This document shows positions 1 to 36,366 of a DNA stretch of 36,366 nucleotides, in pieces. This stretch comes from Candidatus Eisenbacteria bacterium. GTDB lineage: Bacteria; Eisenbacteria; RBG-16-71-46; SZUA-252. The notes under the pieces were generated by a model. That model saw only the letters and a program-made list of their open reading frames with translations, was not told the origin of the DNA and did no database searches. Numbering within the stretch: position 1 is the stretch's first letter; each line of letters begins with the position of its first letter. The stretch spans positions 1 through 36,366 of the forward strand of contig VBOW01000066.1 in the NCBI GenBank assembly GCA_005893275.1, given 5' to 3'. The position numbers and the translations under genes are program-made.

Positions 1-1374
1 GTCGGGGTCGGAGGAACCGGAAGCGCTCATCGCGACCGACATCCCCACGAGGCCCGAGTACGGCCCGCCCGCCGAGGCGACCGGGGCGCGATTCACCGCG
101 CTGACCGTGACCTGAACCGGGACGTCGACCGACCGAGCTGGGTCGAGCGCGTCGCGCGCCCTCAGAGTAAGCGTATGGCTGCCCGCTGCGTCATAGCTTG
201 CGGCCACGTGGAGAAGCCCCGTGCCGCCGCCCTGGTCGGTGAAGGTGACCGTGAGCGAGAGGGGCGCGCCTGAACCCAGAAAGGCCAGCGTCGGCGCCGG
301 CAGGCCGCACTCCTGATCGGGATCGGAGGCGTGGACCAAGAGATCGGCCGCGCTCCCTTCATCCATCGCGAGCGCGTACCCGCCTCCCGGGACGCTCCAG
401 GCGGGGGTCCGGTTCACGTCGGTCACGCTGACGGTGAAGCTCTCGTTGTCGGAAAGGGCGCCGTCGCTCACCGCGACGCTCGCGGGGTAGCTCCCCGAAG
501 CGCAGTACCCCGGCGCGAGCGTGAGATCCGCCGTCGCCGAGCCGGGCGCGCTCCCCGTCGGAGCGACCGAGGCGAAGCCAGGCACCGACACCGTCCAAGT
601 CATCGCGTCCTGGTCCGCGTCGGTCGCCGAGAGGCCCACCGTCACCACCGCACCCTCCGCGACGGTTTGGTCTCCGATCGGCGAGAGCACGGGCGGGCTC
701 GCGGTCTGGAGCGCGAAGACTGTGATCGAGAAGGTTTCGGAACCGGTGAGGCCGCCGTCCGACACGGTCACCGTCATCGAGGTCACGCCCGGCGGCTCGT
801 TCGCCGGAGGCGCCAGCCAGATGGACGCGCTCCCGTTGCCGTTGTCGGTGAAGGTTCCATAGGAAGGCAAGCCCGTCTGCGTGTAGCCCAGCGCATCTCC
901 GTCCGGATCGGAAGCGGTGACGTTGATTCCGGCGGAGGTTCCTCGCTCGATCCTCCGGTCGCCGATCGGGTCGAGGACCGGCGCGTTGTTGACGTTCAGG
1001 ACGCTGATCTGGACCGATTTTCTATCCACGCCCCCGAAGGTGTCGTCCGCGGTGAAGGTGACCAGGTAGGTCCCCGCCTGAAACATATTCGGGGTCCACG
1101 TGAAGGTCCCTGTGTTGTTGTGATTGTCGCGGAACGTAGCCCCCGCGGGCATCCCGGAGGCCCGGAAGAAAATGGGCTGACCGTCCGCATCGGTGGCGGA
1201 AATCGAAAACGTCAGAAGCGCCCCTTCGTTCACTGTCTGCGGACCCGGTACGTTCAGAACGGGAGCCGCGGTGGGCGCGGCAGCCAGGGGCGCTGGCGTA
1301 AGGACGAGGCCGACACCTGCACCGAACGCGAGACAAAGCGAAGTCGCGAGGAGACGAGCAAACGCACGATGCAT
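1..1374 (-). CDS. Secreted tandem Ig/cadherin-like and PKD surface protein, N-terminal part
   Basis: The frame is open from ATG at 1374 down to base 1 without a stop, so 458 residues are visible and the C-terminus is outside the window. A run of G residues (AGGGGGG) about seven bases upstream of the ATG is a good ribosome site. The first ~32 residues form a Sec signal peptide (MHRAFARLLATSLCLAFGAG..., ending in a small-residue AAA stretch). Four Ig/cadherin-like repeats of ~90-100 residues follow, each marked by phrases such as ATDADG, ASDPDGD, VTVSDG and NVNNAPVL, and a PKD-type domain begins near residue 430 (NRAPVASAGGPYSG). Such proteins are exported and usually mediate adhesion or carry surface enzymes; no catalytic domain is visible here. 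Function beyond an extracellular scaffold is unknown. Confidence 0.85.
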   Translation of the reverse strand, partial: MHRAFARLLATSLCLAFGAGVGLVLTPAPLAAAPTAAPVLNVPGPQTVNEGALLTFSISATDADGQPIFFRASGMPAGATFRDNHNNTGTFTWTPNMFQAGTYLVTFTADDTFGGVDRKSVQISVLNVNNAPVLDPIGDRRIERGTSAGINVTASDPDGDALGYTQTGLPSYGTFTDNGNGSASIWLAPPANEPPGVTSMTVTVSDGGLTGSETFSITVFALQTASPPVLSPIGDQTVAEGAVVTVGLSATDADQDAMTWTVSVPGFASVAPTGSAPGSATADLTLAPGYCASGSYPASVAVSDGALSDNESFTVSVTDVNRTPAWSVPGGGYALAMDEGSAADLLVHASDPDQECGLPAPTLAFLGSGAPLSLTVTFTDQGGGTGLLHVAASYDAAGSHTLTLRARDALDPARSVDVPVQVTVSAVNRAPVASAGGPYSGLVGMSVAMSASGSSDPD

Positions 1375-1605
1375 GGCAACCCCCCTAAGGGCTGAACACG
1401 GCGTCCACGATTCGCGTGGAGATACCGCCACGGTGTTCCCGCCCAATAATTGAGCAAGGAAGGGGCCACGGAGGGGGTGCGCGAGGATCAGCTTGAGGTG
1501 GGCGCGGTTAGTGCGGGCTTGGGAAATGGGGTGCGGACGCCCCCTGTTGCAGGGCGCATGAGCCGGCGCATGGTTGCCGAGAAAGGTCCCTGGCTGGATT
1601 CGACC

Positions 1606-2229
1606 TCAGTTGGCGACCTCGGACCAGCGGACGATCTTCCAGGTTGTGTCGGTTGGAGACGTGGAATCGGGTGAGGTGGGGATGAATTTGAATTCCATGG
1701 TTTCGCGGTCGGAGGCGATGAAGTAGCTGGTGCTTCCGTCAGTAATGTTAAGTCGAAGCCCGGACGGAAGGAAAATCGTAGCCCATCCCGCGGGGTCCGA
1801 TTGATCGGTGAACCGGGTCAGGACCGGTGGATAGGTGAGGTCGATCTCCGTGATTGATAATTGCCGCGCCAGGGCCACGACATGGCGGACTTCGTCGGCC
1901 TTGTTGAAGGTGTACTGGCCAGGATTGCCGGGATCCCTCTGGTCGAACGTCCTGCCCACGTAGAGGCTGTCGTAGAGCAGCTTGAACTCAACGCTGTCCC
2001 GGCACTCGTAGGCTGTCTCGAGCGCCGCCAGCACGTTGAAGGGCGAGCTGAGTTTCGGATATAAGAAGAACCTTTCCCCAGGGCCTACGATCTTGTCCTT
2101 CTTAGCGCATCCCACGAGGAGCGCCGAGCAGAGAGCGATCGCGAGCGTGAGCGCGACCGATGCGGAGACCCTTGGCGCATACCGGCCGGGGCACTGCGGG
2201 ACTTGGCCGGGCTGTCCGGAGCGTGTCAT
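1606..2229 (-). CDS. Putative lipoprotein with NTF2-like fold character
   Basis: A 207-residue protein from ATG at 2229. An N-terminal hydrophobic stretch ends in a lipobox (SALLVGC, Cys about residue 41), so it is probably lipidated and placed in the envelope. The mature part (SPFNVLAALETAYECRD..., ending in WKIVRWSEV) resembles small SnoaL/NTF2-like lipoproteins seen in multiple copies in Eisenbacteria-type genomes, in which a helix pair is followed by beta strands and a final W-x-I-x-x-W; this is a resemblance only. The frame stays open upstream through a tRNA fragment to 2436, but that extension is non-coding in character, so 2229 is preferred, with a weak AGAGG upstream. Function unknown. 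Confidence 0.75.
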   Translation of the reverse strand: MTRSGQPGQVPQCPGRYAPRVSASVALTLAIALCSALLVGCAKKDKIVGPGERFFLYPKLSSPFNVLAALETAYECRDSVEFKLLYDSLYVGRTFDQRDPGNPGQYTFNKADEVRHVVALARQLSITEIDLTYPPVLTRFTDQSDPAGWATIFLPSGLRLNITDGSTSYFIASDRETMEFKFIPTSPDSTSPTDTTWKIVRWSEVAN

Positions 2230-2353
2230 CGTTGGCTGGGCCTCTGTGCCTGTGGGGTGGCTCGCCCGCGATTCTATCACCATCGCTGACGGGCCACGAA
2301 GCCGTGGTCGTGGCGGGCGGCGCGGACTAGCCTGGCCTGGCCGACTGAAGACA

Positions 2354-2411
2354 TGGTGCCGGAGGGGGGACTTGAACCCCCACGGAGTTTGAGCTCCACC
2401 GGATTTTGAGT
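2354..2411 (-). pseudogene. Partial tRNA-Leu (3' half, anticodon loop to CCA), probable att site
   Basis: Read on the minus strand, the segment starts at the anticodon loop (ACTCAAAATCCGG, anticodon CAA). It continues through a long variable arm with a GGAG/CTCC stem, a T arm (GGGGGTTCAAGTCCCCC) and the acceptor strand CTCCGGCA, and ends in an encoded CCA at 2354-2356. The 5' half is absent: upstream of the loop the sequence (TAGGTACA) cannot pair with TCCGG. The T arm, acceptor and anticodon parts match the complete tRNA-Leu at 3668-3751, but the variable arm differs. A tRNA 3' half in the same orientation as an intact tRNA is the usual mark left by tyrosine-recombinase integration. Confidence 0.8.
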
Positions 2412-2710
2412 TGTACCTACGGGTCGAGACTATCATGCGCGATCGGGCGTAACCGTCTGCTATCGGCCACGATCCGCGACCGACTTCCGAACGATCGCAA
2501 ACGGTTCCGAACGTTCCCGCTAGATGGTCTGGTCACAGTCCGGGCACAGTAGTCGCCTGCGATTTGCCAAGGGCATAGCGGAGTTCCGCTGCAAGCCCCG
2601 TCCAGAGGTCTACGTAGTCCCTTACGTCGGACCGATGAGGCTCAGGAGCGGACGAGAGGATATGGTGCCCCGTGAGAGCGCGCCCCGGACCGCAGCCAGC
2701 GGGGATCGCG
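2412..2710. other. Gap without a confident gene, possible decayed coding remnant
   Basis: No convincing complete gene. On the minus strand an open frame of about 60 residues ends at a TGA at 2533-2535 (it includes PEPHRSDVRDYVDLWTGL and ends QATTVPGL). It has no start codon with a ribosome site and overlaps the end of the lipoprotein gene at 2711 in another frame. Its protein-like composition and its position just inside a putative att site would fit a decayed C-terminus carried by a mobile element, but I do not recognise it as an integrase. The stretch 2440-2525 is repetitive in CG-rich words (GATCG, CGAAC) without clear hairpins. Confidence 0.3.
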
Positions 2711-3079
2711 TCAGATGGGATCGAAGCGGTCGAGCACGATGTCTATCGTTATCCGGCCGGGGTTCCCTCCGACGCGCACCATGCCAGAAATGGTCCCAAC
2801 GGAGAAGACTCCAGCGGGGGGTACTTCCGATGCGCGGAGGGTGATGATGCCTCCATTTGCGGGCACGACGATTTTGAAACGGCCTGCGGGGTCGGATAGA
2901 GTGCTGGAGCGAGTGTTGGAGCCGTCGTCTACCCAGACCTCCGCGCCCCCCACAGCAGTGCCGTCCGATAGACGGACGGTCCCGGAAACCTGCAGCACCT
3001 GGGGTGACAGGGACGACTGGGACCCGCAGCCTGTGCCGGAGAGGGCAAGCGCGACCAGCGCGCAGTTCAAGAGCTTCAT
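2711..3079 (-). CDS. Small lipoprotein with a carboxypeptidase-regulatory-like domain
   Basis: A 122-residue protein from ATG at 3079. Residues 1-18 form a lipoprotein signal ending in the lipobox LSGTGC. Residues ~30-100 read as a carboxypeptidase-regulatory-like (CarboxypepD_reg) beta sandwich: VSGTVRLSDGTAVGGAEVWV, then a stretch with DPAGRFKIVVP. This fold is common in envelope and surface proteins as a structural module. The upstream AGAGGA lies about ten bases from the ATG. The gene lies inside the segment bounded by the two tRNA-Leu copies, so it may be cargo of the relic element or a resident gene; the sequence alone does not decide. Specific role unknown. Confidence 0.7.
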   Translation of the reverse strand: MKLLNCALVALALSGTGCGSQSSLSPQVLQVSGTVRLSDGTAVGGAEVWVDDGSNTRSSTLSDPAGRFKIVVPANGGIITLRASEVPPAGVFSVGTISGMVRVGGNPGRITIDIVLDRFDPI

Positions 3080-3345
3080 GATCCGGTTCTTCCTCTGGGC
3101 CGGCTCAAGGGACTCAGGTAACGGCGGGGGGGCAGCCCCGGGGCTTTGGTCTTTGGCTCACTGCTACAGCCTACCAGCGCTAGTTTGAAAAATCAGATCG
3201 AAGATAAGCGCGAGTAAAACACATCCTCCGCGACGGGGGTACCCAAATACCGGGTGCCGGGGGATGTCCCCACCTCTCGCGAAATTCTGCGGCACTGGAT
3301 TTCAGGTTTCGGATCGCGGGGTGCGGCTCAATAGCGATCACCGGG
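3080..3345. other. Intergenic stretch with a GGTACCC / CCGGGT dyad
   Basis: No gene seen. Around 3235-3270 there is a nested inverted arrangement, GGGGGTACCC AAATA CCGGGTGCC, followed by GGGGATGTCCCC. This could be an operator or a small hairpin for the lipoprotein gene that begins at 3079, but no regulator gene is nearby and the assignment is a guess. The right limit is the TGTCA end of the IS21 remnant. Confidence 0.3.
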
Positions 3346-3352
3346 TGTCAAC

Positions 3353-3398
3353 GGTCATCCAATTTTCCCCACCCGCGGTCACTGAATTTTCCCCACCC
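3353..3398 (-). repeat. IS21 end repeats, two tandem copies
   Basis: Copies at 3353-3374 and 3377-3398 share GGTCA, a 3-base variable part, then AATTTTCCCCACCC, with a 24-base period. Multiple short repeats at the element ends, bound by the IstA transposase, are characteristic of the IS21 family. Confidence 0.75.
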
Positions 3399-3403
3399 TG
3401 GGT

Positions 3404-3661
3404 TTAGGTCGTGGCCTCGGCGGGCTGGAATAGTCCCGCCTTGAGCCGGTCCTTCAGTCGGTACGAGTTGCCCCGGATGTTCACTGTGATGGCGTGGTGG
3501 AGGATCCGATCGAGGATCGCCGTGGCGATCACCCGGTCGCCGAATATTTCGCCCCAGGAGCCGAAGCTTTGATTCGAGGTCAGGATCATGGGCCCCTTCT
3601 CGTATCGGCGGCTGATGAGCTGAAAGAAGAGATTGGCCCCGGTCTGGTCGATGGGGAGAAG
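3404..3661 (-). pseudogene. istB: IstB-like transposition helper ATPase, C-terminal remnant
   Basis: The last 85 codons of an IstB-type AAA+ protein ending in TAA at 3404. Recognisable family phrases are [15 protein letters not shown], then [29 protein letters not shown] and [14 protein letters not shown]. These correspond to the sensor and C-terminal helices after Walker B. The Walker A and B half, about two thirds of a usual ~250-residue IstB, is absent, and no start codon exists, since the frame runs directly into the tRNA-Leu. It cannot encode a working helper and is a pseudogene of an IS21-family element. The reading frame within the remnant is intact, so truncation was by one break rather than slow decay. 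Confidence 0.88.
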
Positions 3662-3667
3662 TGTAAG

Positions 3668-3751
3668 TGCCGGAGGGGGGACTTGAACCCCCACCCACTT
3701 GCGTGGACCGGATTTTGAGTCCGGCGCGTCTGCCAGTTCCACCACTCCGGC
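3668..3751 (-). tRNA. tRNA-Leu (anticodon CAA)
   Basis: An 84-base tRNA on the minus strand. The acceptor stem GCCGGAG pairs with CTCCGGC, with discriminator A at 3668. The D-arm region is GTGGTGGAACTGGCAGAC, the anticodon arm CCGGA-CTCAAAA-TCCGG gives anticodon CAA (decodes UUG), the long class-II variable arm is CCAC-GCAA-GTGG, and the T arm is GGGGG-TTCAAGT-CCCCC. CCA is not encoded (CTT follows), unlike the partial copy at 2354-2411. An IS21 remnant begins six bases past its 3' end. Confidence 0.93.
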
Positions 3752-3839
3752 GCCCAATCTATTGCAATTCTGAAAGCTATCAGAGCGAACGACGCCCGGT
3801 CAACGCGACCCCGCCGTCGGGAGCGCTCAATCTTTCTAA

Positions 3840-3869
3840 TTGACAAATGTACAACAAGTTATGTATAAT
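3840..3869 (+). promoter_or_regulatory. Strong sigma-70-type promoter for the structured ncRNA
   Basis: A perfect TTGACA (3840-3845), an 18-base spacer and a perfect TATAAT (3864-3869) lie in an AT-rich patch within an otherwise GC-rich window. No protein gene lies downstream on this strand, which points to a highly expressed RNA. Expected start about 3876-3877. Confidence 0.8.
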
Positions 3870-3876
3870 ACTTCGC

Positions 3877-4104
3877 GTGATTTGAGACCTGCGAAGTCAT
3901 ACGGAACTTTTTACCAATCGCGGCGTCTAAAGGGTACGGCAAACAGGGTTGTGAAGTTCCCTGTGATTCGCGTTACCTGAGGGCTTGACCCGGCGTTCGC
4001 CGGTGGGTTGCCCAAGGCCTTAACGCAAGCTTTCAAGGCACGGTTTCCGCGGGGAACTTCCGCAAATCGGGTGGCGGGGCGAAAGCTCCGCCACCATAAT
4101 TTTT
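3877..4104 (+). ncRNA. Standalone structured RNA, probable 6S-like RNA
   Basis: The interval lies between a perfect promoter and a strong terminator, with no open frame supported on the + strand. A long imperfect hairpin can be drawn. The closing stem pairs TTGTGAAGTTCCC (3949-3961) with GGGAACTTC-C-GCAA (4052-4064, one bulge). An open region follows, with GATTC on the 5' side and a longer 3' side carrying a mini-hairpin GCTT-TCA-AGGC. The upper stem is GCGTTA/TAACGC, then GGGC/GCCC, and the apical hairpin contains CCGG-CGTTCG-CCGG. The upper stem carries CCTGAG opposite GGCCTTAA, similar to the CCTGAG and GCCTTAA parts of E. coli 6S RNA. A central bubble within a long rod is the 6S (ssrS) plan, in which RNA polymerase-sigma70 is sequestered. 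The first ~70 bases, with hairpin ACTTCGC/GCGAAGT at 3870-3897, may be a processed leader. The 6S assignment is by structure and motif only; another abundant ncRNA class is possible. Confidence 0.6.
4070..4104 (+). terminator. Rho-independent terminator of the ncRNA
   Basis: An 11-base-pair stem (GGTGGCGGGGC / GCTCCGCCACC, one G-T pair) closes on a GAAA tetraloop (4081-4084) and is followed by ATAATTTTT at 4096-4104. The T tract lies only on the + strand side, so it terminates rightward transcription. Confidence 0.9.
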
Positions 4105-4166
4105 GCCCGGCCCAGGCTCCGGCCCCGCCCGCTTCGGCCCAACCCGCCCCCGACCCGCGGGCCCGC

Positions 4167-5930
4167 CTACACCCCCTTGACCGCCACCAGGGTCAAATCA
4201 TCGTCCGGCTCCCCGCCGCTGAAGGCCCCCACCGTCTCGCGGACCCCCCGCACGATTTCGGCCGCGGATCGCTCTTTTCTCGAACGGATCACGTCCTTCA
4301 AACGGTCATCCCCGAAGAGCTCCTGGACGTCGTTCATGGATTCGGTGATTCCGTCCGTGTAGAGGGCGAGGATGTCGCCGCGTCCGATCTCGGCCTGCTT
4401 CTCCTTGAAGGTCGCGTTCTCGAGCGTCCCCAACAGGGGACCGGTTGAGTCCAGACTTTCGAACGAGTCCGTCGCCGCCCGGTACAGGAGCCCGGGGTTA
4501 TGCCCCGCGTTCACGTACGTGAACCGGCGCGCGTTGATGTCGAGCACGCCATAGATCGCGGTCACGAAACGCTCCACCTCGACGCTTTCCCAGAGGAGCT
4601 TGTTCACCTTGGAGAAGACCGTGCGGATCGCGTAGTTGTTCCGGACCTCCGCGATGAGCGACGCGCGGAAGGCCGCCATGATGAGCGCCGCCGGAATCCC
4701 CTTCCCCGAAACATCGGCGACCACGATTCCCAGATGTCCCTCGGTGATCCGCACGTAGTCGTAGTAATCCCCGCCCACCAAACCCGACGAATAATTGGCG
4801 CCCGCGATGTCGAAGTTCGCCACCTTGGGGTCGCGCTCGGGAAGAAAGGTCCGCTGGATCCTCTGACCGATCGACAGCTCTTCCTCGAGCCTCCGGGTCT
4901 CCAATACCTCCGCGTGGAGCCGGGTGCGCTCGATCGCCACCGCCGCTTGGCTCGCGAAGGTCATCAGGAGCTCCAGGTCTTCTGGCTCATAGGCGTCCGG
5001 CTCGTCCGATTCCAGGTTGAACGCGCCGATCACCTCCGAGCCCACCCGAAGCGGCGCGACCATCTCGGAGCGGGTCTGGGCCCTCGCGTTCACGTACCGT
5101 TCGTCGCGCAGAACGTCCGGCACGATCACGGAACGCCCGGTCTTCGCGACCCACCCGATGAGCCCTCGGCCCACCTTGAGCCGCACCGCGTCCTCGCGAT
5201 TCGGATCGTAGCCGCGGATCGCCTGCTGGTTGATCCACTGCGTCTTCTTGTCCACGAGATAGATTCCAGCCGCGTCGTAGCGAACGACCTGGAAGACCAG
5301 ATCCAGGATTTGCTCCAGGAGCTGCCCCGTGTCGAGGCTGACCGAAATCTTGGTGCCGAGCTCGAGGAGGAGATGGTTCTGCACCTTCTCGCGCGTCGCC
5401 TCGGCGTAGATGCGCGAGTTCCCCACCGCGATCGCAAGCTGGATCGAAAGCTCGCGCAGGAAGGAGAGGTCCTCCTCGGGAGGGCGCGTCGAGTCGAGCT
5501 TCGTGAGGACGACGACGCCGAGCGGTTCGCCGGCGCGCCTCAGCGGAAGCGTCAGGACACCCTGGATCATCGAACGCTGCCGGCCGCCCCATTCCTCCGG
5601 AATGTACTGCGCCTCGGACAGAGTCGGGTAGAAGGCCGGAATCTCCTCCGCGCAGGCCTGACCCGCGACCCCCTGTCCCACGCTGAGCCGCGGCCGGCGG
5701 CCCAGGACCGGGGTGTTGCAGAGGGTCCACGGATAGAGGACCTCCGACCTCGGATCGAGAACCCAGAGCGAGAGCTCCGAGAACCCGCTCGCGCGCAACA
5801 GAAGATCGCGCGCCTTGCGCGCCAGCTCGTCCCGCTTCAGGAGCGCCAGCTCGCGCGAAGCGCGAACGAGAAACTGGAGCCGCTCTTCCTGGCTCGTGGC
5901 GCGCGCGGCGAGTGTGATGGGCTCGTTCAT
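4167..5930 (-). CDS. GAF-GAF-SpoIIE (RsbU-like) protein serine phosphatase
   Basis: A 587-residue soluble protein from ATG at 5930. Two GAF sensor domains (about residues 20-170 and 195-345; the second carries VGRGLIGWVAKTG and SEMVAPLRVG) precede a short coiled linker (EEELSIGQRIQRTFLP) and a PP2C-type SpoIIE phosphatase domain (about 370-585). The metal-binding signature residues are present: GGDYYDY near 386, DVSGKG near 405, YTDGITE near 525 and DDDLTLV near 575. RsbU-type phosphatases act on anti-anti-sigma factors in partner-switching control. No RsbW/RsbV-like genes lie in the window, so its target is unknown. Its start overlaps the stop of the upstream gene (ATGA), implying translational coupling with the HExxH protein. 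Transcription probably begins at the promoter near 7200. Confidence 0.9.
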   Translation of the reverse strand: MNEPITLAARATSQEERLQFLVRASRELALLKRDELARKARDLLLRASGFSELSLWVLDPRSEVLYPWTLCNTPVLGRRPRLSVGQGVAGQACAEEIPAFYPTLSEAQYIPEEWGGRQRSMIQGVLTLPLRRAGEPLGVVVLTKLDSTRPPEEDLSFLRELSIQLAIAVGNSRIYAEATREKVQNHLLLELGTKISVSLDTGQLLEQILDLVFQVVRYDAAGIYLVDKKTQWINQQAIRGYDPNREDAVRLKVGRGLIGWVAKTGRSVIVPDVLRDERYVNARAQTRSEMVAPLRVGSEVIGAFNLESDEPDAYEPEDLELLMTFASQAAVAIERTRLHAEVLETRRLEEELSIGQRIQRTFLPERDPKVANFDIAGANYSSGLVGGDYYDYVRITEGHLGIVVADVSGKGIPAALIMAAFRASLIAEVRNNYAIRTVFSKVNKLLWESVEVERFVTAIYGVLDINARRFTYVNAGHNPGLLYRAATDSFESLDSTGPLLGTLENATFKEKQAEIGRGDILALYTDGITESMNDVQELFGDDRLKDVIRSRKERSAAEIVRGVRETVGAFSGGEPDDDLTLVAVKGV

Positions 5931-6616
5931 CGGCCGCGGCGCTTCGCTCGCCTGCCCGTGTCGTGGGGGCTCTGGATCTCGGCGAGAAAAGCCCGAAGCT
6001 CTTTGGGACCCAAGTGGTCCGCGGTCCAGAGGGCGTTGAAGATGCGCTCTCCGCGGCGGGTGAAGCGTGGATAGTGGCTGAGGGTCCTGACGAAAACGCG
6101 CCGCCGCTCGCCGCGCGTCATCGCGGGCAGCCCACGGCGGTTGAGGCGGCCGTCGATCCACACGTTCCAGAGCTCGTTCAGGGCCTCACGGTCCTCTTCC
6201 GGGTGCGCCGCCAGGTCGACGCCGGCCTCGTGATCGTCGCGCAGGTGATAGAGCTCGTGGAGGCACGCCTCGGCGAAGCACTTGCGCGAGAACTGGCGGG
6301 GCTCGACCGGAGGCACCCCCGCCCGCCGCCCCCAGGTCCGCGTCCACGCGCGCCGGCGCGCGGGGGTGACGAAGTTGCCGAGCGCGAAGGAGAGCCGCAC
6401 CGCGCGATGATCGTGCGTGTTCCATTCGATGTAGGCGTGGTCGTCCCGATTCCGCAGGTCCACGTGCACGTGGACATCGCGCACCACATCGGAAAGGCCC
6501 AGCTCGTGAATCGACTCGCGCAGCACCCCCTCGGCCGCCTCCCGCAGGGGAAAATCGGGCGGGTGCCAACGGACGCGAAGCCCCTGCCCCCCGTGCGCGG
6601 CATGGAGCGGTCGCAT
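5927..6616 (-). CDS. Uncharacterised HExxH metallopeptidase-like protein
   Basis: A 229-residue protein from ATG at 6616, nine bases after the stop of the upstream gene. It has no signal peptide or membrane segment. The central motif HELYHLRDDH (about residues 119-128) has the zincin HExxH pattern plus an additional His, followed by acidic residues and ALNELWNVWIDGRLNRRG, a W-rich helix resembling the second half of minimal zincin folds (SprT or DUF-type). The N-terminal half has an HVHVDLRNRDDHAYI strand-rich segment. I do not recognise the exact family; peptidase activity is an inference from the motif. The C-terminus is very basic (RRAKRRGR). It overlaps the start of the SpoIIE phosphatase gene by four bases, so the two may work together, for example as a stress sensor and its switch. 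Confidence 0.75.
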   Translation of the reverse strand: MRPLHAAHGGQGLRVRWHPPDFPLREAAEGVLRESIHELGLSDVVRDVHVHVDLRNRDDHAYIEWNTHDHRAVRLSFALGNFVTPARRRAWTRTWGRRAGVPPVEPRQFSRKCFAEACLHELYHLRDDHEAGVDLAAHPEEDREALNELWNVWIDGRLNRRGLPAMTRGERRRVFVRTLSHYPRFTRRGERIFNALWTADHLGPKELRAFLAEIQSPHDTGRRAKRRGR

Positions 6617-6624
6617 GGCCGCGC

Positions 6625-7110
6625 TCACTTGGAGACGAGGCCCACGACGAAGATGTGGAGCGCGATCATGCCGACCAGAAGCGCGGCTGGATGGAGCCCG
6701 AACACGCCGCGCCTCGGCTTCGCGCCTGGCTTGGCCGCTCCTCCCGACGCTGGAAAAGGCAGCCCCACGGACTGCGCCCCGATTGTGTCCCCGAACGCAG
6801 GTCGAGAGCCGCGCCCGGTCGAGTCCGGAGATGCCCACGCGGGGAGATGAATCTGCTGGGGAACGGTGTCCTGTCCCGCCGGACTCACTTGGGGCTCGGG
6901 AATTCTGGGCTCAACATCGGTGCTGTCTTTCCCCTGGTCGCCCCCTTCCGGCACCTCTCCCGGGGGTTGCATCGAGTAGTCGGTCAGCGCGAGCAAGCTC
7001 GACGGAGCGGCCGTGGCCCGCGACGAATGGAAGGGGGACGCGGCGAAGGCTGTGCCCGCCGAGAGACAGATCGCTGCCGCGATCCCCGCGAAAAGAGCTC
7101 TGCGCGTCAA
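6625..7110 (-). CDS. Small exported protein with a C-terminal transmembrane segment
   Basis: A 161-residue protein. No ATG fits; TTG at 7110 is preferred because AGGGGGA lies nine bases upstream and the product then starts with a clean signal peptide (TRRALFAGIAAAICLSAGTAFA). The middle (~40-135) is proline-, serine- and glycine-rich with no predicted fold (DVEPRIPEPQVSP, DSTGRGSRPAFGD). The C-terminal ~20 residues (HPAALLVGMIALHIFVVGLV) form a single membrane helix followed by SK. It would therefore be anchored in the inner membrane, with its disordered part outside. It heads a three-gene group with the HExxH protein and the SpoIIE phosphatase. I do not recognise the family; an exported substrate, tether or signal input for the downstream metalloprotein is speculative. 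Confidence 0.65.
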   Translation of the reverse strand: MTRRALFAGIAAAICLSAGTAFAASPFHSSRATAAPSSLLALTDYSMQPPGEVPEGGDQGKDSTDVEPRIPEPQVSPAGQDTVPQQIHLPAWASPDSTGRGSRPAFGDTIGAQSVGLPFPASGGAAKPGAKPRRGVFGLHPAALLVGMIALHIFVVGLVSK

Positions 7111-7197
7111 TTCCGAGATTCCCCCTATCGTGCCGTGGCTTGAGAGCGCGAACACAGCGCGCGGCCCGAGCGTGCCGGAGCCGCCGAGACTATCGTG

Positions 7198-7226
7198 AGC
7201 ATAGTGGATCGGGCGAGGGCTTTCCA
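7198..7226 (-). promoter_or_regulatory. Putative sigma-70 promoter for the three-gene group ending at 4167
   Basis: On the minus strand, TGGAAA (7221-7226), a 17-base spacer and TATGCT (7198-7203) match four of six bases in each hexamer. The predicted start near 7191 leaves an ~80-base leader before TTG at 7110. Confidence 0.45.
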
Positions 7227-7256
7227 GGTTGGCCGCGCCGGAAGAACGAACCGGGA

Positions 7257-8486
7257 TCAGGACGAGGATGTCTCCAGGGCCCGGTCCAGGTCTCGAATGA
7301 GGTCGGGCGCGTCCTCGATCCCCAAGGCGACGCGAACGAGGGAGTCGGAGATTCCCTGCGCCGCGCGTTCCTCCGGCGCGAGGAAGTAGTGGGAGGTCAT
7401 CGAGGGTTGGCTGACCAGCGTTTCCACGCCGCCCAAGCTCGGCGCGAGATACGCCAGCTCCAATGCCTCCACGAAGCGGATCGTTTCTTCCTTCGTCCCG
7501 TCCACCTCGAACGCGAGGACGCCTCCGAACCCGGACATCTGGCGCTTCGCGATCTCGTGCCCCGGATGGTCCGGGAGACCCGGATAGAACACGCGCCGGA
7601 CCCTGGGATGTCCCGCGAGGTGCTTGGCGATCTCGAGGGCGTTCTTGTTGTGGCGCTCCATCCGCAGCGCCAGCGTCTTGATCCCGCGCTCGAGCAGATA
7701 CGCCGAATGCGGATCCATGATGCCTCCAAGGAGCTTTCGATGGAGCCACACCTCGCGCAGGCGTTCCCGCGGCCCGACGACCGCTCCGCCGACCAGGTCG
7801 CAGTGCCCCCCCAGGTACTTGGTCGCGGAATGGATCACGAAGTCGAATCCGAATCCGATCGGACGCTGGTTGATCGGGGACGCGAAGGTGTTATCGATCG
7901 CGCACGGGATTCTGTTCCGACGCGCGGCCTCGGCCACCGCCCCGATGTCCACGATCGTGAGCTTCGGGTTGGTCGGCGTCTCGGTGTAGATCAGCCGGGT
8001 CATCGGACCCACGGCGGCTTCCAGGCCCTTCACGTCGCCCGGCTTCACGAAGGTGACCGAAATCCCCCATCGCGGAAGCATCCGCTCCAGAAACTCGAAC
8101 GTGCCTCCGTAAAGCTCGCGCGTCGCGACGACGTTATCGCCGTGGCGAAGCTGCGACAGGAGGAGCGAGGAGATGGCGGCCATGCCGGAGCCGAAGCAGA
8201 GGGCGCGTTCGCCGCCTTCCAGCGCCGCGATCTTCTCCTCGGCGGCCTCGACGGTGGGGTTGGAATAGCGCGAGTAGAAATTCGCCGAACGGCGGCCTTC
8301 CAGATATTCGACGAGCTCGCGGGTGCTGCGGGAAAAATAAGTGGAGCTTAGGTGGATCGGTGTGACGATGTGGCCGGACTCGGGATCGCGAGCGCGGCCG
8401 GCATGCACAGAGCGTGTGGATGGACCCGCGGCGTCACGGCTCGGCAAGAACCCTCCCCCGGTGAGGACCACCCGCGAATCTAGCAT
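7257..8486 (-). CDS. metB: Cys/Met-metabolism PLP enzyme (cystathionine gamma-synthase/lyase type)
   Basis: A 409-residue fold-type I PLP enzyme of the Cys/Met metabolism family. Visible family marks are TRSVHAG near 24, the substrate-loop YSRYSNPTVE near 71-80, the cofactor-binding FGSGMAAI near 98-105, YTETPTNP near 167-174, AIDNTF near 196-201 and the Schiff-base lysine K223 in HSATKYLGGH. It would use O-acyl-homoserine with cysteine (MetB), cleave cystathionine (MetC/CGL), or use sulfide or methionine (MetY/MegL); the sequence alone does not settle which, so the symbol is tentative. The ATG at 8486 lacks a clear ribosome site. A TTG at 8447, preceded by GGAGG four bases away, is a serious alternative start and would remove 13 residues that precede the conserved domain. 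The gene appears transcribed alone or with the small exported-protein gene upstream (71-base gap). Confidence 0.88.
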   Translation of the reverse strand: MLDSRVVLTGGGFLPSRDAAGPSTRSVHAGRARDPESGHIVTPIHLSSTYFSRSTRELVEYLEGRRSANFYSRYSNPTVEAAEEKIAALEGGERALCFGSGMAAISSLLLSQLRHGDNVVATRELYGGTFEFLERMLPRWGISVTFVKPGDVKGLEAAVGPMTRLIYTETPTNPKLTIVDIGAVAEAARRNRIPCAIDNTFASPINQRPIGFGFDFVIHSATKYLGGHCDLVGGAVVGPRERLREVWLHRKLLGGIMDPHSAYLLERGIKTLALRMERHNKNALEIAKHLAGHPRVRRVFYPGLPDHPGHEIAKRQMSGFGGVLAFEVDGTKEETIRFVEALELAYLAPSLGGVETLVSQPSMTSHYFLAPEERAAQGISDSLVRVALGIEDAPDLIRDLDRALETSSS

Positions 8487-8557
8487 CCGTGGAGACGACG
8501 GGCAAGACGGTTCGCCCTCGCCGGAGGGACGCCGGGCGGGCGAGCCTCACAACCGGG

Positions 8558-8968
8558 CTAACGCCCGAGGAGCGCCTCGAACCGATCGGTGTCGATCAGC
8601 ACGGCGTCCCGGAATCGGAGCGGCGGGTTCAGCGGACCGTAGTACCACCATTCCTCCGTATGGCCCACCGGCGTCAGAAGGACGCGGCTCGTGGGATAGC
8701 CGAGAGCGTCGAACACCATTCTCATGTCCGGAGGAATATGCGACGCCCAATAGGCCATGCGAATCGAGTGCCGCAGGAGCTTCTCCTGATGGCGCACGTT
8801 CGCCGACAGCCACTCCTTCGTCGCGAGAAGGAGCACGGAATCGGCGTCGACGAAGAGGATCCGGGTGGGGCCCAGGAACATGGTCATTTCTGCGCGCGCT
8901 CGAGCGGACGGCAGCCCGATCGAGAGAAGCGCGGCGGCGCCGAGAAGCAGGGCGAGGCGTCGTGGCAT
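8558..8968 (-). CDS. Small exported protein of unknown function
   Basis: A 136-residue protein from ATG at 8968 with a signal peptide (MPRRLALLLGAAALLSIGLPSARA, cleavage probably after ARA). The ~110-residue mature part contains FVDADSVLLLATKEWLS, a Met-rich stretch, and near the end GYPTSRVLLTPVGHTEEWWYYG. The latter is an aromatic hairpin-like segment loosely similar to small BamE/SmpA-type folds, where a 'G-x-P-x-x...W.Y' pattern occurs. That resemblance is weak. Upstream the frame stays open to 9112, but the promoter with TATAAT at 9042-9047 sits inside that extension, supporting the shorter form. Probably periplasmic. Confidence 0.7.
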   Translation of the reverse strand: MPRRLALLLGAAALLSIGLPSARARAEMTMFLGPTRILFVDADSVLLLATKEWLSANVRHQEKLLRHSIRMAYWASHIPPDMRMVFDALGYPTSRVLLTPVGHTEEWWYYGPLNPPLRFRDAVLIDTDRFEALLGR

Positions 8969-9041
8969 GGCGCGTGTACCTCGGGATGGGAGGCCCGGTG
9001 GGGCGGCCGAACGGCACGGCACCGGCACCATTCTGAGCTTC

Positions 9042-9070
9042 ATTATACCGCAAACGGCGGGCGTTTCGAA
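9042..9070 (-). promoter_or_regulatory. Putative sigma-70 promoter for the small exported-protein gene
   Basis: On the minus strand, a perfect TATAAT at 9042-9047 lies 17 bases from TTCGAA (9065-9070). The start is expected near 9035, about 65 bases before the ATG at 8968. Confidence 0.5.
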
Positions 9071-9084
9071 GGGGGACCGGAGTT

Positions 9085-9432
9085 CTAGATTCGGTAGAGG
9101 ATCCGGCCGCAATTCTCGCAGTTTTCTACCCTTCTGGAGTCGGAAACCCGGCGAGTCGCGGCGGTCGGGAGCCCCATGAAGCAGCCGAGGCAGACGCTGC
9201 CTTCGACGCGGACCACCACCCGATCGTACCGGCGGCTCATGCGCTCGTAGAGCTGCAGGAGCCGGTCGTCGATCTGCTTCGCGAGCCGCTCGCGGGTCCG
9301 CTCGAGCTTATCCACCCCTCCGAGCGGGAACCCCAGCTCCTCCTCCTGGGTCGCCCGCTCCGGATCCTTGGCCTCCCGGATCAGGAGGTCCAAGTCTTGG
9401 AGCGCGACCAGCGCCTGAAGCTGATCATTCAT
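9085..9432 (-). CDS. C4-type zinc-ribbon coiled-coil protein
   Basis: A 115-residue protein from ATG at 9432. The N-terminal ~70 residues are helical and charged (LQDLDLLIREAKDPERA, then KLERTRERLAKQIDDRLLQLYERM), as expected for a coiled coil. The C-terminus holds a four-cysteine zinc ribbon: C81-x2-C84 (VCLGCFMGLP) and C105-x2-C108 (NCENCGRILY). This is the arrangement of the DUF164 / CdsZ-like zinc-ribbon family, usually ~240 residues; the present protein is about half that length, having a shorter coiled coil. Its start overlaps the stop of the PtsN-like gene by eight bases (ATGAATGA), so the two are translated as a pair. A nucleic-acid or protein-binding role is likely from the ribbon, but none is shown. 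Confidence 0.82.
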   Translation of the reverse strand: MNDQLQALVALQDLDLLIREAKDPERATQEEELGFPLGGVDKLERTRERLAKQIDDRLLQLYERMSRRYDRVVVRVEGSVCLGCFMGLPTAATRRVSDSRRVENCENCGRILYRI

Positions 9433-9925
9433 GGGCGAGCTGTCCCAGGAGAATGGTCCGGATCCTATCGAAGTTGGACGCCTCGAGGAGTCGCTGACGC
9501 GGTCGGGCCAAGCGGACGGACTTGACGATTTCCGCCAGGAGCTGCAGATAGACGGGATCGTGCTCTGTCGGAGGCGCAACGATGAGGAAGCATAGGTGCA
9601 CCGGGTTTCCATCCGTCGCGTCGAACTCGATGCCTCGCGTCGATCGAGCCAACAGGACCGCGCGTTCGGCGACCATCGTGGAGCGGCCGTGGGGTATCGC
9701 GATCCCCTTCCCGATGCCTGTGCTGCCCAGGGCTTCCCGCTGGCGCAAGACCTCGAGGACCGCACCGGCCTGGCGCGCCACTTTCTGCTCGGCCAGGTGG
9801 GCGACCATTTCCTCGAGGGCCGGGAATTTCTTTCTGCTCTTCAGCTCCGGAATAAAGAGAGTCGGACGTAGATGTAATTCGAGATGCGCACCGGTCTTGC
9901 GGTCAGCGAATGGCGCGGTAGGCAT
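9425..9925 (-). CDS. ptsN: PTS EIIA type-2 / PtsN-like phosphocarrier
   Basis: A 166-residue EIIA domain protein of the fructose/nitrogen-PTS type. The phospho-accepting histidine is H79 in GIGKGIAIPHGRS, the hallmark of the PTS_EIIA_2 fold; PTEHDPVYLQLLAEIVKSV matches the following conserved helix. The family normally receives phosphate from NPr and regulates potassium transport, sigma-54-linked functions or carbon metabolism. No EIIB/EIIC permease is adjacent, which favours a regulatory PtsN role. The chosen ATG at 9925 has AGGAGG only two bases away, which is too close; an in-frame ATG about 25 codons upstream, at the start of IGVTADATN, is possible, but no downstream start fits. It overlaps the zinc-ribbon gene and diverges from the TPR gene at 10202. 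Confidence 0.85.
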   Translation of the reverse strand: MPTAPFADRKTGAHLELHLRPTLFIPELKSRKKFPALEEMVAHLAEQKVARQAGAVLEVLRQREALGSTGIGKGIAIPHGRSTMVAERAVLLARSTRGIEFDATDGNPVHLCFLIVAPPTEHDPVYLQLLAEIVKSVRLARPRQRLLEASNFDRIRTILLGQLAHE

Positions 9926-10149
9926 TGCCTCCTGGGAATCTACTTTGGAGTTCGTAGCATCGGCTGTTACCCCGATCATCAACGCTACACAACCTAAGGG
10001 TTTCTCGCAAGTTTGTTCGTGCGGGCGGGCGGATCGCACGAAGGTTTTGGGCCGCACGCGGCAAGAGATTGGCCGTTTCTCTCGTAAGTTCATGCGGCGG
10101 AGCGTGGAACTCCCGCGCCCCGCCTCGGAAATTGCACTACGCCACCCTC

Positions 10150-10163
10150 GGCACGCTGCTTGC
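10150..10163 (+). promoter_or_regulatory. Putative sigma-54 promoter (-24/-12) for the TPR gene
   Basis: GGCACG-CTGC-TTGC gives GG (10150-10151), exactly ten bases, and GC (10162-10163). It matches the TGGCACG-N4-TTGC consensus except for the first T (C here). The predicted start near 10174 precedes a GAGGAGG ribosome site and the GTG at 10202. Confidence 0.5.
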
Positions 10164-10201
10164 CTTAGTCCCATTGGGAGATAGCAGAGGAGGATCCAGA
10201 A

Positions 10202-10705
10202 GTGTCCACAGCAAGACAAAGAAGGCAGCATCAACTCGCGGTCACGGGCGCGATCGGTCACGAGCATTTCCTGGCCGGCGTTCGCATGCTCTACGCGTGC
10301 CGGTACCGCGACGCCTTGAACCATTTCCAGGAAGCGATCGTGCTGGAGCCCGCGGCAAAAGGGTACTTGAGCTTTCTCGGTCTCGCCGTCGCGCACGCCG
10401 ACCGGAAATTCAGCGATGCCGAGCAGCTCTGCCGCCGGGCCATCGAGTCGGAATACCATCGTCCCGAGCACTACCACAACCTGGGCGAGGTGTTTCTCCT
10501 CGCGAACCGCCGGGCCGACGCCGTCAAGGCATTCAACCAGGCGCTCTCGTGGAATCCCAACTTCGAAGCTTCGAGCGACTGTCTGAGGAAGCTGGGCGTG
10601 CGCAAGCCCCCGGTCGTCCCCATCCTGCCCCGCAGCCACCCCATCAACATCGTTCTGGGGAAGGCGCTCCGCGGCGGGCGCAAGAACCGCACGGCGCGCA
10701 CGTAG
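10202..10705 (+). CDS. TPR-repeat protein
   Basis: A 167-residue protein starting at GTG 10202 with GAGGAGG eight bases upstream; it is the only confident + strand protein gene in the window. It holds about three tetratricopeptide repeats between residues 20 and 125. Visible pieces are GVRMLYACRYRDALNHFQEAIVLEP, then AHADRKFSDAEQLCRRAIE, then YHNLGEVFLLANRRADAVKAFNQALSWNP. The C-terminus is basic and proline-rich (KPPVVPILPRSHP, ending RKNRTART). There is no signal peptide, so it is cytoplasmic and probably a protein-interaction adaptor. It diverges from the ptsN-like gene behind a sigma-54-like promoter and ends three bases before the stop of the convergent ABC permease gene. Partner unknown. 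Confidence 0.85.
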   Translation: MSTARQRRQHQLAVTGAIGHEHFLAGVRMLYACRYRDALNHFQEAIVLEPAAKGYLSFLGLAVAHADRKFSDAEQLCRRAIESEYHRPEHYHNLGEVFLLANRRADAVKAFNQALSWNPNFEASSDCLRKLGVRKPPVVPILPRSHPINIVLGKALRGGRKNRTART

Positions 10706-10708
10706 CCC

Positions 10709-11551
10709 CTAGTAGTTCGTCTTCCAATCGATCAGGCCGCGGTCTCGCGCGTACCGCTCGCACCATCCGAACCATAGGATCGCCGCAACACAGAGCCCCA
10801 GCGTCGCTCCGGCGATGATCCGCCAGAGGTCCCCGTCGCTCAGCATAGCCAGACTTCGCGCGAAACCCCGGCCGGTGAGCATCCGGCGCAAGAGCTCGAG
10901 CCAATAGGTAAACGGGAGGGCGAGCGAAATCGCGAGGGCCCAGCGCGGCAGGACGTCCAGCGGAAACACCGCCCCGCAGAGCAGGAAGAAGAGTCCGCTC
11001 AGGCCCTCGTTGAGATTCATGCTGTGCCGCGCCACGACGAGCGAGATTCCGGCGAGGATGATTCCCAGCCAGAGCACACCCACGAGACCCAGGAGCACCG
11101 CGGCCGACAGAAGGAGCCAGTTCGTTCCGGGAGAGCCGATCGAAAGACCCAGGACGACCCGCCCGAAGAGAAGCGCGGCGAGCACGCCCACCGAGGCGGT
11201 CGCCACCCTCGTGAAGGCGCGCCCCATGAGATACGGAAGCAGCCGGACCGGCGCGACGTAGATGTACTTGAGCGTTTCGTAGTCTTCCCGGTCCCGGAAT
11301 ACCGTCCAGGAGATTCCGATCAGGACCTCCGTCACATAAAGGAAGAACGTGTTTCCGATGAAGATGAATTGGAAGGTTTCGCCGGTCGCGTGTCCCTGGG
11401 AAACGACCTTCACCATGAAAAAGAGGATCAGCGTCGTCGCAAGCGGCTTGGCGATCGCGTAGGCCAGAAAGAGCACCGGGTCCGCCCAATTCGCCTCGAC
11501 CTGCCATCCCAGCCAGGCCGCGGTGCGGAGAACCCGCGCGAGCCGCCTCAT
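10709..11551 (-). CDS. ABC-2 type transporter permease
   Basis: A 280-residue integral membrane protein with about six hydrophobic segments: roughly ~24-45, ~60-80, ~110-135, ~145-175, ~182-200 and ~250-268. The region VAPVRLLPYLMGRAF and the late FLLCGAVFPLDVLPRWA segment are typical of ABC-2 membrane proteins (CcmB/NatB/YadH type). It is the last gene of the long operon, 28 bases after the other permease and downstream of the ATPase. The ATPase plus two different permeases would make a heterodimeric exporter of a lipid, polysaccharide or drug; the substrate is not evident. Its stop lies three bases from that of the convergent TPR gene. Confidence 0.85.
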   Translation of the reverse strand: MRRLARVLRTAAWLGWQVEANWADPVLFLAYAIAKPLATTLILFFMVKVVSQGHATGETFQFIFIGNTFFLYVTEVLIGISWTVFRDREDYETLKYIYVAPVRLLPYLMGRAFTRVATASVGVLAALLFGRVVLGLSIGSPGTNWLLLSAAVLLGLVGVLWLGIILAGISLVVARHSMNLNEGLSGLFFLLCGAVFPLDVLPRWALAISLALPFTYWLELLRRMLTGRGFARSLAMLSDGDLWRIIAGATLGLCVAAILWFGWCERYARDRGLIDWKTNY

Positions 11552-11579
11552 CCGACATTCCCTGCCCGCGTGAAGGCGC

Positions 11580-12425
11580 TCAATCGCCCTTCAAGGTGAG
11601 CCGACCTTCCCGCTTCCCGAGGTTTTCCATCGCGAGGAGCGAGACCCGGGCCAAATGGACGAACACCAAGGTCAGCGCGATCTGGATCGGCGGGATCCAT
11701 CCAAGGGGGAGCAGACCGTGCGCCGCCGGGCCGTAGAACACCTGGCGGATCCCGTCCAGCCCCAGCGTGACCGGAAGGATCGAGCCCGCGATCCCGATCG
11801 CGATTCCCATCGCGCTCACCGGAAAGTAGAACCCCGAGAAAAGATAGACGGGTTCTTGCAGGAGCGTGGCCGTGTGCCAGACTTCCCTTCCCCAAAGCAG
11901 GAAGAGGCTGCTCAGGATCATGCCCAGACTGTACGCGGCCCCGAGCGTGAGGACGAAAAGCCCGAACGCCGGGAGCGCCCGCGAGAGCGGCAGCGACACG
12001 TGAAAGAGAAGCATGCCCCCGATCAGGATCGCCGCCGCGCGCGTCGTAGTCATCACGATCCCGCCGAGCGCCATGCCGAGGAGAATCGACATCCGCGAGA
12101 CGGGCGAGATGAGGTAGAGCTGAAGCTGCCCCTGCTCCTTCTCCCAGAAGAATTGGCTCGCCATGCCCCAGATCACGTTGTTCCAGTACGCGATCATCGC
12201 GCCCCCGAGCACCACGAACCCCTCGTACTCCCGCGGCGCCCGGAGCCCGCGATAGACGAGCACGAAGGCGGACATCGCCAGGAACGGGAAGAGCGTTTCC
12301 CCCACGACCCACGAGCTCTCGCGGAACGAGGCCCTCACGCGCACGCTCGCGCGGGCAAAGACCGCGGCGGCGTTCATGCGAAGTCGCAGCCTCGCGGCGC
12401 TCGCTCCGGCGGCGTCACGATTCAT
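11580..12425 (-). CDS. ABC-2 type transporter permease
   Basis: A 281-residue membrane protein from ATG at 12425, overlapping the ATPase gene by eleven bases. Hydrophobic segments include WVVGETLFPFLAMSAFVLVY, FVVLGGAMIAYWNNVIWG, a stretch around ~110-140, ALPAFGLFVLTLGAAYSLGM, FSGFYFPVSAMGIAIGIAG and a final IQIALTLVFVHLA. The motif FFWEKEQGQLQLYLISPVSR in a cytoplasmic loop is typical for ABC-2 permeases, where this amphipathic part meets the ATPase. It pairs with the permease at 10709-11551. An N-terminal ~20-residue basic leader (MNRDAAGASAARLRLRM) may be longer than needed; ATG at residue 17 is an alternative. Confidence 0.85.
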   Translation of the reverse strand: MNRDAAGASAARLRLRMNAAAVFARASVRVRASFRESSWVVGETLFPFLAMSAFVLVYRGLRAPREYEGFVVLGGAMIAYWNNVIWGMASQFFWEKEQGQLQLYLISPVSRMSILLGMALGGIVMTTTRAAAILIGGMLLFHVSLPLSRALPAFGLFVLTLGAAYSLGMILSSLFLLWGREVWHTATLLQEPVYLFSGFYFPVSAMGIAIGIAGSILPVTLGLDGIRQVFYGPAAHGLLPLGWIPPIQIALTLVFVHLARVSLLAMENLGKREGRLTLKGD

Positions 12426-13467
12426 TTCGATCGCCGCTCTCCTCGTCGGTCAAGCCCCGGCCCACGTGATGGATGAACACGGTCTCGAGCGTCGGCTCCA
12501 TTTTGGTCAGGTGGAGGACCGAGCGTTCCAGACCCTTGAGCCGGCCGAGCACTTCCCCGATCACATCATCCTCGACGACCGCGACCTTGAGCTCGACCGC
12601 TCCGGTCGCGGGGTGGGCGTGGTGCGAGATCGAGCGCACCCCAACGATCTCGCGAAGCCCGTCCAGATCCTTCCCCGCCGCGCTCAATTGGAGCTCGAAG
12701 ACCGGCTCGGCGGGGAGCGTGCGCTTCAAGGCCGTCGGCGCGTCCAGGGCGAGGATCCTCCCGTGATCGATGATCGCGACGCGGCCGCAGAGCTCATCCG
12801 CCTCCATCATATAGTGGGTCGTCAGAAGCACGGTTCGCTCCGGCCGCTCGCGGACCCAGCGGGCGATGAAGCCGCGGATGTCCCGGGACGCCTCGACATC
12901 CAAGCCCAGCGTCGGCTCATCGAGGAAGATGATTTCCGGGTCGCTCATGAATCCGCGCGCGAAATTGAGCTTTTGGCGCATCCCCGTCGAGAGCCCCGAG
13001 AGCCGAGCGTCCGCCTTCTCCGAGAGCCCGGTCACCTGCATGAGCTCTTCGGCCCGACGCCGCGCGAGCGGCACCGGGACGCCGTAGAACTGGGAGAAAA
13101 GATGCAACGTCTCGCGCACCGTGAGGATCCCGTAGCCGGAGCTATCGCCCCCCGACACGAGATTGATCCTGCCCCTTACCTGTAAAGGCTCGTCGACGAC
13201 GTCGTAGCCCGCGACGAAGGCACGCCCGGAAGTCGGCAGAAGAAGCGTCGTCAGAATCTTGATGAGGGTGCTCTTCCCCGCGCCGTTCGGGCCGAGGAGG
13301 CCGAAGCATTCCCCGCGATGCACCGTGAGGTCGATTCCCTGGAGCGCGCGCACTTCCCCCGCTCTGCGGCGGGCCTTGAAGACCCGGGTGAGAGCCTGTG
13401 TCTCAAGGGCTGCGGTGGAACCGATCAGAACGCCTCCCCAACCGAGAAAACGCCGCGAACCCTCCAC
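12415..13467 (-). CDS. ABC transporter ATP-binding protein (ABC-2 exporter)
   Basis: A 350-residue nucleotide-binding subunit with all catalytic marks in order: Walker A GPNGAGKST near residue 59, a Q-loop region near VSGGDS, signature LSTGMRQKL near 158, Walker B EIIFLDEPT near 178 and the switch His in LLTTHYMMEADEL near 214. The C-terminal ~100 residues (LKGLERSVLHLTKMEPTLETVFIHH) are the DrrA-type accessory domain. GTG at 13467 overlaps the M1-peptidase gene by 43 bases. A CTG immediately at that gene's stop, with GGGGAGG just upstream, could be the true start, removing ~14 residues before the conserved domain. It powers the two permeases encoded next. Confidence 0.9.
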   Translation of the reverse strand: MEGSRRFLGWGGVLIGSTAALETQALTRVFKARRRAGEVRALQGIDLTVHRGECFGLLGPNGAGKSTLIKILTTLLLPTSGRAFVAGYDVVDEPLQVRGRINLVSGGDSSGYGILTVRETLHLFSQFYGVPVPLARRRAEELMQVTGLSEKADARLSGLSTGMRQKLNFARGFMSDPEIIFLDEPTLGLDVEASRDIRGFIARWVRERPERTVLLTTHYMMEADELCGRVAIIDHGRILALDAPTALKRTLPAEPVFELQLSAAGKDLDGLREIVGVRSISHHAHPATGAVELKVAVVEDDVIGEVLGRLKGLERSVLHLTKMEPTLETVFIHHVGRGLTDEESGDRNES

Positions 13468-16400
13468 CGGCTTTCACCCGGTTCTGGAGGCGTCCGGAAA
13501 AACGGCATGTCCACCCGCAGGGTCAGATGATTTCGGATCAACGGCCGGGTACGAACCCCGAGACCGAAATCGGCCGCCAGGTTCGAGAAGAGATCGCCGT
13601 CCTCGCTCACGTTCCCGACGTCCGCGAAGAGCGACGAACGCGGATCGAGCACGGGAAGACGGAGCTTGGGGACGGCCGGAATCCAATCCGGCAGCAATCG
13701 GCTTGAGCGCGATTCCACGTTCAGGGCCACAAGGTTCCGACCGGAAGGCCTCGCATCCGCGAAGCCGCGGACGTTTCCGTCGCCCCCGAGCGCGGCCACC
13801 CAGCGGGTGGGAACCGTGCCGCGCGATCGGAACCAACGGCTGTTCCATTCTCCGCGAGGACCGGCCCCCGCGAGATAGAATCGCTCCTCCGGTGGAACAC
13901 GCCCGCCTCCCACGCGGCCGTAGGCCGCGCGGAACAGGAGTGGGACCTTGGGAATCGCGCTCACGTCGGCCGTCGTCACGGCGTAGACCGATCCGTACGA
14001 CGCCAGCTCGGTGAGAACGTCCGCGCGGAAGCGCACGGAGCCCGTCCAGCGCGCATAGCGGTACTTTCGCGAGGAAGAAAGGACGCACTCCAGATTTGCG
14101 AAACCGCCCGGGGACCATTCCTCGGGGCGCCTCGGCGCGTCGCGATCACGGAGCCGGTCGTAGTCCAGACCGACGCTGAGGTTCCAGCGGAACCCTCGCT
14201 CGACCTTGGAGCCGAGATCCTTGGCGAGCGAGGCCCGGATACCCCGATGCCCGTCCAGCTCGTAGGCGCGCGCCCGCGCGATCGCGCGCGGGTCGGCGGC
14301 GAGAGAGCGCAGGCGCCCTTCGAGATCGAAGAAGGGCCTGGGCTCGCGCATACCCAGCCCGAGAAGGCCCTTCAGGGCGTGCCTCCATCGCACGGTGCTC
14401 GCGTCGAAGGCGACTCCGATCTCGGCGCCGTCATGCGTTTGATACCAAGCGTCCGGACGCCAGAGGAGAAGGGTTCGGTCGAGCGGGAGTGGCGAAGACC
14501 GCCAGTTGTCGAGCATCGGCTGAAGCCGCGGCCACCGGCTCGTGCCGTTGTCGCTCCGGTCGATGTCCGGCAGCGTGAGATCGGGATCCAGCTCGGCCTC
14601 GCGCGGAGCGAAGGGCAGCGTGGTGCGGTAGACCGCGTCTCCCGCCGCCGAGAGAAACGCTCCCCGGGGCACCGTGCGCATCGCCTTGTGTCCTTCCTTG
14701 TCGCGGAACGCGACCGGGACCGGCGGGTCGATCCCGCCGCGCGAAACAAGCGCGAGCTCCACCCGGTAGGCATCGGGGATGTCTCCCGCGGCCGCCACCG
14801 CCCCTCCGGCGCGAGGCGGATCGAGCGGAAAGGAGCGAAGTCCCCTCAATCTCACATCGATGCAATCGGTCCTCAGGAACCATCCGTCGAAAAACCAGTC
14901 GTAGGATTCGCCGAGGGCGCGGTTCAGGAACCCGAAGAAGTCGTCGGCATACGGATGGTGGAAGCGCCAGGTTGCAACGTACTGGCGAAGCGCGTCGTCG
15001 AAGCGCAGCTCCCCCGCCATGGACCGAAGGGCCCAGAGGCCGGTGTTGGTCTTGTGATAAACGGAAGGGTAGTACGCGGCCGGATTCTTGAAGCGGTCGG
15101 AATGGGTGTCCACCGGCTCCTCGATCCCGCGCGCCTGAAACTCGAGATAATTTCGCCACGCGCTTCTTCGCGAATTGTCGATCGGGTAGAGCCAGCGGGG
15201 TCGTCGATTCGGAAGGGTGAGATTCCCCTTCCGGCCGTAGAGCATCTCCATGAGCGCCGTCTCGGTGTAGCTCGTGAGCCCCTCGTCCAGAAACGCCTCG
15301 GCCGTCTCGTTGTTCCCCACCATCCCGTAGAACCAGTTGTGGGCCATCTCATGGGCGATCACCGACTCCAATCGGCGCGTTCCGTCGCTCCGATAACGCG
15401 GCGAGATCCATACGATGTTCGGGAACTCGACCCCGCCCGCCCCGATCGGCTCCTCCACGATCGAGAAGCGGGGGTAAGGGTACGGGCCCATGCGCCGGGT
15501 CAAGGCCTCCATCATCCTCGCCCCCTCGCGCGCCGCGTCGTTCCAACGCTCCGAATCCGTGGCGCGGTGATACGTGTGGATCTCGATCCCGTTCCACCTC
15601 GCGCGGCGCCAGATCCATTTCTCCTCGCACGCCCAGGCGAAATCATGCACCGAGTCGGCGTGGATCACCCACGTGCGCGGCATTTCGAGCGCCCGCTTCG
15701 CGGTCGAGTCGGAGGGCGCCTTGAACCCGCTCCGATCCCAGACCGTGATCGCGCTGTCCCCGGGCGCGGCCAGTCGCAGGAGAATCGAGTCCGGAAACAC
15801 CTCCGCGGGGTTCATGAGTGTCCCCGTGTGCGCGAGCATGAAGTTCCCCGGGAGGGCGATGCGCACGTCGAAGGACCCGAAGTCACCGTAGAACTCAGAG
15901 CCCAGGTGCTGCTCCCGGTGCCAGCCGAACCGGTCGTATACGCATACCTTGGGGTACCACTGGGCCGCGAACACGCCCTTGCCCGATCGGCCCATGCGCT
16001 CCGGCACGTCCGGGATCCTGGATCGAAAGCTCAGACACACGATCACGCTCTCGCCGGGCGCGAGCACCTCGGGGAGCGGGATCCGCGCGATCGTGTCGTC
16101 CACGAAAACGCGGAGCGAATCCCCTGACAAGATTGTCGCTCCCTCGATCCATTCGCCTCCCCGGCGCTTGGCCGGGAGGTTTTGGATCCGCCAGTCCTCC
16201 TCCGAGGCGTCGTGGCGGGCCATGTTCGATTCCGGCCGATAGGCGTTCAGGTAGAGGTGGAAGTAAAGCTCGGTGAGGGAATCTGGCGACAGGTTCCAGT
16301 ACGCGAGCGTCTCCTGCCCGGCGATCTCGAACGTCTGGGGCGTGTAGGAGACCGACATCCGGTAGTGTACGTCCTGCTGCCAACCCGGGATTCCGGGGGT

Positions 16401-16481
16401 GTGCTCCCCTCGCGCCACGGTCGGTCCGAGAAGAAGGACGAACGCGAAGGAAGCGCTGAGAAAAACCCGGGCAGGAATCAC
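13425..16481 (-). CDS. M1-family zinc metallopeptidase fused to a probable outer-membrane beta-barrel
   Basis: A 1018-residue protein from GTG 16481 (GTGA overlap with the AsmA gene). The signal peptide (residues 1-25) is followed by an M1 N-terminal beta domain with PQTFEIAGQETLAYWN. The peptidase domain has GGVEFPN near 347 (replacing GAMEN), then the zinc site HEMAH at 377-381 and E400, which is HExxH-x18-E exactly. After the catalytic domain (ending about 560) comes a region that lacks the usual M1 C-terminal helical array. From about 640 to the end it shows alternating strand patterns (GHRGIRASLAKDL, YRYARWTGSVRFRADV), a turn G-NVRGF near the end as in Omp85/surface-antigen barrels, and a terminal aromatic (SVGEAF). 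I read this as an OM-anchored peptidase with its catalytic part in the periplasm or outside. Substrate unknown. Confidence 0.88.
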   Translation of the reverse strand: MIPARVFLSASFAFVLLLGPTVARGEHTPGIPGWQQDVHYRMSVSYTPQTFEIAGQETLAYWNLSPDSLTELYFHLYLNAYRPESNMARHDASEEDWRIQNLPAKRRGGEWIEGATILSGDSLRVFVDDTIARIPLPEVLAPGESVIVCLSFRSRIPDVPERMGRSGKGVFAAQWYPKVCVYDRFGWHREQHLGSEFYGDFGSFDVRIALPGNFMLAHTGTLMNPAEVFPDSILLRLAAPGDSAITVWDRSGFKAPSDSTAKRALEMPRTWVIHADSVHDFAWACEEKWIWRRARWNGIEIHTYHRATDSERWNDAAREGARMMEALTRRMGPYPYPRFSIVEEPIGAGGVEFPNIVWISPRYRSDGTRRLESVIAHEMAHNWFYGMVGNNETAEAFLDEGLTSYTETALMEMLYGRKGNLTLPNRRPRWLYPIDNSRRSAWRNYLEFQARGIEEPVDTHSDRFKNPAAYYPSVYHKTNTGLWALRSMAGELRFDDALRQYVATWRFHHPYADDFFGFLNRALGESYDWFFDGWFLRTDCIDVRLRGLRSFPLDPPRAGGAVAAAGDIPDAYRVELALVSRGGIDPPVPVAFRDKEGHKAMRTVPRGAFLSAAGDAVYRTTLPFAPREAELDPDLTLPDIDRSDNGTSRWPRLQPMLDNWRSSPLPLDRTLLLWRPDAWYQTHDGAEIGVAFDASTVRWRHALKGLLGLGMREPRPFFDLEGRLRSLAADPRAIARARAYELDGHRGIRASLAKDLGSKVERGFRWNLSVGLDYDRLRDRDAPRRPEEWSPGGFANLECVLSSSRKYRYARWTGSVRFRADVLTELASYGSVYAVTTADVSAIPKVPLLFRAAYGRVGGGRVPPEERFYLAGAGPRGEWNSRWFRSRGTVPTRWVAALGGDGNVRGFADARPSGRNLVALNVESRSSRLLPDWIPAVPKLRLPVLDPRSSLFADVGNVSEDGDLFSNLAADFGLGVRTRPLIRNHLTLRVDMPFFRTPPEPGESRWRVRGVFSVGEAF

Positions 16482-18958
16482 TTTCGAAAGATCTGTTTCA
16501 GGGCATCGGCGGCTTTCTTGAGTGGGTCGGTTGCGGCCGAGTCGGCTCGGCCCGCGCGGGATGCTTGCTTGCCGCGCACCGAGTCGGCGGCCGAGGCGGA
16601 ATCCAGCTTCCCTAGTGAATCCGGTGTGCGGGCGAGATTTCGTACCAGCTCCGTCACGACCTGGCGCCCGAGCTGCTTCGCGGCCACCTGCAGCGTCTTT
16701 CCCGCGAGGATGGAAATGTTCGGCGCCCGATCCGGCCCCGTGATCTTGACCGTGACCGGAAGCCGCCCGTCGGCGTCCCGCGCCTGCTGCGCGAACTGGG
16801 CGAGCGCGGTGTTTCCCTGGATCCGGTTGGGGGCCAGGCGGAGAAGCAGGTTGAGATCGAGGATGTGATCGAGCCCGACCGAACCGTTCAGCTCAGCCTT
16901 GTCCTCTCCCAAATCGCCGCGCGCCTGGTCGATCACGAGCTTGTTCCCGAGGATTCGCACGACGTGGGTTTCCCGCTTCACGGGAACCTCCCTCCGTTCG
17001 GAGAGCCCGAGGGCGCGGGCCACGGCGATCACGGTCGGCGAAAGCTCGAGCTTCCCATCTTCGAGCGTCCCCTTCAACAAACCCTGCAACGACTCGTTCG
17101 GCAAGGCGCTGGGGAATCCCTTCCCGCTCAAATCCAAGGCCCCGGTCAGGAATCCGGTCGCCGCCGACGCGAACGGAATGGTCCCCGCCGCCACCTGCTC
17201 CACCGGGGCGCGCTTGACGTCAAGATGGAGCGAGTAGCTGGGGCTCCCGAACAGGGACCGAAGGGTCAGCGAGCCTTCGATCGTGCCCGAGCCGATCCCG
17301 CCCCGGATGGGAGATGCGACGAGATCGGCGCCGTCGAATCGGACCGGCGCGGAGAGGTTCGTGACCCGCATCCCGCCGGAGCGCGCTTCCCCGATCTCGA
17401 CGGTGCCGCTGAAGGCCCCGAGCGGCACCGGAAGATTCGTGGGGGGCGGCATCGCCACCTTGTCGGGAGCCTTAGCCCCCGCCGGCGGGGCCCATTCGTT
17501 GGCCAGGAAACGGTCGAGCGCGATCCGAAACGTACCGGAGCTGAGCGGTTTGCCACGGACCACGGTGCCGGCCACGCTCACCGTCGACGAGCCGACTCTC
17601 GCCCGGAGCGATCGGACCTGCGCTCCGGCGTCGGAGCCCTCGACGTCGAACTCGAGACCACCCACCGGATGCGCGAGCCCCTGCATGGTCCCGTCGATTC
17701 CCCGCCCCCGGACGACCCAGCGCACCGCGGGCTTCGCGGGCGGCCTGAGCTCGAACGAGGCACGGCATTCGAGGTTTCCCGCGCGCCACGTCGGCGTGTT
17801 CGGCAGGAGACCGTTCAGCCGGGCGGCGGGAGCGCGGACGACGAGGACGCCGCTCGTGGCCCCGCCGGGCGCAAGCGAACCCTCGGCCTGGAGCGAAAGA
17901 GCGATGCCCGAGCCGCCGCCGGCGGCTTTCGCCACGAAGGTGCGGTCGGCGCGGCTGGTCCAGCCGGCGCGGACCTGATCGATCAGGAACGAATTATCCT
18001 TCGCGCTCACCGAGAGGCCGCTCACCGTCAGGGCACCGTCGGTCACGATCTCCGGAGCGTGCCCGCTCGCGCGAATATTCCAGGACAGGGTCCCGTTCCA
18101 TTTCGCCGGCAGATGGGAGGCGAGCGCCCTCCAGGCGCGATCGCCGGAATTCACCTTCTGGGGCTTTCCCAGAATCCTGAGGTCGAGCTCGCCGCCCCCG
18201 CCCCCCGGGTTCTTCCCGGGAACCCGAACCGACCCTTGCAGCACGCTCCTGAGCGCCCCCAGCTCGAGGGATCCGTTCGTAAGCTGCAGAACCCCGCCGC
18301 CCTCCTTCGCCTCGAGCGACGCGCTGAGTGCGAGCGGCGAAGGCAGCGCTACCTCGGACGCGCGCAGCGACGGCTTCCAGTAGAGGCTTTCGGCCTTTGC
18401 CGCGACGCGAATCGCCGCCGGCGCATCCAAGGATCCCGCGAGCTCGATGCGGCCGGTGAGCCCCTTGATCTCCATGCCGCTCCCGAGCGTGTCCCGCGTC
18501 CTGATGTCGATGTCGTGAAAGTCGAGGCGAGGAACCAGAACCGCGAATGCGGCCGCCGGTGCGGATCCGGCCGCCGCCGAAGGCTGGGGACCCCGGTCGG
18601 AGAGCGCGACCCACGCGCCGTCGACCTTCGCCGAAGAGACTTCCACGCGCTGGAACAGAAGCGGGAGGAGCCTCAGGCGCACGAAGACCGCGTTCGCGCG
18701 CGCCTCGGTTCTCGCCTCCCCCGCGTCGGGGACACGCACGCTCAGGCCCTCGAGCTTGATTCCGATCGCCAACCCTTCGAAAGCGGGGGTCATCCGCTTC
18801 CACCGCACCGCCGCGCCTTGGATCCGGGAAGCTTGCCGCAGCGCCTGGCGCTCGATCCAATCGCGCGGCATGAGGGTCCAGGCGAGCGCGAAGAGGATGG
18901 CCAGGACCGCGAGGAGCGAACTGATCGCAACCGCAAGAATCCGAAACCCGCGGCTCAT
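16478..18958 (-). CDS. AsmA-family envelope protein
   Basis: An 826-residue protein from ATG at 18958. A single N-terminal transmembrane segment (about 6-30, ILAVAISSLLAVLAILFALAW) is followed by the AsmA-type N-terminal motif RDWIERQALRQAS, where a helix meets a strand groove (GAAVRWKRMTPAFEGLAIGIKLEGLSV). Long repeated beta strands of RBG/AsmA type follow, with a C-terminal part (TALAQFAQQARDADGRLPVTVKITGPDRAP) typical of AsmA_2-like domains. AsmA/TamB-like proteins span the periplasm and help lipid transfer or outer-membrane assembly. It starts by ATGA overlap with the DegT gene and is followed by the M1-barrel gene. The tail is rich in Lys/Ala and ends with LKQIFRK. No exact orthologue is recognised. 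Confidence 0.88.
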   Translation of the reverse strand: MSRGFRILAVAISSLLAVLAILFALAWTLMPRDWIERQALRQASRIQGAAVRWKRMTPAFEGLAIGIKLEGLSVRVPDAGEARTEARANAVFVRLRLLPLLFQRVEVSSAKVDGAWVALSDRGPQPSAAAGSAPAAAFAVLVPRLDFHDIDIRTRDTLGSGMEIKGLTGRIELAGSLDAPAAIRVAAKAESLYWKPSLRASEVALPSPLALSASLEAKEGGGVLQLTNGSLELGALRSVLQGSVRVPGKNPGGGGGELDLRILGKPQKVNSGDRAWRALASHLPAKWNGTLSWNIRASGHAPEIVTDGALTVSGLSVSAKDNSFLIDQVRAGWTSRADRTFVAKAAGGGSGIALSLQAEGSLAPGGATSGVLVVRAPAARLNGLLPNTPTWRAGNLECRASFELRPPAKPAVRWVVRGRGIDGTMQGLAHPVGGLEFDVEGSDAGAQVRSLRARVGSSTVSVAGTVVRGKPLSSGTFRIALDRFLANEWAPPAGAKAPDKVAMPPPTNLPVPLGAFSGTVEIGEARSGGMRVTNLSAPVRFDGADLVASPIRGGIGSGTIEGSLTLRSLFGSPSYSLHLDVKRAPVEQVAAGTIPFASAATGFLTGALDLSGKGFPSALPNESLQGLLKGTLEDGKLELSPTVIAVARALGLSERREVPVKRETHVVRILGNKLVIDQARGDLGEDKAELNGSVGLDHILDLNLLLRLAPNRIQGNTALAQFAQQARDADGRLPVTVKITGPDRAPNISILAGKTLQVAAKQLGRQVVTELVRNLARTPDSLGKLDSASAADSVRGKQASRAGRADSAATDPLKKAADALKQIFRK

Positions 18959-20109
18959 GCGGAGCCTCCGATTCCTTCGGCCGCCGGCGCCCCGGCGTAG
19001 AACGAGCGTACCTCGCGCGCGACGCGATCCACCTGCTCCATGGTGAGGCCGGGATAGATCGGGAGCGACAGCACCTCGCGCGTAAGACGCTCCGAAACGG
19101 GAAAGGCGCCGGGCTCGTAGCCCAAGTGCGCGAAGCAAGGCTGTCCGGGCACCGTGCCGGGGTAATAGACCCGGGTCGCGATTCCGCGCTCCCGAAGCCG
19201 CGTTTGCAGCCGGTCGCGCATCGGGGCACGGATCGTGTACTGGTGATAGGTGTGCTTCGCGATCTCGAGCTCCGGCGGAAGCCCTACCGGGCTCCCCGCC
19301 AGCCCCTGCCGGTATCGCGCCGCGATCGCACGCCGCGCCTCGGTCCAGGCGTGGAGCCGGCGCAGTTTGGTGCGAAGGAAAGCAGCCTGGAGCGCATCCA
19401 ATCTCGCGTTCGTTCCCAGGGCTACATGGGAGTAATTACCCGCGTCGCCGTGGACCCGGAGAAGCCTCGCGCGCGAAGCGAAGGCCGAGTCCCGTGTGAG
19501 AATCGCGCCGCCGTCCCCCAAGCCGCCGAGGTTTTTCGTCGGGAAAAAGCTCAGCGTCGCTCCCGCGCTCGCGGTTCCGACCGGACGGCCCCGGTCGGTC
19601 GCGCCGATCGCCTGAGCCGCGTCCTCCAGCAGCGGGATCGAGTGCCGGGCCGCCAGCTCAAGAAGGGGGTCCAGCTCACAGCAAAGGCCGTACAAATGAA
19701 CCGCCATGATCGCGCGCGTGCGGGGCGTGATCGCGGCCTCGACCTCAGCCGGATTGAGCCCCATGCGCTCCGGTTCGACATCGACGAAAACGGGACGGGC
19801 CCCGATGGATGTCACCGCGCTCGCGCTCGCGAAATAGGTGAAGGCGGGAACGATCACCTCGTCGCCGGGCTCAAGACCCAGCGCCAGAAGGGCAATCGAG
19901 AGCGCGGCGGTGCCCGACGCGATCCCGATCGCGTGCTCCACGCCGCACGCGACGGCCAGCTCCGTCTCGAAAGCGTCGTGCTCGGGGCCGAGGATGAATT
20001 GACCGGACCGAAGCACCCGCTCGAAATCCCGGGTCAGCTCGTCCTCCAGCGGACCGTGCACCGCGCCGAGATCCAGGAGCGGAACCGGCGGTTCCAGAGA
20101 CGTCCTCAT
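18955..20109 (-). CDS. DegT/DnrJ/EryC1/StrS sugar aminotransferase
   Basis: A 384-residue fold-type I PLP aminotransferase from ATG at 20109, two bases after the cytochrome stop. Family marks in order: VPLLDL near 9, the FILGPEHDAFE helix, ASGTAALSIAL near 73-84, the cofactor-binding AHDAAQ equivalent in LLEDAAQAIGA near 165, and the catalytic lysine K191 in SFFPTKNLGGLGDGG. VHGD and GTNARLDALQAAFL follow, as in enzymes that make amino-sugars for cell-surface glycans. The C-terminus (PIYPGLTMEQVDRV) matches the end of the family. No nucleotide-sugar dehydratase lies nearby, so the sugar is undefined. An upstream open extension to 20328 lies inside the cytochrome gene and is not used. The stop overlaps the AsmA start. 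Confidence 0.9.
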   Translation of the reverse strand: MRTSLEPPVPLLDLGAVHGPLEDELTRDFERVLRSGQFILGPEHDAFETELAVACGVEHAIGIASGTAALSIALLALGLEPGDEVIVPAFTYFASASAVTSIGARPVFVDVEPERMGLNPAEVEAAITPRTRAIMAVHLYGLCCELDPLLELAARHSIPLLEDAAQAIGATDRGRPVGTASAGATLSFFPTKNLGGLGDGGAILTRDSAFASRARLLRVHGDAGNYSHVALGTNARLDALQAAFLRTKLRRLHAWTEARRAIAARYRQGLAGSPVGLPPELEIAKHTYHQYTIRAPMRDRLQTRLRERGIATRVYYPGTVPGQPCFAHLGYEPGAFPVSERLTREVLSLPIYPGLTMEQVDRVAREVRSFYAGAPAAEGIGGSA

Positions 20110-20111
20110 CC

Positions 20112-21275
20112 TCAGGGTAGCTTCGTTTCGGCGCGCGCCATCACGACAGGCTGGTGCGCGCTCAGATCTACCTGCCGCTGCTTCAGAGCGGGCAGATAGG
20201 CGGGATCGATGAAATGATAGACGAGGAAAGCCGCGGCCCTCCTGGCCTTCGGCGGGATATCGCACCATTCGACGGCTGTGCCCTCGGGCGGGATTTCGAC
20301 CTGGCGGACGACCTTCGCCGCGAGCCACTTTGGTACCGGGGTGGCGCCTTTCGCGTCGGCGTATTGGATGCCGTAGGTCTGCACGGATGCCGACGACAGC
20401 GATTCCCCCGCCGCGCCGAAGAATGTGACCGAAAGCGCGATCTCCCGCATGCCCCCGCCGCCTCCCGGCAGCGCGTGCCCCGCGCGGCGGTTCGCGACGG
20501 AGAGCTTCAGGCGCCCTCCCTCGACCGCGGCGCCAAGCACCACGACCGAGTCGAGAGCGCCAACCCCGTGAGCGCCGCGGAAGCTGTGGGCGTGGACCTT
20601 ACCCCGGCTCCTCTTCGAAATGTTGGGAGCGGCCTCCCCGGCGTGGAGAGGCATGTGGCAATCCTGGCACTGCTTGCCCCCGGCGGCCTTGGAGGCCTTC
20701 CACCTGCTGTAGGTTGCTTCGATCGGGACGCCGGTCGCGGCCGCCGCGTGCTCGTGGCAGGCGGCGCAGAACTCCCCCTTCGTGTGGATCTCGCTATAGA
20801 CGAAGCCATGGGCGCTCCCGGGATCGGAATCGCTGTACGGGCCGCGCATGAGGAGCGGATTGGCCGCGTCGAAGGTGTAGGAAGCCGGACTGGGGGAGGG
20901 ATCGACCGCGCTCACGTTGTGGCAGAAGTTGCACGTCACGCCTTCCTGGCTCACCGGCGACTCGAATTTGTAATCCGCCGTCACGGCGGCCGCCGGCGCG
21001 TGGCAGGCGACGCAGGAGGCGAGGACCTTCTCGCCGAGCTCGGCCTTGGCGTCGGTGAGGAAGACCTGAAAGACTGGGTTCTTCCAGGATTTCCCCATCG
21101 CGGAAGTCTCCCATTCGCGGCGAATCTGCCCGTGGCACGCTCCGCAGAAGCGCGCCGGGCGGAGGTCCTGGGCCACGGCGTGACCGCAGCACGCGAGCAC
21201 CCCTAGGGTCGCGAGCGTCCCAACGATGCAGCCCCTGGACGATCCCCCGCGGCTCGCGGAGGGGAGCCGGATCAC
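20112..21275 (-). CDS. Periplasmic pentaheme c-type cytochrome
   Basis: A 387-residue protein from GTG 21275 (GTGA overlap with the preceding gene). The signal peptide (residues ~15-35, [19 protein letters not shown]) is followed by five CxxCH heme-binding motifs: C44GACH, C88VACH, C115NFCH, C170AACH and C203QDCH. Spacing and [18 protein letters not shown] neighbours resemble multiheme cytochromes of the c554/NrfB/perchlorate-chlorite type, in which extra histidines ([10 protein letters not shown]) give distal ligands. The C-terminal ~150 residues carry no heme and form a beta-rich domain. It lacks a membrane anchor beyond the signal. Partners and electron acceptor are not visible here; no nitrite or nitrate reductase gene is near. 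Confidence 0.92.
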
Positions 21276-22393
21276 GACCGGCTCTCCTTGGCCGCGCCCG
21301 CGGTCGCGTCCAGGTGAGCCGCGCGGATCGCCTCGAGCAAGGCGTCCCGCCTCTTGTAGAGCCGCTTCAGCGGGCGCGCCGCGCGCTTGCCCAGAGCGTA
21401 GGCGGTCAGGATCGGAAGCGCGATCGTCGAATCGACGTACGCCGTGACCGCGTCGGGCAGCCGGTTCGGATCGAGCTTTCCCCAGCTGACCGCTTCCCCG
21501 GGGGTCGCCCCGGAGAGACCGCCGGTGTCCGCGCGGGCGTCGGTGATCTGGAGAAAATAATCATGCCCCGACTCGGCGATTCCGAGAACCTCCTGGATCT
21601 GGGGCTCCGTCTGCAGGGCGAAGTTCTTCGGAGATCCACCTCCCAGAATGAGGATGGCGCTCTTTCCGCCCGATTTCTTGGCGCCGTGGACGATCGCGGC
21701 GCTCTCGTTCACGTCGCGGAACACGTCCCATTGGATCGGCTCCCCACCCAACGCGAGGGCCGCGGCGTTCATTCCGATCGAGCTGTCGCCGGGAGAGGAG
21801 GTATAGACCGGGACATCGAGCGCGTGTGCCTGCGCGAGGAGCGAGGTCTCCTTTTGCCCGAGGGCGCGCTCCCGCTCGAGCACGTACCGGCCCGCCCGGT
21901 GGTGAAACTCCGCGGTTCCCATCGGCTTCTGAAACTCCGGGGAGCGGAGCACCTCGCGAAAGAAAGCGTCGGTCGAGAGGAGCACGTCGTAGTCGAAGAA
22001 GATGTCGAATATGCGAACGATGCCTCGATCGCGCAGCTCCACATCATCCACATTGCTCCGCCCCTGGTGCATCGAGAGGCCGATTCCAAAGTGGGTGTCG
22101 TGGTACAGATTCGCCCCGGTCGAGACCATCCAGTCCACAAACCCGTTCTTCAAGAGAGGGATCAGGCAGGATCGGCCCAGCCCGGCCGGCGTGAGCGCCC
22201 CGCTCAGCGTGAGCCCGACCGTGACGTCGGGCTCGAGCATTCGCTCGGCGAAGAGGCGGCAGCCCTCGCGCAGGCGCGCGGCATTGTAGGCAAGGAACGC
22301 GGAGTCGACCATCTGCTCGACCGTCATGCCCGATGAAACCGGGTCGGGCGCGATCTTGGGCCCCTTCCTCACTTCCGGTTTTCGTGCGCCCAT
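21272..22393 (-). CDS. Deoxyhypusine-synthase homologue (bacterial; probable homospermidine-synthase type)
   Basis: A 373-residue protein from ATG at 22393 (TGATG overlap with the SDR gene). Clear DHS-family phrases: [44 protein letters not shown] and the Lys-bearing [10 protein letters not shown] near residue 305. In eukaryotic DHS the lysine of the matching VSWGK motif forms an imine with the aminobutyl group of spermidine; it is retained here. Bacteria lack eIF5A, and some bacterial homologues (speY) transfer the aminobutyl group to putrescine, making homospermidine. That is my preferred role, but substrate specificity cannot be read from the sequence. Neighbours (SDR, cytochrome, DegT) do not clarify it, and no spermidine biosynthesis gene is in the window. 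Confidence 0.9.
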
Positions 22394-23106
22394 CAGGCCC
22401 TCCCATAGATGGGTACGAGCGCGCCGGAGGTCCATGCGGCCTCGTGCGACGCCAAATACGCGAGGAGCGCGGCGACCGCGTCCGGCGGCACCCATGCCGA
22501 GAAATCGGCGTCGGGCATCGCCGCGCGATTGGGGGGAGTGTCGATCACGCTCGGGAGAATCGCGTTGGCGGTGACGCCTTCCTTCTTCAGCTCCTTCGCC
22601 AGGGTCTGGACGAGCGCGTGGAGTCCCAGCTTCGCCGCCGCATACGCTGCGGCGCCGGGAGTGCACTCGACCGCGCCTCGCGAGGAGACGAAGAGGAGCC
22701 GCCCGTGAGCCGTCTGCTTCACGTGCGGGATCACGTGTTTCGCGGCCCAGAACGCCGAGATCAGGTTGAGCTCGATCATGCCGCGCACGGTGCTCTCAGC
22801 CACGGACTCGAGACGCTCGCCGCCACGATAGCCTCCCGCCAGGTGGATGAGGACGCGCAGGTCGCCGAGCTGCCGGGCGGCCGCGTGGACCGACTCCCGC
22901 ACCGACTCCTCCTGGGTCACGTCGGACTGTAGACCCAGGAGGGAGCCGGTTCGCGCGGACGACTCGTGCTCCCGCTTCAGCTCCTCCCATTCTTTCTCGG
23001 CGCGGTAGGTCACCGCGACGCGGTACCCATCCCTGAGAAACCTACCGGTCACGGCGCGCCCCAGACCACCCGTGCCGCCGGTCACAAAGGCAGACCCTGC
23101 CGTCAT
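22393..23106 (-). CDS. Short-chain dehydrogenase/reductase (SDR)
   Basis: A 237-residue classical SDR from ATG at 23106. The cofactor-binding TGGTGGLG lies at residues 9-16, with LAGG near 89, the [11 protein letters not shown] helix, the catalytic Ser in VSSRGAV near 142 and YAAAK near 155-159 (Tyr-x3-Lys), then an LPSVIDTP exit loop. Arg in VTYRAEKEW after strand 2 suggests NADP(H) preference, by family rule. The substrate is unknown; the shape is that of an FabG-like oxidoreductase. It lies 19 bases after the BatE gene and overlaps the DHS-like gene, so the pair is probably co-translated. Confidence 0.9.
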
Positions 23107-23125
23107 CGACGTTCTCCGATTCGAC

Positions 23126-23869
23126 TCACCGCGACACAGAAGGTGGAGTATACCGTGCGGCGTCGGCGACGCGCCACAGCCCGGACCGCCGCGCCCACCC
23201 GATCGCGTTTCCGCTCACCCGAATCTCGACCAGGCCGCCGCGCGTCCGGCCGAGCCGGACCTCTTCTCCCGCGCCGAGGAGGTAGGGAGAGCGCGGCTGC
23301 TCGTCGGGGGCCGGCCCGACTTCGAGGACCGGCACCACGACGACCGCCTCCGGATGCCGCCGCTCCTCCCTGGCGCGCAGGAGGAGCCAGCCCGACGCCA
23401 GAACGCCGAGCGCCAACACCACGGTGCCGCCCACGAAAAGACCGCGCCGCGCTCGGCGAAGCGCCGCGAGCCCTCCGGTCAGCGCGCCCGCCAGGGCAAG
23501 CAAGGCCGCGACCCACCATGCTTCCCCCGTCGAGAGCGCGATTCCCGGCGACTGCGGGGTCCGTTCCCGCTCCCCCGATCCCTGGGTCGCCTCGGCGCGC
23601 GCCCGTGCGATCGCGAGATTGGCTCGGACATCCTGGGCGCGCGGATCGATTCTCTGCGCGGCGAGAAGAAACGCGACGGATCGCCCCGGATCACCCCTGG
23701 AGAGTGCGTCGGTGCCCGCGTTAAAGAGGGCGGCGGCGTCCACGCGCGGCTCGCGCCCAACCTCCGCGCGCGGCTCGCGCCCTCCGTTCGGCGCGGAGGC
23801 CGGCCCCGCCACCACCGTCACCAGCGCGATCGCGATCGCGGGCCCCAGGGCGCCCCACGCCTGCTTCAC
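23126..23869 (-). CDS. batE: BatE-like protein (TPR and SH3-like)
   Basis: A 247-residue protein from GTG 23869, which overlaps the BatD stop (GTGA). Signal peptide (residues ~8-25); a short TPR-like stretch DAAALFNAGTDALSRGDPGRSVAFLLAAQRIDP (roughly 45-77); two membrane helices (about 117-135, 143-160); then a C-terminal SH3-like domain (PYLLGAGEEVRLGRTRGGLVEIRVSGNAIGWA) of the bacterial SH3_3 type. This combination and its place after BatD are typical of BatE in Bat operons of Bacteroidetes and Leptospira, where Bat proteins form a periplasmic complex linked to aerotolerance or envelope stress. Assignment rests mainly on context. Confidence 0.78.
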   Translation of the reverse strand: MKQAWGALGPAIAIALVTVVAGPASAPNGGREPRAEVGREPRVDAAALFNAGTDALSRGDPGRSVAFLLAAQRIDPRAQDVRANLAIARARAEATQGSGERERTPQSPGIALSTGEAWWVAALLALAGALTGGLAALRRARRGLFVGGTVVLALGVLASGWLLLRAREERRHPEAVVVVPVLEVGPAPDEQPRSPYLLGAGEEVRLGRTRGGLVEIRVSGNAIGWARRSGLWRVADAARYTPPSVSR

Positions 23870-25668
23870 CGCGCGAGCTCTCCGCGGTAGCGCTCGAGCA
23901 GAGCCCGGACCGCGCGGAGCGCCTGCTTGGTGTCGGCGCCCCGCGTCTCCGGCGGCGCGTAGGCGATTCCCTCGAGCGACTCGAAGAGCGATTCGAGCGC
24001 CGAGATCTCGCCTTCCCCCGCGCCGCGCGAGCGAAGAATGCGGGTGAGCTCCCCCCGTGGCAGACCTGCCACATCCGCGTCGAACCGGTATCCGGCTCCG
24101 GCCCGAAGCGCGTTCTCCGCGAGCGCCGCGGCTCGCGCCGGCTGATTCTGCGACGCGAAGGATTCAGCACGCGCGAGATCCCGTGCGAGGAGCGCGGCGA
24201 GCGACTGCAGACGCAGGAATCGGGGATCCCGATGTTTCCGCGCGCGGATCCTCCCGGCCGCGATGGCGGCGCCATAGGCGAGCACCGAGAAACCGAAGAC
24301 CGCCGTGCCGCCGTCGGGCGGGTCCAGCGTGAGCCTTCCGAACGGGCCGCTCGCACGCCGGGGCGCGGCAAGGATCGGCGGACCGGGTGAAGCGCGGCCC
24401 GCCTGGGATTCCGCGAGATTTCCGGGAAGGACCTGCACCTTCACGCTGTCGGATGCTTGCGACCGGTAGCGTCGCGCCTCCGGATCGAACCAGACCAATC
24501 GCACGGGCAGGATCACGAGGACGCCGGGCCGGTCCGCGACGAAGGCGACATCGGTCTCGCGTTCTCCCGTGAGCCGGTCCCCGCTTCGGTCGGTCCGGCT
24601 CGAGGAGCCGGCCACGTACTCCCGCGCCGCGCCCAAAGCGCGGATCTCCGGATCACGGATCGTCGGGATGTTGCCCGTCCCGCGTATGGTCGCGCGTGCC
24701 ATGACCGGCTCCCCCGCGCGCGCGGTGAGCCCGTCCACGTGGAGCGCCAAGCGGAAGTCCCCCACCGCCCCGCGAAAACCGGAGGGAGCCCGAGGCGGAA
24801 GCGGGTCCACCGTGATCGTGATGGGGTCGCTGGTGAGCGCCACGTCTTGAGGTACGACCTCGGGCACCGCCAGCATGCTCCATGGATCCGGCGGCTGGAT
24901 GACGCGGGCCACGCGGAAGCGGATCTGGGCCGGGCCGATCGTCAGGGCTCCCGTGCGGGTCGGGAAGAGGGCGGTGGGAATCTCCATCATCGCGTATTCC
25001 ACCCCGTTCAAGGTCACACGCTCTTGACGCGGCGGCCCGAGTCCCTCGCTCCAGAAGCCCTTCGTGCCCGGCGCCTTCCAGTCCACGTCGCCGATGATGT
25101 CGACCCGCGAGTAGAGCCTGAGGCTCAACACGAGCTGCTGATTCCAGTAGACGCGCGGGTGGTCCACCGTGGCCTTGACAAAAACCTCCGGCGTCCCGGA
25201 GGGACCCGTTCCGGCTCCGCGGACCGGGCGCGGCGGGGCACCCCGCGACGCGGCGGCGCGCGACACGGTGAGGGTGAGCGGCGCCGATTCCGCGTGATCG
25301 CGACCCACCGAGATCCGAAGCGACGGAATGCTCACCAGCCCTTCCGTTCGTGGGATGAGCCGGTAGACGGTCGTCGACGTGCGCTCCACCCGCGCTTGGA
25401 CCATTGAAAAATTCTGCGCCGTTCCCGCGCGCTGTACCTCGACGTTCCGGAGCGGCCGTACATCCACATCGGGGAGGTTGAGCCCCGCCGAGCGAATCCG
25501 CACCGTCAGGGTAGCCTCCTCGCCCGGTGCCACGTGATCCGGCTCGAGCGTCGCCTCGATGGAGAGCCTGCCGCTCGCCGATACGCCGGACCAGGAGGCG
25601 CGGGGAAGCGCTGCGGCGGCAAGAGTGACCGCAAGCGCGGTCGCGATGAGCCCGGTCTTACCAATCAC
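23866..25668 (-). CDS. batD: BatD-like protein
   Basis: A 600-residue protein from GTG 25668, supported by AGGAGGAG about ten bases upstream; the ATG at 25707 is an alternative. Signal peptide (TGLIATALAVTLAAAALPRASW) and then beta-sandwich repeats of the BatD (oxygen tolerance) family. Typical phrases are ATLEPDHVAPGEEATLTVRI, then VEVQRAGTAQNFSMVQ, then QLVLSLRLYSR and LFPTRTGALTIGPA. One membrane helix lies near 470-490 (AVFGFSVLAYGAAIAAG), followed by a cytosolic helical tail. BatD is the periplasmic scaffold of the Bat complex, with BatA/BatB anchored around it. It overlaps BatC by eleven bases and BatE by four. Confidence 0.88.
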   Translation of the reverse strand: MIGKTGLIATALAVTLAAAALPRASWSGVSASGRLSIEATLEPDHVAPGEEATLTVRIRSAGLNLPDVDVRPLRNVEVQRAGTAQNFSMVQARVERTSTTVYRLIPRTEGLVSIPSLRISVGRDHAESAPLTLTVSRAAASRGAPPRPVRGAGTGPSGTPEVFVKATVDHPRVYWNQQLVLSLRLYSRVDIIGDVDWKAPGTKGFWSEGLGPPRQERVTLNGVEYAMMEIPTALFPTRTGALTIGPAQIRFRVARVIQPPDPWSMLAVPEVVPQDVALTSDPITITVDPLPPRAPSGFRGAVGDFRLALHVDGLTARAGEPVMARATIRGTGNIPTIRDPEIRALGAAREYVAGSSSRTDRSGDRLTGERETDVAFVADRPGVLVILPVRLVWFDPEARRYRSQASDSVKVQVLPGNLAESQAGRASPGPPILAAPRRASGPFGRLTLDPPDGGTAVFGFSVLAYGAAIAAGRIRARKHRDPRFLRLQSLAALLARDLARAESFASQNQPARAAALAENALRAGAGYRFDADVAGLPRGELTRILRSRGAGEGEISALESLFESLEGIAYAPPETRGADTKQALRAVRALLERYRGELAR

Positions 25669-26332
25669 GATGCCCGGTCTCCTCCTGGCGGCGGCCCTGA
25701 TCCTCATGCATCCTCGCCCGCCGCTCGGACTCCAGCGCTTGAAGCCACTGCTCCGCTTCCTCGCGCGTGAACTCCCCGCTCGACCCCCGCGGCGTTTGTC
25801 TCGGCTCTTTTGCCCCGCCCCCCATCGGCTGCGGCACGGGATTTTCCCGGCCACCCGGCGTCGGGGGCCCCGCGCCCCCGGCCTGCGGCTCACGTCGCGG
25901 CTGGCCGAGGGGTTGCCGCAAGCGCCGGATCGCCTCTTCGAGATTTCGCTTGGCGTCGAGATCCCTGGGGGTGATGCGCAGCGCCTCGCGGTAATACCGC
26001 GCCGCCTCTGCGAATCGCATGGCGCGCATCGATTGGTTCCCCATGTTGTACGCCGCCGCAGCGCGGGCGGGATCCCCGCGAAGGGTCATCGCCTCTCCGA
26101 AGCGGATTTGCGCGGAATCGGCCTCACCTCTGCCGAGATGCGCCAGCGCCTCGTCGTAGGGGATCACGGCCGAGCTGGGCATCTCGGAACGACCGGCGCG
26201 CAGTGCGTCGAGCGCTTCGTCCAATCGGTGGGCCCGGAGCGCGCGCACCCCTTTCCGCGCGGGCCCGCCCCACTCGTAGATCGCCCCCAGCGCGGTGAGG
26301 GTGAGCACGAGCAGCGCCGCGCCCCGCTTCAT
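25658..26332 (-). CDS. batC: BatC-like TPR protein
   Basis: A 224-residue protein from ATG at 26332 (ATGA overlap with BatB). It begins with a signal or anchor helix (MKRGAALLVLTLTALGAIY). The N-terminal half carries TPR-like segments, including DEALDALRAGR, ADSAQIRFGEAMTL and AAYNMGNQSMRAMRFAEAARYYREALRITPRD. The C-terminal ~70 residues are Pro/Gly/Gln-rich and charged (GAGPPTPGGREN, EEAEQWLQALESERRARM), ending in RDW. This matches the BatC plan of short TPR plus disordered tail. Its role would be to link BatB and BatD outside the cytoplasm. Confidence 0.83.
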   Translation of the reverse strand: MKRGAALLVLTLTALGAIYEWGGPARKGVRALRAHRLDEALDALRAGRSEMPSSAVIPYDEALAHLGRGEADSAQIRFGEAMTLRGDPARAAAAYNMGNQSMRAMRFAEAARYYREALRITPRDLDAKRNLEEAIRRLRQPLGQPRREPQAGGAGPPTPGGRENPVPQPMGGGAKEPRQTPRGSSGEFTREEAEQWLQALESERRARMHEDQGRRQEETGHRDW

Positions 26333-27327
26333 CGACGCCGCCGCGGCACGAGCCGCTCCATCACGAGCAGCACGCCCGCCGCCGCGGCAAACCATGGAAA
26401 GCGTTCGTTGTACGCGCGGATCGAGCGCCCCTTCGCCTCGTAGGCTCCTCCGGACCGGATCGGCTCGACGAGTCGGAGCGCTGCCCGTCCTGTTCCATCC
26501 GCCCTCTCGTATCGCCCTCCTCCCTGCTCCGCCAGGCTCCGGAGCGTTTTCTCATCCAACCGCGTGATCACGATTCTGCCCTCGGCGTCGCGCTTCACAT
26601 CGCGCACGGCGCCGGTCGTATCCACCACCGGGATCGTCGTCCCCTCGGGAGTCCCGAGGCCGATCGTATAGAGCCTCGCGCCCGCGCGCCTCACGCTCTG
26701 CAAGGCGCGACCCGGATCCCCTTCGAGGTTTTCTCCGTCCGAGAAGAGCACGATGGCCCGCGGTCTCTCCCCCGGCCGCGCCAGCAGGCGGGCGGCGAGC
26801 GTCAGCGCCGCGCCCAGGTCCGTTCCCGGCCGATCCATGTTCCGCGTGCTCGCGGTTTCCACGATCGACGCAAGCCCCTCGCGATCGGTGGAGAGCGGGC
26901 TCACGATCTTGGCCGACCCCGCGAACGTCACGAGCCCGATCTGCGACCCCTCGAGCGCGGTGAGAAGGGACAGCGCCTCGCGCTTGGCGGCCGAGAGCCG
27001 ATCCGGACGGAGATCGGGTGCGTCCATGCTCCGCGAAAGGTCGAGCGCGATCACGGCATCGACTCCGAGCGCCGTGGTTGTCACGAGGCGAAACCCCGAC
27101 TGCGGCCGCATCAGCCCGAGGCCCGCCAGCGCGAGCGCCGTGAGCGAAAGACCGATGCGCCACGCCCGGGTACGCGATCCGGCTTCCCCGCTCAGCGCCC
27201 GCAGCGCTTCCGGATCGCCGAGCGATCGTTCGGTGCGGAACCGCTCGCGAGCCGCGACCCATGCCAGGAGCGCGACCCCGAGCACGATCCAGAGCAGATG
27301 GATGAGCTGCGGTGAGGACCAGCGCAT
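26329..27327 (-). CDS. batB: BatB-like von Willebrand A protein
   Basis: A 332-residue membrane protein. Two N-terminal helices (8-25, 58-75) precede a vWA domain with a MIDAS: D96-L-S98-R-S100 (ALDLSRSMD) followed by TDLGAAL and FSDGENLEG. A C-terminal helix (WFAAAAGVLLVMERL) closes the protein and leaves an RRRR tail. vWA domains bind protein ligands through a metal ion. It directly follows BatA (four-base gap) and precedes BatC (ATGA), the canonical Bat order. Confidence 0.9.
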   Translation of the reverse strand: MRWSSPQLIHLLWIVLGVALLAWVAARERFRTERSLGDPEALRALSGEAGSRTRAWRIGLSLTALALAGLGLMRPQSGFRLVTTTALGVDAVIALDLSRSMDAPDLRPDRLSAAKREALSLLTALEGSQIGLVTFAGSAKIVSPLSTDREGLASIVETASTRNMDRPGTDLGAALTLAARLLARPGERPRAIVLFSDGENLEGDPGRALQSVRRAGARLYTIGLGTPEGTTIPVVDTTGAVRDVKRDAEGRIVITRLDEKTLRSLAEQGGGRYERADGTGRAALRLVEPIRSGGAYEAKGRSIRAYNERFPWFAAAAGVLLVMERLVPRRRR

Positions 27328-27331
27328 CGCG

Positions 27332-28318
27332 TTAAGGATACCGGTTCAACACGGTGAATCCGAGGAGGAGCTCCAGCGCGAGGAGCGCGCCGCCGAGCGC
27401 CAGGGCGCGCGGCCCCAACTCGGCCCACTGGGTATAGGAACGCATCTCGACGCGCGAGGGTTCCAGCGCGCCGATCTCGCGGTAGACCTGGCTCAGAAGC
27501 TCCGCCGAGGTCGCCCGGAAATACCGCCCTCGTGTTTCACGGGCCACTTCCTTCAGGGTCGCCTCATCCACTTCGGACGCGACCCACACGTAGTGACGCC
27601 CCAGCACCGGATCATCCACCGGGAACGGGGCCGCGCCCTGCGTGCCGGCGCCGATCGCATAGATGCGGACCCCGACCGCCTTCGCGAGCCGCGCCGCGGT
27701 GACCGGATCGACCGGGCCGGCATTATTGATTCCGTCGGTGAGCAGGATCAGCACCTTGCTTTTCCCAGGCGCCCGGTCGAGACGTTCCGCCGACTGAGCG
27801 ATCGCCGCTCCGACGGCGGTTCCGTCCGGCAGCTGTCCGAAATCCAGCCCGTCGATGAGGGAGCACAGGCCGTCGTAGTCCAGCGTGAGCGGGGAGATCA
27901 GCTCGCTCCTCCCGGCGAACGCGACGAGCCCGATCCGGTCCTGGACCCTCCCGCGGACGAATTCCTTGGCGACCTGCCTCGCGACGAAGAGGCGGTTCCG
28001 CGGCCGGAAATCCTCGGAGCGCATGCTTCCGGAGAGGTCGATCGCGAGCATGATGTCGATTCCCTCGCTCACCACCTCGCGCATCTCGCGCCCCGCCTGG
28101 GGCCGCGCGGCCGCGAGGAGGACGAGCCCGACGGCCAGGGGCCGAAGTCCTGGAAGCAGGCGCGCGGACCGCGCGCGGATCCCCGCGGCGGGCGGAAGCG
28201 CGGCCAAGCTCGAATAGCCCAGCTCGGGATCGCGCCACGCGGCTCTCTTCCGCGCGAGCCAGAATGTGAGCGCGAACGGGATGAAAAGCAGGAGATACCA
28301 GGGCTCGGCGAATCGCAT
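27332..28318 (-). CDS. batA: BatA-like von Willebrand A protein
   Basis: A 328-residue membrane protein from ATG at 28318. The N-terminal helix pair (WYLLLFIPFALTFWLARKR, LAVGLVLLAAARP) is followed by a vWA domain with MIDAS D94-L-S96-G-S98 (AIDLSGSM), DGTAVGAAI and LLTDGINNAG; the C-terminal helix (LGGALLALELLLGFTVL) ends close to the stop. The MIDAS residues are intact, so metal-dependent ligand binding is expected. The gene is two bases from the lipoprotein gene upstream and four from BatB. Confidence 0.92.
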   Translation of the reverse strand: MRFAEPWYLLLFIPFALTFWLARKRAAWRDPELGYSSLAALPPAAGIRARSARLLPGLRPLAVGLVLLAAARPQAGREMREVVSEGIDIMLAIDLSGSMRSEDFRPRNRLFVARQVAKEFVRGRVQDRIGLVAFAGRSELISPLTLDYDGLCSLIDGLDFGQLPDGTAVGAAIAQSAERLDRAPGKSKVLILLTDGINNAGPVDPVTAARLAKAVGVRIYAIGAGTQGAAPFPVDDPVLGRHYVWVASEVDEATLKEVARETRGRYFRATSAELLSQVYREIGALEPSRVEMRSYTQWAELGPRALALGGALLALELLLGFTVLNRYP

Positions 28319-28320
28319 CG

Positions 28321-29379
28321 CTAGGCCGCTCCCTGGCGCGCGGACGAAGGCGGCCCGGGCGGAGGCGGCTGCGGGGCCCCAGGCTGCGGGGTTTCCGTCG
28401 GTCTGGGCCGGGCGATCAGCCGCCCCGCGATCGACCCCGCCAGACGCAGGATCTCCCTCGCCTCCGATTCCTCGTCCTCAAAGCGCGCGAACTTCGCGAG
28501 ATCGGCGCGCGTGAGCGCCGCGACCAGATCGTCTCGACCCTTCGCGATCACCCGGTCGCCTGTCAGCTCTCTCGCGAGCTCGGTCGTGGTGAGATCCAGG
28601 GCCGGCACGCCGGTCACGGCCGCCACGTACGCGCGCAACGCAAGCGCGAGCCGCTCGTAAAATACATCGCGAGGAATCACCGGGAACTCGCTCCGAAGCG
28701 CGCCGAGGGCCCGGCTCAGGATCGCTTCGGGGGCCTCGGGCGGCCCCGCCGCGGCGGGGAGCCGCCGCCGCGCGCGGGCGCGGATCCAACGCGCAATCAT
28801 GGCCGCCACCGCCGCCACGGCCACCGCGACCAGGAAGCCGGCGAGGACATAGTCCACGGGGCGGAGCGGCGTGTCGATGGGGCCGCGGTCGGGCCGAATC
28901 GCGCCCGTCGCGGCCGGGGTGAGGGAATCCACGAACAGGGTGTCCCGCGGAAACTCCACGGTGTCGGCGAGGGCGTCCACGTGAATCTGCAGGGCGGCCC
29001 GCGGGAGCTCGATCGCGCCCAGATCGAACCCCCGCACGAGGTACTCGCGCGACCATACGGATCCGCCGTGCTCGGATCTCTGGGAAGGCGCTCTCGTGGA
29101 GTCGATCTCGAGGGAGGAGGGCAGGCTGCCCAGAACAGCGGCTCCTGCCCGCGCGCCCGGACCGAGCGAAGCGGCGAGTCTCCAGGAAACCCGGTCTCCA
29201 AGGGTTCCCCGCGCGGGCTTGAGCTCGCTCCGCAGCCGAACGTGGATCTCGCCCAACGCTTCGTCGCGCTCGACCACGCGCCGCGGCGCGGTGCCCGTGA
29301 TCCCGCCGCAGCCGGCGAGGGAACAAACGACCCCTAGAAGAAGCGCGCCTCGAAGACGCCTTCGGCCGGCGGAGGACAC
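28321..29379 (-). CDS. Bat-operon lipoprotein with a DUF4381-like C-terminal part
   Basis: A 352-residue protein from GTG 29379 with a lipobox (SLAGC, Cys24). The periplasmic part (25-175) is a beta sandwich with EIHVRLRSELKPARGTLGD and a possible immunoglobulin-type core. A membrane helix follows at about 178-200 (LAGFLVAVAVAAVAAMIARW). The cytosolic C-terminal part (YERLALALRAYVAAVTG, TTTELARELTGD, ADLAKFARFEDEESEA) matches the DUF4381-like proteins found between DUF58 and BatA in MoxR operons. A lipobox and a downstream transmembrane helix in one protein is unusual. The last ~25 residues are proline-rich. Confidence 0.8.
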   Translation of the reverse strand: MSSAGRRRLRGALLLGVVCSLAGCGGITGTAPRRVVERDEALGEIHVRLRSELKPARGTLGDRVSWRLAASLGPGARAGAAVLGSLPSSLEIDSTRAPSQRSEHGGSVWSREYLVRGFDLGAIELPRAALQIHVDALADTVEFPRDTLFVDSLTPAATGAIRPDRGPIDTPLRPVDYVLAGFLVAVAVAAVAAMIARWIRARARRRLPAAAGPPEAPEAILSRALGALRSEFPVIPRDVFYERLALALRAYVAAVTGVPALDLTTTELARELTGDRVIAKGRDDLVAALTRADLAKFARFEDEESEAREILRLAGSIAGRLIARPRPTETPQPGAPQPPPPGPPSSARQGAA

Positions 29380-29385
29380 CGCGAT

Positions 29386-30261
29386 TCAGCGCCGGAAGGC
29401 GCGCTGCTCGAAATGCCGGACCAGCTCGGGCGCGACCGGCGAGCCGCACGTGACACGGATCCGGTCCGCGCGCGCGCGCGTGAGCACTTCCTTGAGCACC
29501 CGCTGCCGGCGGGCCCGGGTGCCCCGCCATTCGCGCCGCGCGCCCGCGGAGCCCAGGTTCACCGTCCGGGTCACACCGGTCTCGAGGTCCCTGACCTGGA
29601 TGAGACCCCGCGCGGGAAGGTCCTCCTCGAGCGGATCCTGGACCTCGACCGCCACGATCTCGTGCCGGCGGGCGAGGAGGTTCAGGGGCCGGTCGAAGGA
29701 TTCCGCGAACCAATCCGAAATGAGGAAGAGAACCGCGCGGCGGCGGAGCACGCGTCCGAGGAAGGCGAGCGCGCCGTGGAGGTCGGTGCCCGTGCCGCGG
29801 GGCTCGAACGCGACGAGATCCCGCACGATCCGGAGCGACCGCGCCCGGCTCTTGGATGGAGGAAGGTAGAGCTCGACCCGGTCGGTGAAGAGGAGAAGCC
29901 CCACACGGTCGCGATTGCGGCTCGCGGCGAGCGCGAGCAAGGCGCCCGCCTCCGCCGCCGTGTTGCGCTTCGTTCTCGCCGTGCTTCCGAACCGCAGCGA
30001 TCCGGAGAGGTCCAGGGCCAGGACGACCGTGAGCTCGCGCTCCTCGTCGAATCGCTTCACGAACGGCCGGCCGTGCCGGGCGGTGACGTTCCAGTCGATC
30101 GTGCGCACGTCGTCCCCGGCGACGTACTCGCGCACCTCCGAAAACTCGAGCCCCTTCCCCCGAAACGCGCTCCGGTAGGCGCCCGCGAAGACCTCCTCCA
30201 CCGCCCTGCGGCTTCGGATCGTGAGGCGCCGGACCTGGGCCAGAAGCTCCGGCGTGATCAC
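29386..30261 (-). CDS. DUF58 protein (MoxR-associated, vWA-like)
   Basis: A 291-residue soluble protein starting at GTG 30261, overlapping the MoxR stop (GTGA). It carries the DUF58 signature GKGLEFSEVREYVAGDDVRTIDW around residues 35-58, then NVTARHGRPFVKRF and a vWA-like core with ALDLSGSLRFG near 82 (MIDAS pattern D-x-S-x-S). DUF58 proteins sit next to MoxR ATPases and are thought to be the MoxR-controlled partner in the assembly of vWA complexes such as Bat. A helix LKEVLTRARADRIRV and a basic tail close the protein. Confidence 0.92.
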   Translation of the reverse strand: MITPELLAQVRRLTIRSRRAVEEVFAGAYRSAFRGKGLEFSEVREYVAGDDVRTIDWNVTARHGRPFVKRFDEERELTVVLALDLSGSLRFGSTARTKRNTAAEAGALLALAASRNRDRVGLLLFTDRVELYLPPSKSRARSLRIVRDLVAFEPRGTGTDLHGALAFLGRVLRRRAVLFLISDWFAESFDRPLNLLARRHEIVAVEVQDPLEEDLPARGLIQVRDLETGVTRTVNLGSAGARREWRGTRARRQRVLKEVLTRARADRIRVTCGSPVAPELVRHFEQRAFRR

Positions 30262-31250
30262 GGGACCTCGACGCGGGCGAGAATCCGGCGGGTCACTTCG
30301 TCCACCGGCACGCCCTCGGCTTCGGCCTCATAGGTGAGGAGGATGCGGTGGCGGAACACATCCGGCGCGATCCCCTTGATATCGTCCGGGGTCACGTAGG
30401 CGCGGCCCTCGAGAAACGCGAGCGCTCGCGAGCCGCGGGCGAGCGCGAGGGTCGCGCGCGGGGAAGCGCCATACTGGATGAGCGGCCTCAGGTCGAGCCC
30501 GAACCGCTCCGGCTCCCGGGTGGCGTGCACGAGATCGACAATGTATTTTCGAATCCGCTCGTCCAGATAGATGGCGTTCACCAGATGCCTCGAATCGAGG
30601 ATCCTCTTGGCCGCGATCACCGGCTCGGGAGGAGCCGGGGGCTCCCCGCCCATGCGATCCAGAATGAGCCCTTCCTCCTCGGGGCTCGGGTAGCCTACGC
30701 GAATCTTGAGAAGGAAGCGGTCCATCTGGGCCTCGGGCAGCGGGTAGGTTCCCTCCTGCTCGATAGGATTCTGGGTCGCGAGGACCCAGAAGAGTCTTTC
30801 GAGCGGATAGGTCGCGTCCCCGATCGTCACCTGCCGCTCCTGCATCGCTTCCAGGAGCGCGCTCTGCACCTTGGCCGGCGCTCGGTTGATCTCGTCGGCC
30901 AGAAGGATCTGGGTGAAAACGGGCCCGAACTTGGGGGCGAACGAGCCTTTGCTGGGATCAAAGATCAGGGTTCCGGTCAAATCCGCCGGCAGGAGGTCGG
31001 GCGTGAACTGAATCCGGTGAAACGTCGCCTGGATCGCCTGGGCCACCGTCTTCACCGCGAGGGTCTTCGCGAGACCCGGAACGCCCTCCAGCAGAAGATG
31101 CCCGTCCGCCAGAAGCCCGACCAGGATCCGCCGGATCATTTCCGTCTGCCCCACGATGATCGACTCCACCGACTCGAGGAGGGTCCCGAGGAAGGCGCTC
31201 TCCTCACGGACCTTCGCGTTTCGCTCTTCGATGGTGAGCTGGGGCGTCAA
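30258..31250 (-). CDS. MoxR-type AAA+ ATPase
   Basis: A ~330-residue AAA+ ATPase. A TTG at 31250, seventeen bases past the GlyA stop, is the best start, since no ATG or GTG exists between the stop and the conserved domain and the frame upstream lies inside glyA. No clear ribosome site is seen, so the start is the weakest point. Conserved parts: IIVGQTEMIRRILVGLLADGH, Walker A GVPGLAKT, LTGTLIFDPSKGSFAPKFGP, Walker B ILLADEINRAPAKVQSALLEAMQE, sensor 1 FWVLATQNPIEQEGTYPLPEAQMDRF, and a sensor 2 lid with YGASPRA. MoxR acts as a chaperone that matures vWA-bearing complexes. It controls the DUF58 and Bat proteins that follow. Confidence 0.9.
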   Translation of the reverse strand: MTPQLTIEERNAKVREESAFLGTLLESVESIIVGQTEMIRRILVGLLADGHLLLEGVPGLAKTLAVKTVAQAIQATFHRIQFTPDLLPADLTGTLIFDPSKGSFAPKFGPVFTQILLADEINRAPAKVQSALLEAMQERQVTIGDATYPLERLFWVLATQNPIEQEGTYPLPEAQMDRFLLKIRVGYPSPEEEGLILDRMGGEPPAPPEPVIAAKRILDSRHLVNAIYLDERIRKYIVDLVHATREPERFGLDLRPLIQYGASPRATLALARGSRALAFLEGRAYVTPDDIKGIAPDVFRHRILLTYEAEAEGVPVDEVTRRILARVEVP

Positions 31251-31267
31251 CGCGGCGCGGCTTGGGG

Positions 31268-32554
31268 TTATTGAGTCCGATTCGAGTAAAGCGGGAAGGC
31301 CCGGCAGAGCTCCTCGACCTGGGCGCGGATCTTCGCGAGGGCGGCGGGCTCCCCCCGGTGCCGGAGCGCGTCGTCGATCCAACCCGCCAGGTGGTGGAAC
31401 TCGCTCTCCGCCAGCCCGCGCGTGGTGACCGCCGCGGACCCGATCCGGATCCCGCTCGTGACGGCAGGGGGCCTGGGGTCGTTCGGCACCGCGTTCTTGT
31501 TCACGGTGATTCCCGCTTCATGAAGCGCCGACTCCCCGTCCGCCCCCGAAAACCCGGCCTCGCGCAGGTCGACGAGAAGGAGGTGATTGTCGGTTCCTCC
31601 CGTGACGAGCCGATACCCCCGTTTGCTGAGCCCCTCGGCGAGCGCCTTCGCGTTCGCGACCACTTGCTTGGCATAGGCCCGGAACTCCGGGGTTGACGCC
31701 TCCTTGAAGCAAACCGCCTTGGCGGCAATCATGTGCATCAGGGGGCCGCCCTGCATACCCGGAAATACCGATTTATCAACCGACTTCGCGTACTCCTTCT
31801 TGCAGAGAATGAATCCGCTGCGCGGCCCGCGCAGGGTCTTGTGCGCGGTGGATGTGACGACATCTGCGTAGGGAATGGGATTCGGATGGACGCCTCCCGC
31901 GATCAGCCCCGCGACGTGGGCCATGTCGAAGACGAACTTCGCGCCGACCTCGTCCGCGATCGCGCGGAGCTTCGGGAAATCGAAGAATCGCGGGTACGCG
32001 CTCGCGCCGGCCACGAGCACCTGAGGCCTCGCCTCCCGGGCGAGCTTCGCCACCTGATCGTAGTCGAGCAGCCCGGTTTCGGGTGAAAGGCCATATTGGA
32101 CGGCTTTGAAGAGAATTCCGGAGAAGCTCACCTTGTGGCCGTGGGTGAGGTGCCCCCCGTGCGCCAGCGCCATCCCGAGGAGGGTGGATCCGGGAGGCAT
32201 GAGCGCCAGATAGGCGGCGAGGTTTGCCTGAGCGCCCGCGTGCGGCTGCACGTTGGCGTGCTCCGCGCCGAAGAGCGCCTTGGCGCGCTCGATCGCGTGC
32301 GACTCGGCCACGTCGACATGCTCGCATCCACCATAGTAGCGCCGGCCCGGATAGCCCTCGGCGTACTTGTTCGTGAGGGGCGAGCCCATGGCTTCGAGCA
32401 CCGCCTCGCTCACGAAGTTCTCGGAGGCGATGAGCTCGAGCGTGCTCTGCTGCCGTCCGACTTCGGCGCGGATCGCCCGGTCGATCTCCGGGTCGACGGA
32501 CCGAAGCGACGCCTCGCGCCGCGCCGCGGCGGCGGCGCCGAATCCGGTTGTCAT
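31268..32554 (-). CDS. glyA: Serine hydroxymethyltransferase
   Basis: A 428-residue PLP enzyme interconverting serine and glycine with one-carbon transfer to tetrahydrofolate. Full-length family sequence: [21 protein letters not shown] at the substrate site, [22 protein letters not shown] equivalent [14 protein letters not shown], and the Schiff-base lysine K239 in [13 protein letters not shown] (A replaces the usual T before H). The ATG at 32554 follows the stop of the aminotransferase gene by eleven bases, with no clear ribosome site (CCCCCC precedes the ATG), so translation is likely coupled. The gene ends in TAA at 31268, just before MoxR. Confidence 0.97.
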
Positions 32555-32565
32555 GGGGGGCTTGG

Positions 32566-33528
32566 CTACCGCGCCTTCTTCGCCGCGCGCTGGACTTTTC
32601 CGCGCGCTTCCACCGGGAAGAGCCAGCCGAAGCGGTCGCGTACGCGGCCTTCCACGATATCGAAGAACGCCTTCTGCAGCTTTCGCGTGATGGGGCCAAC
32701 CTCTCCGGTGCCGACGGGGATCCTGTCGACCCTCGTGATCGGCGTGATCTCGGCGGCGGTTCCCGTGAAGAACACCTCGTCCGAAATGTAGAGCATCTCG
32801 CGCGGGATTTGCTCCTCCCGCACTTCGAGCCCCATCTCGCGCCCCAGGGTGAGGATGCAGTCGCGCGTGACCCCAGGGAGGATTGCATTCGCGATCGTCG
32901 GCGTGTGGAGGGTCTCGCCGCGGACGAGGAAGATATTCTCGCCACTCCCTTCGGCGACGTAGCCGAACACGTCGAGCGCGATTCCCTCTTCGTAGCCGTC
33001 GGCGACCGCCTCGAGCTTGATCAGCTGGCTGTTCAGGTAATTGGCGCCGGTCTTCGCCATCGCCGGGAAAGTGTTCGGCGCCTGCCGCTGCCACGAGGAG
33101 ACCCTGACCGAGATGCCGTGGTCCAGCGCGTCTTTGCCGAGGTACTTCCCCCAGTTCAACGTCGCGATTGCGACGTCGATCGGAACGCCGGTCGGATTCA
33201 CGCCCAGCGTCTTGAAGCCCCGGTACACCACAGGCCGGATATAGCACGCCCCGCCGCCGTTCCTGCGAACGGTGTCCCGGATCGCGTCCATCAGCTCGTC
33301 ATACCCGTAAGGACACTCGAGCCGCGCGATCTTGCAGGAGTCGAGCATGCGCTGCACGTGGCGGTCGAGGCGGAAGATCGCCGTGCCGCCCGGTGTGGCG
33401 TACGCCCGAATCCCTTCGAACACGCTCGAGCCGTAGTGCACGACGTGGGAGAGGACGTGGATTTTCGCATCCTCGTACGCCACGAACTTCCCGTTCATCC
33501 AGATCAGGCCGCTCGATTCACGCGCCAT
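32566..33528 (-). CDS. ilvE: Branched-chain amino-acid aminotransferase
   Basis: A 320-residue fold-type IV aminotransferase from ATG at 33528, with an excellent AGGAGG five bases upstream. Start of domain [26 protein letters not shown] at 38-43, LNWGKYLG, the catalytic lysine K159 in [33 protein letters not shown], and [11 protein letters not shown]. The lysine falls at the same number as in E. coli IlvE (K159). It carries out the last step of Val/Leu/Ile synthesis or their first breakdown step, using glutamate/2-oxoglutarate. It is in the operon with glyA, 23 bases after the phosphatase gene. The C-terminus is basic (RAAKKAR). Confidence 0.94.
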
Positions 33529-33551
33529 GCCTTCCTCCTTCCGGCGTGGTG

Positions 33552-34058
33552 TCATGGTCCGCTCGAGCGCCGCACGCCCTCGCGTCGCTCGACCGATTCT
33601 CGGATCACCGGAATCCATTCCAAGAGGTGGCTGCGAATCCTGTTGAACGTGTCACGATACTGGTCGGCGCTCCCGCCCATCGGGTCGAGGACTCCCTCGG
33701 GGGCCCGGTTGGCGGACGCCGCGCCTTTCTCCGTGATGAGGTGGACTCGATCCGCCGCCTCAGGCGCGAGCCCCCGCGCGTACTCGACGTGCTGCGGCTC
33801 CATGCCCAGGACCAGATCCGATGCGCGGATGAGCCCGGCGGTGAGCGGAGCCGAGCGGTGCGAGGAGAGGTCCACCCCGATCGCGGCGCAGACCTCCACC
33901 GCGAGATGCGTTGCGGGGGCGCCTTCGGTGGCGCCGGTGCCGGCGGAGACGACGCGCGTCACATCGGCGAGGTCTTTCGGGAGGAGCGATCGCAAGATTC
34001 CCTCAGCCATCGGACTGCGGCACGTGTTCCCCGTGCAAATCACCAGGACTTGGTACAT
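33552..34058 (-). CDS. Low-molecular-weight protein tyrosine phosphatase (Wzb/YwlE type)
   Basis: A 168-residue phosphatase, first gene of the long operon. The P-loop C8-TGNTC-R14-S (C-x5-R) opens the protein, and the general acid Asp lies in LDPMGGSADQY near 124. YwlE/Wzb-like proteins dephosphorylate tyrosine or arginine and often balance exopolysaccharide kinases; no kinase is nearby. ATG 34058 is preferred; a TTG 18 bases upstream is less likely. The residue after the nucleophile (Thr9 here) is one of the positions used to distinguish arginine-phosphatase (YwlE) from tyrosine types; Thr at this site is compatible with YwlE-like activity, which is only a hint. Confidence 0.92.
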   Translation of the reverse strand: MYQVLVICTGNTCRSPMAEGILRSLLPKDLADVTRVVSAGTGATEGAPATHLAVEVCAAIGVDLSSHRSAPLTAGLIRASDLVLGMEPQHVEYARGLAPEAADRVHLITEKGAASANRAPEGVLDPMGGSADQYRDTFNRIRSHLLEWIPVIRESVERREGVRRSSGP

Positions 34059-34102
34059 GAACCTCACTTCGGGCAAGAGAACGAGGCTCCATCGAATAAT
34101 CG

Positions 34103-34131
34103 AGTGTAGGAGCCGGGCCCGGCAGCGTCAA
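34103..34131 (-). promoter_or_regulatory. Sigma-70 promoter heading the 20-gene operon
   Basis: On the minus strand: TTGACG (34126-34131), a 17-base spacer, then TACACT (34103-34108). The expected start near 34096 leaves a ~38-base leader before ATG 34058. Confidence 0.6.
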
Positions 34132-34235
34132 GTGGACCTTCCGGGCAGTGTCCTTCCAATACTGATGGGAGTCACGGAGGCCCGGCGGCTGAAGGGGACA
34201 GATTCACTCTGGACCGACAATGCGTAATTGAGAAG

Positions 34236-34253
34236 AGCCGGAGGTGTCCGGCT
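34236..34253 (-). terminator. Possible terminator hairpin after the PKD protein gene
   Basis: A perfect 7-base-pair stem AGCCGGA-CACC-TCCGGCT read on the minus strand, followed by CTTCTC and AATT. It lies ~40 bases past the stop at 34293. The T tract is poor, so it could instead be a general 3' stabiliser. Confidence 0.45.
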
Positions 34254-34292
34254 ATGCGTCGCTCCGAGCCCGTCCAGATATCCCGTTCGATA

Positions 34293-36366
34293 TTACTTGA
34301 TGATGAGGACCCGCCCTTCTGTCGATTCCCTTCCGGCCTCGAGGCGATAGAAGTAGATTCCGGCAGCGAGCCGCCGCCCCGTCGCGTCGCGGCCGTCAAA
34401 GCGCACGGCGTGGCGTCCTGCGGGCATGTGCGCTTCCCTCAGAAGGGTGCGAACCCGGCGCCCTGTGGCGTCATAGATCCGCAGGCTGACCGCTCCCTCT
34501 CGGGAAGTCGTGAAAGCGACCGTGGCATCGGGGCGCAACGGGTTGGGCGCCACGACGGCGGCCGGCGAGGCCGGTGCCGTGATCTGTGGGGCCGCCTGAC
34601 CCCCGCCTACGATCCGGATGGAGATGTTGTCGGTCTGGAACACCTCTGCTGTCGCCACGGGCGCGTCGAGCACCTGGAAGTCGAGGGTGGATCCGGAGAC
34701 GGCGGCGGTGTAGTCGACGGTGGCCGTCTGCCAGGTCGGTGTGAGCGTGACCGCGGGCGAGAGCGTGGTGACGCCCTTCTGGGAGCCGCCCACGTACTCC
34801 CGCACGCGGAGGAGGGCCCTGCCGGCCGCCGTGGAGGAGCGGACCCAGGCCGTGAAGCGATACAGGGTGCCGGCCGCCGGGGTCGAGGCGACCCAATTGG
34901 GGCCGTCGTTCGCGCCGAATGTCGGAGTGCCGGTGGCCGGGCCCCGGATCTCCAGGGAGTAGCCGCCGTCGAGTCCGCCGGCGACACGCTGGATCGTCCC
35001 CCCGCCGTTGCCGCTCCATCCAGTGGTGTTCGTCTCGAAGGAGGGATTGCCGACCAGGTTGGGTCCGAGACCGGCGCTCGTTACGGTTACCGAGGCGGAC
35101 GCCGTTGCGGTGCCTCCGGCGTTGTCGGTGACGAGCACGCTCGCGGTCCAGTTGCCGGCCGCGTACGTATGCGTCGCGGTGGAAGAGGCCTGGGGCCCGA
35201 CGATGGTGCCGTCGCCGAAGTCGAACCGATAGGAGACGACGCTCCCATCGGAGTCGCTGGAGCCCGAGGCGTCAGCGGTATCAAAGAGCGGGGCGTTGCC
35301 GGTCGAGGGGCTGATGGTGAGCACGGCCGTCGGATTCTGATTCGGCGGCACGACCGTGATCGCGGTGGTGGCCGAGCCCGAGAGGGCGTTCGCCGCGGTG
35401 AACGTGACGTTGTACGGGGCCGGGCGCGCGTTTCCGCCGGCCGGAGTCCAGGTCAAGCTCCCCGAGGTGTGCGGCGAGGGCGAGGAGAATTGAGCATCAT
35501 TCCCCGCCGGCAACCCCGTGAGGTCCGCGGTGAGCGATGTGATCGCCTCCCCGTCCGGATCGGAGGCCGTCACAGAGACCGTGAGCAGGCTCCCCGCCTG
35601 CACGGTCGCCGTCGCCGGGGCGGTCACCGCCGGAGCCCGATCCGCGCACGAGCGGACGGTCACGATTTGGATCGAGATATTGTCGGTCTGGAAGACCTCA
35701 CCCGGCACGGCCGGAGCGTCGAGCACCTGGAGATCGAGCGTGGTCCCGGCGATGGTAGCGGTGTAGTCGACCGTGACCTTCTGCCACGCCGGGATGAGGG
35801 TGACCAGGGGCGATTCGGTGGTAACGCCTTTCTGAGAGCTTCCCTGGTACTCCCGCACGCGGAGGGAGCCCTTGCCGGTCGCGGCGGACGAGCGGACCCA
35901 GGCCGTGAAGCGATACAGGGTGCCGGCCGCCGGGGTCGAGGCGACCCAATTGGGGCCGTCATTCACCCCGAACTTCGGCGTGCCGGTGGCCGGGCCGCGG
36001 ATCTCCAGGGAGAAGCCGCCGTCGAACCCGCCGGCGACACGCTGGATCGTCCCCCCACCGTTGCCGCTCCATCCGGTGGTGTTCGTCTCGAAGGACGGAT
36101 TGCCGACCAGGTTCGGCCCCGTGATGACACCACAGGTCACGGCCACCGGGACCGAGGCGGTGGCCGTTCCTCCGCGGTCGTCGGTGACGAGCACGTTCGC
36201 GGTCCAGTTGCCGGCCGCGTACGTATGCGTCGCGGTGGAAGAGGCCTGGGGCCCGACGATGGTGCCGTCGCCGAAGTCGAACCGATAGGAGACGACGCTC
36301 CCATCGGAGTCGCTGGAGCCCGAGGCGTCAGCGGTATCAAAGAGCGGGGCGTTGCCGGTCGAGGGG
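34293..36366 (-). CDS. Modular secreted protein (PKD, CBM-like, Ig, FlgD-type C-terminus), C-terminal part
   Basis: The frame is open from base 36366 to the TAA at 34293 (691 codons visible); the N-terminus is outside. Modules in order: PKD (ASGSSDSDGSVVSYRFDFGDG, then HTYAAGNWTA); a CBM_4_9/CenC-like beta sandwich (NLVGNPSFETNTTGWSGNGG, then ASTPAAGTLYRFTAWVRSS); an Ig/cadherin-like He_PIG module (VTASDPDGEAITSL); a second PKD; a second CBM-like module; and finally a FlgD-type Ig sorting or anchoring domain at residues ~610-691 (VSLRIYDATGRRVRTL, then GIYFYRLEAG). That last domain is common on secreted proteins of Eisenbacteria and other FCB bacteria. No catalytic domain is visible. It lies 204 bases beyond the operon promoter region and is transcribed from outside the window. 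Confidence 0.92.
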   Translation of the reverse strand, partial: PSTGNAPLFDTADASGSSDSDGSVVSYRFDFGDGTIVGPQASSTATHTYAAGNWTANVLVTDDRGGTATASVPVAVTCGVITGPNLVGNPSFETNTTGWSGNGGGTIQRVAGGFDGGFSLEIRGPATGTPKFGVNDGPNWVASTPAAGTLYRFTAWVRSSAATGKGSLRVREYQGSSQKGVTTESPLVTLIPAWQKVTVDYTATIAGTTLDLQVLDAPAVPGEVFQTDNISIQIVTVRSCADRAPAVTAPATATVQAGSLLTVSVTASDPDGEAITSLTADLTGLPAGNDAQFSSPSPHTSGSLTWTPAGGNARPAPYNVTFTAANALSGSATTAITVVPPNQNPTAVLTISPSTGNAPLFDTADASGSSDSDGSVVSYRFDFGDGTIVGPQASSTATHTYAAGNWTASVLVTDNAGGTATASASVTVTSAGLGPNLVGNPSFETNTTGWSGNGGGTIQRVAGGLDGGYSLEIRGPATGTPTFGANDGPNWVASTPAAGTLYRFTAWVRSSTAAGRALLRVREYVGGSQKGVTTLSPAVTLTPTWQTATVDYTAAVSGSTLDFQVLDAPVATAEVFQTDNISIRIVGGGQAAPQITAPASPAAVVAPNPLRPDATVAFTTSREGAVSLRIYDATGRRVRTLLREAHMPAGRHAVRFDGRDATGRRLAAGIYFYRLEAGRESTEGRVLIIK
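35125..35310 (-). repeat. Near-identical internal repeat (copy 1)
   Basis: Matches 36181-36366 with only one clear mismatch over 186 bases (C/T near 35140/36196), at a 1056-base spacing equal to 352 codons. It covers the PKD core and is part of a longer, less exact repeat including the CBM-like modules. The other copy runs to the window edge, so the repeat is truncated here. Confidence 0.85.
36181..36366 (-). repeat. Near-identical internal repeat (copy 2)
   Basis: Second copy of the repeat at 35125-35310. The repeat probably extends beyond the window. Similarity at the DNA level points to recent duplication or gene conversion within the modular surface-protein gene. Confidence 0.85.

Follow-up and report, generated by a model that had tools for sequence, protein, structure and literature searches.

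6S RNA (SsrS, Rfam family RF00013) is the best-known RNA-based global regulator of RNA polymerase, and its closing stem mimics the DNA duplex downstream of an open promoter. The apical arm of 6S RNA carries a -35-like region and the 3' bubble a -10-like region, and B. subtilis 6S-1 truncated to two short arms still completes its cycle in vitro (PMC8876501). In the 6S literature cited here the shortest named 6S RNA is ~160 nt, and genomes with multiple copies carry two paralogs, such as 6S-1 and 6S-2 of B. subtilis (PMC8876501) or the 6S2 paralog of L. pneumophila (PMC3048289). Ms1 of Actinobacteria is related to 6S and acts on RNA polymerase without being a 6S RNA by definition; it measures ~300 nt and has two extra short end hairpins (PMC9130861). 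The sigmaE-dependent small RNA genes rybB and micA are transcribed from promoters with the -35 element GGAACTTTT and the -10 element GTCAAA (PMC1804206).

Here we compare these systems with a structured RNA, designated RNA-A, that is encoded between a promoter (P1) and a terminator in a 36,366-nt stretch of DNA (the window) from a 2.88-Mb genome of the uncultured phylum Candidatus Eisenbacteria. The preliminary description of this locus had taken it for a 6S-like RNA.

A stand-alone gene for a small structured RNA

The elements delimiting the gene are listed below.

3840 to 3869, + strand: P1, sigma70-type promoter TTGACA-18-TATAAT, 12/12 consensus; predicted transcript start ~3876
3903 to 3930, + strand: P2, putative ECF/RpoE-type promoter, with -35 GGAACTTTT at 3903-3911 and -10 GTCTAA at 3925-3930
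3950 to 4066, + strand: RNA-A core, a short 6S-like RNA; covariance-model matches, with the match of model R3 (see below) at 3955-4059
4070 to 4105, + strand: intrinsic terminator, an 11-bp GAAA-capped hairpin (4070-4095) and a T-rich tail

A perfect TTGACA/TATAAT pair, a structured interval and a GAAA-capped terminator of 11 bp, together forming an RNA gene without a protein frame, had all been claimed from the bare sequence, and all of them stood up to analysis. P1 was conserved in 7/7 complete homologs as TTGAC[A/T], a spacer of 18 nt and TATA[A/C]T or CATAAT. Two promoter-like sites were observed in 4 kb where 0.5 were expected, and the site other than P1 reached only 9/12. The terminator hairpin is followed by ATAATTTTTG, and 5/11 pairs of its helix showed two-sided changes; terminator-like matches taken alone were not above chance frequency (3 vs 3.0 in shuffles). 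The predicted transcripts are ~227 nt from P1 and ~166 nt from P2. The fold of the former beat 200/200 shuffles (z = -3.7), and the shorter transcript, taken from 3937, gave z = -3.9. Since the alignment of the homologs contains indels of 1-2 nt, no protein frame accounts for the interval. Rfam at gathering cut-offs gave no match within it, the sole match in the window being the divergent tRNA-Leu at 3668-3751.

DNA homologs of RNA-A were detected by BLAST in 8/9 genomes of its Eisenbacteria family and in 0/30 other relatives searched. A covariance model matched the same proportion of family genomes (8/9) and additionally G009 from a second family, a distant homolog that compensatory changes in the apical stem bear out. 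Among the eight aligned sequences, 12 pairs were changed on both sides compared with 4.6 in shuffles, and the predicted pairs were filled in 95.6% of the alignment cells compared with 33-52% in slid controls. The homologs, the covariation and the promoter conservation thus place RNA-A well beyond chance, and the locus was confirmed as a real, stand-alone, non-coding gene for a small structured RNA.

The neighbourhood is constant. A GAF-SpoIIE phosphatase gene (4167-6161) has its 3' end convergent with RNA-A in 7/7 relatives, and a divergent tRNA-Leu(CAA) lies on the other flank in 6/8 homologs, the contigs of the remaining two being too short. A mobile element with inverted-repeat ends was disfavoured by the single gene per genome, the constant neighbours, the invariant U.G wobble of the closing stem and the covariation. 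A match of model R1 in G031 was an artefact caused by the terminator, and a search of public genomes with the apical-hairpin pattern returned the family loci and unrelated chance matches. Genome G002 (L010, JACQPZ010000016) carries the public label Latescibacterota, yet is classified in the genus of the window. Elsewhere in the window, a fragment of an IS21-type istB gene (3404-3662, - strand), a remnant of an insertion at tRNA-Leu, ends beside the 3' end of this tRNA gene, and a gene of the deoxyhypusine synthase family (PF01916, E 3.5e-66), here in a bacterium, was found at 21272-22666 on the - strand.

A putative second promoter of the ECF type

The preliminary description had overlooked P2, which is best read as an RpoE/ECF-type promoter, a consensus match supported by conservation, with a predicted transcript start at ~3936-3938. 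In 7/7 complete homologs it has the form GGAACTTTT-N13-GTCTAA with a fixed length of 28 nt and a variable spacer sequence, and GGAACTT-N16-TCTAA is fixed in the same proportion (7/7). The pattern GGAACTT-N15-17-TCTAA has one exact occurrence in the 2.88-Mb genome, namely P2. No P2-type site was seen upstream of the about ten ECF-like genes of the genome, and a whole-genome scan for the pattern with three mismatches performed no better than the reversed-pattern control. No ECF regulon emerged from the pattern, the exact motif being confined to RNA-A and the 3-mismatch scan being noise, and no ECF gene autoregulated from a P2-like promoter was found. GGAACUU in the 3' arm of the closing stem was also considered as an imitation of the ECF -35 element and rejected, because its orientation relative to the loop misfits a promoter mimic.

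The block might instead be an RNA element that pairs with AAGUUCC of the closing stem as a switch. A switch would draw on the complementarity of GGAACUU to the 5' arm, a pairing that G-U pairs would permit in G001 and G009 too. The fixed 28-nt length around a variable spacer and a GUCUAA that has no partner argue against a switch, and so does G001, where a change in the arm is compensated by the 3' arm, whereas the 5' block GGAACTTTT...GTCTAA is unchanged. We consider a switch quite improbable.

Structure of RNA-A

The eight aligned sequences fold into one structure consisting of a closing stem, a small internal loop, the P3 helix, a three-way junction with P4 and P5, and the terminator. The parts within the 117-nt core are as follows.

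3953 to 3966, + strand: 5' arm of the closing stem, GAAGUUCCCUGUGA; pairs with 4046-4060; 97% of cells paired
4046 to 4060, + strand: 3' arm of the closing stem, UCCGCGGGGAACUUC; partner of 3953-3966
3967 to 3973, + strand: 5' side of the internal loop with its inner pairs, UUCGCGU; conserved; faces ACGGUU at 4040-4045
3978 to 3987, + strand: 5' side of the P3 helix; pairs with ~4026-4038
3990 to 4003, + strand: P4 hairpin CCGGC-GUUC-GCCGG, arm of the three-way junction; paired bases invariant in 8 family members
4005 to 4020, + strand: P5 hairpin GGGUU-loop-GGCCU, second junction arm (weak); 94.9% of cells paired

The closing stem carries compensatory changes and is of the 6S-type CCCUG/CGGGG with an invariant U.G wobble. 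In the P3 helix 5/12 pairs were changed on both sides and 92.6% of the cells were paired. Many pairs of P5 are G-U, and this hairpin is not clearly retained in G009. The rod-like fold with an open central bubble that had been proposed gave way to a long stem that leads through a small internal loop into a three-way junction. That a bubble opens at all is doubtful, since the covarying P3 helix occupies its place and the predicted opening is limited to a small loop, part of the internal loop at 3967-3973 having an unpaired probability >0.7.

RNA-A is distinct from the canonical 6S RNA

A search with the Rfam 6S covariance model, the check proposed together with the 6S assignment, gave no RF00013 match on 3820-4120 even at E<=10, and RNA-A was likewise unmatched at the gathering cut-off of 46.4 bits. 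Instead, the organism's canonical 6S RNA was located on another contig (G000:C45:16546-16727) with 80.6 bits. Canonical 6S genes were also present in 11/12 nearest relatives and in 38/47 phylum genomes, with scores exceeding the cut-off in 36. CCTGAG and GGCCTTAA, which had been read as 6S blocks, do occur in the sequence and were found in 0/8 homologs.

Several of the features that define 6S were looked for in RNA-A and were absent, and it is therefore not filed as a 6S RNA. The P3 helix sits at the position of the wide central bubble (~12 + 13 nt in the Rfam consensus), and the 6S rod of ~160-200 nt with its apical -35-like arm is replaced by a core of 117 nt with a three-way junction; RNA-A further differs in having no Rfam score and in its putative ECF promoter. 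A strong promoter and terminator, the structured interval and the 6S-type end helix would suit a canonical 6S RNA. The failure of RF00013 to match, the true 6S on contig C45 and the spread of canonical 6S through the phylum make it almost certain that RNA-A is something else. Both RNAs are encoded by a separate non-coding gene and share a CCCUG/CGGGG end helix, an internal loop and inner pairs of the CGUG/CACG type. The claimed resemblance to 6S thus failed for the cited blocks and at the level of Rfam, and survived for the closing stem and internal loop, as matched through intermediate RNAs and the model R3.

Sister RNAs with 6S-type end helices

The covariance model of RNA-A without the terminator (R2) picked up additional short RNAs throughout the class, here named RNA-B and RNA-C. 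Their copies in the genome of the window are given below.

L132:731-848 (G000:C13:141330-141447), - strand: RNA-B; further copies at L133-L136
L185 (G000:C19:50303-50406), - strand: RNA-C, own genome; match of model R3

RNA-B is a highly conserved RNA of 118 nt with a 6S-type end helix, present in five genomes of the family including that of the window. RNA-C measures ~100-104 nt and combines an invariant GAGCUGAUCCCC / GGGCUGAUCCCC core with a 6S-type end helix. It stays below the Rfam cut-off and, as judged by R3 matches, occurs in 33/47 genomes including that of the window, mostly once per genome. RNA-A, RNA-B, RNA-C and the canonical 6S RNA bring the RNAs with a 6S-type end helix in the genome of the window to four.

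The three short RNAs of this genome have different promoters each. The ECF site was found at RNA-A only (7/7), and TTGACA lies 36-37 nt upstream of RNA-B in 5/5 cases. The sigma54 -24/-12 motif GG[CT]A[CT]-N5-TTGC was detected upstream of RNA-C at 23/30 loci compared with 1/488 control windows, and rpoN was present in 45/47 genomes. No sigma54 motif was seen upstream of RNA-A, RNA-B or canonical 6S, and none of the ECF, sigma54 and TTGACA motifs was seen upstream of nine canonical 6S genes. The sigma54, ECF and sigma70 assignments are consensus matches backed by conservation.

Some further observations concern RNA-C and its relatives. RNA-C with its conserved putative sigma54 promoter is possibly more remarkable than RNA-A itself. 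In family f8 (L110, L112, L113, L120) RNA-C is followed, at ~+1 to +70 downstream, by a conserved hairpin-like element GGGCCCTG...TGGCCTCCGTGCTCGACTC[AG]CGCGACCG...CAGGGCCC. Genome G010 contains a tandem pair of short 6S-like RNAs (L111:1247-1344 and L111:1501-1605) and, on a different contig, a weak second canonical 6S. Where the RNA-C match is missing, in genomes of families f7, f9 and f4, PF04552 scores tend to be lower (more divergent sigma54), a pattern that may reflect co-loss of RNA-C and sigma54 or a limit of the model reach.

Relationship of the closing stem to 6S

The 5' arm of RNA-A, GAAGUUCCCUGUGA, agrees with the Rfam 6S consensus cuccCUgcgguGUUCG, and the closing stems are alike when cuccCUgcgguGUUCGu / ACGGCaccgcGGggag of the Rfam 6S consensus is compared with UUCCCUGUGAUUCGCGU / CACGGUUUCCGCGGGGAAC of RNA-A. 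RNA-A, RNA-B and RNA-C all start with a UUCCCUG-type and end with a CGGGGAA-type sequence, and the ends of canonical 6S, CCCUGC...GGCGGGGC, are of the same type. RF00013 matched RNA-C in four genomes with 26-34 bits, the best match having 34.1 bits and E 5.8e-4 against all Rfam, where covariance-model E-values, here and below, are rough. In three of these four genomes R2 also matched RNA-C with 16-22 bits (best 22.2 bits, E 1.6e-4). RNA-C, which is matched by both models, bridges RNA-A and canonical 6S.

A third model, R3, was built from RNA-C alone (alignment A4) and included no RNA-A or canonical 6S. It matched 8/8 RNA-A loci supplied with 16-24 bits, and over 317 kb the RNA-A of the window came top with 22.4 bits, followed by another stretch with 16.2. 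At E<0.1 it also matched 11/31 canonical 6S loci, ten of them in full length and mostly with exact ends, the best match reaching 30.7 bits (E 1.6e-5). Pair-preserving shuffles of the end helices gave p=0.0002 for A vs B and p=0.005 for A vs C (within the trio A, B and C the range was p = 0.0002 to 0.013), and p=0.018 for A vs 6S and p=0.006 for C vs 6S; the shared information lies mostly within ~20 nt per side and is palindromic.

Neither RNA-B nor the f8 RNAs had a match in Rfam at E<=1, RF00013 included, and among six RNA-C loci, that of the own genome included, RF00013 gave one weak match only (E 0.25). A match of R2 to the own canonical 6S with 23.0 bits under default filters was not reproduced in the unfiltered run, and most other canonical 6S loci were unmatched by R2. 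Taken together, the matches of R2, R3 and RF00013 and the shuffles indicate that the link of RNA-A to 6S is moderate directly and firmer through the intermediates, so that the 6S-type closing stem of RNA-A has moderate statistical support by way of these RNAs. This link is confined to the closing stem and the internal loop, and the apical part differs.

Possible function of RNA-A

The analysis shows the gene, the conservation of both promoters, the fold, the likeness of the closing stem to 6S and the presence of 6S, RNA-B and RNA-C alongside RNA-A; we infer how RNA-A may be expressed, whether it binds RNA polymerase, in which direction it acts and which ECF factor switches it on. It has about an even chance of belonging to a group of short 6S-like RNAs that act on RNA polymerase and differ in the sigma factor controlling them. 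RNA-A would be transcribed steadily from the sigma70 promoter P1 (~227 nt), and an RpoE-like ECF sigma factor would additionally switch it on via P2 (~166 nt). Its closing stem and internal loop appear to be of the 6S type, and its apical arm is reduced to a three-way junction, so that the -35-like part of 6S would be missing. Because the downstream-duplex part of 6S, the closing stem, is retained, the analogy with 6S suggests that RNA-A may occupy the main channel of RNA polymerase. In doing so it would lower sigma70-dependent transcription, at a low and steady level normally and more strongly during an ECF stress response. RNA-A would accordingly be 6S-like in its end helix and probably also in its binding target.

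A different possibility is that RNA-A is an independent structured small RNA belonging to an ECF (RpoE-like) regulon. It would then work through base pairing or titrate a protein other than polymerase, and its end-helix likeness to 6S would be due to chance or convergence. RybB and MicA have outer-membrane protein mRNAs as their targets. Like RNA-A, they are encoded by stand-alone small RNA genes with the -35 element GGAACTTTT and a -10 element of the form GTCTAA/GTCAAA, and this RpoE-type motif, conserved in 7/7 homologs, is the same as that of rybB and micA (PMC1804206). The lack of an Rfam 6S match and the apical half of RNA-A, which is unlike 6S, also fit such an origin. On the other hand, RNA-A is longer and far more structured than RybB and MicA and has an additional conserved sigma70 promoter; strongly folded and with few exposed conserved single strands, it is unlike typical seed-pairing small RNAs. 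Furthermore, R3 recovers the closing-stem similarity over a clean background, and this similarity recurs in RNA-B and RNA-C, which leaves an independent small RNA unlikely, if still to be reckoned with.

RNA-A could also descend from 6S and have as its target not Esigma70 but core RNA polymerase or an alternative holoenzyme, comparable to Ms1, to which it is likened as a 6S-related RNA that acts on RNA polymerase. A closing stem of the 6S type combined with the lack of a clear 12+13-nt bubble, the canonical 6S already present in the genome and the putative alternative-sigma promoters of the short-RNA class are in agreement with this, and without an open bubble there would be no pRNA release step. 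Against it stand the ~300 nt of Ms1 and its different layout (PMC9130861); compared with this description, the predicted RNA-A transcripts of ~166 or 227 nt are of another design, and we regard an Ms1-like RNA as improbable. A leader, riboswitch or small-protein transcript would have nothing in its favour beyond the presence of a promoter. The transcript is closed by a terminator, the next gene is convergent in 7/7 relatives, Rfam contains no riboswitch matching here and the 1-2 nt indels break any frame, making such a role hardly credible.

Significance for Eisenbacteria

Eisenbacteria may, as a tentative reading that falls somewhat short of an even chance, divide labour between a canonical 6S RNA and up to three short (~100-120 nt) 6S-like RNAs, each transcribed with a different sigma factor. 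RNA-A would then respond to sigma70 and an ECF factor, RNA-B to a sigma70-type -35 element and RNA-C to sigma54. Each alternative sigma factor driving its own polymerase-directed RNA would thereby shift the polymerase pool in its own favour.

The phylum-wide set comprises RNAs of ~100-120 nt that have the 6S end helix, went undetected at Rfam cut-offs and are preceded by putative sigma54, ECF and sigma70-type promoters, and it is compact enough for in vitro work. If this reading is true, these RNAs would form a direct link from alternative sigma factors to control of the polymerase by RNA, and would reveal to what size a 6S-type RNA can shrink.

Follow-up and report, generated by a model that had tools for sequence, protein, structure and literature searches.

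A possible upstream input pair, an HExxH protein and an exported small protein, for a GAF-GAF-SpoIIE phosphatase in one family of Eisenbacteria

Introduction

What feeds the signal into a sensor-bearing PPM phosphatase of the SpoIIE type, and what might two genes coupled directly upstream of it contribute? This question is raised by a three-gene group in a stretch of 36,366 nucleotides from an uncultured Eisenbacteria genome (hereafter, the window). To our knowledge, the signal input to PPM phosphatases has been established in few cases. An initial annotation of the window had described a small protein with a signal peptide and a membrane segment, an HExxH protein of unrecognised family and a GAF-GAF-SpoIIE phosphatase as one coupled group, in which the usual RsbV/RsbW partners of the phosphatase had been replaced. 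Here, we have compared this locus with related genomes, using sequence, profile and structure-model searches.

Gene layout and its conservation

All features considered here lie on the minus strand and are listed below, from the phosphatase upstream.

7110-4167, minus strand: three-gene coupled group, in the order exported protein, HExxH protein, phosphatase
4167..5930, minus strand: GAF-GAF-SpoIIE (PP2C/PPM) phosphatase, 587 aa (Pfam SpoIIE 7e-51, GAF_2 3e-33)
5927..5930, minus strand: ATGA stop/start overlap from the HExxH gene to the phosphatase, in 8/8 genomes
5927..6628 (GTG start) or from ATG 6616, minus strand: HExxH metalloprotein-like gene, conserved frame, no family match
6152..6169, minus strand: WNVWID, residues 151-156, second half of the DUF2201_N-like signature, invariant in 8/8 genomes
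6245..6259, minus strand: HELYH codons (H121-H125 of P0001), after which H130 gives HExxHx4H
6625..6628, minus strand: GTGA stop/start overlap from the exported-protein gene to the HExxH gene in the window
6625..7110, minus strand: exported small protein, 161 aa RRGVFGLHPAALLVGMIALHIFVVGLVSK, start TTG at 7110 by inspection
9085..10639, minus strand: PTS EIIA-2 domain protein and C4 zinc-ribbon protein (Pfam; ORF starts uncertain)

The gene order of the cassette is identical in all eight genomes that yielded the HExxH protein. The ATGA overlap between the HExxH gene and the phosphatase, already reported in the initial annotation, is present in the window and in the seven other genomes with the pair, and the junction between the exported-protein gene and the HExxH gene also overlaps in 8/8 genomes (by inspection, GTGA in three including the window and TGATG in five). 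With both overlaps kept throughout, the extent and the coupling of the group were correctly described, and the case for them is firmer than the initial annotation made it. The nine-base spacing proposed for the first two genes is right as to their coupling but not as to the distance: the stop of the exported-protein gene lies 8 bases from ATG 6616, and GTG 6628, which occupies the homologous position of the HExxH gene start, overlaps that stop. Far from co-occurring only rarely, the HExxH protein adjoins the SpoIIE phosphatase in every one of the eight genomes where it was found. All carriers belong to one family-level lineage (four genera) of uncultured Eisenbacteria, so that common ancestry, besides a possible function, accounts for the co-occurrence. 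Widening the search from the family to the taxonomic order covered the same nine genomes. A ninth genome (G004) was rejected as a case lacking the cassette because its phosphatase match, on a contig of 8695 bases (C108), stops at position 8694, where the contig ends inside the gene.

The small protein has, as first described, a predicted Sec-type signal peptide (seen by eye in all seven sequences with an N-terminus, the other being cut by a contig end), followed by a low-complexity linker (94 aa, 74% P/S/T/D/E/G/A/Q/N) and a predicted C-terminal membrane segment. A protein of the same build occupies the same place in 8/8 genomes; its sequence is hardly conserved (21-43% identity) apart from the tail, which is kept with variations. 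Nothing usable was found for it in Pfam, NCBIfam or PADLOC. This topology would leave only a few residues in the cytosol, so that a contact with a cytosolic enzyme is hard to account for, which speaks against an input pair.

The HExxH protein

The HExxH protein has approximately 230 residues (numbered from P0001, which carries one residue before Met), with no signal peptide seen and no second Pfam domain. It is 68-90% identical over eight genomes with invariant residues along most of its length, and dN/dS against two relatives is 0.07 and 0.12, indicating purifying selection similar to that on the phosphatase; the frame is thus not a product of chance. Invariant in all eight genomes are H121, E122, H125 and H130, as well as E145 and E149, so that H130, E145 and E149 are all candidates for a third metal ligand. 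In most members the C-terminus is rich in K/R (4-11 of the last 25 residues).

The view that the family is unrecognised held in the libraries searched, since Pfam, NCBIfam and PADLOC gave no match of note. The only Pfam match of the window protein was DUF5976 (E 0.25, under its cut-off), and all eight members together matched four Pfam families at E up to 10 (best E 0.012), which we take as chance, like the single match (E 0.96) of the profile in a PDB sequence search. A tblastn search of plasmids gave no match. Of 28 candidate stretches from a scan of contigs, four proved to be relatives, with identities of 71-90%. The protein was not found (E<=0.001) in 30 further genomes of the class with a phosphatase orthologue, and a phylum-wide profile search, which covered the same 47 genomes as the class search, returned four short matches (13.7-16.5 bits) in three further genomes, also taken as chance.

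In its motifs the protein resembles DUF2201_N (PF13203), a putative metallopeptidase with a VWA-like domain that is often encoded beside MoxR ATPases. In both, HExxHx4H precedes WNxxxD and the inner spacing is equal. In contrast, the HExxH protein has no VWA-like half, its loop between the motifs is about nine residues longer, and its neighbours are the exported-protein gene and the phosphatase, with no adjacent MoxR. Within the full signature HExxHx4H...WNxxxDxxxN, HExxHx4H and WNxxxD are kept in 8/8 HExxH proteins and the last position is N or H; the W is kept in six of the seven DUF2201_N rows. The signature, a pattern chosen after it had been seen, occurs in six of 504 called genes, four of them DUF2201_N and two of the HExxH family, and the gene caller missed the other members of both groups. 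None of the eight members matched PF13203 at E up to 10, a search in which HMMER filters drop most weak matches, and no PF13203 protein was found in the window's own genome. In a profile-profile comparison (hhalign), the motifs fell in register with E 0.07 and probability 0.8%, which is not significant; two of 40 column-shuffled controls gave a better score and a third equalled it to within 0.1. With three of 40 shuffles about as good or better, membership in DUF2201_N is not established.

The AlphaFold model (mean pLDDT 77) has an element order that fits a zincin or minigluzincin, namely a mixed sheet, an active-site helix with HExxH and a following helix, in which WNxxxD lies. Foldseek gave no E-value below 0.17 and mixed zincins with unrelated folds, e.g., peptidyl-tRNA hydrolases. 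Among the 50 re-aligned matches shown, zincins dominate with middling Z values (best 6.5), including selecase (Z 6.1 over 99 residues) and 6mdw (Z 5.4), which we take to be a SprT/Spartan-type protease; as this list was pre-selected by Foldseek, the absence of other families from it is not evidence. Like the minigluzincins (selecase and SprT/Spartan-type domains), the model appears to be a small single-domain zincin-like structure, but the likeness stands only at Z of about 5-6, with no PDB sequence match of note. The non-significant DUF2201_N comparison and the middling Z values both count against an input-pair reading.

The phosphatase and its neighbourhoods

The catalytic Asp motifs of the phosphatase (GGDYYD, DVSG, DGxxE, DD) are present in 8/8 cassette genomes, and orthologues (E<=1e-100) occur in 38 of the 47 genomes of the class. 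That such phosphatases normally lie beside RsbV/RsbW holds for four of the seven SpoIIE genes of the same genome, which adjoin or are fused to RsbV/RsbW-type domains. The notion that such partners were replaced here was not supported by comparison: a phmmer search of 254 genes called in 27 neighbourhoods (20 of the 30 orthologue carriers outside the family and seven within it, with a simple gene caller that misses some genes) gave no STAS or RsbW-like gene, and there is no sign that local partners existed to be replaced. Nor did any observation point to stress as the input, as the initial annotation had suggested. The window's contig likewise has no PF13581 or PF01740 match. STAS genes of this genome were found on contigs without a SpoIIE match (C16, C14, C40 and C20). 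The RsbW-STAS-sigma operon on C16 was rejected as an obligatory target because its RsbW (E<=1e-15) occurs in only five of the eight cassette genomes (15 of 47 overall).

The EIIA-2 and zinc-ribbon genes belong to an older neighbourhood and lie outside the cassette; of the 20 neighbourhoods outside the family, 6 also have the EIIA cluster upstream of the phosphatase. Just upstream of the cassette, the window and G003 carry a PLP-enzyme gene (Cys_Met_Meta_PP in the window), and G001, G002, G006, G007 and G008 carry a different gene (c8). The phosphatase looks like an old class-wide orphan that in one family gained a metalloprotein and an exported, anchored protein as neighbours, and the two upstream genes are probably a lineage-specific way of feeding signal into it.

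Possible roles of the upstream genes

The reading that we prefer, possible and put forward tentatively, is that the orphan phosphatase gained a fixed upstream input pair in this family, working like RsbQ-RsbP. It draws on the observed anatomy of the locus, i.e., the cassette with both overlaps kept in 8/8 genomes and no local partners in the neighbourhoods seen, together with the similar purifying selection, the invariant HExxHx4H and WNxxxD, the zincins that dominate the fold matches shown, the catalytic motifs of the phosphatase, the STAS genes elsewhere in the genome and the precedents of RsbQ and RsbZ. In 3/20 neighbourhoods outside the family, moreover, a gene of an amidohydrolase cluster overlaps the first likely phosphatase start (Pfam checked on one), as if a hydrolase in the upstream slot were recurrent. 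The exported protein would sit in the inner membrane with its C-terminus as anchor; it may report the state of the envelope or tether the complex to the membrane. The cytosolic, DUF2201_N-like HExxH protein, for which we infer metal binding and catalysis, would be made in register with the phosphatase through translational coupling and would either bind the GAF/coiled-coil input half or make a ligand for it. The phosphatase domains might then form a dimer that removes the phosphate from an anti-anti-sigma (STAS) protein whose gene lies elsewhere; the physical contact, the direction of the signal and this target are presumed.

An inherited family operon without physical partnership, in which the exported and HExxH proteins serve envelope upkeep and the phosphatase merely shares their transcript, is a rather doubtful account. 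Descent alone preserves gene order over some distance, the carriers form a single family-level lineage, and other genes of the vicinity with no functional relation (zinc ribbon, EIIA) persist in several genomes as well; however, the two stop/start overlaps were kept in 8/8 genomes while the gene just upstream changed. A role of the HExxH protein as a true protease of the cytosol, acting on a cellular or membrane target, with the phosphatase as its regulator or substrate and the enzyme as output rather than input, is unlikely. The selecase and 6mdw matches would suit such a protease, and its K/R-rich C-terminus might allow binding to nucleic acid or to an acidic membrane. Against it stand the gene order and ATGA coupling, by which the enzyme precedes a phosphatase that carries a sensor, the lack of an apparent substrate and the middling Z values. 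A catalytically dead scaffold, with the HExxH residues purely structural, appears very improbable: RsbT switches on RsbU by imposing order on its linker, so that a binding partner alone suffices to switch such a phosphatase (PMC12143880), but a scaffold would hardly need H121, E122, H125 and H130 to be invariant in 8/8 genomes.

A bolder extension of the input-pair reading, which we regard as distinctly unlikely, is a three-part relay from envelope to phosphatase, combined with a general recruitment of different metal hydrolases by PPM phosphatases into one coupled upstream slot. In such a relay, the disordered, C-terminally anchored exported protein would sense the envelope, the cytosolic metallopeptidase of a new family would respond by making a cut or a small ligand, and this would be read by the GAF-GAF phosphatase. 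The recruited hydrolases (the HExxH protein and the amidohydrolase) could then be a second, independent solution to the role of RsbQ for RsbP.

If the input-pair reading is true, a second, unrelated enzyme class would stand in an RsbQ-like position, with a membrane-anchored third gene, the idea that an enzyme feeds the sensor would become testable outside Bacillus, and a metalloprotein that resembles DUF2201_N but lacks MoxR and VWA companions would gain a functional context.

Comparison with known regulated phosphatases

In the open-access library searched, we found no paper on Eisenbacteria with SpoIIE and none tying a metalloprotease to the upstream slot of an RsbP/RsbQ-type phosphatase. 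A tandem GAF followed by a PPM domain is also the layout of RsbZ, a general-stress phosphatase of C. difficile, for which control through a coiled-coil linker was predicted by AlphaFold (PMC12143880); RsbZ acts in the sigma-B pathway, and the available part of that source mentions no HExxH or exported partner for it. The best analogy is RsbQ-RsbP of B. subtilis, in which a neighbour-encoded hydrolase conditions the sensor of a PPM phosphatase and an enzyme as required partner has already been described: RsbQ is an alpha/beta hydrolase encoded in the bicistronic rsbQP operon, and its catalytic triad is needed (PMC3183031). In both systems, the enzyme gene adjoins a PPM phosphatase with an N-terminal sensor and the neighbours are co-conserved. 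The HExxH gene shares this adjacency through its ATGA overlap (8/8), and the HExxH protein would share the hydrolase nature. The two differ in that an alpha/beta hydrolase and a PAS domain in B. subtilis correspond to a zincin-like HExxH protein and two GAF domains in Eisenbacteria, and only the Eisenbacteria cassette includes an exported third protein.

Organization and conservation of the cassette

The cassette lies on the minus strand of a contig (C66) within a 95-contig, 2.88 Mb assembly, and its anatomy and linkage are nearly certain. It comprises the following genes:

7110-6625, minus strand: exported protein of 161 amino acids, bearing a signal peptide and, at the C-terminus, a membrane segment
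6628 (GTG) or 6616 (ATG) to 5927, minus strand: HExxH protein, second in order
5930-4167, minus strand: GAF-GAF-SpoIIE phosphatase, third in order

The coordinates in the initial annotation and the ATGA overlap that it placed between the HExxH gene and the phosphatase are correct, and the nine bases that it counted between the exported and HExxH genes are eight, to the ATG at 6616. Sequence comparison points instead to the GTG at 6628 as the probable homologous start, and this codon overlaps the stop of the exported gene.

The HExxH protein is present in eight of the nine genomes and all four genera of the family-level lineage, with no match at E≤0.001 in the 38 other class genomes; the phylum-wide search covered the same 47 genomes as the class. 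The initial annotation had proposed testing whether it always lies beside a SpoIIE phosphatase; the orthologous phosphatase gene is next, with the ATGA overlap, in all eight carriers. An exported-type protein is encoded directly 5′ of the HExxH gene in all eight (in one it is cut by the contig start), with a stop/start overlap of GTGA in three genomes and TGATG in five. In the ninth genome, the downstream flank and the phosphatase end are present, and since its contig stops there, this genome is silent on the presence of the cassette.

Within the family, the HExxH proteins share 68-90% identity and the phosphatases 69-87%, with dN/dS values against two relatives of 0.07 and 0.12, and 0.10 and 0.12, respectively. 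The exported protein shows 21-43% identity, a linker consisting of 73-82% P/S/T/D/E/G/A/Q/N and a tail recognizable between members (e.g., RRGVFGLHPAALLVGMIALH); its dN/dS values of 0.25 and 0.53 are poor evidence (one pair has a dS of 2.6, and the other covers 70 codons). We consider these proteins to be orthologues on the basis of place and build more than sequence. The cassette is real, conserved and, among the genomes searched, lineage-restricted.

Affinities of the HExxH protein

No family in Pfam, NCBIfam or PADLOC matched the HExxH protein. A Foldseek search with its AlphaFold model (8-row alignment, mean pLDDT 77) gave no significant match (lowest E 0.17), and the 50 of 147 matches listed mixed zincins with peptidyl-tRNA hydrolases and others. 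Re-alignment of these candidates by VIA gave zincins nearly throughout among the 50 matches listed, including M1 aminopeptidases, LTA4 hydrolase, selecase and YbeY, with Z up to 6.5. The fold assignment is likely; the likeness of the predicted model to zincins may reflect only a common arrangement, and the better lead comes from sequence.

The motif HELYHLRDDH conforms to HExxHx4H, and WNVWID follows 21 residues past H130, the histidine after HELYH (H121-H125). Putative metallopeptidases of the DUF2201_N family, taken from six plasmids and a class genome, carry HExxHx4H followed by [WF]NxAxDxxxN with identical inner motif spacing. The full signature, a pattern chosen after being seen, occurred in 6 of 504 distinct called genes (four DUF2201_N, two of the HExxH family), a simple caller having missed other members of both groups. 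Profile comparison placed the motifs in register at E 0.07, which about 3 of 40 shuffled controls equalled or bettered, and the protein is therefore termed DUF2201_N-like rather than a member. DUF2201_N has a VWA half, whereas the HExxH protein has none, and an annotated MoxR gene adjoins three of the six plasmid DUF2201_N genes but is absent at the HExxH gene.

Distribution and neighborhood of the phosphatase

The phosphatase has a match at E≤1e-100 in 38 of the 47 class genomes, 8 in the family and 30 outside it. Neighborhoods were fetched for 20 of the latter, and neighbor genes were grouped by sequence cluster, with one member per cluster named by Pfam. Upstream of the phosphatase were genes for EIIA (6/20) and a zinc-ribbon protein (3/20), downstream were those for bactofilin (5/20) and rhomboid (7/20), and a type II/IV secretion ATPase gene lay beside it on the opposite strand in nine. 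The window retains the EIIA and zinc-ribbon genes upstream (9085-10639, minus strand). In three loci (L076, L085 and L086), a gene of an amidohydrolase cluster (Amidohydro_3 assigned in L085) shares 11, 11 and 4 bases, respectively, with the phosphatase gene as counted from the latter's first likely start, later starts being possible; this arrangement may parallel the one with the HExxH gene.

An exported-looking protein with the motif FVDADSV and no Pfam family is encoded at 8558-9112 (minus strand), and its cluster is found upstream of the cassette in six other family genomes. Farther upstream, ORF translations inspected by eye revealed a MoxR, DUF58 and VWA/Bat-type cluster (23126-31382, minus strand). 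Bat-like genes, also recognized by eye, lie ahead of EIIA and the phosphatase in several further families of the class; perhaps this is an old gene order, now interrupted in the window.

Partner-switch genes

The initial annotation proposed a stress-sensing module in which the RsbV/RsbW partners had been replaced. Replacement is not borne out: no STAS or HATPase (RsbW-like) gene was detected near the phosphatase among 254 called genes of 27 neighborhoods (phmmer, E≤0.01, eight own-genome queries). The four STAS queries match each other and two RsbW queries do so weakly (E ~1e-4); two queries from contig C62 recovered only themselves, so distant HATPases could escape this search. Given the lack of local STAS/HATPase genes and the class-wide phosphatase, the latter appears to be an old orphan to which one family added the HExxH and exported genes. 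Stress as the input is not supported.

HATPase or STAS domains are adjacent or in frame at four of the seven SpoIIE genes of the same genome (C29, C30, C31 and C62), and three (C13, C22 and C66) have no such company. An operon on contig C16 of this genome (locus L114, 4836-6139) encodes RsbW-like, STAS and, by eye, ECF-type sigma proteins, and the contig has no match to SpoIIE. Its RsbW was found in only five of the eight cassette genomes at E≤1e-15, and the operon is thus at best one possible target.

A convergent small-RNA locus

Convergent with the phosphatase is a structured small-RNA locus (3840-4107, plus strand), with these elements:

3840-3869, plus strand: TTGACA-18-TATAAT (12/12)
3903-3930, plus strand: GGAACTT-N15-GTCTAA, with a spacer of constant length and variable sequence

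The second element resembles an ECF-sigma promoter, and past it lie a long hairpin in two parts and a stem like that of a terminator. The locus is complete in seven family genomes; an eighth has part of it, and the contig of the ninth ends short of it. Its fold z-score is -3.3, and two-sided changes are seen at 14 of the 54 consensus pairs. In the window, no Rfam match at E≤1 overlaps the locus, and across 12 loci none does so at E≤0.5; a sub-threshold rli32 match adjoins the locus in one of them (L133). A covariance model also detected relatives in four further class genomes, with weaker scores (E from 4.5e-5 to 0.02); they lie either on a different contig from the phosphatase or in a genome with no phosphatase match past 1e-100. 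From its shape, a 6S-like RNA would be our guess.

Comparison with known sensing systems

Published work offers parallels. Linker-controlled dimerization is predicted for tandem GAF-PPM proteins such as RsbZ (PMC12143880), and RsbP is described as requiring the neighbor-encoded hydrolase RsbQ, whose catalytic triad is needed, with 45 RsbQ-RsbP pairs of adjacent genes reported (PMC3183031). We infer a signaling role for the HExxH protein; by analogy with RsbQ, it could be the input enzyme of the phosphatase, a tentative proposal to which we give somewhat less than an even chance. Absent from the family libraries searched, the cassette would then represent a variant of the enzyme-plus-PPM sensing pairs.
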